Assembly (NCBI GenBank): GCA_017893485.1 | Contig: CM030366.1 | Location: 184,433,947 to 184,497,946, forward strand | From: Hemerocallis citrina | Taxonomy: Eukaryota > Streptophyta > Magnoliopsida > Asparagales > Asphodelaceae | DNA: 64,000 nucleotides | Direction of reading: 5' to 3' | Shown: positions 1 through 64,000 of the stretch, piece by piece | Layout: each line of letters starts with the position of its first letter | Numbering within the stretch: position 1 is the first letter of the stretch | The notes under the pieces: generated by a model | The model's input: the letters and a program-made list of their open reading frames with translations, nothing else | The model's database searches: none | What the model was told of the DNA's origin: nothing | Program-made: the position numbers and the translations under genes

Positions 1-1
1 T

Positions 2-871
2 GATGACAAGGATGAGGACGCTGAGGAGGGTGTTGGCGAAGGCACAGCGGGAAGGTTGGTCGGGGATGACCTTCCACCTCTCCCACCCCTGTCGACGTCG
101 TCTCCCGAAAGGAAGGCTCGTCCTCGCCGGAAGAAGCGGAAGCGGAAGAAGCGGAAGCTGACTATCCCAGGCTCGTCCTCGCCGGAAGAATAGACTAGTT
201 TTTTCTTTTTGTTTTTGATGTAAATGCCTCGAGCGGACTGGCCACCGCGGCTTTTGTATCAATTTTTTGCAAGAAATGAAATATACTCTTTTTTTGGGCC
301 GAGGCTTCGTGACTTGTGCATTTTTCTTTCTTTGTAATTGTTTGTTTTCTCTTGTCCTTGATAGACGCACGAGACCTTGGGAGTCGGCCCGGTACCTGCC
401 GAGGTATTCCGGGTCCGAGTAGGGAAGGAGGCTATGGAAGTGGCTCTGGCTCGCCAGCGAAAACAGGCTCGTGATCGAGCGGCTGCTGTAAATTACTTTA
501 CGAACAAGTCTAGGGAGCTCAGCCTGGAGGCGGCTCGTTTGAAGAAAGCTATAGCCGACCGGGACTGGTGGGTAATCGAGACAGACTAGTCCATCTCGGA
601 TGCCTCGAATGGGCGGTCGGCTACAGAGTCTTTCCTTCATGAGGCTGTGATTGAGAAAGACCTGGAGATCCAAAGACTGAAGTTGGTGTTGGGTGCTGGC
701 CTGATTGAGGAGGCAAGCAACTCCACGCCGGGGCGGTCTCCGACGTTTTTATTTGAAGCAGCCCAGCCAGATGATGCAGGAAGCTCGGTGGCAGGAGTCT
801 CTACCCAGGTCGGTCTGGTCGAGCATGAGAGGAGCCCCGAAGGAAGTGCCGAGTTTCAGTTTTCAAGCTGA
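2..871 (+). pseudogene. C-terminal part of the antisense ORF of the Tat element
   Basis: Three pieces in the same frame. Positions 2-193 encode an acidic stretch (DDKDEDAEEG...) followed by a very basic cluster rich in Lys/Arg at 115-160 that looks like a nuclear localisation signal. Positions 377-589 and 590-871 encode a coiled-coil-like region (ALARQRKQARDRAAAV..., LEAARLKKAIADRD..., EKDLEIQRLKLVLG) split only by a TAG at 587-589. The gap 194-370 is T-rich, has stops, and ends TTGATAG before the second piece, so it may be an intron. Tat elements often carry an antisense ORF here (Pfam 'putative gypsy type transposon' family). The N-terminal domain that would prove it lies outside the window. 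Its function is unknown. Confidence 0.55.
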
Positions 872-1309
872 GTGTGAGTGATCAGCAAGTTGTTCGTTGT
901 ATTTGTTCCGACTTTTATTGAGTTGTAAGCAATGAGTAATAATAAAAACATTTGATTCTCTGAACTTTGATTGTCTCGGTTGCCAAAGGTGGATGTCGTG
1001 CTTGCTGTGAAGGGTCACCGCCGAGGTGACTTAGTGCAGTGGGCGCATATGCAGCGGCATATCGTCTGTTGATAAGTCATTAATGGTGAGGTTTCGCCTT
1101 CCCACGAACATTTATGGCGACGTTTCGCCTTCTGCCGTTTTGCATTCCCAGACGCAATAACTGCACCCCTCAGGGGGTTATATAATCCCCACTCTCCCTA
1201 AGCTAGTGGTCAAGGAGCGAGTGGCTGATCAGTCGCTTGACTTTGGTGCCTGCCGAGGGCGGGCGCCCCGAACATAATCTTTTTCCGAGGCCTCCGGATT
1301 GGAGGCACA
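872..1309. other. Non-coding stretch between antisense ORF and repeats
   Basis: Immediately after the antisense ORF stop the sequence is AT-rich with AATAATAAAAAC at 937-948, which could act as a polyadenylation signal for the plus-strand transcript. The rest (970-1309) has no open frame or repeat that I can identify. Confidence 0.4.
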
Positions 1310-1700
1310 CCAATCACCCTCGAACAATTCGGGGTTTGGGCCTTGAGGGCCGGAGAACCCCGGGGGGTTCGTTGGTGAGTGGCAGGCCAACCGATTGATT
1401 CGGAGGATCGGAGAGAGCCGAGGCCAGTGGCTCTCCTGCCGTCCTCGAACAGTTCGGGGTTTTTGGGCTTGTAAGAGTTGTAAACCCCGGGTCGTTCGGG
1501 GGCGAGAAGAGGGTCAACGAATGGTCTCGGAGCATAGGGCATCTTTCAGGGACGCAGAGAGTCGAGGGTCGGTGGCTCCCCTACCGTCCTCGAACAGTTC
1601 GGAGTTTCGGGCTTGTGAAAGCTGTAAACCTCGAGTTGTTCGCGGGCGAGAGGAGGGCCAACCAATCGACCCGAAGCTCGGGGTGTCTGCCGAAGGAGGA
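1310..1700. repeat. Three imperfect direct repeats of about 130-145 bp
   Basis: The block CCTCGAACAnTTCGGnGTTT recurs at about 1317, 1442 and 1589, each followed by a GGGCTTG... segment and, in two copies, TGTAAACC with a GTTCG..GGGCGAGA segment. The repeats are more diverged than the 223 bp array and form its outer edge. Confidence 0.7.
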
Positions 1701-1779
1701 CGCTCTAAACCTCAATGGAAATTTTTACTGAAGCCGACGTAGCGGTGGGTCGTAGTCGAGCGTATCGGTCGAGGGCTTT

Positions 1780-3167
1780 GAAAAAAGCCGCGGCCTTGCT
1801 CGGGATTGACGACGAGTCCCCACGTGTTCTCGGGAAGATGGTGCAGGTGTAGCCGGTGGTTGTCGCCTCTGGCATAGGTTGATGGGCTTGAAGAAGCCCG
1901 AACCATGCTAGGGACAGGTGCCGAGCTCCCACACCGGCAAGAAAGCCAGTAGCAGGCGTAGCAGAGGGTCGACGCCGAGCGTCAAGGTCGAGGTGCTCTG
2001 AAGAAAGCCACGGCCTTGCTCGGGGTCGACGCCGAGCTCCCGCACTTGTTCTCAGGGAAGACGACACGGGTGTAGCTAGCAGTTTTCGCCTCGTGCATAG
2101 GTTGATGGGCTTAAAGAAGCCCAAACCATGCAAAGGATAGGTGACAAGCCCCCACACCGGTGAGAAAGCCAGTAGCAGGCGTAGCCGAGGATCGTCGCAG
2201 AGCGTTAAGGTCGAGGTATTTTGAAGAAAGCCCCAGCCTTGCTCGGGGTCGACGCCGAGCTCCCGCACTTGTTCTTAGGGAAGACGGTGCGGGTGTATCT
2301 GGCAGTTGTCGCCTCGTACATAGGTTGATGGGCTTGAAGAAGCCCAAACCATGCGAGGGACAGGTGCCGAGCCCCCACACCGGTGAGAAAGCCAGTAGCA
2401 GGCGTAGCCGAGGGTCATCGCCGAGTGTTAAGGTCGAGGTGCTTTGAAGAAAGCCCCGGCCTTACTCGGGGTCGACGCTGAGCTCCCGCACTTGTTCTCA
2501 GAAAGGACGGTGCGGGTGCAGCTGGCGGTTGTCGCCTCGTGCATAGGTTGATGGGCTTGAAGAAGCCCAAACCATGCAAGGGATAGGTGCCGAGCCCCCA
2601 CACCGGTGAGAAAGCCAGTAGCAGGCGTAGCCGAGGGTCGTCGCCAAGCGTTAAGGTCGAGGTACTTTGAAGAAAGCCCCGGCCCTGCTCGGGGTCGACG
2701 CCGAGCTCCCGCACTTGTTCTCAAGAAAGACGGTACAGGTATAGCTGGCGGTTGTCACCTCGTGCATAGGTTGATGGGCTTAAAAAAGCTCAAACCATGC
2801 TAGGGACAGGTGCCGAGCCCCCACACCGGTGAGAAAGCCAGTAGCAGGCATAGCCGAGGGTCGTCGCCGAGCGTTAAGGTCGAAGTGCTTTGAAGAAAGC
2901 CTCAGCCTTGCTCGGGGTCGACGCCGAGCACCCGCACTTATTCTCAGGGAAGACGGTGCGGGTGTAGCTTGCGGTTGTCACCTCGTGCATAGATTGATGG
3001 GCTTGAAGAAGCCCAAACCATGCTAGGGACAGGTGCTGAGCCCCCACACCGGTGAGAAAGCCAGTAGCAGGCGTAGCCGAGCGTTAAGGTCGAGGTGCTT
3101 TGAAGAAAGCCCCGGCCTTGCTCAGGGTCGATGCTGAGCTCCCGCACTTGTTCTCAGGAAAGGTGGA
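1780..3167 (-). repeat. 223 bp tandem array, about six and a quarter copies
   Basis: The anchor GAAGAAAGCC recurs at 1780, 2000, 2223, 2446, 2669, 2892 and 3102, i.e. steps of 220, 223, 223, 223, 223 and 210. Units share TTGCTCGGGGTCGACGCCGAG, CATAGGTTGATGGGCTT and CCCACACCGGTGAGAAAGCC. The array directly adjoins the 54 bp array and lies between integrase and the antisense ORF, the region known in Tat elements to generate satellite-like repeats. Open frames here on both strands are repeat-driven and not called as genes. Confidence 0.9.
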
Positions 3168-3481
3168 GCTTTTCTGGCTCGCGATGCTATCCGAGCGCCG
3201 AGCCTCAAGCTTGTAAAGGAAGCTTTTCTTGCTCGCAATGCTATCCGAGCGTCGAGCCTCAAGCTTGTAAGGGAAGCTTTTGTGGCTAGCGATGCTATCC
3301 GAGCGCCGAGCCTCAAGCTCGTAAGGGAAGCTTTTTTGGCTCGTGGTGCTATCTGAGCGTCGAGCCTCAAGCTTGTAAGGGAAGCTTTTGTGGCTCGCGA
3401 TGCTATCCGAATGCCGAGCCTCAAGCTTGTAAGGAAAGCTTTTGTGGCTCGCGGTGCTATCCGAATGCCGAGCCCAAGGCA
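3168..3481 (-). repeat. 54 bp tandem array, six copies, downstream of integrase
   Basis: Unit starts at 3168, 3222, 3276, 3330, 3384 and 3438, exactly 54 bp apart. Each runs from GCTTTTnTGGCTCGC through GATGCTATCCGAGCG to TCAAGCTTGTAAGGGAA. Because 54 is 18 codons, the minus strand stays open for over 120 codons with a repeating peptide (SFPYKLEARRSD...). I regard that frame as a by-product of the repeat, since it has no known domain. Confidence 0.9.
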
Positions 3482-3616
3482 TTTTTTATTGGGAACAAAA
3501 TATGAAGCCACAAATTTGTTTTAAGAAAGCTGTCATATTTATAATATATTGGAATTTTACAAAAGACAAGGCACGACGTGCCGATTACACTCTGCACAAT
3601 TTACATGAGATGGAGG

Positions 3617-4824
3617 CTAGTCTTCTCCTCCTAGGAACTTGATGAGGTGCTCTACATTCCAGGATCTCTTGATGGCCTTACTCTCTGAGTTGGTAAGGCG
3701 GTAAGTCCCTGGGCACACAACCTCCGACACTCTGTAGGGGCCCTCCCAATTTGGGGCCAATTTCCTTTTTTGCCCGGGATTGGATACTGCCAGTTTTCGG
3801 AGAACGAGGTCTTCGAGCTTGATGTCGGTGGGATGCACCTTCTTGTTGTAGAACTTCTCAATCCTTTGTTGGTAGATGCTTCTTCTAACGGCGGACTTCT
3901 CCCTAACCTCGTCTATGAGGTCCAGGTCGGCACTGTTTGGAGTTAGCTGCCACGTCGAAAGCCTTGATTCAGGGTGAAGGGATCCCGATCTCCACGGGAA
4001 TGATGGCCTCCGCGCCGTATGTCAGATTAAAAGGGGATTCTCCCGTGGGGATTCTCTTTGCTGTCCGGTGGGCCCAGAGAACGCTTGGCAACTCGTCGAC
4101 CCATAACCCCTTAGAAGAGTTATCGAGTTATTTCTTGAGGCCGTCGAGGATTTGGCGGTTCGCGTTCTCGGCCTGACCGTTGGACTGGGGGTGGCATACT
4201 GAAGAGAAGCGCTGCTGGATCCCGAGGTCTTCGCAGAACTTGCGAAAATTCTTACCTGCGAATCGAGTCCCATTGTCTGTGATGAGCACCTGCGGAATCC
4301 CGAACCGACAGACGATGTATTTCCAGAAAAACTGTTGGGTCTGTCGCTCGGTGATCATTGCTAATGGCTCGGCCTCGATCCACTTAGTGAAGTAGTCGAT
4401 CGCCACAATGAAGAATTTTCGTTGGCCCGTTGCTTTTGAAAATGGGCCCACTAGATCCATCCCCTACAATGCAAAGGGTGTCGGACTGGCCATTGACCAG
4501 AGGTTTGCCTGAGGAGCCCTTTTTACAGGGGAGAACCACTGACAGGGGCCGCACCTTTTGACTAGGGCGAGGGCATCTTGCAGCATAGTGGGCCAATAGT
4601 ACCCGTGATTTAATGCCTTCCGTACTAGCGAACGGCTTCCCATGTGGCATCCGTCCCTCGTGCAGCTCCCTGAGGGCGTACTTGGATTTGTCAGGGGTCA
4701 GGCAACGGAGGTAGGGTCTGACATCCGTTGTGGTGTAGGACCTTTTGAAGAGGGTGGCGTTGATTACCGTGAATCTTTCTGATCGGACCATGACTCACCT
4801 TGCTTCAGCCCGGTCTTCGGGGAG
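3617..4824 (-). pseudogene. pol, integrase (Tat lineage)
   Basis: The N-terminal zinc-binding part lies about 4480-4700 in shifted frames (ALNHGYYWPT and RCGPCQWF can be read). The catalytic core is 4460-4128: Asp in VAIDYFTKW, Asp in LITDNGTRF, Glu in SNGQAENANR, with the spacing of a DDE integrase. The C-terminal domain (3838-3617) includes LAPNWEGPYRVSEV, a GPY-type motif. A TAG at 4466-4464, just before GMDLVGPF, and frameshifts between core and C-terminus inactivate it. Confidence 0.85.
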
Positions 4825-5457
4825 CTATCCATTGACTAGAAATTTCTTGATAAGGGTGGTCCAGTCGTTGGGAGGAGCTCCGTCTTCAACACACAGAACT
4901 TCCGGGAAGTCTGTACTTGGCTTCAACAGGACTTCAATCAGGACCGTGCGATCAAGGCCTTCAAAGGATGAGGAAGCTAACTTCGACAGGACGTCGACCT
5001 GGGCATTTAGCTCCCGAGGGATCCTCAAGACAGCCGATTCGTCGAAAGACGTTAGTAGGCATTGGACCACGGCCAGGTACCTGACCATTCGATCGTCACG
5101 GGCCTCGTACTCCCCGGTGATCTGGTTGACCACCAGCTGAGAGTCGCTAAAGGCCCTGATCTATCTGGCGCCGGCCTGGTGAACCAGGTTGAGCCCGGCG
5201 ATCATGGCCTCATACTCAGTCTCGTTGTTAGAGGCCGTGAAGTTGAGGCGGAGACAGTATTGAAGTAGGATACCATCTGGACCCCAGAGAATGATGCCCG
5301 CACCACTTCCTGCTTCACAAAAGGAGCCATCGATGTAAACTTCCCACGTCTGGTCGGCTTCCTTGCTCGCGGGTTGCTCGGAGATGGTGCATTCTGTAAT
5401 GAATTCAGAGAGGTCCTGCCCTTTGATGACCGTTCTTAGTTGATAGCCGATGTCGTA
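4825..5457 (-). pseudogene. pol, archaeal-type second RNase H (aRNH)
   Basis: Minus strand motifs: WEVYIDGSFCEAGSGAG, ASNNETEYEAMIAGL, FSDSQLVVNQITGEYEARDDRM, LRIPRELNAQVDVLSKLAS. These carry the Asp, Glu and Asp positions of an RNase H of the archaeal/plant type. An extra RNase H of this kind after the ordinary one is diagnostic for Tat. A TAG at 5163-5161 interrupts the frame just before FSDSQL. Confidence 0.8.
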
Positions 5458-5789
5458 CTAGCTTAGTTCGATCGACCATTTGACTAGTCGACCAGAGCTC
5501 TCAGGTTTATAGAGCACGGCCTTCAGGGGTTGATCCGTGAGTACCTGGACCGAATGCGCCTGAAAGTAAGGACGGAGCTTCCGCGCGGCCATGACCAAGG
5601 CGTACGCTACTTTCTCCATCCTGAAATACCTGGTCTCGGCGTCGAGCAGTACCTTGCTTACATAGTACAGGGGCTTTTGGACCCTTTCCTCTTCTCGAAC
5701 GAGGACGGTGCTGAGCACGGTCTCCGAAGCAGAAAGGTAGAGCCAGAGTGGCTCCCCTGGTTCGGGCTTGCTAAGGAGAGGAAGGTTGG
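5458..5789 (-). pseudogene. pol, first RNase H-like domain (Tat lineage)
   Basis: Continuous with the RT frame: LWLYLSASETVLSTVLVREE, then MEKVAYALVMAARKLRPYFQAH and VLTDQPLKAVLYKPE. The usual first catalytic Asp is Ser in YLSASE. As I recall, this domain is commonly degenerate in Tat elements, which carry a second RNase H. A TAG at 5460-5458 ends the frame. Confidence 0.75.
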
Positions 5790-6705
5790 CGAGGTACTCC
5801 TTTAACTGGGCAAAGGCCTCTTGCTGCTGAGTACCCCACTCGAACCCTCCGGTGCCGCGCAGCGCCTTGAAGAACGGAAGGGACTTCTCTCCAGACTTGG
5901 AGAGGAAACGTCCGATGGCCGCCAGTCTCCCCATCAGTCTCTGGACTTCTTTGACGTTCCTGGGAGGGGCCATGTCTATTATGGCCTGGATTTTTTTGGG
6001 GTTCGCCTCGATGCCGCGCTGGCTGACGATGAACCCTAACCCCAAGGAGATGCCGAAGGCACACTTCACCAGGTTGAGCTTCATGTTGTGGGTTCGAATG
6101 AACCCAAAGGCCTCTTCCAGGTCGGCGACGTGGTCCTGTCCCCGCTGACTTTTGACAAGCATGTCGTAGACGTATACCTCCATGTTACGTCCGATTTGAT
6201 CTTTGTAAACTCGGTTGACGAGCCTCTAGCAGGTGGCACCGGCGTTCTTCAGCCCGAAGGGCATGACCTGGTAGTAGTACAGTCCCCGGTCTGTGACGAA
6301 GGCCGTCTTGGTGATGTCGGAAGGAAACATCCTGATCTGGTTATAGCCTGAGAAGGCATCCATGAAGGATAAGAGCTCATGGCCCGAGATGACATCGATC
6401 AGGGCATCAATGCTGGTGAGAGGGAACGGATCCTTGGGGCATGCCTTATTGTGGTCGGTGAAATCTATGCAGATCCTCCAACTCCCACTCGCCTTCTTGA
6501 CCATGACAACATTCGCTAGCCACTCAAGGTAGCTGACCTCTTATACGAAATGTGCGGACAAGAGCTTGTCCACTTCCGCGTTTAGTGCCTGCTATCGCTC
6601 TGGAGAGAACTTGTGCCACTTTTGGACGACTGGTTTCGACCCGGGGACCACGCTGAGTTTGTGCATGATGAGATCCTCGGAGATTCCGGGCATGTCAGAG
6701 GGCTT
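5790..6705 (-). pseudogene. pol, reverse transcriptase (Tat lineage), active site altered
   Basis: RT motifs in order: WRICIDFTDHNKACPKDPFPL, FMDAFSGYNQIRM (first catalytic Asp present), YQVMPFGLKNAGATC, then MEVYVYDMLVKS. The last should contain the Y-x-D-D pair, but here the first Asp is Tyr (codon TAC), which would abolish catalysis. In-frame stops lie at 6592-6594, 6541-6543 and 6226-6228. The downstream part (ISLGLGFIVSQRGIEANPKK..., connection domain) is open. Confidence 0.85.
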
Positions 6706-7283
6706 CTAGGCGAAGAGGTCGACATTGCGGCGAATGAAGTCGATCAGGGCAGCCTTGAGGTCGGGCGCGAGGGAGCAGCTTACTCGGAAGTGCTTCGACG
6801 CGTCCCCTGTCTCGAACGAGACATCTTCTAGCTTATCCGCCGGGTCTGGTTCTAGAAGGGTCCTTTCGGGCTCTAGCTCGGCGGCATTGAGGGGAAATAC
6901 ACCGCTCCCGATCGCCATCATGTAGCACGAACGGGCTGCCTCTTGATTTCCCCGGACAACTCCGACACTAGTGTTAGTAGGGAATTTCATTTTCTGGTGG
7001 TAGGCCGAGGGAACCGTCTGGAGGGAGCAGAGCCCCGGACGGCTGAGTATGGCATTGTAGGCTGCATTGACATTCACAACCATGAAGTCCATGGACTCGG
7101 TCCTTCTGTTCGGAAGTTCTTGAATGCCCCCAGGAATAGAATGTTGACCGAGCTCCCGTTGTCCACAAGGATTCGCCAAACCTCAAAGTTCGCCATGCTG
7201 AGGCTAATGACAAGTGCATCACAGTGAGGGAGCTGAACTCCCTCCAGGTCCTCCCCCGAGAAAGAAACAGGGAGTTGCTGGAT
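6706..7283 (-). pseudogene. pol, protease region (Tat lineage)
   Basis: The minus strand encodes an aspartic protease core with VDNGSSVNILF near 7160, in which the catalytic Asp is kept (D-N-G rather than the usual D-T/S-G). It is preceded by LVISLSMANFEVWR. A frameshift separates this motif from the downstream open frame (7179-6706), which encodes FMVVNVNAAYNAILSRPGL, a typical continuation. That frame ends at a TAG (6708-6706) after NVDLFA, where the family usually has Trp. The protease would cleave the Gag-Pol polyprotein, but the copy cannot make it. Confidence 0.75.
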
Positions 7284-8414
7284 TTAGGGGGAGATAGGGC
7301 CCTGGACGGTGTTGACATCCTTGACAAATGCCTTGCAGGAAGTATTGGATTCTCTTCCCATGGGACCTCTGTGGATGCAATGCAAGATTGCCTGACCGTC
7401 GGGCTCCTCGGGCTCCGGATCCCTCTCGGGTCTCTGTCGGGGCGCTCGCGGAGGAAGGGAATCCCTCCTGTTTCTGGTATCCCTCTGTTCTCGGACGCCT
7501 TCTCTTTTGAATTCTCGGAGGTACCCTCGTTGGATGAGGGCCTCAATTTTGTCCTTCAAGGCACGACAACGATCTGTGTCGTGCCCGTTGTCCCGGTGGA
7601 AGCGGCAGTAGAATCGGTGATCCCTCTTCTTGCTAGTGTTGTTGGACGGTCGTGGTGGGTACTGCACGATGTCGCTGTCTTCAATCGCTAAGAAGATCGT
7701 CGACACGTTTTGCATCAGCGGAGTGTACCTCTCGAAGCGGGGGGCCGGCGGAACCTTCTTCGTGGTGCCCCTGTCTCTCGGAGCTTTCTTTGCTGGCTCG
7801 ACCTCATCGGCTTTGTGCTTCCCCTTCCCGGAAACTTCTTTCTGGTCCTCTGGATTCAGGGCCTCTTCAGCTCGGATGTACTTTTTGACCCGGTTGAAGA
7901 GGTCGGGGAAGTCTATCGGGGGCTTCTTTGCCAGGAAGGCCTTCAGCTGTCCGTGTCGGACGTTGTGCCGGAAAGCTGCCGAGGCAACCCCGGGGTCGAG
8001 GGAGGAGACCGACCTCGCCTCGGTGGTGAACCTTCGGACGAACACCCGGAGTGACTCCCCTTCCTTCTGCCGGAGGCCGAGTAGGGACACACTTGTTCTT
8101 TCGGCCTTTCGGCTGGTTACGAAGTGTGCGAGGAAGCTGCCCTCTAGCTGGTCGAAAGAATAGATGGAGCCGGGGGTGAGTTTGGAGAACCATTCCCGGG
8201 CCGGACCCCGGAGTGTGGCGGGGAAGGCTCGGCACAGGAGGGGATCCGACGCGTTGTGGATCATCATGAGGGTTTTGAAGCCCTCCATGTGATCAACAGG
8301 ATTGCCCTCGCCATCGTAGGTCTCGAATTGAGGCGGGCGAAAAATCCGGGGTATTTCCGCCTGCAGGATGAGGGCGGAGAAAGGAGGTCGGACGGGCCTG
8401 TACCCCTGAGCCGT
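7284..8414 (-). pseudogene. gag, central and C-terminal part (Tat lineage)
   Basis: One long open frame. It contains a retrotransposon gag domain (MEGFKTLMMI..., LRGPAREWFSKL..., VFVRRFTTEA...) and near its C-terminus the zinc-finger-like block YCRFHRDNGHDTDRC, followed by KDKIEALIQRGYLREF, a pattern I know from Tat-lineage Gag. Gag forms the virus-like particle and binds element RNA. The frame runs up to the solo LTR insertion and continues beyond it, so only the insertion breaks this part. The stop is at 7284-7286, and protease lies immediately downstream in another frame. Confidence 0.85.
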
Positions 8415-8752
8415 TGTAACACCTCGAATTTTTAAAATACCGAAAATGTATGTCTTTATATATTTGGTGTGGTGAAAAAAATTATTTTTGATATATTTTA
8501 TTTTTTATAAATATGGATATTGGTATGAATATTTATTGGATTAGTGTAGATGGTATATTGAAGTATGAGTCGAGTTTTATATGGAAAATTATGTTTAATT
8601 TTGTTTTATGATTTTGGAGGATTATTATGGGATGTTTTAATATATTTTGTATTGTTAAAAGTAGAGTTGGGGGGGCTTATTTGAAATAATTTTGGAGATG
8701 GGGGCTTATATGTAATACTCCTATTTATTTATTAATTTATTTATTTAATAAA

Positions 8753-8768
8753 CCCCCCCCCCCCCCCC
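8753..8768 (+). repeat. C16 homopolymer in the solo LTR
   Basis: Sixteen consecutive C residues, preceded by an AT-rich TTTATTTAATAAA and followed by a CT-rich leader. A TATA-like region upstream and the CT-rich stretch suggest the LTR transcription start lies close by. The length may not be exact. Confidence 0.5.
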
Positions 8769-10029
8769 TATCCCCTTTCTTCTTCTTCCCTTCTTTCTTT
8801 TCCTGATCCCGACCGAAAGAAACATGGGCCGAAACCCATCGGCTCTTCTTCTCTCCGCCCAATCCCACTCCATTTCTCCACCGTTTTCAAATTAAATTGG
8901 GGAATAGACTAATAGAAGGGTTCTCTACATCGTGGCAGAGTTCGTTTTTCGAAAGAATTTCGAAAAGGTAAACCCTAGATTTATTTATTGTATGAAATTT
9001 AGTGTGGTTAATTTATTTTGAGTAAGAGTATTATGGTAGGGAGATTAGAAGATGTTAGGGGTAGTAGAGGCGAGAAATTAGCATATTATTAGAGAGTTTG
9101 CATGTTGTCAATAAATTAGGGTTTTGGGTTTGTAAAAGAGAATTATATAGGTATGGATTATTTCTTGTATAGTAATGGAAAATATAGTTGAGTTATTAAG
9201 ATATTTTGGGGGTGAGTCTAGTTATTGTTTAGGGGATAAAAAACCCCCGTAGGAATTTGTCTAGTACGTGCATTGCACATGTGCATCCCAGGCATTCAAT
9301 AAAATGCCTGATTGATACTAGAATTAGTGTTATTATTTTCTGTGGTTGATTTGGATGATTTGAGCCTTAATTGTGTAGAAATTTGATAATAGGTGATGTT
9401 AGCGATTTCGGATGCGTGGCAGGGTGCTTCGAGTCTTCGCGGGAGACTATGTGAGTATGATCTTTTATTCTATGTGCATAATGTGCTATGATTAATTTTA
9501 AAATATGGTTTGGTGTGTGATGTGTGAAGTATATTGAATATAGAAAAATTCATAAGTAGGATACGGAGTAAATTATGAGGTGTTAGAAATTAGTATATGT
9601 ATGTTTGGGAGTGTGTTATTGTTTATAGATAAATATCGATATGCTTCGGGATTGTAATGATTAGATTTATGTATGTGAATGTATGGGGATGTGTGATGTG
9701 TGATCTCATGACTGATGTGATGAGATGGAACGCACGGTGTATATGATATGATATTGCAATGCGATAACATGATGATATGAGTCATATGGTGTATGTGTGA
9801 TATGCGGATGATAAATTGGAAATTTTATGTGATATTGTGATGTGAAATGGATATGATGTGTGTGTGACGTGTGGGTGGGAAATGAAAATTTTATATGATA
9901 TCAGTGAGATTAATGGCTTGTGTATGTTTATGAAATTCATGGAGTTTATATGCTTTCTTGTTATGTTACAAAAAGGAGCTACATTTGTATATGGAGATAT
10001 ATAATATAATGGGGTTATACTATAAAAGG

Positions 10030-10330
10030 GAGATATATATATGGAGAAATATTATAAAGGAGTTATATTAAAGGAGTTACTATATTAAAGGAGTTATTAT
10101 AAAGGAGTTATTATAAAGGAGTCCTATTATAAAGGAGTTATTATATTAAAGGAGTTATTATAAAGGAGTTATATTAAAGGAGTTATTATATTAAAGGAGT
10201 TATATTGTAAAGGAGTTATGTTATAAATGAGTTATGTTTATATATGGAGATATATTACAAAGGAGTAATATTGAGAAGGAGTATATAATAAAGGAGATAT
10301 GTATATGTATATAAAGGAGAATTAAATATT
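10030..10330 (+). repeat. AAAGGAGTTAT minisatellite inside the solo LTR
   Basis: The core AAAGGAGTTATTATA/ATTAAAGGAGTTAT is repeated more than fifteen times with 11-17 bp spacing. A (TA)n run at 10811-10844 and an inverted GCCCCAAATTATATTTGGGG-type hairpin (10411-10478, two copies) follow. Confidence 0.75.
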
Positions 10331-10807
10331 GCAGTGCCGCACAATCTCCCAAGGGGTTTGGGCTAGACCCCACAGGCCCGGGATACACCCGGGAACAGGA
10401 GTTATATATTGCCCCAAATTATATTTGGGGAACAGGAGTTATATATATATTAATATTGCCCCAAATTTTATATTTGGGGATCAGGAGTTTCCCTCGCTGG
10501 TATAGGGCCAGGAGGAAGACGTAACCTCGGACGTGTAAGACTCTGTGTGAGCATCGGTCCGCGTGTTATATTTTGTTTTTGACTAGCCTTCTGGCTTTAG
10601 TCTTGGTTGGACAAGCACGCAACCGTACTTTCAATCCAGCCCACAAATGATAGATGCGTAGGACACCTGGATCTGGGTGATGTGGTGGGTTAGCGGGATT
10701 GAAATGTATGGGATGGGAGGCACAGAGATCCCTGTGTTGTACGAGGAGGTCAGTTGTCTGGGCACTGAAAATGAGAAAATATAAAGGTGTATATGTGTAT
10801 TGAAAGA

Positions 10808-10847
<40 letters not shown>

Positions 10848-12927
10848 ATATTGATGATATGATATATCACGGAGACTATTTATGTTATGGGAGATGTGAA
10901 TATACTACGGGAGATATATATGTATAAATGAGCATTTGACTTGAGATGTGATGTGATATTACCCAGACTATGTATTTGGGGTGCGGTGAGTATTACCCAA
11001 GCTATCGGCTTTGGGGTGTGATATGTATTTGCCCAAACTATGTTTGGGATATGGAGTATATTGTGATAAGAATGAAAGTGGCGTTAATGGCATTTTGTGC
11101 TATAAGTGATATGTTAATGATGTGATGAAATGCAAGTAAATTGCCATGTGTACTGAGGTGTTATGTTTTGTGTATAAGACAGGAATTAATATGATATTAT
11201 GAGAAGAGATGCATATGTTTATGGTGTGATACGTGATATAATACAATAAGATCAATACCTGTATTATGAGGTTGGTAGTGAAAATGGTTATTAAAGAAAG
11301 TATGCGGTGTTATAAGTTGGTGTGCCTTGGAATTGTGACTAGGAACTACCCGCCTGCTATTTCGGAGGAAATAGTGGGAACTACCTGCCTAGGCACAATT
11401 TTCAGGAAGAATGAGTGAGTTGTTGATATGCTAGTTGTATTGTGAGTTGGAAATAAAAGTAAAGTAATTTGTAAGGTGAGGGTGAAAGTAAGCTATAGGA
11501 TGAAATTGGAGTGAAAAGAAAGCAAAGGGTAAATTATAATGGGAATAAAAGTTAATATGTTACGTGATGTGCTGTAAATTATGCTTAAGTGTGATATCTC
11601 GAATTGGATGAACCTGCTATCATACAATGAAGCAACGTGGTATTAGGAGACTGAATAATATGATGATACGTGGGGTGAATGTGTTATTAGGAGACTAAGC
11701 ATGGGGAAGGTTATGCGATTAAAATGAATGCATATGAGGATATACGATGAAAATGAATAAGATGATTTAAAGTGGAATGAATGTGAAGTAAGGTTATGAG
11801 ATAAGTAGGAAAGAATATGAGTCGTGTGTATAAATGAAAATAAATGGTGAATGAAATACGTGGTTGAATAGTATGAAGAAAAGGAGGTAGTGACCTTATG
11901 TGACTATTTATGTAAATAAAGAAATGACGAGGTGATGGAAATTGTGAAAAGATAGAGTATTAGCCTTGGAGAGTTCAAAATGAAAAGTAATGGAGTGTGA
12001 ATTAATATGTTGCTATGTGATAAGTGTGAATTGAAGGAGTTGTATGTATATATATTTATATTTATACATAGTTACATGTTAATATGATGCATATAGTGAA
12101 GTTATGGATTTATACAGATGGATACTGTTTGGCAGAATACCTTGATATAAATTCGTATGTATGGCGTTTTCTGAGCGAATTTAAGGTTGAATCTCTTTTA
12201 TTGATATTCGTAAGTTTAAGTTATTTTCTTTTTATATTTTCATTGATTTATGAGTTTAGTAAATTATACTCACACCAGAAATGGCTAACCTCTTAGTGTT
12301 TGGGGGGTTAGGGGAGTCCGAGGACTACCCTAGATCCCCTACTGTTACAGGTTCTCATCAGTGCAGAGGTGAGGCACAGATTGTAGGGTGAAGTTTTATT
12401 TTAAAATTTTTGTACTAATTAGTTATGATGAATAGTTGAATTTATGATTTAAATTGTAATCTGAATGTATATGCGTGTATATGATGATGATGAGTATAGT
12501 GTGGGGTGGTATGGTATGTTTGTGACCCGTACCCATCTCGTTGTGGAGTACCGGGCTCGGTGGTAGGTTTTACAAAGATTTTTCTAAATTTTTACCTCAT
12601 TTTTCAAAGAATTTATACTTTTTATTTGATATTTGATAATCCGTTATGAGTTTGGCCACCAAAGCATTATATTATATTGCCTGTGTGTTTTTGCTCATTT
12701 TGGCCTGGGGAGCCCGTGAAATTATTGCATGTATTGTGAGCTACGGAATTTCGAGCAGAATTCCGTAAGCTATTTGTGTTTCGGGGCAAAATTTACAGGG
12801 GAGACTCTGCCCAAATTTTTATTGATATATAATTATTTTAGTATATGTTTAAAGTGACATAGAAATTGAAAGAATTGAATTTAGAGGTTTAGTTTTCAAA
12901 AAAAAAAAAATGGGGCGTTACAGCCGT

Positions 12928-13457
12928 CCTTGGGCCGCCGTCGCCGAAGTGATCGAGGCGATCCTCCATTTCTTGGAGGTGCTTTAAAATGTCGTCGTCA
13001 TACTCCGGTGGGATTGTTGAGGGGCAAGACACGCTGGCCTTGGCATCCGACCGTGTGTGAGAGCGGCGGACGTTCTCATCAATGGGAATCCCTCGGATGG
13101 CCCTCATGATTTCCTGCCGGCAGTCCTAGAACTCCTGGTGAGTGACCGGGGCTCGCTCGGCCCGGTTTGGTTGAGCCGGAGGTTGCCGTCCGACACGGCT
13201 GAGCACCGGCCCCCGTCCTTGGGACGGAGGCTTTGGATGGTTCGGGGCCGAGTTGGAAGCGGCCCTTCCCCTGCTGCGGCTAGCCTGTCGGTTTAAGATT
13301 ACCCTCTGCAGATCGGGTTGGATCGGACGGGAGGCACCCGGTTGGAGTCTGTGACTGACCCCCGGGTTGTTGGATGCTTGAGCGTCGGCACCGAAGCCCT
13401 GTGGAGGCACGCCTACCGACGCACTGAGGTAACAGCTCTCGTGGCTTTGGGTGCCAT
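12928..13457 (-). pseudogene. gag, N-terminal part (Tat lineage), frameshifted
   Basis: A possible start ATG is at 13457-13455 (MAPKATRAVTS...), but this frame stops soon at a TAG near 13413. The remaining N-terminal sequence is spread over several frames. From 13107 an open frame (MRAIRGIPIDENVRRSHT...) continues to the target duplication at 12923-12927, and the same frame resumes on the far side of the inserted solo LTR at 8414. The TA dipeptide encoded at the junction is present on both sides, which shows that the two pieces were one gene. Nothing in this part identifies a domain. Confidence 0.7.
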
Positions 13458-13520
13458 GTGAGCTCGAGTTGACGAGGTACCGTTGGTGGCTGAGTTCGGA
13501 CCGGTGTCTGCAATAGAGAG

Positions 13521-13540
13521 TTTCCCACAGACGGCGTCAA
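13521..13540 (-). other. Primer-binding-site-like block of the Tat element
   Basis: The minus strand reads TTGACGCCGTCTGTGGGAAA directly after the presumed LTR end. A near-identical block (TTGGCGCCGTCTGTGGGAA) is what I recall just inside the 5' LTR in many Tat elements. I do not assign the tRNA. Confidence 0.5.
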
Positions 13541-13545
13541 CCGGA

Positions 13546-14141
13546 TGCGGTTTGTTTTTGGGAGGCGTGTGGATGCACCAGGTGTGAGTTCTTACTCGAT
13601 TTGTATTGATTGAGGAAGCTCCTATGCAGGCGGCCCTCGGCTGGGCGAACGGTATGGAGGTAGGCGGTGTTGAGGTGGAGGCTGGATGCTCGGCTCGGAT
13701 TGGGGGGCTCGGATCCGAGGTCTCGTGTACCTGCAAACGATCTCGGAACACCGGGGCTGGTCCCGGTGGCAAACCCTCTGACGATCTAGTCAGTCACTGA
13801 GAGAGAGTAACAGTACTAGGGTTTTGGTGGGAAAAGATCGATTACCTGGATCAAGGGGTAGGGGTCTGGTATTTATAGAAGAACCCAACTGGGTCTGGAC
13901 CCGTTTGGGGCCGAGTCTGGACCCGGTTGCCCGTGGGATAGAAGCAGTGGAAACTCGGGCGGTATAGGACTGACGTGGCAAGGGCCCGAGCGGTTTTCGG
14001 GCTGACGTGGCAGAGGCCCGGACGGTTTTCCGGTGCTGACGTGGTGGATCTGGATGATCTGGAGGTACGCACATTTTGAGGGGATCCTGTGGCCCAGGAG
14101 GGGCCACGTCATCCAACCCATATCAATGAGCATTTACTGCA
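13546..14141 (-). repeat. 5' LTR of the Tat-lineage element (boundaries approximate)
   Basis: On the minus strand the block starts TGCAGTAAATGCTCATTGAT at 14141 and ends near 13546, just before a primer-binding-like block. It contains a TATA box (TATAAAT, minus strand, 13877-13871), followed downstream by a CT-rich leader. Repeated CCACGTCAG-type segments lie at 13966-14050. The partner LTR is off the left edge, so ends were not confirmed by pairing. No 5 bp target duplication can be checked. Confidence 0.65.
13871..13877 (-). promoter_or_regulatory. TATA box in the Tat LTR
   Basis: Minus strand TATAAAT preceded by TTC and followed by ACCAGACCCC. It lies about 330 bp upstream of the LTR 3' end, so it probably set the U3/R boundary when the element was active. 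Confidence 0.55.
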
Positions 14142-14938
14142 GTCGTCCAATGCTATTTTATAGCAATTTAATATAAAAAAATATCTGACGGACTTTGTAA
14201 ATTCGGCGTAGGGCGAAATGTATATAAAATGAATTATTTAATTTATTTTTTTCGTTAGACGGATCTTCAACAAATCTTGAAGATCCGTCGGAAGGAAAAA
14301 AAAAATACAAAAAAACAAAAAACAAAAAAATGACAGACAGACTTTGAAATTCCGTCCCACGATTTTTAAATAATTTTTTCGAATTTTTTAATAATTAAAA
14401 CTAATTTTTTAGTTGAAAAAAAGGGCCCCCCTTCACTTGGAGGATTCAGCCTGAAACATTTTTTTTTGTTAAATAAAGGTCGGACGGACTGTCTAGTTCC
14501 GTCTGACGAATAAAAAATTATTTTTTTAAGTGGGACGGATCTTCAAGATCCGTCTTGTATAATGTGCATTTTTGTTATATTCGCTCTCATATATAGCAAT
14601 CTACTATCGCAAAATCATTAAAATATGCATAAATAACAAACAACTGCAGCACTTTTTTAGCTAAAAGATGCATATTATGTATAAATAGCAAACAACTGTG
14701 GATACTCTAACGAGCCAAATTGTCTAACTAATCGATCTCGAATGCATATGAATCCTTTTTTTCCAAAATGACCACTTTTCAAAATTAATTACCAAACTGA
14801 TCCACTTTTAAAATTATATATCAAACTGACTCACTCGTTGTTTGAAACAAATAAAGGTAGACAGTAAGTACGTCTTGAATAGTTGTGAAATTGTTTCAAT
14901 TCAACGGTGCCAACAAGTACAAAATATAGAAGTCGAGC
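14142..14938. repeat. AT-rich sequence with repeated GACGGA..TCCGTC hairpins
   Basis: At least four inverted motifs of the type GACGGATCTTCAAGATCCGTC occur at 14258-14292, 14333-14361, 14482-14510 and 14532-14555. Short hairpins of this composition are common in subterminal regions of CACTA-type DNA transposons, but I see neither CACTA termini nor a transposase. The part 14757-14845 repeats TnnCAAACTGAnCCACTTT-like phrases that resemble the outer edge of the Mutator-like element near 25650-25730. Confidence 0.45.
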
Positions 14939-15096
14939 GCCCCACACAAGGTCCAGGCAATTTTATGGTCGGTCCTCAAAAATGCGATCTTAACACGAGA
15001 AAACCTTGCTAAAAAGAGTATGATCACGGTGGTCTCTTCTCCCAGATGTGAGTTTAGTTTAGAAACCATTGATCATCTCTTTCTTGAGTGTCTTCT
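14939..15096 (+). pseudogene. LINE fragment, RT zinc-binding domain
   Basis: Plus frame from 14939 encodes APHKVQAILWSVLKN, AILTRENLAKK, then SPRCEFSLETIDHLFLECLL. This is the pattern of the zinc-binding domain found at the C-terminal end of plant LINE polyproteins (pfam 'zf-RVT'), with Cys, His and Cys visible. Only about 53 codons survive. The neighbours on both sides are non-coding. Confidence 0.65.
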
Positions 15097-15766
15097 TATA
15101 TCTGTTCGAAATTTTAGTACAGATCTTAAATTTTGGAAATTTATTGTACACTTCATGAAGTTTGTCTAACATACTAGATTTACCCGTGGCCACGTCCCTA
15201 CGGCACGTCTTCGGAATGATACAAAACACGAAAAGCCCTGTAAACAATAAAACAACAATTATGTAGCTCAAGTTTGAATATTATGACAATAATTAGTTGT
15301 AAATAAAAGTCCATATTTTCATTAGTATATGTTGAAAAATAATTATAAATGGGGGGTGTAAAATCTAAAGTCTTAGAACTTTAAATGTAGAAAATGATAA
15401 AATTTAACTGTTAAAGAGATAGTTGCTATTTTCAATAAGTAAACAAAGAAAACATAAAAATTCTGAAAATTTACAAACCTGAAATTTTTAAATCTAAATT
15501 TCTAACTAAAACTAAAGAAATAATGGGAGAGAGAGATAGGGAGAGAGAAAGAGAAAAATATGAAAAAGTGGAGAGGAGAGAGATAGTAATAAAGTAATGG
15601 GTTTTTTTGTTTTGGGGGAAAAAAATTAGTTTTGGGGTTTGAAATTTTGAGAGGAAAAATATGTTTTATAAAGTTAAATTTAGGCCTTTGATTTTGGAAA
15701 AATTGAAGATGAACCACTTGATAACTTTCTTTGTGTTTTATTATATAGATAGTCAATAAATTTTAT
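15097..15766. other. Non-coding AT-rich spacer with GA-rich patch
   Basis: No gene or known repeat seen. A GAGAGA-rich stretch lies at 15523-15590. The minus-strand open frame here (15502-15756) is low-complexity Phe/Ser/Pro and is not supported as a gene. Confidence 0.4.
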
Positions 15767-15835
15767 GCGTTTGTTTTGATATTTTGAATAGAGTATTCTG
15801 AATAGAGTATTCTGAATAGAGTTATTCTGAAAGTG

Positions 15836-16790
15836 AGTTTAAAAGCTGTTTGTTTATATTGTATTCTGAATATTGTATTCTGAAAGCTGTTTATCTGAAA
15901 AAGAGAGTTTAGAAGCTGTTCGGTTATATTTCTAGCTGAAAACTGTTATCTGAAAGCTGTTTTTCTGAAAAAGCGAGTTTAAAAGCTGTTCGGTTATATT
16001 TCTAGCTGAAAACTGTATTCTGAAAGCTGTTTTTTCTGAAAATGAGTGTTTAAAAGCTGTTCGGTTATATTTCTAGCTGAAAACAGTTATCTGAAAGCTG
16101 TTTTTCTGAAAAAGAGAGTTTAAAAGCTGTTCGGTTATATTTCTAGCTGAAAACTGTTATCTGAAAGCTGTTTTTTCTGAAAAAGAGTGTTTAAAAGCTG
16201 TTCAGTTATATTTCTAGTTGAAAAGAGTTATCTGAAAGCTGTTTTTCTGAAAAAGAGAGTTTAAAAACTGTTCGGTTATATTTCTAGCTGAAAACAGTTA
16301 TCTGAAAGCTGTTTTTCTGAAAAAGAGAGTTTAAAAGCTGTTCGGTTATATTTCTAGCTGAAAACTGTTATCTGAAAACTGTTTTTTCTGAAAAAGAGTG
16401 TTTAAAAGTTGTTCGGTTATATTTCTAGCTGAAAACAGTTATCTGAAAGCTGTTTTTCTGAAAAAGAGAGTTTAAAAGCTGTTCGGTTATATTTCTAGCT
16501 GAAAACTGTTATCTGAAAGCTGTTTTTCTGAAAAAGAGTGTTTAAAAGCTGTTCGGTTATATTTTTAGCTGAAAACTATTATCTGAAAGCTGTTTTTCTG
16601 AAAAAGAGTGTTTAAAAGCTGTTCGGTTATATTTCTAGCTGAAAACTATATTCTGAAAGCTGTTTTTCTGAAAAAGAGTGTTTAAAAGCTGTTCGGTTAT
16701 ATTTTTAGCTGAAAACTATTATCTGAAAGCTTTTTTTCTGAAAAAGAGAGTTTAAAAGCTGTTCTGTTATATTTCTGACAATTTTGAATA
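15836..16790 (+). repeat. 70 bp tandem repeat array, about 13 copies
   Basis: Unit of 70 bp: GCTGTTCGGTTATATTTCTA, then GCTGAAAACTGTTATCTGAAA, then a 29 bp segment rich in CTG and GAAAAAGAGAGTTTAAAA. Each unit holds several inverted TTTTCAGA/TCTGAAAA and AGCTGTT/AACAGCT pairs, so the array can form many small hairpins. Copies differ by a few substitutions. Confidence 0.9.
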
Positions 16791-16797
16791 TCAATTT

Positions 16798-17781
<984 letters not shown>

Positions 17782-17959
17782 GAGAGTAAAGGAGGTGTTT
17801 TGGAAAGGAGGTGTTTTGGAAAATAGGGGGTATGAGTATTCTGAATATCAATTCTGAATAACACTTAAAACAAACGCCTATTCTGAGTGCGTTTGTTTTG
17901 TTGTTTTGAAAAGAGTTTTCTGAATAGAGTTTTCTGAAAACTGTATTCTGAATAGAGTT

Positions 17960-19065
17960 TTCTGAAAATGAGTTTAAAAGCTGTTTGGTTATATTTATTT
18001 CTGAAAACTGTATTCTGAAAGCTGTTTTTCTGAAAAAGAGAGTTGAAAAGCTGTTCGGTTATATTTCTAGCTGAAAATTGTTATCTGAAAGCTGTTTTTC
18101 TGAAAAAAATAGTTCAAAAGTTGTTCGGTTATATTTCTAGCTGAAAACTGTTATCTGAAAGCTGTTTTGCTAAAAAAGAGACTTCAAAAGCTGCTCGGTT
18201 ATATTTCTAGCTGAAAACTGTATTCTGAAAGCTGTTTTTCTGAAAAAGAGAGTTGAAAAGCTGTTCTGTTATATTTCTAGCTGAAAACTGTTATCTGAAA
18301 GCTGTTTTTCTGAAAAAAAGAGTTCAAAATCTGTTCGGTTATATTTCTAGCTGAAAACTGTTATCTGAAAACTGTTTTTCTGAAAAAGAGAGTTCAAAAG
18401 CTGTTCTGTTATATTTCTAGCTGAAAACTGTTATCTGAAAGCTGTTTTTCTGAAAAAGGGAGTTTAAAAGCTGTTCTGTTATATTTCTAACTGAAAACTG
18501 TTATCTGAAAGCTGTTTTTTCTGAAAAAGAGAGTTTAAAAGCTGTTTGGTTATATTTCTAGCTGAAAACTGTTATCTAAAAGCTGTTTATCTGAAAAATA
18601 GAGTTTAAAAGCTGTTCGGTTATATTTCTTGCTGAAAACTGTAATCTGAAAGCTGTTTTTCTGAAAAAGAGAGATTAAAAGCTGTTCGGTTATATTTCTT
18701 ACTGAAAACTGTTATCTGAAAGCTATTTTTCTGAAAAAGAGAGTTTAAATGCTGTTTTGTTATATTTCTAGCTGAAAACTGTTATCTGAAAGCTGTTTTT
18801 CTGAAAAAGAGAGTTTAAAAGCTGTTCTGTTATATTTCTAGCTGAAAACTATTATTTGAAAGCTGTTTTTTCTGAAAAAGAGAGTTTAAAAGCTGTTCGG
18901 TTATATTTCTAGCTGAAAACTGTTATCTGAAAGTTGTTTTCCTGAAAAAGAGAGTTTAAAAGCTGTTCGGTTATATTTCTTGCTGAAAACTGTTATCTGA
19001 AAGCTGTATTTCTGAAAAAGAGAGTTTAAAAGTTGTTCGGTTATATTTCTTACTGAAAACTGTTT
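17960..19065 (+). repeat. 70 bp tandem repeat array, about 15 copies
   Basis: Same unit as the array at 15836-16790, in the same orientation, more uniform in length. Common variants are TTCGG/TTCTG after GCTG and CTAG/CTTG/CTTA in the following segment. It ends at 19065, where the sequence changes to GACATTTTTTTAG. Confidence 0.9.
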
Positions 19066-19339
19066 GCTGACATTTTTTTAGTTTGTTTTGGTGAGATTGC
19101 ATGTGAGAGCAAGTAATAGCAGTAGTATGATAGAAGATTGCATGCTCGAACAAATAGGAGGTTTTTTTTTTTGAATGTGAGTAATAATTGGATTTTTTGG
19201 ATTGCTTGGTGTATTTGGATAAATTGAGTACGTTGAACCTGTAGGCTGCAGTTGTTGAAAAGATTATATGAAAGAAGATTTCTTCTAGCGGATTAAAACA
19301 ATTTATTCAAGAAAATAAGCACTAGACAATAAAAAAAAA

Positions 19340-19690
19340 ACAATCCCATTTAAACATGCTCAACCAATAGTAACTCCAATAATAGCAACTCCAAAGAAGT
19401 AAGCAGCAACTCCACTTCAACAAATCCAAATCAGCAAGTCTCCAATCAGCAACTCCCAAAGCAACTCAAAATGGCAACAACTCCTTCAATAAATTCCATG
19501 ACAGCAAACACCTCCAATTGCAACTCCACTACAGTAAGATTCCAACAGAACACCAAAGAGCAACCCTAATAACCTCAATTTCACTTCACAAACACCAACC
19601 CCAATACGACTATTCAATCACCAAACAGTAACTTCAATACCCAAAATAATACCCCAACTACAACCCAAAACACCACCAATAAAACCCACT
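19340..19690 (+). repeat. C/A-rich short repeats (AGCAACTCCAA type)
   Basis: Irregular repetition of GCAACTCC, CAACTCCAA and AGCAAC phrases. On the minus strand this is GT-rich and leads out of the GC-rich island. No gene seen. Confidence 0.5.
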
Positions 19691-20760
19691 ACAGCTCCTT
19701 CTTCTTCTTTTTCTTTTTTTTCAACAGAGAGAGAGAGAGAGAACGAGCGGAGAAGAGAGCGAGCGGGAGAATGGGAGATAGGGAACGGCGACGGAAGCTT
19801 CGAGGGCCGGGGGAGTCGAGGATGGTGAACGGGCGGTGAGGCGAGCGGTCGACAGCAACGGCGGCAAAGCGATGGTCGACGTCGAAGTTGGAGGGTGAGC
19901 GGACGGTCGGCGAGGAGTCGAGTTGAAGGGAATGCGAGGAGGATGGCGGCGGTTAGAGGATGTCGACAGGGGCGAGGCGGAGAGGTGCGGGGTGGTTCTC
20001 GGAGTTGGCGACGGCTGGACGGAAGGCTGCGAGGTGAGCGGCTGTGGAAGCGGCAGCGATGGGGGCAAAGCTTTGGTAATGGCAGCTTCGTGGAGGTCGA
20101 GTGGAGACGACGATAACTGGCTCGACGGAGACGACGATCGAGGAGCTCGGGTGAGTTGGCAATGGCAGGCTTGAGCAGCGTCAACGAGCTCGAGGGCGAA
20201 GACTGCGGAGCTACTCACCGTAGAAGACGGAGAGCGGCGAAGGCGGTGAGCTGCGGGGGCTTCGAGGCTGAGCGGTAGTTCGAGCAGAAGGAGGTGTTCG
20301 GCAATGGCGGGTAGACTTCGAGGTCGTGGCAATGGCGAGCGGAAGGAGGTGTTGGTGGTGCTGACAAACAGAGGAGGGGGAGTTGTCGAGGTGAGCGGAG
20401 GAGAGCGAAGAGGAATGGCGACGGTGAGATGGAGCAGCGGAGACGTTGAGGTCGGGCTGTCGATGGGAGACGAGGCGACAGCGGGAGGGGGGGGGGGGCG
20501 ATTGCCGAAGCGGAGGTGCGGGGTGGAGATGCAAGCGAGCGGTGGAGATGGAGGAGGGAGACGAAGTGAAAGGATGGAGAGTATGGGTTTGTATGTTTGG
20601 TTTTGTTCTGTTTTTGTTTGGTTTTGGAAATCAGAGGAGGGAGAAGAAATGGAGATGAGTTTGGTTTGTTTGCTTTTGGGTTTTCGAAACAGAGGAAAAG
20701 AGGGGGGGGGGAGGGGGGGTTCCCGATGAATCAAAAAAAGAAAAGAGGGGTATAGCTGTA
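19691..20760. other. GC-rich island, no supported gene
   Basis: A sharp change to high GC with strong G-over-C skew on the plus strand (GAGGTCGAG, GGCGACGG, GGAGGTG phrases), a GA run at 19728-19742 and G runs at 20489-20500 and 20703-20719. The minus strand is open for 356 codons (20791-19721), but the protein is only Ser/Pro/Leu/Thr-rich low complexity and other frames are also open, as skewed GC-rich sequence produces by chance. A similar island lies at 43740-44210. Confidence 0.5.
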
Positions 20761-20851
20761 TTCTGAATAGTGTTTCCAAAAAACACTTCAAACAAATGCC
20801 AACTCTGGATATTTATTCAGGAAAAAAAAAAAAAAACTAAAACAAACAGAC

Positions 20852-21440
20852 CCTAGCATTTTTGTGAACAATAAGTGTAGGAAGAATTCCATTTTCATCT
20901 TTAAAAGAATATTATAAAACATATAAAGTAAATGCTACACATGACACCTTGAAAAATGAGGTTTTCCTTGAATAGGAAGAAAATTCATTTTCTTCTTAAG
21001 ACAAAAATCTAATTCATTAAAAGTTTAGGAACACCAATGCAGATAAAGATGCTAGGTATATGTTACTTGTACTTGAGCAACTACCAATTCATCAAATAAT
21101 TACAACTGAGACTGTGATAGTCTATGTGAAAGAAAAATCCATCAAAATTAACAAAATTCCTATTCCAGATAACATAAATTTAGATAATTTTATCAACATT
21201 TGCAAATTGGTTACTTAAGATTAAAATCACCCATAAAACAAGAGAGTAACACAAATAATTACAAATGTATAAGTGTATAATCTGCAAAGAAATTCTTTGT
21301 TTCTGCTTGGAAGTTTAAAAAAAATAAAAAAATAAAAATAAAAAAATTCTAACAAACTGTCAAATTTGATTGCAAATGGGGGAGACTGGCAGTGACAGAT
21401 CTTGCAGCGATGATTGTGGATGTTCATCGGCATGTGTCAG
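20852..21440. other. AT-rich spacer, nothing recognised
   Basis: No open frame, repeat or domain that I can support. An A-rich patch is at 21319-21346. Confidence 0.4.
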
Positions 21441-22640
21441 AAAGTGAGTGTTTTATACACTATTTATAAACCGATTTTTGAACAATTTTTTAATTAAGAT
21501 CCTCAATGAATTATTGAGAGATTTTAATTGATTTGTGTTCTTCTTTGTTAGTAGATCAAAATCATATATTGATTTACTAAAAACGGTTAAGGGGTGAATG
21601 AGAAATTGTCTCTCAAAGTGAGACGTTTTTATTCTTGAAAATGGGTTAAGGGAACATAGTCCCACATCGGAAAAATCAAAGAAAATAGAAGAGGATATAT
21701 AGTAACCTCCTTCTAAGTATTGTAAGATAGCTAGAAGAGATGCTCTCTCTTGTGCATGCAAGGGGTGCAAATCTCGGACTGGATGAACTTCTGTGTGCTT
21801 GCACGACCTGCAGACCCGACTTGACTCCATCCCGTGCAGAGCCATCTTTTGCTTTTGATTTTTCTTTTGTAACGGCTGAAATAAATGCAGAAACGATTCT
21901 GTCTGCCGTTTCAATGCTGCGTTGAATGTTTTGTCTGCCGTCACACTGAAGACATTCAAAGGCAATGATTGATGTCTGCCATTACGGTGCCGGCATTCAA
22001 TTCAGTATCTGTCGTTACACTGAAAGCATTCAAAGTCTTACCTGCCGTTACAGTTTTAACCCTAGCTCTATAAATAGAGGTCTCCCCTCTCATTTCTTTC
22101 CTGCACCAGAAACCTTCTTCCTCCCTCCTCTGACTTCTATTCTGTTCTTCTCTCTTGCTGTTTGGTAAGTCAGTGATATGATTCTGACGCTGCTGCTCGG
22201 TTCGAGAGTGCTACGTGGTGCCTACGTGAACACTCTGGTCGTTGCATCATGAGAGACAGACGCCTTCGTACAATCCAGCAATCAGAAGATACGAAATCGA
22301 CACTGAAAGCATTCAAAGTCTTACCTGCCGTTACAGTTTTAACCCTAGCTCTATAAATAGAGACCTCCCCTCTCATTTCTTTCCTGCACCAGAAACCTTC
22401 TTCCTCCCTCCTCTGACTTCTATTCTGTTCTTCTCTCTTGCTCTTTGGTAAGTCAGTGATATGATTCTGACGCTGCTGCTCGGTTCGAGAGTGCTACGTG
22501 GTGCCTACGTGAACACTCTGGTCGTTGCATCATTAGAGACAGACGCCTTCGTACAATCCAGCAATCGGAAGAGACGAAATCTGTTTTAAGGACACTGTGT
22601 GATACACAGGCCTCGACTTCTCAACTTGTAATCTGAAATT
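21441..22640 (+). repeat. LTR-like block with promoter elements and internal duplication
   Basis: Contains AGTCCCACATCGG at 21658-21670, a motif common in plant LTRs and identical to the upstream element of plant snRNA genes, with a TATA-like GATATATAG about 24 bp downstream. A CTATAAATAGA TATA box follows at 22069-22079 and again at 22352-22362, with CT-rich leader sequence after each. There is no coding sequence. I could not define TG..CA ends or a target duplication. Confidence 0.45.
22018..22583 (+). repeat. 283 bp tandem duplication containing a TATA box
   Basis: CACTGAAAGCATTCAAAG begins at 22018 and again at 22301. The two copies run through the same TATA box, CT-rich leader and TACGTGGTGCCTACGTGAAC to GACGAAATC/TACGAAATC with very few differences (for example TATTTGG-side GCTGTTTGG versus GCTCTTTGG). 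The duplication therefore looks recent. Confidence 0.9.
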
Positions 22641-23444
22641 GGTTTTCGTAAGTTGTTATTTATTTATTTATTTTTCTTTTCGGTTTTTTCTTTCTCTCCT
22701 ATTTTCTTTTCTGTTTTCTGTACCTCTCAATCAACTTTATAAAGAATTTTTGTAACAGCATGCACAAGGAATGTTCCGGGTTGTGAATCTGACTCTTTTT
22801 TTCTTTTTTGTTGTTTGAGTAAAATCTGACTTTGCCAACGGCATGGACACTCATAAAAGCAATTCGATAACTTATGAGAAATGAGGGGAGTGAAAATGTG
22901 AGACCATTTTTTTGCTGTCACTCGTTAATTAAAACATAAAAAAATTGAAGCTATACATATAATCTTATAACATTTTTCATCTAACTATTTTTCTTTCGAT
23001 AGCAGTATGTATCAAACAAGGAATGTACTTAGTAGTTAATAGCATTCTGTCCTTGGGTCCAAGGAAATTACCGTCTGCAAAACTGACGTCCAAGTGAAAG
23101 TATAGTATCTAATCAGGAGTTTCTTTCTTCTAAAAAGAGGTCGTAGCCTCACACATTCAGCTCATAATGAGTGATTGGTGCAACGTACTGGATATGAAAC
23201 CTCCAACCTTTTGTTCACTATGGGAGAATCTATCACCAGACTGCTAAGGCACTTGTTATATATAAACTGAGAATTGAGGTTGCGGAAACCAATCCAAATT
23301 AAACTCAACCACATATATTTAGTTTGCAGTTATATGAACTACTGCAACATCGTATTAAATCCCTGCCACACATTGAAGTTTGTGTTAAATGAAACCTAAC
23401 ACACCACTCAATATAATTCACAATCATACATTCTGTATATCAAC
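22641..23444. other. AT-rich spacer, nothing recognised
   Basis: No gene or repeat that I can support. T-rich around 22650-22720. Confidence 0.4.
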
Positions 23445-25622
23445 TTTTTTTTTAGATGAATCGGATAGGGCCTTACGACCCCAGCCATCAGAATATCATT
23501 ATATAAATGCAATAAACAGTCAGCAACAATGAAATTTTACAAGCTGTAAAATGGGAACAAAACACGCAAAGAGAAACAACAATAACAGGGATTACAAATA
23601 AACAGCAGAGAAAAGAAAAGGAGAGCAAAGCTGCAGCATCCTGATCAGATCTGCAAACGCCGAGAACAGAACAGAGCTCGCATCGACGACATTGTAGTAC
23701 CAGCCGCCCCCAACACTATTACGAAGCATCAATCTGATCCTCCAACCCGCTGACAGGATGGCGGACTCCGCTAGCCAAAAGAAGGGGAGAAACCCACAAG
23801 GCTAGGATCAAGCTACTGGACGATAACCTGAGATCACAAGGCAATGCCAGCAAACAGAGAAAAACCACAGAAATGCAATAGAATAGGATCAGATGACTCA
23901 AAAGCAACTCAAAGTCAGTATCCATCTCCGAAAAGGTGCAGACTAAGTAAACAATCCATCTGACGAGGCAGACAAACAGAAAACGCAGTAATCATTTCAC
24001 AAAGAGCGATTAAAAGAAAGCAAAAGGCAGATCCACAAATAACTTAATAGTAATGCTCTGAGCAACAGATAAACATAGATCTCCCAATAGAACAAAAGCT
24101 AAGTTCCTGAATAGCATAGAAACATCTGATATAAAACCATCCCAGTAAAGAGAATACAAAAAGATAGGAAGATAATAACAGAAGCTACATAAGCTGATGA
24201 TAGTTAACATCAGACACAAAAAAGGATCACCATAAAGTTAAAAGAAGAAAAGAGAGTAACCGTTGCCAGCGCAAGCAAAACTAAAAGCCAAAGCTCATAA
24301 AAGGCATCCCAGTCAAGTATTGAACACCGGGAAAAGCAAAAAATGGATCTGGCAACTGCACTTTATAGAATGATTCAAGTCTGCATAAGAAGGGAGATGA
24401 AAAAAGGAAAATATCATAATCAAAGCAGTAAAACACAGTCAAGCTATAAGCTTTGAAGAGAACGAAGACAAAGATAAGCATCTACTAATTTATGATAAGC
24501 AGAAACGATGAAATCTGTTGTTTTCAACTCTGACGACCAGAGTTTGAAAAGAAGCAAAAATTCATCAATCATCGCAGTCATAGAGTGTCTGCTATGCTGG
24601 AACAAGATGGAGTTTCTCTCTTTCCAAATAACCCAAATAATGATATGAATCGACAAAATCCAAACATTACTGAACCGGGAGTTCGAAGGCTTAGCGTTCC
24701 AGCAAGAAGTTAAGTCAGGGGGAATAGATCCAGTGTCCCAAGCCAGAGAGCAAATCTTCCACAACGGAAGGATAATAGGGCATTGAGTAAAGAGATGATT
24801 CGCGTCTTCAGCGTGCTGAGCACACAGCGCACAAAGTTGACCCCAGGCTAAATTCCGTTTGTTAAGAATATCAACCGTGAGTAACTTATTATTAAAGGCA
24901 AGCCAAGAAGTGATTTTCACCTTAAGAGGAGCCGTAATATCCCAGAAATATTTAGCTACTGGAGATCTTACCCCCCTCGCATTAAGGAAATTATAAAAAG
25001 ATTTAACAGAAAAAGTGCCCGCTGTCGACCAGCGCCAGCCGATGCTCTCGGAAGTTTTCCATTCGTAATTATTGAGAGATGAGATGAGCTCATCAAAGGC
25101 CTCAGCCAACGAATGGGGAAGATCAATTGTGAAAGGTATAAACCAATAACGATCATTATCAATCAAGACAAAAGAGTCGGCAATAGACGCCATCGGATAG
25201 ACAGCCAAATTAAAGAGAGAAGGGAAAGCCGTGGCTAGCGTGGTGTTACCAATCCAAAGATCAGTCCAAAATTTGGCTCTTGAACCGTCATGGCAATTAC
25301 GATAAATACCACATTGAAAAGCAGAAGCTGCTTTCCAAATACCCTTCCAAAAGGGGGAAGCGTGGCGAGAAGTATCCTCAGGAAATTCCACCATTGGAAG
25401 GCGCTGGATCTATAACCTCTAACGCACTTAATCCATGGCAAATGATCAAGATTATGGAGTTTCCACAACCATTTACCTAAAAGTGCAATGTTATGATCAC
25501 GAATGTCCAAAACACCGAGTCCTCCTTCCTCCTTGGAGGTACAGATCAGTTTCCACTGACACAGATGGGAACCTGGTTTAAAGGAAGAAGAACTGTTCCA
25601 AAAAAAGTTACAACGAATTGGG
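23445..25622 (-). mobile_element. 5'-truncated LINE (non-LTR retrotransposon)
   Basis: On the minus strand the element runs from about 25622, inside the coding sequence, to a poly(A) tail seen as a T run at 23445-23453. A roughly 1 kb 3' UTR separates the ORF stop (24444) from the tail. Truncation at the 5' side and a 3' poly(A) tail are the normal result of target-primed reverse transcription. The 5' end lies against the Mutator-like element, so it is unclear which event removed the rest. No target duplication was recognised. Confidence 0.8.
24444..25622 (-). pseudogene. LINE polyprotein C-terminus with zinc-binding domain
   Basis: Reading from 25622: NFFWNSSSSFKPG, then KEEGGLGVLDIRDHNIALLGKWLW, a very common phrase just after the RT domain of plant LINEs. 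A frameshift near 25390 moves to the long frame 25394-24444. It includes WRWSTAGTFSVKSFYNFL, APLKVKITSWLAFNNKLLTVDIL and CALCAQHAEDANHLFTQCPIILPLW, with the Cys/His pattern of the RT zinc-binding domain. The RT catalytic part is absent. The stop at 24444 is followed by non-coding 3' UTR. Confidence 0.85.
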
Positions 25623-25858
25623 CCAATTTAAACTGAGACTTAAACTGAGAATTTTTCTCAAAATGGGCCAATTTTTCAAACTAATTTTCAAAATAGATCA
25701 CTTTCGAAACTAATTCTCAAAATAGACCACTCGCACTTCCCAACTGCATGCTATTCTATTTTGTTGACGCAGTTGGCAACTGTGGTCTAAATATATGCCA
25801 CCATAATCCAACTCCAACACTTGTGTCAAAATAGTGTTAAGGAGAAAACTATGTTCAC

Positions 25859-25931
25859 CTTAGACCGCAGTTGGCAACTGTGTTCTTAATTGCACTAAGC
25901 TCGCAGTTTCCAACTGTATTTCTAATTCAAT
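25859..25931 (+). repeat. Left inverted terminal segment of the MULE
   Basis: Starts CTTAGACCGCAGTTGGCAAC and ends CTAATTCAAT. It matches the reverse complement of 35577-35649. Further CGCAGTT palindromes lie outside (25766-25790) and inside (25985-26043). Confidence 0.85.
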
Positions 25932-26520
25932 CCCCTTCACCCCACTTAATTGAGTCCTTGAACTATATTTAACTGTGGTTGACTGAGACCGCAATTGGCT
26001 ACTGCGGTTTTAATATTATTTAGAACGCAGTTCACAACTGCGTGTTTATTTAAATCCCCTTTAAAACTCCAGAAACCCACTATTCATATAACTTCATCAT
26101 TTTCCCCAATTCACTGCTTCTACTCTGAAACCCATCGAAACCCAAACTCTTTAAAAACCCTATTACCAAAATATATCTCATCCCTCTCTCTAAAATCTCT
26201 TCCTAATTAACTATTCAACCTTCAATCCCCAAATCTCCAAGTCCCCCAAACCCTAATTTCCCTATTTCTCAACCAATTCTCAAAATCTAACTACCCACAT
26301 TGTTCGGCGACAACACTTCCAACGATTAGCACCGTCTTTGTGAAATTGCGATATCATCCATGCGTCATTGAAGTGTCAAATACTTGTGTTTTTTTGTAAG
26401 GTATTTGTACAATCGTAGAAACTTTATTTTTGTTTTTTATTATTGTTTGCTCAGGTAATTACTCGCATATTCATCCATTTACTATAAGTATAGATCATAA
26501 AATTCCTATTTGATTATATT

Positions 26521-28062
26521 ATGATGGAAATAATTCGAGACCCTAAATTAGGAGCTTGTTATAGTGATGTTGAACTGGCAGTAGTTTGAACTCCGCATAA
26601 TATTACAAAGCACGAACTCGTAGATAAGGTGTATAAAATTACTAACTGGGATAAAGTTGAATGGAATGTTAAAATACGAGCTCGATATGCAGGTGGAAAA
26701 GGAAAGTCACAATATTTCATGGTGGTGCCTATAGTCGATGATGACGCTATTGCTTCTATGCTTGCAAGAACAGTTGATCCGAACTACAGATGGACTGCAT
26801 TGGAGTTATACGTTGACAAAGTAAGGAATCACAATAGTCCGCCACATGTTAATCGTATACCAAGCCCATTACATGAAGTGCCTACCCATGAAATGAGTCC
26901 CCATCTGAGTCCTTCACTACATGAAAGAGTGTCGCCTAGAGAAGATAATCCCGTTTTCACAAGTCCAGTTTCTGAAAATTCACCCTTACACGACTTACAA
27001 GGGTTGAATTCTGACTTTATCCGCAATCTTATTGATAAGGAAAACAATCTTCAAAACTTCAATAATGCTGCGGTTAACAATGAGTTGATAGATGATGAAG
27101 AAATTGAAAAGGAGAATATACATGTAGATGAGGAGGAATATGAAGAAGATGATCATTTTGAAGATAATGTTAATGATGGTGATGGTGTGGAAACGGAAGC
27201 CAATGTTCCAACCCCGCCCCCTCCTCCTAAATTCATGGGGCCAATTGTTCCTGAATTTGAATCTACTGAAGGAAGTTATAATGCTCGGGTTCATCAAAAT
27301 CCTAAAGAATCATGTGGATCATCGAAGATCGGATTGTTGTACGTTGGGCAAAAGTTTGAAAGTAAAGATCATATTCAACATGCGGTGAAGATGTTCTCTA
27401 TTAAGGAACATTGAGAATTTGTAGTTATGAAATCGAACAAAAAGTGTTATGTCTTTCAATGTAAATTCCATGCAAAGGTAAATCTGAATGATGGTACGTC
27501 ACAAAATTCCGATGGCGGAACCGAGGTAGTTTGTCCATGGCAACTACGTGCGTGTATCCCAAAAGGAAAGACGTACTTCATTGTGAAGAAGTTAGGAAGG
27601 GCACATATATGTATCAATCCGACATTAAGTCAGGATCACACCAAAGTTGATTCGAAGCTAGTTTCTAATATAATCTTGAATATTGTTAAGGCACAGTTAG
27701 CAGCAACACCGAGAGCCATAATTGAGATTGTATTACTGAAATGTAATTATAAGATTTCTTACAAGAAAGCTTGGATTGCAAAACAGAAAGCTATTGAGAA
27801 GTTGTTTGGAGGGTTCGATGATGCATATACGAAGTTGTCTGCCCTTTTAGCAGCCATACAAGCCTCTAATCCTGGAACTTACTTGCATTGGGATAAGATT
27901 CCTTCCGGTCCCGGTGAAGAAACATTTAAAAGAGTCTTCTGGGAATTTGCCGCTTCGATTGAAGGTTTTAAGTCATGCCGACCGGCGATTAGTATAGATG
28001 GAACCCATTGGTATGGAAAATACAAGAGATGTTTGTTGATAGCAGTTGCAATTGATACAGTT
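26521..28062 (+). pseudogene. MURA-type transposase, N-terminal two thirds, broken
   Basis: One frame from ATG 26521, interrupted by only two stops, both TGA (26587-26589 and 27412-27414). An acidic linker (27085-27180) is followed by the Mutator DNA-binding region (GLLYVGQKFESKDHIQHAVKMF...), a Cys/Trp/His region (CPWQLRACIPKG...KKLGRAHIC), and the start of the MULE catalytic domain (CRPAISIDGTHWYGKYKRCLLIAVAIDT) with the first catalytic Asp in SIDGT. The frame then runs into the palindromic array and stops at 28104, so the second Asp and Glu are missing. A transposase would bind the terminal repeats and cut DNA; this copy cannot. Both stops fit CGA to TGA decay. Confidence 0.85.
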
Positions 28063-28680
28063 GCGAACTGCGACTATCAACTCTCCAAACTTCCAGAGAG
28101 TTAGCAACTCTCTGGAAAATTGGTATTAACTTCGAGCGCAGTTGGGAACTGTGCTAAAGTTAATACCAGGAGTGCAGTTGCCAACTGCGACTGTCAACTC
28201 TCCAAACTTCCAGAGAGTTGGCAACTCTCTGAAAAATTGGTATTAACTCGAGCACAGTTGGGAACTATGCTAAAGTTAATACCAGGAGTGTAGTTTCCAA
28301 CTGCGCTCGAAGTTAATACCAATTTTCCAGAGTTGCCAACTCTCTGGAAGTTTGGAGAGTTGATAGTCGCAGTTGGCAACTGCGCTCCTGGTATTAACTT
28401 TAGCGCAGTTGCCAACTGCGCTCGACGTTAATACCAATTTTCCAGAGAGTTGTCAACTCCCTGAAAATTTGGAGAGTTGACAATCGCAGTTGGCAATTGT
28501 GCTCCTGGTATTAACTTTAGCGCAGTTCCCAACTGCGCTCGAAGTTAATACCAATTTTCCAGAGAGTTGCCAACTCTCTGGAAGTTTGGAGAGTTAACAG
28601 TCGCAGTTGGCAACTACGCTCTTGGTATTAACTTTAGTGCAGTTGCCAACTACGCTCGACATTAATACCAATTTTCCAGA
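28063..28680. repeat. Large palindromic array inside the MULE
   Basis: Two units of about 118 bp in one orientation (28063-28295) are followed by about three units in the opposite orientation (28296-28680). Each unit combines CGCAGTTGGCAACTGCG, AACTCTCCAAACTTCCAGAGAGTT and TAATACCA segments, most of which are themselves palindromic. The array begins exactly where the transposase reading frame degenerates. It could fold into a long hairpin with small side hairpins. Confidence 0.9.
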
Positions 28681-29040
28681 CCAATTTATATGGCAAGCTG
28701 TTTCTCTCATTACATATTCGAGCACTTCATACATATGCAGACTTATTTCCAAATCAAATTCTTCATACATATTCAGATTCAAAAAATTGATGACTTCCAA
28801 CCATCCCAAAATCTTCCAACAAAACAAAACATTTCCAACATCCTCCAACCAAATAAGTTCGATCAATCAAAACAATCAATCAAACAAAACAAACACACAT
28901 GCACACTAATGCACCATTAATTTGCATTTAGTTTTTTCATCACTACAAAACACCTCCAGAAGTAGTCCAAACATATGCAAACATTTAACTCGAGGCAACA
29001 TTTAGAAATTTAGAAATATAAACAAGAAATACAACTAATG
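28681..29040. other. AT-rich MULE interior, no gene recognised
   Basis: Rich in CAAATC/CAATCAAAC phrases. Probably 3' untranslated sequence between the convergent transposase and plant mobile domain genes. Confidence 0.4.
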
Positions 29041-30252
29041 ATCGAGGATCAAGCAGGGGTATATAACTTTTTTTTCTTCCTATTCCTTTTCCGGCGTGTG
29101 TCCGGAGATAATTGAGTAACTTGGGAAATGGGAACGTGATCTTTTGGGTCATCGTGCTCTTGTTCTTCATGAGTAAGTGCATCTTCCTCTTGTATTTTCC
29201 CACTCGGTTGTTTTACTAGATCAGGTATATGTGTGTGCCCCCCGATAATTTTTAGTTCCAACCTTTTTTCTTCGTTTCCCTATGTTGGGCACCGGGGTGT
29301 TCAATAGTGCATCGAGTCGGGCTCCTTCACCAACATATTCGATTTGTGACCTGCACGACTTCAGAATGCCTCTTGCAAATGTCTTTACTGCATCGGGCAC
29401 ATTGCTCGAAAGTGCACGAGCATATTGCTTCGCAATATCCCATGCGTCCTTGATCTATCAAACATATTTCACAATGGAACATATTTCACATATGATATAA
29501 ATAATAATAACCATTAGATTAAAAATAATTATGCAATTATAACTAAATCTACAATCTTACTATGGATCGGTGAGTCGGTGCCCGCGGTTGATACATTGGC
29601 TACAACGTAGAATACCCGGGTGCCGACTCGGTATCTCTCCTTTGAATTGGCAATTGAACACCACTTGGTATAGATCGGAGAGGTGCAACATACAATCAAG
29701 TATACGTGCGATACCAGTTCATATATGACCGATGCAAGGCTGAGTCAAATGGAGGATACGGGTCTACAACGGTGTTGAAGCATTCATCTTTCCAGTGCTT
29801 GACATGTATTTCATGGTAAGTTGCCCAATTTTGATCCGGCAGCCTACCCATACCCTTCGTTCCGTGCAACTTTTTATCATAAGTTCAGGTTCTACAAGGT
29901 CAACAGTTTCGGGTCAATAATTTCGTTCCATGCAGCCTACCCATACCCATACCCTTCGTTCTGCAAGGTCAACAGTTTCGGGTCCAAAGGATCTAGACCT
30001 CCACGTGCAACGGAGGAGGAACTAGGCTCGGCTGCACCGGATGATGAGGGAACCTATAAGTTCATGAAATAATCGATGTTTTAGTAACAAATTTATTTCA
30101 ACAACAACATATACAAATTAAAAAAGTTACAAAATACTTATTACCTGTGTAGCAGGGGGAACTTGCTCTCGGACTTCATTACTACTCGAGAATCTTCCAC
30201 CGCGGTTTCTTGGTCCCCGACCTCGATCATTTATACCCCTTGTTCGTGCCAT
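29041..30252 (-). pseudogene. Plant mobile domain (PMD) gene remnant, antisense to MURA
   Basis: Minus strand exon 1 (30252-30145) encodes MARTRGINDRGRGPRNRGGR... and ends at a GT donor (CAG|GTAATA). Exon 2 starts at 30053 after a TTATAG acceptor, in phase, and encodes ...GGLDPLDPKLLTLQNE, like the beginning of plant mobile domains. The middle is missing, replaced by a local duplication (29840-29990). The C-terminal end follows at about 29860-29700: GRLPDQNWATYHEIHVKHW, then SYMNWYRTYT. A tail encodes a Lys/Arg-rich end (29261-29049). PMD is known from MAIN/MAIL1-type host proteins and from MULE and gypsy elements. The biochemical role in transposition is not known to me. Confidence 0.55.
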
Positions 30253-30628
30253 TTCCAATATTAGACGATCACTATAGAAAATTGTTACCAATAGTAGATA
30301 ATGTTAATATATAACGAAAATAGTATAAGATATGAAACATTTAAAGATTACAACACATGATGGAGTGAGCCATTAAGGAATTTAACCATTCATCGAAAAG
30401 CAAAATTTCTGCTATTTTGAAGATAAGGTCAAAAATCGATTAACATAACCACTAACATTTCACTAACAATTCAAGTAGTAAAGAATGTTGGTCGGGAGAT
30501 GAAAGAAGGGTTGCTTGTGCAGGATGCAGGTTTAACGGAGGGGAAGGTTGAACATAGAGGGAGATGGAAAGTGAACGATTTTCCGGTGGATTGTTATGGG
30601 AGGGGGAGATATGCTCGGAGGATCACAA

Positions 30629-33600
30629 TGTAGTGCCCCGAATTTTCAATATGATATCTTAGAAATACGTGGCACAATTCCCAGCATCAACTTCAATTGC
30701 AATAGTAAACATAGCCAAAAACACAGATATTTTTTATTTCAAACTTTTATTACAACAATTGTTTACAAAACACAACGGAATACAAAACACTTTGAATTAC
30801 AATATTTTCTTTACAACACTTTCTTTTACAAATTTACACAAGCCATAACATCAATTTATCTCAAGCATCCAAATCACAAACTATAAGCACCTACCTGTAA
30901 AACATGAGGCTAGAGATAACCCTAACCCCCAAAACAACATGGGTCAGCCATAACGGTGTGAGTTACATAAGAGAAAACAACATAAATAAAACATAGAGCA
31001 TAGATTCATCAACAACATGTATTAACAGCAAGAATAAATGAAATAAGAAATAACAATAAGTAAAGCATGAAAATATCAAGGAATATAAGATAGTAAATAG
31101 TAGAGCACGAAAATAACAATTGAAACTAGACTAAGCGTCAAGTGTACGAAAAACAGGAAAACACAAGCATAAAACCAAGTCAAGAAAACATCAATGTTAT
31201 ATGCTGACTCTCTAATGCATACTTGTCGGATTCTATGCATTCCATAGTACATAGGTCCGGTACAAGCCCTTATCGTTCTCCACTTTATAGGGTTAAATTC
31301 CTCATTATGCAACTAATCCTACTACGGTGATGGAAAACAAGATCCAGAATACTCTGCGAATAGGCACCACAGTCCTCGATGCGCAAGTATCATGTAAGAA
31401 TAGCTCTAAAACTGGAGAATCAACTCCTAACCGTGTGCCCCACGAATAGGCTTGCAAGGCCCTCAACGTGCAGATACACTAGGTACATTCCGTGAATAGG
31501 CCTGCCGACCCTCGACATGCGAATGCACCTTGCATGCTCCGTGAATAGGCCTGCAGACCCTCAACACGCGAACATACAAATGTCCTCTCGAGACAGAAAA
31601 ACACGCAGCCCTAGAACGCACCTGTTGGACTAACAAAACCAAGAGAATATACTTACGTTTCCTAAATTTCATCACGTCTCCACTAGTGCCTGTCCTTAAG
31701 TCGATTATTATTAAAAACACAAAATTCCCATCTCTAGAGTTAGTGTATCCTACCGGACTTAATTCCACAACAACCAAACCAAGACCCCACAGGTCTAAAT
31801 CAACAAATCTCAATGCCAGTTCACATGATTCCCTCTCAACTCCTAGAGATCCACAACTCATCCATCAAGACCAAAACTTTCAATAAACCTCACAAATTTA
31901 TCGTCAAAACGATTGCACGAAGAAAACTTCTTAAACCAACAAAATCCAAATCTTATATAAAATTCCAGAATTCAAATAAATATTAAATTCATTGAATAAC
32001 TAAAAACTATATTTTTAAGTTGTAGAACATCACAAAACATCAACTCCTTTGAAAACACTTATAGCTCAATAAGGTCCAAAAGAATACATTTAAAGTTCCA
32101 ACATAAATCTCTATAAAATATTTAAATTTGTAGTAAAACATCTTTTGAAATAATATAATATTAAATGAACAATCATTCGAAGAAACATCAGAAAAACTCA
32201 AGAAAATATCAGTCAGAGCGGTAACAGTCCACTGTAAACAGCAGTCGGTCGACTGTCCAGAGCGAAAACCCAACACTTCAAGAAATATAATTCTAAGTAG
32301 TAGCATTCGACTGTAAAAAGTCATCGGTCGACTGTCCAGAGAGAATATCCAAAACTTCGAGAAAACATCAAAACAGTGCAGAGGTAGTCGACTGTAAAAA
32401 TGGGTCAGTTGACTGTTCCGCACAAAATTTCAAGAAAACGAGAAAACACAACAGCCAGGTAGCGACGGTCGACTATAAAATTCAACTGGTCGACTGTTGA
32501 CCTGCAGACTGCAGTTTTTAGTTATGCACATTTCAACCGATACGGAGTTTTACTTTATGAAAATGAATTCTGTAAAAGTATATTTCTGATATGATCAAAT
32601 ACGACTTGTAGGATATATAAAAGTCCAAAAAAACAATCAAACCCACTTTGAATTAATAAAAATCATAATTTGTTGATTTACTCCAAATAGAACATGAATT
32701 TGTGCATATATCAAAAGTAGAATTTTTAAGAATCAATCATACATCAAAATAATTTCGTTTTATATTCCAAACCATATCAACACCAAAATAAGTTGGGATA
32801 TAGTCAAATTCTTCGAAAACACATAAAGACTTAATTTCTTCAAAAGCAATAAAATACAATCTTCATGTAAAATGTTCGTGCATGTTTGTGCACCAAAAGA
32901 ACTTCACAAATCCATCAATTAAAATTAACAAAGTTTTCAGATTTAAATCTTAGTATCCAAATTCAAGTAAAACCTCGTACAAAATCACAAAATCCCCAAT
33001 TTAGTCATATCGCATCAAACTCAATTCGATTTATCACAAATCTAATTCTCAAGACATGATCTCTTAATTCATTAGTCCTTCTCAAACTTCCTCAAACTCA
33101 TTCATCATTATTGACTCATAAACATACACAAATTTACCATAACCAAGTTGCATTCATCCAAACTCAATAAAAATCTCATCTTTAATCAATGTATGCATGA
33201 CTTTCACCATACTCAATCAAATCAGCATTAATCCAAAAGAAATAGCCTACTCATGATTTATAATGGGTCATTCAGCAAATCTCAAATCATCCACATGCAA
33301 TTCTATTCATAAATAATTAGGTTTTCATAAAAGATCCAATTTTAATTCACCCATTCATCCAATCCATCATATATATTCATACCCAAAACCTAGCATGCTT
33401 TCTAATAGATGAAATACCACAAACAACATTCAAAGAACAAAGCAAAATAAATTATATCACTTACCTTGTTGAAGAAATCGAACGGGGACAAATAGAAAAT
33501 AAGAAAAGTCTCTCCTTCGCAAGAAATCCAAGATCTTCTCTTTAAAACTCCAAGAAATAATAATAATAAAATCCTTTGTGTTGTGCAGCAAAAGATGGCT

Positions 33601-34238
33601 GCACTCCTCCTTTAAATAGGCTGGGATCCAAGATTTTAGGGTTTTGAAAACATTTGCAAAAATACTCCTTTTAAATATAACTTTACATATACAGATCCAT
33701 ATACTTGGAAACTTGATAAAACCAATTTATTTGAGATTTAAAAACAAAAACAACCATCATAAAGTCAGCTGGCACTGTTTGAAAAGCTCAGAAAATGAAT
33801 TTACACTTTTACCCCTCAAAATGACAATTTTGCAAAAAATTCTCTTTTATCGAAACTTGTAAAATAAATTAATTTCATTAAAAAAAAGTAGACTTTTTAA
33901 CCCTGAGTTGACTAGGCATTATACCCAGCCCAAAAATCTGAAAATCTGGAGTTTTCACTCGCATTGGCAATTTTGCACAAAAATCATTATTTTCGTAATA
34001 TTTGCAAATAGGTCCAAGAAATATCAGAAAATTCAGAAAAATCACAAATAATCTCAAATAATAAATAATGAGTTTTCCCCCAAATAATTTTGACTTTGCA
34101 CTTTCCAAGAAAATATTTGCACGTGTTTTTCACATGTAAAAAGATAAATCTTCAGAAAAAAATTTATTAAATCACCAAAAATTATTTTAATTCATTTATA
34201 AATCTTAAAAATAATATTTAAAAATACAGTGTACTACA
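30629..34238 (-). mobile_element. 3610 bp solo LTR, Tekay/Del type, nested in the MULE
   Basis: On plus it runs from TGTAGTGCCCCG to GTGTACTACA, so read on minus it starts TGTAGTACACTG and ends TTCGGGGCACTACA, the GGGGC..TACA 3' end shared by the other Tekay LTRs here. The flanks CACAA (30624-30628) and GACAA (34239-34243) are a target duplication with one mismatch. Inner landmarks on minus are ACTCACACCGTTATGGCTGA... to TACAGGT (30975-30890), shared with the solo LTR at 8415-12922, a TATTTAAAGGAGG promoter-like region near 33615, and a possible donor AACAAGGTAAGT near 33465. No coding sequence. Confidence 0.85.
32215..32510 (-). repeat. Four diverged repeats of about 80 bp with GGTCGACTGT
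   Basis: Within the solo LTR, GTCGACTGT (often CGGTCGACTGTCCAGAG) recurs around 32247, 32327, 32395 and 32495, interleaved with CGACTGTAAA and CAAGAAAA phrases. Each has the palindrome GTCGAC or a one-base variant. This may be a cis-regulatory array of the LTR. Confidence 0.65.
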
Positions 34239-34243
34239 GACAA

Positions 34244-35576
34244 TAAGAACTGCACCCGCATTCTGCAAGCAGTGAAGAAGATGACCTTTGGCCACATACC
34301 GCGATTTCGTGCTTAATTTGGGAGGATCTTGATTGGCTTTGAGTTGTAAGCTTTTATATAGACGAAGCAAGAAGGAAAAATGTTACCAGCTCCATTATTG
34401 TTAAAAGTTTTCAATGATAGATATTGGGGTTTTTTTTCCTTAAACAAACCTAAACCATCACCAAAGAATTGATCAAAAAGAACGATACAAGTTGTTGGAT
34501 GTTCACATAATGAGCAGGTAAATAATGATTATAATGTGCATGTAATGATTTGTTCTAATAACCATGCATCTGTCTTATCAGCAGGAATTTATAAGTTGAA
34601 CTTAACTTTATTGTCAATTCTCAATCTGAGTTGACAGGGTTGACAGTTTAAATTCAAAATGATACTCCTAAAACAATACGCAAGCATAGACCTTAGCAAA
34701 TTTCTGAAATGTAATCAAAACAGGATCTTCAATGCTGCTTTATCTTAAATTGAACAAAGTGCGGCATCATTTGCCATGAATCAAGATAACATGTAAAAAG
34801 ATGGCCATATTGCATAATAGGTGACATCAATCTTCATGTCAAAACATCAACATGAACACAATTCACCACAAATTCAATATATCAACGGTTTTTATCCTTT
34901 TTCTACTCAATTGTGGCCTTAAGTAAACTGGATACTTTGAATTGAAGACAAAAGAGAGAACGCTAAACAGAAACGCAATGAACTGAGCATAGATCGGTTG
35001 ACAATATGAGTCAACTTTCGAAAAACTTGTTCCCCAATACTTTCAAAACAAATCAAAATCTGATTAACAGTTTGCTCCATAACCACTAACAATCCACTAA
35101 CATTTCACTAACAATTCACTAATAATTCATAATCAATTCATGCCAGGTAACAATTCATAGCAATTATGTAAGACAATTCAACAAACAATAACAATTCATT
35201 ATATCCACTAACAAATCATACCATTTAACGAGGGAAAGGAGACATACCTTCAATAACTTCAGGTGACGGCGAAAATAATCTCGATTTCGAAGCTAGAGAT
35301 CGGATTGAAGATGGGTGGTCGTAGTTGGGCTGATTTCAACGAAATTGTCAAAAACTAGGGTTTGGGGATTTCTAATTTTGAATGGGGATGGAGAGAGGAT
35401 GATGAAGTGAGGTTGATAATTGGATTTGAGTGAGATTCTAGATAGTAAAAAGAGAGTAATGAGATTTTAAAGGCTTGACGGGATGAGTTTCCTAAGTTGA
35501 GAAGGGGCGCAGTTGGGAGATGAGATAATGTGGAGTGAAGAGGAGATGAGGGGTTAATAACTGGATCCTATGAACG
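34244..35576. other. MULE right interior, no gene recognised
   Basis: AT-rich with repeated AACAATTCACTAAC phrases (35090-35220). Toward the right end it resembles a mirrored untranslated leader (AAACCCTAGTTTTTGAC on minus near 35355). No supported open frame. Confidence 0.4.
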
Positions 35577-35649
35577 ATTGAATTAGGAATGCAGTTGCGA
35601 ACTGCGAGCTTAGTGCAATCAAGAACGCAGTTGCCAACTGCGGTCTAAG
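35577..35649 (-). repeat. Right inverted terminal segment of the MULE
   Basis: Reverse complement of the left segment, with two intact palindromes (GCAGTTGCGAACTGC and CGCAGTTGCCAACTGCG). It is followed by AGTATATGCCACAATAAAA, which parallels AATATATGCCACCATAATC outside the left copy. Confidence 0.85.
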
Positions 35650-35660
35650 TATATGCCACA

Positions 35661-36240
35661 ATAAAAAAAACTCCTCCCTCCCCTCCTTCCTCCTCCAATT
35701 GAAATCAAACTTAAACCCTCACATCCAATTCCAACCCCACCTCCACCAAAGAAGCCATTTTCCTCTTTCACTGAAACCCAAACCCAAACACCCACTTGCC
35801 TCCTCCAATCTCTCAAACTCTAACATCAAAAATTCTCCAAAATGCTCCACCACCACCTATCCCCACCTCTATCACCCTCACCCTCACCCTCACCAACCCC
35901 ACCACCAACACCACCCTCTCGTCCCTCCCCTCCCCTCCTCGTGCCCAAATCCCCCCCCCCCCCTCCAAATGTCCTCCCTCACCTCCAAACTCTTCGAGCT
36001 CTTCCCCCAACCATTCCCTTGGTCTTCCTCTTCCAACACTCCACCTCCTCTTTCTGCCCGACATTGACGCTGCCAGCCGGCCCCACTCGACCTCCCTCTC
36101 CCACTCGATGGGTAAGAATCTTTGAACAGAACCCGAACCCGAAATCGGATTTGGTTCTCACAGGTACGAGTCCAAGTCCGGTCCAATATCTAGAGCCGTG
36201 GAGGACCGGGTCCGGATAGTGAAGGACCCAATGTGACCTG
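35661..36240. other. C-rich, low-complexity stretch beside the MULE
   Basis: CT- and CA-rich on plus (CCACCACC, CCCTCACCC, a C run at 35949-35962). Several overlapping frames are open at once on both strands, and all give Pro/Ser/His-rich peptides. One plus frame (35699-36067) could be a first exon, as GATGGGTAAGAATC at 36107 resembles a donor, but no domain or continuation is visible. Confidence 0.4.
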
Positions 36241-36838
36241 ACCTGATACCAATGCTAGAGGGGGTAGGCCTTTTTACTTAATATATAGTATAAAGTAGAA
36301 AACCCCCCCTTTTTCAACCTTTTTTTAACCCATATAATGATATTATTCAATTTTCATATAACTTAAACTTGAATAAAAAATTTAAGTTAAAAAGAAAATT
36401 CAATTAAAATTCAGTTAACTTGCTATTCGTAGTTCTTCGCAAATACAATATATAAACTTAGTTACAACTTACTATCAGTGATAGCATTCTCCTATATTCA
36501 ACTTACTTAAATTTTCATTATGAACAAAAATGACAAAAAGAATTAAAAGAATATTCCTCAAACTAATAGTTATTGTAGTCATACATATATATTACTCGTT
36601 AATAGGTTCCAGAAAAAGTAATCTAAGAAAATACTTATACCACAAGTTAGAAGCCGTCAAAATTAGCATCATAGTGCGAGCAAGTCCTGCACGTCTGCCC
36701 AGGAGTTTAAGAAAAATGTTATGCATACCACTTTTTGTTTAATATTTAGTACTACTTAACTTTTCTGGACTCAAAGAAAATTGAACCTATGCTTGCATTA
36801 ATTGCTAGTAAGCACCGCATGTAGAGTCTAGGGATATA
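36241..36838. other. AT-rich spacer, nothing recognised
   Basis: No gene or repeat that I can support. Confidence 0.4.
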
Positions 36839-36841
36839 TAA

Positions 36842-37853
36842 GAGCACTTGTAGTCGTTCCTCAAATTTTTAAAATTTAAAAACTTTCACAAAAAAACATT
36901 GAAGTTTTCTATATTTTCAAATTTTGAAATTTGGGAAACAGTAAACTTCTATTTCTGAAAGAAGATAAACAAATTTTCCAAATATAGAAAACAAAAGATG
37001 ATCTTGGGTCCGTCGCAAAATTTAATAGTGATTGGAATCGGACGCAAGATGCAAAGATTATTTCCCATCTGAAAGGTTTTTTTTCCAAATGTGAATAAAA
37101 TATTTTATAGAATTAGGTCTATACAAATTATTATTCGTACATATTAAAAATTAAATGATATTTAGTTAAGTTTTAAGAATTAATTAAGCTAAAATTAAGA
37201 TTTAAATAACATTTAACGAAAGATTAAATTAAGGTTTAAGAAGAAAAAAAAAGTCTTCTGTCCGTGATTTCTTTTTAAGAAAAAATTGAATTATCGGACG
37301 TAAGATCATATTGAGTTCGTGGTTTTTTTATGTATCGGACACAAGATCATCTTGCGTCCATGTAATTTTTTTTAAAAATAAAAATAAAAAATTGTATTGG
37401 ACGCAAAACCATCTTGGGTCCGTACAATTTTTATTAAAAAAAAAAAAATGTATCTAACGTAAGATCATCTTGCGTCCGTGCAAATTTTAAATTTAAAAAA
37501 AAAATTGTATCGGACTCAAGATCACCGTGCAATTTTTTTTCTTTTTCCATACTTTAAACGACTAGAGCACAGTCATAATTCCTATTTCTAAAAACCAAAT
37601 ATGAATCCTATTTCTAAAAACCAAATATGAAAATTTTGAGTCTCATCAACGACTACAGAGGCTTCTCATTGCCACTTTGTATTTGTTTTTGTTTCTTATT
37701 TTATGCATTGAAGACAAGGTTTTAGATTTGTCAATTTATTGATGCTTGACTATTTAGATCGATTTATTATGTAATATGCTCTACTTTGTTTCGTTAATTT
37801 TTTATTAATGAAGTGTCATGCTCTTAATATATAAAAAACGACTACGGATGCTC
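36842..37853. mobile_element. Harbinger-like non-autonomous DNA element, 1012 bp
   Basis: The ends GAGCACTTGTAGTCGTT and AACGACTACGGATGCTC are inverted (14 of 17 positions match). They are flanked by TAA on both sides (36839-36841 and 37854-37856), the 3 bp duplication typical of PIF/Harbinger elements. No transposase frame. The internal CGACTA motifs near 37559 and 37650 look like further copies of the end signal. Mobilised in trans, if at all. Confidence 0.75.
37000..37560. repeat. Hairpin repeats CGGACGCAAGAT..ATCTTGCGTCCG
   Basis: Five or more imperfect units with 55-75 bp spacing, each an inverted pair around GATCATCTTG, separated by A- or T-rich runs (37225-37540). They fill the middle of the Harbinger-like element and resemble, in style, the GACGGA hairpins at 14258-14555. 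Confidence 0.8.
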
Positions 37854-37856
37854 TAA

Positions 37857-38289
37857 GTAGTACCAATATAGCAGATAAAAAGTACTACAATTAGCACTAC
37901 TCGTTAAGTTAAAACTCATAATCAATAAAACATATAACTCATTAGAATGCTCCAAGACGTCAACGAAATAGAAAGGTGTAAAACTGCATTAAAATACAGT
38001 TGAATATGTTAGATAAAAATCCTTGTCTAAACTAGTCATAAAATGATGTTGTAACAAAACAAGTAAATACAGAACTATAACCGGTGAAAAGAACACAAAC
38101 TTCTATTTCACAAATTATACTACATAATAAAGCCATTGTCAATTATGATGGTTGTATGCATGAATCAATATTTCTACACATGATATTTGAACTTATCTTC
38201 TACTCATTAACAGAGAGGCAAAGCTCATTACATAAACAATTAAGAAAATTAACAATTGAGTTTTCTCAGTTGCCTGATGAGACCGGATA
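37857..38289. other. 3' flank of the TraB-family gene
   Basis: AT-rich. On the minus strand this is downstream of the TraB stop codon and should hold its 3' untranslated region and poly(A) site. No other gene seen. Confidence 0.45.
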
Positions 38290-40402
38290 CTATAGAGTAA
38301 CCTTCAGCTGTTCATAAAGAGCCCACAGAATAAACCCTATGATAGTATCCCGAACTAAACCCTTTAAAAGCAAATTAACCCAACTGTTTGAACCATCCCA
38401 AGAAGTTCTACCAGCTACATCACGAAATCGCAAGTCCCCCTGATCGGATATTAATGCATAAATCACCCCGTTCATGTGCCCTTTACCAATAACTCCAACA
38501 ACCGTCTTACAATTGTTTACGGCTTTGCTCCTCTTCAAAGACCATGCAAGATACTGAAAATACAAATTTAATCTTAGTGTTTTCTTAATCACCCCAAATA
38601 ACTTCCCCTTTTGATATAACCCACAACAAAACCTTGACTTAGAGGTTATACCCCCTAAAATGGATCAGCGGTAAGGGTATGTGGTCATTGTTGGTGTATT
38701 TGATATACCAAGTAAAATTTACAGGGTTTATAAAAAAATGCAAAGGATTTGAGTGTTAATATCAAAGAAGAAACTTTTTTCGGGTGATTAAGAAACATTT
38801 TTCTGATAAATCAATAAGGAATTTATTCAACAGTATATAGTGCAGTTGACTAGAAATAGGTACCACATCACGTTCATGTATGAGAGGCTGCAGTAGAGAA
38901 GGGTAGGAAATGCTTAGTTGTCTATATAGCTGGACTGGACTGCCATCCATATTTACATCCTACAGCACAACAAAATAAAATTGTTCCAGTCACAAGGCAA
39001 AAGACGATAAGCATGAAACTTAGAAAAGATAAATGCTTCTTTCATCAGAAAATATATGCAGGCAAAATCACAGATTCATAGTAAAACAGGTTTTAGATCA
39101 TCACACACAAAAACAAATAATTTTTTAAGAAAAAACTGAGTAACTTTCTTGCATGTCTCAGCATTGTAGAAAAACACTCTTGGAATTTTACTTCAATTAT
39201 AGAACTATATAATCTATAAGTTTAAGAATATTCTAAATGGATGTGATCGATCAAATTTACCTCCAACTGGAAAAAGATAAACTAAACTTTCATAAACCAA
39301 CAAAGAAACATGGGCACTAATGTAAATGTAAATTACAGTAATCAGTATAAATCATTTCTCCATAAGAGATCTTTCCTCCTTGATTTTCTCCTCCCAAGGA
39401 GAGAGATTCCATATCTTTTATATCCATGAAATGAAGCCACCAATATTTTTCTCTATTATGTTTTTTATTTATCTTAATATTTAATAATTTAACCAATATT
39501 ATATGTATGAATGCAAACATTTCCAACTCAAATTACAAGTATATTCCAAGAGTTGTCTTGCAGTCTACAACAAAAACTCTTGCATATCCTTAGAAATGAA
39601 ATCTGGTAAGAAAAAGGAAAAGGTATGGTAAGGAAAAGGAAAAGTAAACTTTGAGTAAGAAACAACCTTTGAACTACTCTCAGGAAGTTTTGGTGATGAA
39701 CTCATACCACGAAAAAGTGCGCCAAGTAAATTCAACTTCTCGTTCCATTTGAGAGACTTCCAAGCCCTTTGGAGCTGAAGGAACAGTACACAGTTAGTTG
39801 CTTTCTTGTAAATAAGAAAAAGCTATAACATGCTGTCCATATGGTTTCAAAAAAATACATACAGTAATTTCAATTGGACGGTCTCCTAAAACAATTTGTG
39901 CTCCGATCTCCTCAGAAGCTTTTCGAGCAGCACGGAACTACACTTGTTAGATTAAAATAACAATTTTATTATAGCATAATCAAAAGCAAACAATTTTAAA
40001 AGATTATGGTTTGTTCAAGATATAATTCACCTCATCTCCAAAAGGACGGTTTGTTCCAACAGAGATCTTTGAAGAGAAAACTGCAAGGAGCAACCTTAAA
40101 GCAAGAGCACTTTGCCCTCCTGTTATTCATATTACGAAAATGTTAATGTTGTCTTTAGTTTAGCCAAGTAAAATTTATACTCATAATAAAGATGAAGTCT
40201 TTACTAAGAGAAGAGTGTAAGTATAGCTTGGTGAAACTTTATCTTACATCAGCTAAATTAGTTTCACCGAAAATTCACCAACTTACCCAAGTTTATGCTC
40301 CGATTTATAGCTCCCAAAAATTTTGTGCCACTAAGGGAGAACATACTTGATCTTAATTGTGGGGCATCATCATCTTCGTTGGATGTATACATTATTCCAG
40401 CT
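38290..40402 (-). CDS. TraB-family protein gene, six 3' exons, 5' exons not found
   Basis: Exons on minus: 40402-40287, 40119-40031, 39937-39863, 39774-39667, 38959-38867 and 38553-38290 (stop TAG). All introns are GT..AG. The exons total 745 nt and stay in phase, giving 247 codons after one leading base. Key phrases: AGIMYTSNEDDDAPQLRSSMFSLSGTKFLGAINRS, GGQSALALRLLLA, RPFGDEFRAARKASEEIGAQIVLGDRPIEITLQRAWKSL, SYPSLLQPLIHERD, YLAWSLKRSKAVN, VVGVIGKGHMNGVIYAL, and a hydrophobic C-terminus (DTIIGFILWALYEQL). This matches plant TraB domain proteins such as the one I recall as At1g05270. Some TraB relatives act at organelle membranes, but the biochemical role is unsettled. Roughly the N-terminal third, with the GTAH-like motif, is missing. 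It should lie to the right, beyond a long intron, or has been lost. Confidence 0.88.
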
Positions 40403-41737
40403 CTGAAATTGATAACTGCATATATACAAGTTAGTAACGAAAACTTATTTGTTTACATTATAACACATTAATAAATATGAGAGGAAATTGTAAAAGATAC
40501 GCAAACAGGACAGATCGGTTACCCAACTATTAGCAGATGTACAACAACAACTAATGCTGAAATTGTAAATTTTAAACGTCATCACTTCCATAATATGCAA
40601 AAATATACAAATAATAATCAGTAAAAAAATTTTATTAGGACAGCAATGCAAAACAACCATCTCCTAGCTACTAGAACATAACTTGTAAAAGAGTCATTAT
40701 GAAACATGGCGCTGATAGGTACCATGTTCAGGCAAAATCATAGAACAAGCATGTACATGCAGGTTAATATACAAATCACTAACCAATCATTCAAATACGC
40801 TCATACTCTAATGAAAGAAATTAAGGATTGGCCAGCTAATTACTTCATGGTTATTAACAACAGATTATGAACTGGAGGGTGGCTAGGTGACAAAGTATAA
40901 GAAAAAATCTGGCCATTACTTTGAAAGTGAAGCTGAAGTAATATCCTGGGGAAAAAACATTGAGATATTAAAAATGATATCTAAAATTTAAAATACGAAT
41001 ATTCGATAATACCAGAAGACCATAGGCATCATCTACACACCATGTTGATGTAAGCTCATCATCAGGGCAATGATAAGAATTCGTAAATATTGTTTTGACT
41101 TTGCTTTTTCTTTTTTCGATGTAGTTGATAAGGGAAATATTAGTCTTTTATGTGCCCTGACAACTAGATCTTCAGTAAATAATGCTACATCTATGATAAT
41201 TATATATACAATTTGGAATTACTAGATGTCTCTTTGTTCATGGCGATATTTGTGATGCCAATTAATTACATTGTCTGTCTCGTGCATGAAGTCGATCATG
41301 AAAATTATATAAAAACTACAGTGGCCTTGTGATTGACAATTACTCTGTTCACAATCTAGAGGGAGGTGGTAACCGTAGTATACTATCTGGCAAATTGTTC
41401 ATTATTCAACTTATAAATTCTGTTACTGTGAACAGATTAATCAGCTACGAATTTGGCCTTTTTTTGGCTAATATTTTACATTGTCCCATGAGTACAAAGA
41501 AAAGTTTCATATCAGAATGACCTTCCAATTTAAGTCTCAAGTATCTAATTGTTCCTCATAATCATGCTACCATATTTGGAATTTAAATAAAATCATAGAT
41601 CTCTCATGCATATGCTTGGGCTACTTCAGGCAGCTCAGATCTCTTACTACTTAAACCCCTACCCCTCAACTCCCAACATATTAAAAACTAGTACGATTTT
41701 TTTCTCATTTTTTTCCAAAAAAACCCTAGTAAGGTTT
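40403..41737. other. AT-rich sequence upstream of the TraB exons
   Basis: If the TraB gene is complete, this is intron sequence (an acceptor CAG is at 40405-40403). I could not recognise the missing N-terminal exons or any other gene. Confidence 0.4.
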
Positions 41738-42028
41738 TGTTGGAATATGTGATAAGATATTTTAAATTTAGTTAATATTTCGTATGTGGTTATATAAGAT
41801 TTATATGTTGGTTCATATATATTATCCATATTTGGGATGATAGAGGACTTTCTATATGCCCAAGTTTTGTAGCTTATTTATAGGTCTCTATGTTTTTTAT
41901 TATGTATCTTTGAATATCAAGAAGTTCAATAATATTTTATTGTTCAACAAGTTTCTTCTTGCAAAGCTGCATTCGTTGACCTTTTCTAACCACTCAAGTA
42001 CGAAACCATTTATATTTCTCATCTAACA
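41738..42028 (+). repeat. Possible Copia-type LTR or fragment
   Basis: Begins TGTTGGAATATGTGATAAG, a typical Copia LTR start, includes a TATTTATAGGTCTC promoter-like region at 41877-41890, and could end at ATCTAACA (42021-42028). The neighbouring bases do not form a target duplication and no primer-binding site follows, so it is tentative. Confidence 0.35.
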
Positions 42029-43739
42029 ACTTGGCTGCTGATGCTCTAATCTATTTCCTCACGTAAACTTTTTTATTTCCTTTCTTACCATTGCTTGTCA
42101 CGCTCTCCTTCCAGCATGCTCTGCCCTTTCTTCGTGAGGATGAGTCTCTTTCTCAAGCTTCTTTCTCATCTGAGTTTAAAGACTGAATTAGTTGAACATT
42201 TCTTAGTAGGGTCACATTCTTCCTGTGGGAGAGGAAGAGACAAAAACTATTTTCCATATCATCTTTTAACCTGTCATCTCACAGAGTTCAAGCCCTGTGC
42301 AATATCCGGTGCCACTCTGCCACCTCTTCTGATAAGTAAGAAACCTCGTTTACCGTAGTTCTTACTACAACTCCATCAGTAACAATAACTCCCGTTTTCA
42401 TTTTATTATCATTATTTATTTTTTTATTGATCTCCATTGTAATCTCTTTTGTAATTCAATAACATTTCATTTTGTTTCATTTATTGTATCGAATAATGTC
42501 AATTCTAATATTATTCATGATTTATCCTTGATCTCAGTTTGATTATTTGAATCTTACTTCTTGTATTCCTAATTCAAATTTAATTTCATGAATTTGTCTT
42601 TTATTTTGTTGAGTTTATAATTGCCCTCCTATTTGACCCATTTTGTACCCGAACCCTATAACCACCTCCTATTGGATCTGGACCCACAAACCCACTAACT
42701 CAAAACCACCCTATATCTCCACTAACAGCCAATCTCCAAAAATCCCCCCTAACCTTTATCCCATCGTGTAACCCCCAATTTGATATCCCTAATAATCGGC
42801 CATGCATCCCTCCCCATTAATATGGTCATTATAATACTATTAATATATTATAACCTACCCTAACCCAACTATCAATCACAGCTGCCAAACTTTCCCCTAC
42901 CTACTGTGCAGACCTATCCCACTTCATCCTCTACCTCTCTCCTGTCCATCCGCGAAACCCCTCGCTGCCAGTCGCCCGAACCCATGAACTACCCCGTCGA
43001 GCCACCCTAGCCAATCGTCTTCATCCTCTGCGCTCGTCGCGATCACCGTCACTCATCCTCCTCGTCATTCCATCGCTTTGACTACGCTACCGCAGTCATC
43101 GCTTTGACTACGCTAATCACACTCACAATTAACAAGGAATAACACACAATATCAAGCACAATATGTCATAAATATTCAGAGAATTGAGTGACTTGAAACA
43201 TGTCTTCCGATCTAACAATTAATTAATTATTATGGAATTATATCAAATTGTTTTGGAATTATTCTATAATCACGATGCAAAGAGAAACTGAAGGCTTGAG
43301 CCAGGTGACAATTTCATTGGAACTTGCAAATGAATGAGATTGAACATAAAAGACATCATTAAGAGAGTGAAAGCCCCTACTGATAGACCATGCAAGGGTG
43401 AAGGTGATGTAAAATTGACCCTAAATAGAGAACTTCCAAGTATTTTAAGGATTAAATTTACCAACACGTAATGCAGATTAAGTTAGAAATTATAACTATT
43501 AATTAGTTTGATGGATTTTCAAGATATAAAATAGTTTAGCAAAGCCCAATTAAAAGTTCAATCATATCAATCAACAATAATACTTAATCGTTCTTAGCAT
43601 GTAAGATATTCAATAAAGATTTGTAAACTAATAGGCAAGTAGAACACATACTCTCAATATTTATGGACGACAGATAAATCAAATAATATTATAGAGATGA
43701 TAGATGGTATTACCAATAAATGAGAAGTGGAAAGAATTT
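42029..43739. other. Spacer with C-rich part, no gene recognised
   Basis: 42620-43090 is C-rich (CCCTCC, CCACC, CCTACC phrases) and has the look of an untranslated leader or LTR remnant. The remainder is AT-rich. Short open frames are not supported by any domain. Confidence 0.4.
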
Positions 43740-44210
43740 ACCGGAGTTGCAGATGAGGGTTGGCGGCAGCGAAGAACACGGCAAGGAAAGCTGGCGGCGG
43801 CGAGCAAGAACTTCGGCGGCAGCAAACAACATCGAAGATGTCGACTACAGAGTTATTGCGGGCGGCGACAAGGATGAGCAGCAGGGATGAGGGCGAGGAG
43901 AACAGGGGAGGACAAGGGTGAGAGGTGGAGATGACGAGGGGTATAGAGGCTCGACGGGGTGATCGGGAGGTGGCGGGAGGATGACAAAGTGGTCAGAGTG
44001 GAGTTGCGGTGGAGGTGGTCGCGGTGGTCGCGCAACGGGGGCGGTGGCAGCGGTCGAGATTGTGAGGTGGGTGGTGATGGGTCGTCGGTATGCAGCAACG
44101 GGTGGCGAGGTCGATCGGGGGTTTGGCGACGGTGGAGGCTGCTGGGCGCGGAATCGAAACAGGGGAAAGAGGAGAGCGGCGGGAAAGATGATGAGATTAG
44201 ATTAAGGATT
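43740..44210. other. GC-rich, G-skewed island, no supported gene
   Basis: Like the island at 19691-20760: GGCGGCGAG, GGTGGTCGCG and GAGGTGG phrases, open in three frames at once with low-complexity peptides. It lies directly beside a Copia LTR. It may be an old first exon or leader, read on the minus strand. Confidence 0.4.
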
Positions 44211-44273
44211 ATGGTTAGATTAATAATTTGAGAATTTGGGGGTAGTTTTAGAGTTTATCACAAATCCTAAAAT

Positions 44274-44639
44274 TGTATCTCAATTGTCAAACACAAAAAG
44301 ATGGATGAAGAGCAATAACTCAACACAATAAAAAAATTAATCAAGAATAGCATAACTTCTCATTAATCTCAAGGCCTACATATAGGCTCAAAACAAATCT
44401 TGATACAAATCTCAAGATATTCTAAAATTTCAAAAATATTCTAATGCATAAAAGAAAAGGGTGCAAATCGTAAAACTACTACATATGGCTATAATTGTCA
44501 AACGCAAATATGAGTACTGAAATAAAAATACTAAACTACTGGAACAACCATCCTAGATGATGTCTGCGCTGATAGAAATGCCCGAATCGTCTTTGAACCG
44601 ATGTCCTCATCAAAAGGTTTTGATATTTTTATTCTAACA
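44274..44639 (-). repeat. Copia-type 3' LTR, 366 bp, with polypurine tract
   Basis: Read on minus it starts TGTTAGAATAAAAATATC and ends GAGATACA (TG..CA). Immediately upstream of its start the minus strand reads ATGTGGGGGCA, a polypurine tract as found just before a 3' LTR. It contains GAGCCTATATGTAGGCC near 44393, a usual Copia promoter region. No Copia coding sequence remains to the right in recognisable form, and no target duplication is visible. Confidence 0.6.
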
Positions 44640-44689
44640 TGCCCCCACATGTTGAAGGTCATCAAATTATTGAATTAGAACTAATAGAC

Positions 44690-46870
44690 ACAATCCACAA
44701 CTATGGGAAAACTATTTCAGTAATTGGGATGTATTAGGGGAAACTATTGCAGTAATTGGATGTATGACAGTATGAAGATAAGAGTTTTGAATTAAAATTG
44801 ACAGCCACAATTAGCTAATTGGTCATTGATAAGAGATCCCACTTGGTTCCCTAGTAAGCCCCAAAGGGAAAGTAAAAAAATCAAATTAATTAATTAATCA
44901 ACCACTAAACTTTTAAGCAAATAAAAATAGTTTCCATCAATCAAATTAAAATCAATAGTTGCACCCTACAAATTACATAATGAGTAACTCTAATAACCAA
45001 ATAAACTCTATTTGAAGGTTTCCTCATATAAGGAACTCTCGTTTCTTATTTTGAAAATCCTATTCGGTATCTAGATATATGGTATTAATTGGAAGCTCAG
45101 ATTGCTATATGAAAAGTGTTACTTCGAAAAAGAGCTTCATCAATTTCGAGAAGGGGAATTGTTAATTAGGGGTAAAACCTTGAAAAGACCGGTAAATTCT
45201 TGGTGATTGGTGTTGCTTGTGTAGTGCTTCAGATAATCAAATTTTATGTGCTTACTTCAAACAATAATAAACAAAATGGCTTATTCGCATTCGGAGATTA
45301 GTGACGATTATTGAAGATAAGACGTGTAGGGTTATTTAGCATATCTCCATCTGTCTTAATCTTGTTTGGACTTTAGAACCCTTTTTCGAAGTTGAACCCC
45401 TCCAACTAAAATAGCCTATAAATTATGGTGCTCGGAGGTAATCTATACTTTGGTCCAACCTTCTTTAATTACCTTCTATATCCCTATTTTTCTCTCTCCT
45501 TAGTTCAGCTTGTAACCAAAATTCAAAAACACGTATCAATGATAACTTCACTTCAGATTTTAAGGGAATATAAAAGAAGTAATGTATATATGTATCTATA
45601 TCTTCAATAAAAGAAAGTTCTACTTGTCATAACTGTGGCCAAATTGTACTAAAATGACTTGCCATTCTATTAATTTTACATTTAGTCACCCTATTGTTTC
45701 CAATTTGTATTAATAATTTAATATGGCAAAGATTTCATTTTTCTCATCATCTTCGTACCCTTATCAGCAAAATATAAAAAAGGACAAACTTGCCCCGCCA
45801 TTCAAATTAAAAGTCAGCCAACAAATAATGTTGGCAATTCGTTCAAAATGAAGGGTAAGGGTATCCAAACTATATTTTGTGCTCCTCGCCACCTTGGCCG
45901 CGTAATGATAACTAAATTGAATATTGAATTAAATTAATCAGCTAGTCATTGATATGTTTCATATGAAACCCAATTGGTTCTAAGCCTTGGTAAAAAAATT
46001 TGTTAAATTCAGATTGATTAATCAACCAAAAAAATAACTTTTATGTCATTAAACATAGCTTCCATCAATTCAGTATTAAAAATAGCCACATAATGAAAAC
46101 TAAATTAAGTATTGAATTAAATTAGTCTGGTTATTGATTTGTTTCATATGAATCCCAATTGGTTCTGCAGTACGCCTTAGTAAAGAGATTTGTTAAATTC
46201 AGATTAATTCATTGACCAACAAATAACTTTTGAGTTATTAAATATAGCTTCCATCAATTAATTAGGGAAGTTAACCTTGGAACATGTATATCATAGAATA
46301 AGTGGCTCTAATAGTCATCATAACTATACTTTTGAAGGTTTTCCACGTATTCCAACGTAGCAATTCTTATTCAAATTCTATAGATATGAATTTTATTGAA
46401 AGCACAGACTACGGCATGCATAATGCTTCTTTGTAGAGATTCTTTGTCAATTTCATGAAGGGGAATTTTTAATTAGAGGTAAAATCTTGAATACATTGAT
46501 AAATTCTTCGGCAATATGCACTTTTTCCCCTTTTGTAGCTCTTCAGATAACCAAACTTCTTTCTACGCTTATCAAACGATAATAAACAAACAAGAAAAGA
46601 AGGGCTTTGTTTGGATTTGGAGATTAGTGACGAAAAATTGAAGATAACTATAGGCATCTAGAGTTTTCTAGCGTATCTCTCCTTGTCTTATTTTGTTTGA
46701 ACCCTTTTTGGAAGTTAAACACCTCCCTCTATCATAGAGATAAATTAAGATACTTGTAGGAGAACTCTAGTCCAACCTTATTATAGTTACCTTCTACATC
46801 TCTTCTTTCCCTCGTCTTAATTCCACTTAACCAACGTTCAATACACACAAAAAAGATAAGTTTGTTTTTA
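44690..46870 (+). repeat. Diverged tandem duplication, period about 1.3 kb
   Basis: Sequence from about 44770-45560 is repeated at about 46080-46850. For example GGGGAATTGTTAATTAGGGG (45153) pairs with GGGGAATTTTTAATTAGAGG (46461), and CTTCAGATAATCAAA (45229) with CTTCAGATAACCAAA (46544). A shorter 180-190 bp direct repeat (TTGAATTAAATTA...CAATTGGTTCT, starting about 45915 and 46100) is nested inside. No gene is visible in either copy. Confidence 0.8.
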
Positions 46871-46893
46871 AAAGAATGTTAGAAGTATGAGGC

Positions 46894-46923
46894 TATATGT
46901 GTGTGTGTGTGTGCGCGCGCGCG
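46894..46923 (+). repeat. (TG)n(CG)n alternating run
   Basis: TGTGTG followed by CGCGCG over about 30 bp, purine-pyrimidine alternating throughout. It lies 13 bp left of the outer Tekay element. Such runs can adopt Z-DNA; that is inference. Confidence 0.8.
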
Positions 46924-46936
46924 CCCAAAAGAAAAC

Positions 46937-47096
46937 TGTAATACCCCTAAATTCTTACAATATATATATATATAGGGTAAAAGGGATATAAGCAACTTGC
47001 TCATTTAGTAAATGAGCAAGTGATGAGGTGGCATGCATGTGATACATTATCACTTGCTCATTTACTAAATGAGCAAGTTGCTCATATCCCTTTTAC

Positions 47097-47141
<45 letters not shown>

Positions 47142-49718
47142 TTGACATTATTATTTTTTCATACACTACACTATTTTTTTGTTTTTGTTAGTATGGGTTT
47201 TTTTTTTAAAGCCCAATATGTTTTCTTTTAAAAAGCCCAACACTTTCTTTCTTAAGCCCAATCCAATAAGATTTAGGGCTTAAGTACAATTACATAAAGC
47301 ATAAGGGGTTATGTGCAAAAGGTGAGGACACCTAAGCTATTCTACACCCTTCCACACATCTCTCCTTCTCTCTTTTTCTTTCTTTCTGCAGACAGCCAGC
47401 AGACAGCAGCAGCAACAGCTATGTTTTCCTCCCCTTTTTTCTATATATACATGTATATTAACTCCAATTACTACTACTACTATTTTACTACTTCTTCAAC
47501 AACTACCACTTCTACTACTATCATTTCTACTACTTATCTACTACTACTACTATACTACTATTGAAGCAAGAAGTCAAGGAAAAATCAAGGAGCAAGGAGG
47601 AGAAGGCGATTGAAGACTTTTTCACCAAATCAAAGTGGGTATTCTTCATACCTCTTGTGTTATTATTATTATTATTTTTCTTCATATATGGAATGGATGA
47701 TCGATGCTTGCTAGAAATTGTAGTGAGTGTTTACTTATGTGAATTTTATATGCATAAATATACTAGTGAATAACTAAAGATTTGTTCTTTGTGTTAAGAA
47801 TGATAGTATAAGTGTAAAGATGTGATTTTGTGGTGTTGTAGAGTGAATTGTCTAATTAAATTTTCATGTTTGAATGCTTAAAGTCCTTATGATTAGTAAG
47901 TTAGTATCTTGATTAGTAAATTTACATTGATAGTAAGCTACTAGCATTGTACTAAAAATGTTAGTAACCTTAGTTGAAATGAAGTAAGTTAGTAAGTTAA
48001 TATGTTAGTATGGTAGTGAATTAGTAGAATAGAATGTTAGAATGCCATGATAGTGAGAAGTTAGAAAGTTAGAAATGTAGACTTGACCTCGTAGTAACCC
48101 AATTGCTAACCAATTATTTATGATTAGTAAACATACATTGTTCGTAAACTACTAGTTTTGTGTTAGTAAGCTACCAACATTGTATTAGTAAGCTACTAAT
48201 GAGTTAGTAAGCTTAGTTATAATGTTAGCAAGCTTAGTTGTAATGTTAATAAGTTAGTTAAATAGATTAGTATGGTGGTAAATTAGTAAAGTAAATATGC
48301 TAGAACGTCTTGTTAGTGAGAAGTTAGGAAGTTGGAAATATAGACTTGATCTTGTTATGCTAGTAAGCAAATTGAAGGAGTTAGTAAGCACCCAGTCTTA
48401 ATAACGAAAATGCAAGTTCGAGATTAGTAGGTGGAAGGACGGTTGAATCAAGAATGTGATTAACTTGTGAAGTTAGTATAAAGTAGTGTAATTATTTTCT
48501 ATGGGCCGAATAAGGGCCAAGTGGGGTCACTAATTGAGAATAAGACTATAGTGTTATTTCCATTGTGATATTTCATTATAAATGTGAACAATGAGACCTT
48601 GAGTACTGATAATTTCACCTAAAAACCAAGTGGTGATTAATGAAGGAATTAAGCAGATGAGTTTTGACCTAAATTGAGTAAAGGTGTTAGCCCTAAGTAG
48701 TGTCTCGTGATTGGTAAGGACAGACACTAGTTGGGCGTGTACTACTCACCTGTCAAGGGGACACGTGCGGCGTCGTCTCGTCTGGGACACGTGCGGCGTG
48801 ATCTCGACTGTTAATTCCTGAGATTTAGTGATAGAGATGTCCAAATCTCGGGGAATGGACCCCTATGAGTATACGTTATGTTCTAGGTTATCCATATGAA
48901 CAAAGAGCTATAGTGTAACTTTCAATCTCTGGCGGAGTAAGGAAAGGCCCTGCCGATTCGTCCTGTGTTCGGATAACTTATGGTAGAGTCTGGGTGTGAA
49001 GAAGGACCACCGATTCCGACAGGATTGCAGCGGAGCTGAATGATCACCAGCCTGTCGGGAGTGGAGAGAGACCATCGGCCGGCAAAGTGGAGAGAGACCA
49101 CCGATTCCGATAGATCGGGGTGATCACCGACTTTCGGGAGTGGAGAGAGACCACCGATTTGATGCAGTAGACGGAATAGACCGTATTTACTGCAGCTCTA
49201 CCAGTCACTAAATAAATGTCAGGAACAAGAAGAAGTACAAGAGTAGGATGCATGGTGAGGGATTGAACTCTATCATCTGGAGAATACGAACTCAATTTGG
49301 GGGGTATGTAGTATGGGATGCATACGTTTCCAAATCAAGTTTGCATTAGATTAAGAGCATGGTGTGCATATGAATTGTGCATTAGAATCTAGATCATGAC
49401 ATACACCGATACTTGTGATTTAACTTTCACATTTTTCTTCTACATCAAATATTGATTGTTGAGGATTTTGGAGATTGTGGTTTTCATCCGCGTTGCGTCA
49501 GTTGTATTCAACTGACGTGCCCACAGTTTGCTAATGCAAGATCGCTGATCGTGGAGCAAGGGACTCGAGCTGCAGAAAGCATCCAAGTGGAAGATATAGT
49601 TTCCTTGCGCAATATAAGTTTCTAATTTCCTGTAATTTTTCTGTGTTGTGTACTCATTGAAGTAAAGATTCTGGGTAAGTGTCACGAGCTCCCAGTGTGT
49701 GGAACTCGGGGCGCTACA
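46937..49718 (+). repeat. 5' LTR of outer Tekay element
   Basis: 2782 bp from TGTAATACCCCTAAATTC to CTCGGGGCGCTACA. It includes a 124 bp inserted MITE (46975-47098) that the 3' LTR lacks. CACGTG-containing repeats lie at 48762-48793, and several GTGGAGAGAGACCACCGAT units at about 49055-49160. Open frames such as 47313-47564 are frame noise, though well conserved between the LTRs. Confidence 0.95.
46975..47098. mobile_element. 124 bp palindromic MITE in the LTR
   Basis: Starts GGGTAAAAGGGATATAAGC and ends with its inverse, about 50 bp of inverted repeat per side with one mismatch seen (ATAAGC versus ATGAGC). It sits in a TA run, so the length of the target duplication cannot be told. It is absent from the equivalent place in the other LTR (51294 onward), which proves insertion after the host element. 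The central 25 bp differs between arms. Confidence 0.85.
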
Positions 49719-49722
49719 AAAG

Positions 49723-49734
49723 TGGTATCAGAGC
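49723..49734 (+). other. Primer-binding site, initiator tRNA-Met type
   Basis: TGGTATCAGAGC, 4 bp after the LTR end. This is the complement of the 3' end of plant initiator tRNA-Met and the usual site in chromoviruses. Confidence 0.9.
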
Positions 49735-49912
49735 TAAACTTCAAAATGTAGTACCAACACAGCAGGAAATTAGACTTGGACGCTCCAGTTAGAGTCAGGT
49801 TTAGTTTGGATAGTAGGATGGTCGTGATTCATATCGTTGTACGTCCAACCTATGTTTACGATCTCCCTATATCCGGAACTAACTCCTGTGTATGTTTTCT
49901 TATTTTTGAAGA

Positions 49913-51074
49913 ATGTCGGAAAGACACGAAGGTGGCAGTAACGGACGAACCGAGGGTGAAGGTAGAGTCTATCAACGAAATAGAGGTAGCAACAACATGA
50001 GAACTGAAGGTGAAGGCAGTGGAGTGAATCCCGCCAATCTCAATACCAAAGCAGAAATTGCTCGGGTATATCAAATAATGGAAAATTTTATGGAGGCCAG
50101 CCGAAATATCGCACCACCACCAGGAACCCAAGAAAGGAATGCAGGCGACACCATTGCTAACCACGTCAAGATGGTGGAGTCTTTTAGAAGAATGAAACCA
50201 CCAGTATTTGATGGCCACGCAGATCCAACGGCAGCCGACGATTGGATTCGTCAGGTGGAGATTGTGTTTGACGTACTTAACACCATAAGAAAGCAAAGTT
50301 ACATTGGCAACTATTCTTTTGGAAAAAGACGCAGGAGTGTGGTGGCAATCAGTCAAGCGGGGCATGGGTGATGGACCAATTGCATGGGAGGACTTCCTAC
50401 AAGAATTCAGACAACATTACTTTCCTCTGGACGTCCAAGAAGAAAAAGCTATGGAGTTCATCAATTTGAGGCAGGGCAATATGACAGTACGAGAATATGA
50501 AACCAAGTTTACACAGTTGTCTCGATACGCCCCGAAAATGGTTCAGGATGAAGTTAAGAAGGCTAAAAGGTTCGAGCAGGGTCTTCGACCTGGACTGAGG
50601 TCAAGGATGGTGCCTTTATACATTCGTAGGTTTGATAAGCTAGTTCGACGGGCCGCAGTAACAGAGATGGATATGAACCAAAACAAGCAGCCGCAAGAGA
50701 AGAACGGGAATCAGAATAAAGGAAAGCGATCTGTTCCAGCCACAGATTCCATGGAGCAAGGCCCGAACCAGAAATTCCAGAAGTCTAATACGAGTACAGA
50801 AGCTGTCAAGTCAGTGAAGTGTTTCCTCTGTGGAGAGCGAGGACACGTTAAATCCCAATGCCCAATAAATAAGATTTAGGATAGTGAACGAACATGTTTC
50901 AATTGTGGAAAAGTTGGGCACGTCAGACCAAAATGCCCACAACTGCAAAAGAACAACAGTGGTCCAGGACAGAAGAATAATGATCAAGAGAAGAAGCCCT
51001 TCCGTCAGGGACGAGTTTTCGGATTGACTAAAGTGGATGCTGAGAAGGAAGATATGGGTCATCACGGGTACTGA
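49913..51074 (+). pseudogene. gag of outer Tekay element, frameshifted
   Basis: Starts MSERHEGGSNGRTEGEGRVYQ at 49913. A frameshift near 50290-50310 moves to the frame of 50304-50879 (LATILLEKDAGVWW-like, then FRQHYFPLDVQEEKAMEF). A TAG at 50877-50879 lies between the two zinc knuckles: CFLCGERGHVKSQC before it and CFNCGKVGHVRPKC after it. The frame ends at 51074. The gene is about the same length as the inner element's gag, so pol loss and not gag truncation defines this copy. Confidence 0.9.
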
Positions 51075-51280
51075 AGGATGTAATGTAATTTGTTGTGCAG
51101 CTAAAAATGATATGTTTTGGTTGTGACTAGAAGTATGAAAGATTCTATATGTACTCCATATGTACTTGGATGATAAGTGTTAAATTAAATATGATGCTTT
51201 GTTTTGAGATGGGTATGTTATGATGTTTTCTGGGTGTCTGATCTTCTTCACTAGTATAGTTCCGAGGACGGAACTATTCT

Positions 51281-51293
51281 AAGGGAGGAGTGA
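51281..51293 (+). other. Polypurine tract of outer Tekay element
   Basis: AAGGGAGGAGTGA immediately before the 3' LTR. Preceded by GAGGACGGAACTATTCT, which is almost the same in the inner element (GAGGACAGAACTATTCT). It primes plus-strand DNA synthesis. Confidence 0.85.
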
Positions 51294-51313
51294 TGTAATA
51301 CCCCTAAATTCTT

Positions 51314-51387
<74 letters not shown>

Positions 51388-53398
51388 TGCATTGACATTA
51401 TTATTTTTTCATACACTACACTATTTTTTTGTTTTTGTTAGTATGGGTTTTTTTTAAAGCCCAAAATGTTTTCTTTTAAAAAGCCCAACACTTTCTTTCT
51501 TAAGCCCAATCCAATAAGATTTAGGACTTAAGTACAATTACATAAAGCATAAGGGGTTATGTGCAAAAGGTGAGGACACCTAAGCTATTCTACACCCTTC
51601 CACACATCTCTCCTTCTCTCTTTTTCTTTCTTTCTGCAGACAGCCAGCAGACAACAGCAGCAACAGCTATGTTTTCCTCCCCTTTTTTCTATATATACAT
51701 GTATATTAACTCCAATTACTACTACTACTACTTTACTACTTCAACAACTACCACTTCTGCTACTATCATTTCTACTACTTATCTACTACTACTACTATAC
51801 TACTATTGAAGCAAGAAGTCAAGGAAGAATCAAGGAGCAAGGAGGAGAAGGCGATTGAAGACTTTTTCACCAAATCAGAGTGGGTATTCTTCATACCTCT
51901 TGTGTTATTATTATTATTATTATTTTTCATATATGGAATGGATGATCGATGCTTGTTAGAAATTGTAGTGAGTGTTTACTTATGTGAATTTTATATGCAT
52001 AAATATACTAGTGAATAACTAAAGATTTGTTCTTTGTGTTAAGAATGATAGTATAAGTGTCAAGATGTGATTTTGTGGTGTTGTAGAGTGAATTGTCTAA
52101 TTAAATTTTCATGTTTGAATGCTTAAAGTCCTTATGATTAGTAAGTTAGTATCTTGATTAGTAAATTTACATTGATAGTAAGCTACTAGCATTGTACTAA
52201 TAATGTTAGTAACCTTAGTTGAAATGATTAGTAAGTTAGTAAGTTAATATGTTAGTATGGTAGTGAATTAGTAGAATAGAATGCTAGAATGCCATGATAG
52301 TGAGAAGTTAGAAAGTTAGAAATGTAGACTTGACCTCGTAGTAACCCAATTGCTAACCAATTATTTATGATTAGTAAACATACATTGTTCGTAAACTACT
52401 AGTTTTGTGTTAGTAAGCTACCAACATTGTATTAGTAAGCTACTAATGAGTTAGTAAGCTTAGTTATAATGTTAGCAAGCTTAGTTGTAATGTTAATAAG
52501 TTAGTAAGTTAAATAGATTAGTATGGTGGTAAATTAGTAAAGTAAATATGCTAGAACGTCTTGTTAGTGAGAAGTTAGGAAGTTGGAAATATAGACTTGA
52601 TCTTGTTATGCTAGTAAACAAATTGAAGGAGTTAGTAAGCACCCAGTCTTAATAACGAAAATGCAAGTTCGAGATTAGTAGGTGGAAGGACGGTTGAATC
52701 AAGAATGTGATTAACTTGTGAAGTTAGTATAAAGTAGTGTAATTATTTTCTATGGGCCGGATAAGGGCCAAGTGGGGTCACTAATTGAGAATAAGACTAT
52801 AGTGTTATTTTCATTGTGATATTTCATTATAAATGTGAACAATGAGACCTTGAGTACTGATAATTTCACCTAAAAACCAAGTGGTGATTAATGAAGGAAT
52901 TAAGCATATGAGTTTTGACCTAAATTGAGTAAAGGTGTTAGCTCTAAGTAGTGTCTCATGATTGGTAAGGACAGACACTAGTTGGGCGTGTACTACTCAC
53001 CTGCCAAGGGGACACGTGCGGCGTCGTCTCGTCTGGGACACGTGCGGCGTCGTCTCGTCTGGGACACGTGCGGCGTGATCTCGACTGTTAATTCCTGAGA
53101 TTTAGTGATAGAGATGTCCAAATCTCAAGGAATGGACCCCTATGAGTATACGTTATGTTCTAGGTTATCCATATGAACAAAGAGCTATAGTGTAACTCTC
53201 AATCTCTGGCGGAGTAAGGAAAGGCCCTGCCGATTCGTCCTGTGTTCGGATAACTTATGGTAGAGTCCGGGTGTGGAGAAGGACCACCGATTCCGACAGG
53301 ATTGCAGCGGAGCTGAATGATCACCAGCCTGTCGGGAGTGGAGAGAGACCACCGGCCGGCAAAGTGGAGAGAGACCACCGATTCCGATAGATCGGGGT
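51294..53398 (+). repeat. 3' LTR of outer Tekay element, left part
   Basis: Matches the 5' LTR closely but with a longer (AT)n(AC)n run (51317-51388), no MITE, and three instead of two CACGTG repeat units (53013, 53039, 53065). It breaks off at ATCGGGGT, where the 5' LTR continues GATCACCGAC. The rest should follow the inner element beyond the window. Confidence 0.95.
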
Positions 53399-55988
53399 TG
53401 TAATACCCCCGGTATGTAAATATTTCTCTTTTTTTTTTTTCCTTGCAATAAAAATATATGTATGTGTTGATTTTATATATACATATGTGCATTGGTAATG
53501 TCAACATACACTATGGTAAGTTTCCTTACTTAATGTGTTTTGTTCTTTTGTTTTCTTTTTCTTTCCTTCTTAAAAAGCCCAACTTTCCCTCTCTTTAAAG
53601 CCCAACCCATTAAGATTTAGGGGTAAAATGCAATTAGTGGAAACCTAAGGGGGTAAAAGTAAAAATGGGTGACACCTAAGCTCCCTAGAAGTCTCCACAC
53701 ACACCCACAATCCTCTTTTTCCCTCTCATTTTTTCTGGACAGCAGTAGCAGCAGAACTGCAGCCAGTCCTTTCCCCTTTTTTTTTTCTATTTAATTACCC
53801 CTTCAACTCCTACTATTACTATACCTACTACTACTTACTTTCCTACATTTTCCTCCTACTCTTTCTTCTCCCTTTTGCTGCCGACAGCAACAGCAAGCAA
53901 TAGTTTTTTTTTTTCATCCCTCTTTTTCTATACATAGATACTACTACTTAACTACTTCCAACAACTACTACTACTTCTTCAAACTACTATTATACTACTA
54001 CTTGGAGCAAGAAGACAAGTAGGCTAAAGGTGAGTTTAGTTCACACTTGGCTCCATTTTTTTATATATTCTATATTCCAATTCTAATTAATTTACTACCA
54101 ATTTTATTTTCCTAGAAATATTGGAGTTGATATCAAAAGGAGTTTTTTTTAAAGAAGACAAAGCAAGGGTTTAAGGTGGGTGTTTTTCCTCCTTGTATGT
54201 TTTTTTTTATAAAATTTTTAGTAGTTGATTGTTTGGATTATTTGATTAATAATAGCTTGTTATTAAGAATTTAAGTAGTAGTTTGTTAGAATGATTGTAT
54301 AATAGTTAAATTATAGCCAAGAAAAGGAATGGTTGTTAATAGATCATTTTGGTAAAAGGTATGGATTACTTGATGAATTAAAAATTTATAGTAAATTGTT
54401 GATGTCTTGTTGTAGTGGTAGATTAAAAATTATCATAGATTAAAGTATTAATAGAACACAAACGGTTGTGAATGCATGCTTTTGTATGTTTGACACCGCT
54501 AAATTAGGAAGCAAAAGGAAACGAAAAGGAAAACAAGTAGAAAAGAAAGAAAAGTATGGTTGTTTAGATAATCATACAATTTGAATTTGTTAGTAAGATG
54601 TTAGATTATGAGTATTATGTTGTTTAATTACTTGGTAGTTTATTATCTCTATTTAAGTGAACATAGATAACCAAATAAAATAAATGCATGCTTTACGAAA
54701 AGTTTAAAAGTTTAACGGACCTTGTGAATAAATTTTGAAGTGAGTATTTGGTTATTCACATATACATGTCTAAACAACATAAGGTAGGAAAGAAGTATAT
54801 ATTAAACGATGTTCCTTGTTACATAAAGGAGTATTAATTGATGAATAACGATTGGTGGAATATTTCGGAAAGTTGCCATATGATTATTGCTTTTCCGAAG
54901 AGCCTTTAAAACCTAGAATTTATACTATGTAGATAAATAGTAAATTAAGAAATCCATTAGCATAATTCAACCACTAGTACTAGAATTTCCTAGAAGATTG
55001 AGATAATTGGTAAGGACAGGCACTAGTTGGGTGTTGTACTCTCCTGTCAAGGGGACACGTGCGGCGTGGTCTCGTCTGGGACACGTGCGGCGTGGTCTCG
55101 TCTGTTAATTTCTGGGATTTAGTGATAAGGACTGTATGGTGGAAGTTAGGGAATGGACCCTCCAAAACCACCTAAGGTTCTATGTTGTTTAATGCGAACA
55201 GGGAGCAGAGCGGGGCTCTAGGACTCTCGGTGGAGCAGGTGGGACCTGCAGGGTCACCTTTATGTTCGTAACAACTTTTGGGTAAGGTCCGGGAGTGGCG
55301 TAGGACCACAGGGGCCGGACGGAGTATGACCGGGGAGTGGCGTAGGACCACAGGGTCTCGGCATACATAATGGCATGACCAATAATTCTGACTGCAGCGA
55401 CGGAACTAGACCGAGCGACTGCAACCTTACCAGTCACTAGATGAATGTCAGAAACAGGAAAGAGTACAAGAGTAGGATGCATGACGAGGGATTGAACCCT
55501 ATTATCTGGAGAATACGAACTTGATTTGGGAAATATGTAGTATGGGATGCATATGTTTCCAAATTAAAGTTTGCATTAGAATAGGAGCATTAAGTGCATT
55601 TATATTTGTGCATTAGGTTTAGGTCATTGACACGCACTGACATTTTTATTGCCCGTTTTTTTATTATTTTTGCAGTTCATATTGTCATTTATATTACTGT
55701 TAATATCGATTGATTTGTGATAAGTGTTGAGGAGTGAAGCTCACTGTTTTTATCAGTTTACGTCAGTTGCATTCAACTGACGTGCCCACTTATCTTTAGA
55801 TTGCAGGACCACCCGATATTAGACTTAACCAGTGTTGGGCATTCCTACTCAGGAAGAAAGGCATTAAGGTAAGAAAAGAAATATTTTTTTTTTATTTTCC
55901 TGAGATTTTTCTGTGTTGTGTACTCATTGAAGTAAAAGATTCTGGTTGATGTCACGAGTTACCAGTATACGGAACTCGGGGCGCTACA
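53399..55988 (+). repeat. 5' LTR of inner Tekay element
   Basis: 2590 bp from TGTAATACCCCCGGTATG to CTCGGGGCGCTACA. Two 26 bp repeats contain the G-box CACGTG (55056-55061 and 55082-55087). AGGCTAAAG|GTGAGTTTAG at 54021-54039 is a strong splice donor match downstream of the likely start of transcription, so a leader intron is possible. Confidence 0.95.
55056..55087 (+). promoter_or_regulatory. G-box repeats in the Tekay LTR
   Basis: GGGACACGTGCGGCGTGGTCTCGTCT occurs twice in tandem (26 bp step), each with CACGTG, a binding site for plant bZIP and bHLH factors. The same unit occurs twice or three times in the outer element's LTRs. A regulatory role is inferred. Confidence 0.5.
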
Positions 55989-55990
55989 AG

Positions 55991-56002
55991 TGGTATCAGA
56001 GC
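55991..56002 (+). other. Primer-binding site, initiator tRNA-Met type
   Basis: TGGTATCAGAGC two bases after the LTR end, the same as in the outer element. Confidence 0.92.
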
Positions 56003-56175
56003 TAAACTTCAGTTGTAGTACAAACACTACAGGAAATTAGACTTGGGCGCCCATTTAGGATCGGGTTTAGTTTAGAATATGGAATGATCGTCAATCATGA
56101 GGTTGCAATTTACAACTTATGATTATGATTTTGCTTCCTATATCTAAACTAATCCCTGTAAATTCTCCTTGTAGG

Positions 56176-56670
56176 ATGGATAATGAGGGACACCAAGATG
56201 GGATGGAGGATGAAGAGGAAGAGGTATTTGAAGAAGAAGAGGAGCCTGAAGAAGAAGACCCTGAAGAGGACCCTCAGGAGCATGTGGCAAACGACATACC
56301 TCCCCTCACTCCACCCCCTGTAGACTCTCCTGATGAACCCATCGACCTAAATCCTTTTGCATCTCGAATGAGAAACCGCCTTACTGTGTCACAAGCTAGA
56401 ACTCAGAATAGAATTGCCGCACTTTGGCGCCATTTTTATATGCACAAATGGAAGACGAGCCAGCTTGAAAATCAGGTTCATGATATGAAAAGCCAACTGC
56501 TCATGATGGAGAAGAAATTGAAGAAGCTTGAGAAATTCAAGGCGCGAGCATCACGGAAGATTACGAAGATGAAAATTTCTCACCAATATAAAATTGCGTG
56601 CCTTAGAGAAAGACAAGGACAAATGCAGATCCAAATAGCCCAATTACAAATACAACTAGGTCAACGTTAG
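56176..56670 (+). CDS. Extra ORF upstream of gag: acidic, coiled-coil protein
   Basis: An open frame begins at 56119. I prefer ATG 56176 (MDNEGHQDGMEDEEEE), as it directly follows CTTGTAG, which looks like a splice acceptor. The 164-residue product has a strongly acidic N-terminus (about residues 9-40), a Pro-rich stretch (PPLTPPPVDSPDEP), then a long basic coiled coil (QLENQVHDMKSQLLMMEKKLKKLEKFKARAS..., ending QIQIAQLQIQLGQR). I recognise no family. It lies between the primer-binding site and gag. The outer element has only about 180 bp there and no such ORF. It could be an acquired accessory gene; function unknown. Confidence 0.7.
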   Translation: MDNEGHQDGMEDEEEEVFEEEEEPEEEDPEEDPQEHVANDIPPLTPPPVDSPDEPIDLNPFASRMRNRLTVSQARTQNRIAALWRHFYMHKWKTSQLENQVHDMKSQLLMMEKKLKKLEKFKARASRKITKMKISHQYKIACLRERQGQMQIQIAQLQIQLGQR

Positions 56671-56963
56671 GAAGGAGGCTTGGTCTAGGTTGTATGTTGC
56701 ATGTTTTGTAAGGTTTCTTGTATATGTTTTGGACTGATATGCGTCTTCTGAACTCTCCCGTTTGACTTTCAACCTTTTTCTGTGACTGTTGGACTAGAAA
56801 GCAAGAATGCTAAAGTACTGTAAATTTTGGTGTATGTTTAATGATGTAAAAATAATGTTTTGGTATGAATATTTGGTATGAAAGCTTACTTGATGATTGT
56901 CATGGTTGCTATATACACTATGAATATCCCCGAAATATCATACTAACTTTTAACATAATGTAG
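56671..56963 (+). other. Spacer between extra ORF and gag
   Basis: T-rich. Ends TTTTAACATAATGTAG directly before the gag ATG, which has the look of a splice acceptor. Together with the donor at 54030 in the LTR, this suggests alternatively spliced leaders serving the extra ORF and gag. Confidence 0.45.
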
Positions 56964-58133
56964 ATGTCGGGAAGCAACGTAGGAGGTGGTAATGGAAGAA
57001 CAGAGGGTGAAGGTAGAGTATATCAAAGAAACAGAGGTAGCAACAGCAGAAGAACTGAAGGTGAGGGCAGTGGAGTTAATAATGCCAACATCAACATCGA
57101 GGCAGAAATTGCACGGGTATATCGCATAATGGGGACTTTTATGGAGGCCAGCCGGAATCCTGCACCTCAGCCAGGGACCCAAGAAAGGAATGCAGGCGAT
57201 GACATTGCTAACCACGTCAAGATGGTGGAGTCTTTCAAGAGAATGAAACCACCGGTATTTGAAGGCCAAGCAGATCCGACAGCAGCCGACGATTGGATTC
57301 GTCAAGTGGAGACTGTGTTTGAGGTACTTAAAACGCCAGAAGAGAGCAAGGTTACCTTGGCAACTATTCTTTTGGAAAAAGACGCAGGGGTGTGGTGGCA
57401 TTCAATCAAGCGGGGCATGGGTGATGGACCAATTACATGGGAGGATTTTCTAGAAGAATTCAGGCAACATTACTTTCCTCTAGATGTCCAAGAAGAAAAA
57501 GCTATGGAGTTCATCAATCTTAGGCAAGGAAACATGACCGTAAGAGAATATGAGACAAAGTTCTCTCAGTTATCTCGATATGCACCAGAAATGATCCAGG
57601 ATGAGGTGAAGAAGGCCAAAAGGTTCGAACAAGGCCTTAGGCCCGGGTTAAGGTCCAGAATGGTACCCCTTGGCATTCGAAGGTTCGACAAATTGGTGCG
57701 TAGAGCTGCAGCAACTGAATTGGATATGAATCAAAACCAACAAACTCCAGGCAAGACGGGGACATGGAACAAAGGGAAGAGGCCTGTGACTGCTACAGAC
57801 ATCAAGAAGCACGGTCCAATCCAAAAGAAAGCGAACACTGGTGAAGGAGTAGCCCAAAACATAAAGTGCTTTCTATGCGGCAAGCAAGGACATTACAGAA
57901 GTCAATGCCCACAAATCAAGCCCCAGAATGATGCACGAACGTGTTTCCACTGTGGAAAGGTTGGACACATCAAGACAACTTGTCCGCAACTCCAGAAAGT
58001 CAATAGCGGGCAAAACCGGAAGGAAGATGATAAGGGGAAGAAGCCCTTCCGTCAAGGGCGAGTCTTTACTCTTACTGAAGAAGAAGCGGAAGCAGATGAG
58101 GCGGAAGGAGTGATTTCGGGTATGGATAAGTAG
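56964..58133 (+). CDS. gag: Gag, Tekay chromovirus (inner element), intact
   Basis: 389 residues, full length for the family. It has a Gly/Arg-rich N-terminus with two RTEGEG repeats, the retrotransposon gag domain at about residues 98-235 (KPPVFEGQADPTAADDWI..., FRQHYFPLDVQEEKAMEF, FEQGLRPGLRSRMV), and two CCHC zinc knuckles (Cys302/305, His310, Cys315 and Cys327/330, His335, Cys340). Gag forms the particle and binds RNA. The start ATG is the first after a possible acceptor. The stop TAG (58131-58133) lies within a 75 nt GT..AG segment; see the intron entry. Confidence 0.95.
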   Translation: MSGSNVGGGNGRTEGEGRVYQRNRGSNSRRTEGEGSGVNNANINIEAEIARVYRIMGTFMEASRNPAPQPGTQERNAGDDIANHVKMVESFKRMKPPVFEGQADPTAADDWIRQVETVFEVLKTPEESKVTLATILLEKDAGVWWHSIKRGMGDGPITWEDFLEEFRQHYFPLDVQEEKAMEFINLRQGNMTVREYETKFSQLSRYAPEMIQDEVKKAKRFEQGLRPGLRSRMVPLGIRRFDKLVRRAAATELDMNQNQQTPGKTGTWNKGKRPVTATDIKKHGPIQKKANTGEGVAQNIKCFLCGKQGHYRSQCPQIKPQNDARTCFHCGKVGHIKTTCPQLQKVNSGQNRKEDDKGKKPFRQGRVFTLTEEEAEADEAEGVISGMDK

Positions 58134-58194
58134 GACGTTTGTTATGTTTTGTGGGTAAAGAAAAGAAGTTAACATGTATTCTCTTTTGTAACAG
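58120..58194 (+). other. Putative 75 nt intron bridging gag and pol
   Basis: Donor TCGG|GTATGG at 58119/58120 and acceptor TTTTGTAACAG|GAT at 58194/58195, after a T-rich run. The segment contains the gag stop. Removing it leaves gag and pol in one frame (119 + 58195-58196 make one Gly codon), with 17 residues from the Gly of VISG to the Gly of the protease DSG. That is the spacing I recall for uninterrupted Tekay polyproteins. The outer element still shows VITG followed by GGGTAC at the corresponding place (51058-51070). Confidence 0.6.
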
Positions 58195-59978
58195 GATATG
58201 TAAATGTTAATGGGATGAAGGCTAGTATTTTGTTTGACAGTGGATCTTCTCATACTTTCGTGTCTAAAGCTTTTGCTCAAAAGTTAAATAACACTCAGCA
58301 AGCAATTCCGGATGTAGCTATGGAGGTGGCTACGCCATCAGGAGTCACTCTTGTTGCTAATAAATACTATAAAGATTGTAAGCTTCAAGTTGGAGAAGAA
58401 ACTTTCAGTATCGATTTACTAGAATTGGGCTTTGTGGGAGTAGATGTAATAGTTGGAATGGATTGGATGTCAAAGCATAAGGCAACAATTGATTGTAAGG
58501 CAAAAAGGGTGATCATTGTGATATCCGGGAAACCGAAAATTGTATTCCAAGGAAAGGGGAAGAGAGGTGACATGCAAGCAACTGTAGCCAATATAAAGGT
58601 GCCAGAAGACATTAAGAAGATTTCCGTTGTACGAGATTTCCCACTGGTATTTTTGGAAGAACTACCAGGGTTACCTCCGCACAGAGATGTAGAATTCAGT
58701 ATTCCACTCCAACCAGGAAGTGCACCTATATCGAAGGCACCATATCGAATGGCACCAGTGGAACAGAAAGAAGTCAAACAACAGATCGAAGAGCTATTGC
58801 AGAAGGGATTTATTAGATCCAGTGTTTCGCCCTGGGGAGCCCCAGTGCTACTTGTCAAAAAAAAGGATGGGACAATGAGAATGTGTATCGATTATCGAGA
58901 GTTGAATAAGCTCACAATTCAGAATAAGTATCCACTTCCCAGAATCGATGATTTGTTCGATCAACTTCAGGGAGCAGCCGTATTTTCAAAGATTGACTTA
59001 AGATCAGGCTACCATCAAGTTCTGGTTAAAGAGGAGGATATACCAAAAACAGCCTTTAGGACTCGACATGGCCACTACGAGTTCTTGGTAATGCCATTTG
59101 GAGTAACAAATGCTCCAGCTGTTTTTATGGATTTAATGAATCGAATTCTACGGCCATACTTGGACTCATTCGTTGTAGTCTTCATAGATGACATTCTAAT
59201 ATACTCAAAGACGGAGGAGGACCACGTCAGACATCTAACTGAAGTGCTGAATAAACTGCAAGAGCATAAGTTATATGCAAAGTTGTCCAAGTGTGAATTC
59301 TGGAAATATGAAGTTGCATTTCTTGGCCACATCATTTCTAAGGAGGGAGTGGCCACTGATCCACAGAAGGTCGAAGCCGTGAAAGGATGGCCCCAACCCA
59401 AGACAGTGAAAGAAGTTAGAAGCTTTTTGGGGCTAACTGGGTACTACAGGAGATTTATCCAGGACTATGCTAAGATAGCGGTACCACTTACAGGATTAAC
59501 AAAGAAGAACAAAAGTTTTGAATGGAATGAAGCGTGCGAAAGGAGTTTTCAAGAACTGAAAAACCGGTTGATTTCAGCTCCAATATTGGTCTTACCACAA
59601 GCAGATAAGGAATACGTGATCTACAGTGATGCTTCACACCAGGGTCTGGGGTGCGTTTTGATGCAGGAAGGAAAAGTTATCGCCTATGGTTCAAGACAGC
59701 TCCGGCCACATGAGAAAAATTACCCCACACATGATTTGGAACTGGCCGCAGTAATTTTCGCTCTAAAAATATGGCGACATTATGTCTATGGAGCAAAAGT
59801 AGAGATGTATACCGATCATAAGAGCCTAAAGTATATTTATCATCAGAAGGATCTGAACCTACGTCAGAGGCGATGGTTGGAAGTATTAGAAGACATTAGA
59901 CCAGAAATCAAGTATCATCCAGGAAAGGCCAATGTGGTGGCAGATGCACTTAGTAAAAAAGGAGTTTGGCTACATTAA
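58195..59978 (+). CDS. pol: Pol, first frame: protease, reverse transcriptase, RNase H (Tekay)
   Basis: Open from before 58195. The first ATG is 58215, but translation more likely comes through the spliced gag junction. Numbering from that ATG: protease LFDSGSS with Asp8; RT with the first catalytic Asp261 ([11 protein letters not shown]) and FIDD pair Asp325/326; RNase H with Asp472 (YSDAS), Glu509 (LELAAV), Asp534 (YTDHKSL) and Asp577 (VVADALSKK). All key residues are present. It copies element RNA into DNA in the particle. The frame ends six residues after the RNase H end signature, while the integrase frame opens at -1, so a one-base offset at the A6 run (59955-59960) separates them. Confidence 0.93.
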
Positions 59979-61507
59979 TCGCAACAAGGAAGGAATTGGA
60001 TGAGGAGATAAGACGAGCCGGTATTGAAATAGTTACACAAGGCTTGGGTGCAATATTGGCACAATTAGAACTACAGCCAAGTTTGAAGGAGCAAATTAAG
60101 AAAGGTCAGGAAGGAGATGCAGAAATTCTGGCATATAAAGAACAAGTGAATGTAGGAAAACTTCCGGAGTTCAATATAAGGGAAGGACTACTGTGGTTCG
60201 GAAGCAGATTGTGTGTTCCAAAGATAGACAATCTGAGGGAAGAAGTCATGAAGGAAGCACACACTACATTACTTACAGTCCACCCAGGAAGTACTAAAAT
60301 GTATCAAGACGTGAAGCAATGCTATTGGTGGGCCGGAATGAAACGAGATATAGCAGAGTTTGTAGCCAGATGTCTCACTTGTCAAAAGGTTAAAGCAGAA
60401 AACCAGAAACCTGGAGGTTTGTTGCAGCCATTGCCCATTCCAGAATGGAAATGGGAAAATATTAGTATGGATTTCATTACCGGGTTACCCAGAAGTCCCA
60501 AAGGACATGATACTATTTGGGTTGTGGTTGACCGACTAACAAAATCAGCTCATTTCCTCCCTGTGAAGATCACGTGGTCATTAGAGAAATTAGCAGAAGT
60601 ATATATTGAAGGGATAGTGAAGTTGCATGGAGTACCAATATCCATAGTTTCCGACAGGGATGCAAGGTTTACTTCGCGGTTCTGGCAGAGTTTACAAGTA
60701 GCCTTGGGTACGAGGACAGATTTTAGCACCGCTTATCACCCACAAACAGGTGGACAAACGGAAAGGGTGAATCGCGTCCTGGAAGATATGCTGAGGGCAT
60801 GCGTTATGGATTTTGGAGGAAATTGGGAAAGGTATTTAGCCTTAGTAGAATTTGCCTATAACAATAATTATCAGGCTAGTATTGGCATGGCTCCGTATGA
60901 AGCACTCTACGGAAGAAGGTGCCGAACACCTGTGTGCTGGTATGAAGTTGGAGAAAGGCAAATGTTTGGGCCCGAAATTGTGCAACAAACTTCTGAGAAG
61001 ATTGAACTAATTAGGAAAAGATTGCAAATAGCTCAAAGTCGACAGAAAAGTTATGCCGACACCCGACGAAGGGAACTGGAATTTGAAGAAGGTGACTCAG
61101 TATTCCTGAAGGTTTCCCCAACTAAGGGTGTAATTAGATTTGGGAAGAAAGATAAATTGGCCCCGAGATACATTGGACCATACAAAATCCTGAAGAGGAT
61201 TGGGAAGGCGGCATACAAACTAGACTTACCAAGGGAGTTGGTCCAAGTACATGATGTGTTTCATGTCTCAATGTTGAGGAAGTACATACCTGATCTGAGT
61301 CACCAACTAACCGAAGTTCCGGAAAATCTACAGGTGGACATGACTTACGAGGAGCAGCCGGTGAAGATAATTGATCGCCAGGAGAAAGTGCTGCGAAATA
61401 AAGTAATTCCCATGGTTAAAGTGCTCTGGAAAAATCAGTTTGTTGAAGAAGCCACGTGGGAGCTGGAAAACCAGATGAAGAATATACACCCTGAGTTGTT
61501 CAATTAA
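59966..61507 (+). CDS. pol: Pol, second frame: integrase with chromodomain (Tekay)
   Basis: 513 codons in the -1 frame relative to the RNase H frame, overlapping it by 13 bases; the first codon is TTG, so it is not an independent start. HHCC zinc-binding site (His99, His106, Cys136, Cys139), catalytic Asp169 (SMDFITG), Asp230 (VSDRDARF) and Glu266 (GQTERVN), GPY motif at about 404-406, then [11 protein letters not shown]. The C-terminal chromodomain (about 461-513, with [16 protein letters not shown]) is typical of Tekay and thought to direct insertion to particular chromatin. All catalytic residues are kept. The stop is 61505-61507. Confidence 0.93.
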
Positions 61508-61567
61508 TTTATGTTTTTCTTGTTTATCTCTCTATCTACAATTTAGTTCTGAGGACAGAACTATTCT

Positions 61568-61580
61568 AAGGAGGGAGTGA
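61568..61580 (+). other. Polypurine tract of inner Tekay element
   Basis: AAGGAGGGAGTGA directly before the 3' LTR at 61581. Confidence 0.9.
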
Positions 61581-64000
61581 TGTAATACCCCCGGTATGTA
61601 AATATTTCTCTTTTTTTTTTCCTTGCAATAAAAATATATGTATGTGTTGATTTTAAATATATACATATGTGCATTGGTAATGTCAACATACACTATGGTA
61701 AGTTTCCTTACTTAATGTGTTTTGTTCTTTTGTTTTCTTTTTCTTTCCTTCTTAAAAAGCCCAACTTTCCCTCTCTTTAAAGCCCAACCCATTAAGATTT
61801 AGGGGTAAAATGCAATTAGTGGAAACCTAAGGGGGTAAAAGTAAAAATGGGTGACACCTAAGCTCCCTAGAAGTCTCCACACACACCCACAATCCTCTTT
61901 TTCCTTCTCATTTTTTCTGGACAGCAGTAGCAGCAGAACTGCAGCCAGTCCTTTCCCCTTTTTTTTTCTATTTAATTACCCCTTCAACTCCTACTATTAC
62001 TATACCTACTACTACTTACTTTCCTACATTTTCCTCCTACTCTTTCTTCTCCCTTTTGCTGCCGACAGCAACAGCAAGCAATAGTTTTTTTTTTTCATCC
62101 CTCTTTTTCTATACATAGATACTACTACTAAACTACTTCCAACAACTACTACTACTTCTTCAAACTACTATTATACTACTACTTGGAGCAAGAAGACAAG
62201 TAGGCTAAAGGTGAGTTTAGTTCACACTTGGCTCCATTTTTTTATATATTCTATATTCCAATTCTAATTAATTTACTACCAATTTTATTTTTCCTAGAAA
62301 TATTGGAGTTGATATCAAAAGGAGTTTTTTTTAAAGAAGACAAAGCAAGGGTTTAAGGTGGGTGTTTTTCCTCCTTGTATGTTTTTTTTTTTATAAAATT
62401 TTTAGTAGTTGATTGTTTGGATTATTTGATTAATAATAGCTTGTTATTAAGAATTTAAGTAGTAGTTTGTTAGAATGATTGTATAATAGTTAAATTATAG
62501 CCAAGAAAAGGAATGGTTGTTAATAGATCATTTTGGTAAAAGGTATGGATTACTTGATGAATTAAAAATTTATAGTAAATTGTTGATGTCTTGTTGTAGT
62601 GGTAGATTAAAAATTATCATAGATTAAAGTATTAATAGAACACAAACGGTTGTGAATGCATGCTTTTGTATGTTTGACACCGCTAAATTAGGAAGCAAAA
62701 GGAAACGAAAAGGAAAACAAGTAGAAAAGAAAGAAAAGTATGGTTGTTTAGATAATCATACAATTTGAATTTGTTAGTAAGATGTTAGATTATGAGTATT
62801 ATGTTGTTTAATTACTTGGTAGTTTATTATCTCTATTTAAGTGAACATAGATAACCAAATAAAATAAATGCATGCTTTACGAAAAGTTTAAAAGTTTAAC
62901 GGACCTTGTGAATAAATTTTGAAGTGAGTATTTGGTTATTCACATATACATGTCTAAACAACATAAGGTAGGAAAGAAGTATATATTAAACGATGTTCCT
63001 TGTTACATAAAGGAGTATTAATTGATGAATAACGATTGGTGGAATATTTCGGAAAGTTGCCATATGATTATTGCTTTTCCGAAGAGCCTTTAAAACCTAG
63101 AATTTATACTATGTAGATAAATAGTAAATTAAGAAATCCATTAGCATAATTCAACCACTAGTACTAGAATTTCCTAGAAGATTGAGATAATTGGTAAGGA
63201 CAGGCACTAGTTGGGTGTTGTACTCTCCTGTCAAGGGGACACGTGCGGCGTGGTCTCGTCTGGGACACGTGCGGCGTGGTCTCGTCTGTTAATTTCTGGG
63301 ATTTAGTGATAAGGACTGTATGGTGGAAGTTAGGGAATGGACCCTCCAAAACCACCTAAGGTTCTATGTTGTTTAATGCGAACAGGGAGCAGAGCGGGGC
63401 TCTAGGACTCTCGGTGGAGCAGGTGGGACCTGCAGGGTCACCTTTATGTTCGTAACAACTTTTGGGTAAGGTCCGGGAGTGGCGTAGGACCACAGGGGCC
63501 GGACGGAGTATGACCGGGGAGTGGCGTAGGACCACAGGGTCTCGGCATACATAATGGCATGACCAATAATTCTGACTGCAGCGACGGAACTAGACCGAGC
63601 GACTGCAACCTTACCAGTCACTAGATGAATGTCAGAAACAGGAAAGAGTACAAGAGTAGGATGCATGACGAGGGATTGAACCCTATTATCTGGAGAATAC
63701 GAACTTGATTTGGGAAATATGTAGTATGGGATGCATATGTTTCCAAATTAAAGTTTGCATTAGAATAGGAGCATTAAGTGCATTTATATTTGTGCATTAG
63801 GTTTAGGTCATTGACACGCACTGACATTTTTATTGCCCGTTTTTTTATTATTTTTGCAGTTCATATTGTCATTTATATTACTGTTAATATCGATTGATTT
63901 GTGATAAGTGTTGAGGAGTGAAGCTCACTGTTTTTATCAGTTTACGTCAGTTGCATTCAACTGACGTGCCCACTTATCTTTAGATTGCAGGACCACCCGA
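61581..64000 (+). repeat. 3' LTR of inner Tekay element, continues past the window
   Basis: Begins TGTAATACCCCCGGTATG. Position 64000 corresponds to 55818 in the 5' LTR, the same offset from the start (2419), so gains and losses cancel. Differences seen: an added AA near 61658, CCCTCTC versus CCTTCTC near 61904, ACTTAAC versus ACTAAAC near 62129, and T-run lengths. About 170 bp of the LTR lie outside. Confidence 0.97.

Follow-up and report, generated by a model that had tools for sequence, protein, structure and literature searches.

The window (the whole 64,000-nt stretch that was analysed) carries an LTR retroelement on its forward strand. Its Pol has the order protease-RT-RNase H-integrase, as in chromoviruses, and its parts are laid out as follows.

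53399..55988, + strand, 5' LTR, TG...CA, 2590 bp (TG at 53399, CA at 55988; boundaries read in the sequence)
55991..56008, + strand, primer binding site TGGTATCAGAGC..., read in the sequence
56119..56670, + strand, extra upstream ORF, 'ORF0'-like, from the ORF list, with a second ATG at 56176
56964..58133, + strand, gag ORF, 389 aa, with Retrotrans_gag, Ty3_capsid and zinc-knuckle matches
58195..59978, + strand, protease-RT-RNase H part of pol, from the ORF list and domain matches
59966..61507, + strand, integrase and chromodomain-like C-terminus of pol, a separate frame in the window copy only
61581..64000, + strand, 3' LTR, cut by the window end, from the LTR match

Over the part inside the window, the 5' LTR is 99.6% identical to its partner at 61581-64000, and the insertion is therefore young. 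The chromodomain PF00385 is matched at the Pol C-terminus with an E value of 3.2e-5 and 24.2 bits; because this score lies slightly under the curated 25.1-bit cut-off, the element is likely, rather than proven, to be a chromovirus. The long LTR and the primer binding site, which we take to be of the initiator tRNA-Met type, presumably agree with the Tekay clade. The frame break between RNase H and integrase is private to the window copy, being absent from all 33 other copies that cover the place (6 of the 39 leave it uncovered). The extra ORF encodes an acidic stretch, the remainder being coiled-coil-looking, and no Pfam family reaches its cut-off with this product. Of 20 pieces taken from upstream in other copies, 16 contain it, with the aligned stretch free of stops in 10 of those 16. 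A related, gag-only element adjoins at 47099-53398, and an exact 21-nt pattern of element 2 matched only itself. An Rfam scan of 53300-64000 at gathering scores gave 0 matches, and viral contigs searched with a 215-aa protease-RT piece yielded no relative.

The boundary between Gag and protease is occupied by a short segment with the following features.

58120..58194, + strand, 75-nt intron-like segment at the Gag/protease boundary, recognised from the sequence, the copies and a sister family
58120..58121, + strand, donor GT, CGG/GTATGG; the sister family has CTG/GTATGA
58131..58133, + strand, stop codon of gag, which is TAG in group A copies, TAA in those of group B and, in the matching position, TGA in sister family C
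58169..58173, + strand, TTAAC, candidate branch point and the segment's sole YTNAY match; this place reads TTAAT in B and TTAAA in C
58170..58172, + strand, second in-frame stop TAA, in 40/40 copies
58193..58194, + strand, acceptor AG, TTCTCTTTTGTAACAG/GA; this end is kept in the sister family

An earlier note on this DNA had ended gag at TAG 58131-58133 and had bounded a segment of 75 nt, inclusive and holding that stop, by GT at 58120-58121 and AG at 58193-58194; the sequence agrees on each of these points. Its placement of pol in another frame is wrong. The gag start (56964), the gag stop (58131) and the pol ORF (58215) all have positions divisible by three; gag and pol therefore share one frame, and excision of the segment, which amounts to 25 codons, would leave the frame unchanged. 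The account of a single gag stop inside the segment holds for TAG 58131 and is incomplete, since TAA 58170 is a second in-frame stop. If the segment is an intron, gag would form a first exon ending at 58119 and a putative second exon would begin at 58195.

Comparison with uninterrupted polyproteins gives an account of what such an excision would restore. From 127 fetched proteins of relatives, 41 were continuous, contained the motif and had at least 60 residues before it; in 39 of these 41, a Gly stands 14 residues before the catalytic Asp. The window gives the same Gly-to-Asp distance if its putative exon 1 (..GVISG) and exon 2, translated as separate pieces, are taken together, and 12/12 continuous copies from the same genome agree. 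The equality of the VISG-to-DSG count with that of continuous relatives, which the earlier note had stated for single-ORF Tekay polyproteins, is thereby confirmed. In an alignment of the 58 relatives (of 127) that span the junction, 47 show 27 gapped codons, which we read as the 25 of the segment plus 2 in a variable linker. The gap is placed at 58101-58181 by 27 of the 58 and exactly at 58120-58194 by none, owing to the F-V-T-G at the segment's end, which resembles the motif. Since gap placement varies in this way, protein similarity alone leaves the boundaries unfixed, and it is the GT..AG ends that fix them.

A search of the 3.78-Gb genome holding the window gave 765 first-look candidates, of which 40 copies, the window included, were scored. 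These comprise group A (17 rows, with the window) and group B (23 rows), a division drawn from an alignment that includes the segment and hence not independent of it. The earlier note had looked to an alignment of family copies for the presence of the segment, and all 40 scored copies (the window and 39 others) carry it, with stops at both positions in each: TAG (17 copies) or TAA (23 copies) at the first, and TAA throughout at the second. The GT..AG ends are intact in 34/40, and the remaining 6 have one end changed; two of these 6, L016 and L017, have the same altered donor, lie 42.5 kb apart and match the window at 98% identity over 251 nt. No indels within the segment were found among the 39 copies. 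Decay or an assembly artefact of a broken copy, to which the private RNase H/integrase frame break might be thought to point, carries next to no probability: the segment recurs in 40/40 copies of groups A and B on many contigs, at least four others match the window at 100% identity over 251 nt, and 12 copies of family C have a segment as well.

Near-fixed differences between A and B (70% majority) number 5/75 in the segment, where they are spread over the three phases, 6/357 in the gag flank and 6/361 in the pol flank, 10 of the 12 flank differences being at third positions. The segment thus differs from flank codon positions 1 and 2 (5/75 vs 2/479, p=0.0007) and is similar to flank position 3 (5/75 vs 10/239, p=0.36); by this measure it changes like silent sites and unlike codon positions 1 and 2. 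Raw divergence gives a weaker contrast than the near-fixed count, the mean pairwise differences between A and B amounting to 10.0% for the segment, compared with 9.0% for the gag flank and 7.3% for the pol flank.

A protein search with the elm relative P0109 extended the comparison to other families of the genome; the 49 candidates scored comprise 29 continuous copies, 12 of family C and 8 of the window's own family. Family C has a segment of 78 nt at the same site in 12/12 copies listed, bounded by GT..AG in 12/12 and containing three stops, TGA, TAA and TAA, in all 12. When the window is aligned with L086 of family C, identity is 6/7 at the donor end (58119-58125), 14/16 at the acceptor end (58181-58196) and 29/55 in the middle, a difference between ends and middle with a Fisher p of 0.005 for limits chosen after the alignment had been seen. 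The flanking exons (mean over 12 copies) are 44% and 63.5% identical between the window and C at third positions and 79-88% identical at positions 1 and 2. Conserved ends around a drifted middle are the pattern that an intron would show; the acceptor end also encodes S-F-V-T-G, so that conservation of coding sequence and of a splice site are inseparable there. Both lengths, 75 and 78, are multiples of three, and the segment is free of indels; an intron requires neither, and this observation counts against the intron reading.

A, B and C share the position of the first in-frame stop, although the codon reads TAG, TAA and TGA, respectively. What is kept therefore appears to be the end of Gag at that codon rather than the identity of the stop, which is consistent with selection for a Gag-only product. 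The same stops bear on readthrough, in which ribosomes would pass from gag into pol in the shared frame and add 25 or 26 residues between Gag and protease. The common frame, an insert of 25 or 26 whole codons and the lack of indels in 39 copies are what such a mechanism would predict, but two in-frame stops in A and B (40/40) or three in C (12/12) would have to be passed, with the first varying among TAG, TAA and TGA. The peptides encoded by the A and C segments are unlike except for the last S-F-V-T-G. The RNA fold of 58100-58220 is not unusual (z -0.48), which speaks against a recoding structure. Because two or three stops of changing identity lie in its path, readthrough is very improbable. 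Bypassing by the ribosome, from the Gly codon at 58119 to that at 58194, was set aside by reasoning only.

Another rival is separate translation of pol, by termination and reinitiation at the ATG at 58215 just before the protease DSG. This codon is present in frame in 17/40 copies and at the same place in family C, but the other 23 copies, all of group B (23/23), have ATC there, and for this reason reinitiation is disfavoured and must be considered quite unlikely. The residue at this place is I or M in the continuous families too, and in the window the ATG at 58215 is the sole one in frame from the last stop to the Asp.

The continuous copies provide the state without the segment. All 29 match P0109 in one stretch across the junction, 20 of them free of stops and 9 with one or more. 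For 12 of the 29 (L074-L085) the junction sequence was examined, and 12/12 are without the segment, having VIQG or VITG, 13 residues and D[ST]G in a single frame. By eye these copies form three families, S1 (ten loci), S2 (L079) and S3 (L082); five sampled 10-kb stretches contained no usable junction. A maximum-likelihood tree was built from a 380-residue RT piece with 29 rows, P0016 having been excluded because its overlap was short. The rows include 15 proteins of other plants that are labelled continuous, a label that is provisional for P0011, P0021 and P0125, which have no protease motif and hence no readable junction. The nine segment-bearing rows form one clade with moderate support (92/82, under the tool's starred level), and this clade is joined with the continuous S2 and S3 at 98/97, with S1 and the 15 proteins from other plants outside. 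Nesting of the segment clade within continuous families is explained by one gain, whereas a gain further back would have to be followed by two or more losses. These comparisons thus give good support to a single acquisition of the intron-like segment by an element of chromovirus type. Of the intron gain claimed in the earlier note, it is this part that stands, on the evidence of the continuous families, the sister family and the RT clade, with splicing a prediction. As to the source of the segment, only matches of 12-17 nt were found in the window and in loci L069-L085.

The splice signals of the segment are unequal in strength. The acceptor at 58193-58194 ranks 1st of the 421 AGs in gag-pol by a simple score and 2nd of 667 in the element with an approximate plant matrix. 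The donor at 58120-58121 is ordinary and less striking: it is 20th of 247 in gag-pol by the simple score, with 53 scoring at least as high, and 13th of 460 in the element with the approximate matrix. The T content of the segment, 37%, falls in the top 2.8% of 75-nt windows of gag-pol, and the A of the TTAAC branch-point match sits 22 nt before the G of the acceptor. TTAAC is not kept in family C, which counts against the intron reading.

An exact-pattern search, which recovered 32 exact sites with the segment for A and B, found no segment-less copy with exact flanks. This may mean that copying of spliced RNA hardly ever or never happens, that there is little or no splicing, or that segment-less copies have diverged too far to match the pattern; the result would agree with spliced RNA that is not copied and equally with no splicing. 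The latter would suit an inherited, unspliced insert that uncouples pol, with these families making only Gag and borrowing Pol from continuous relatives. Such relatives are many in the genome, and the neighbour at 47099-53398 is itself gag-only. Pol has nevertheless been retained, with changes concentrated at third codon positions, and conservation within the segment is concentrated at its ends, features that make an unspliced insert an improbable explanation.

The reading we prefer is that 58120-58194 is, quite probably, a spliceosomal GT-AG intron gained once in a small chromovirus-type clade, with unspliced RNA giving Gag and spliced RNA giving Gag-Pol. The intron would have entered the codon of the conserved Gly in the V-x-[TS]-G motif that lies at the Gag/protease boundary. 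Unspliced full-length RNA would then serve as both genome and Gag messenger, its translation adding Met-Asp-Lys after the Gly before the stop, so that Gag would end in G-M-D-K in A and in G-M-K-D in C. A spliced fraction of the RNA would be translated as Gag-protease-RT-RNase H-integrase, and the ratio of the two RNAs would set that of Gag to Gag-Pol, replacing frameshifting or readthrough. Both splicing and its control of the Gag/Gag-Pol ratio are what we infer from sequence.

A further arrangement, resembling the splicing of simple retroviruses, would start from a strong donor in the leader, located in U5 ahead of the primer binding site.

55869..55870, + strand, candidate U5 splice donor AAG/GTAAGA, inferred; 2nd of 460 GT sites in the element with the approximate matrix

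The sequence of this donor is identical in both of the other copies whose pieces reach it (2/2). Candidate acceptors lie before the extra ORF at 56174 (8th of 667) and before gag at 56963 (17th of 667, with TACTAAC at 56941-56947), both ranked with the approximate matrix. It is doubtful, though conceivable, that RNA is spliced from 55869 to 56174 and 56963 and that the 75-nt intron is also removed for Gag-Pol, leader splicing from U5 to 56174/56963 being a guess. U5-spliced messengers would be without the primer binding site and would not enter reverse transcription, and a gained intron would thus survive each round of copying. Exclusion of such messengers from copying would explain the absence of segment-less copies.

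Spliced RNA, once reverse transcribed, should erase introns, and an intron that has been gained and kept by a retroelement is therefore informative. Because states with and without the segment occur in related families of one genome, the origin of such an intron becomes directly testable, as do the step from an uninterrupted polyprotein to control of Gag/Gag-Pol by splicing and the failure of spliced RNA to be copied.

Plant LTR elements are generally intron-free, with Ogre and EVADE among the exceptions, according to a 2025 review (PMC12786077). In the titles and abstract openings of an open-licence literature search, no intron at the Gag/protease junction of a chromovirus was described. According to a 2019 survey, most groups use a single ORF, whereas in Bianca and Ogre two ORFs are separated by a spacer; for Bianca, of Ty1/copia, this spacer averages 172 bp, and the survey infers a special expression strategy (PMC6317226). 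Bianca shares its two-ORF organisation with the window element and belongs to the copia superfamily. Splicing sets the supply of Gag both in BARE1, whose 104-nt intron is bounded by the sites CAG/GTAT and CAG/GA (PMC3735527), and in EVADE (PMC12786077). In BARE1, EVADE and copia, splicing makes a Gag-only RNA from a continuous ORF, whereas here unspliced RNA would be Gag-only and spliced RNA would encode Gag-Pol. The rice centromeric element CRR, which we take to be a chromovirus, has spliced transcripts from which rt is removed, whereas the putative intron described here is small and lies at the Gag/protease junction. The removal of rt in CRR creates two ORFs, according to PMC3735527. Retrosat2, RIRE3 and RIRE8 resemble the window element in their long LTRs and an extra ORF before gag-pol; the ORF0 described in that work was confined to grasses (PMC3485330). 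Chromoviruses of Beta vulgaris, which have a single ORF (PMC3605345), share the domain order of the element, as do S1, S2 and S3, but all of these have one continuous ORF and no segment; S1-S3 have the same junction residue count as the window element.

The closest parallel is Ogre, a Ty3/gypsy element of the Tat lineage, for which an extra RNase H (aRH) is characteristic, and which has a comparable partially spliced intron but is not a chromovirus; the chromodomain-like end of the element speaks against its membership in Ogre (Tat). The Ogre intron lies between GAG-PROT and RT, whereas the segment here, of 75-78 nt, lies between GAG and PROT, and splicing has been demonstrated in Ogre, whereas here it is deduced from the DNA. 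If the intron reading is true, the RT tree and the Ogre literature together would point to a second, apparently independent origin of an Ogre-type strategy, in a chromovirus-type element.

Upstream of gag, the main element, a young chromovirus-type copy that begins at 53399, carries an extra ORF and sites resembling splice signals, listed here with the pol frame break and the neighbouring element.

Features of the main element and its neighbour (window coordinates)
47099-53398: element 2, a neighbouring relative of the main element, whose two LTRs enclose gag alone
55869: strong candidate splice donor, in U5
56119-56670: extra ORF, between the primer binding site and gag
56174: acceptor-like site, directly upstream of the extra ORF
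56941-56963: acceptor-like site (TACTAAC...TGTAG then ATG), directly upstream of the gag ATG
59966-59978: break in the pol reading frame, separating RNase H from integrase

The extra ORF, an acidic stretch with a coiled-coil-looking remainder, is present in 16 of 20 upstream pieces from other copies, and its aligned stretch is stop-free in 10 of these 16, with third positions favoured among changes; no match to it occurs within element 2. The U5 donor and the two acceptor-like sites, the one before gag in a spacer of 39% T, possibly delimit leader introns.

The pol frame break is private to the window's copy, being absent from all 33 other copies that span the site. Element 2 lacks pol, and its gag terminus (..GTCATCACGG, then GTACTGAAGGATG) is similar to the beginning of the segment in family C, a sister family. 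Elsewhere in the window, short-step repeats are flanked on each side by 70-nt tandem repeats (15750-19166), and overlapping inverted repeats accompany 118-nt direct repeats (28057-28680).

At the Gag/protease boundary, two copies of the window's family lying 42.5 kb apart (L016 and L017) share an altered donor dinucleotide at the equivalent of 58120. Both segment lengths, 75 nt in the window (58120-58194) and 78 nt in family C (L086-L097), are multiples of three, and both segments end in codons for F-V-T-G, which resembles a conserved motif.
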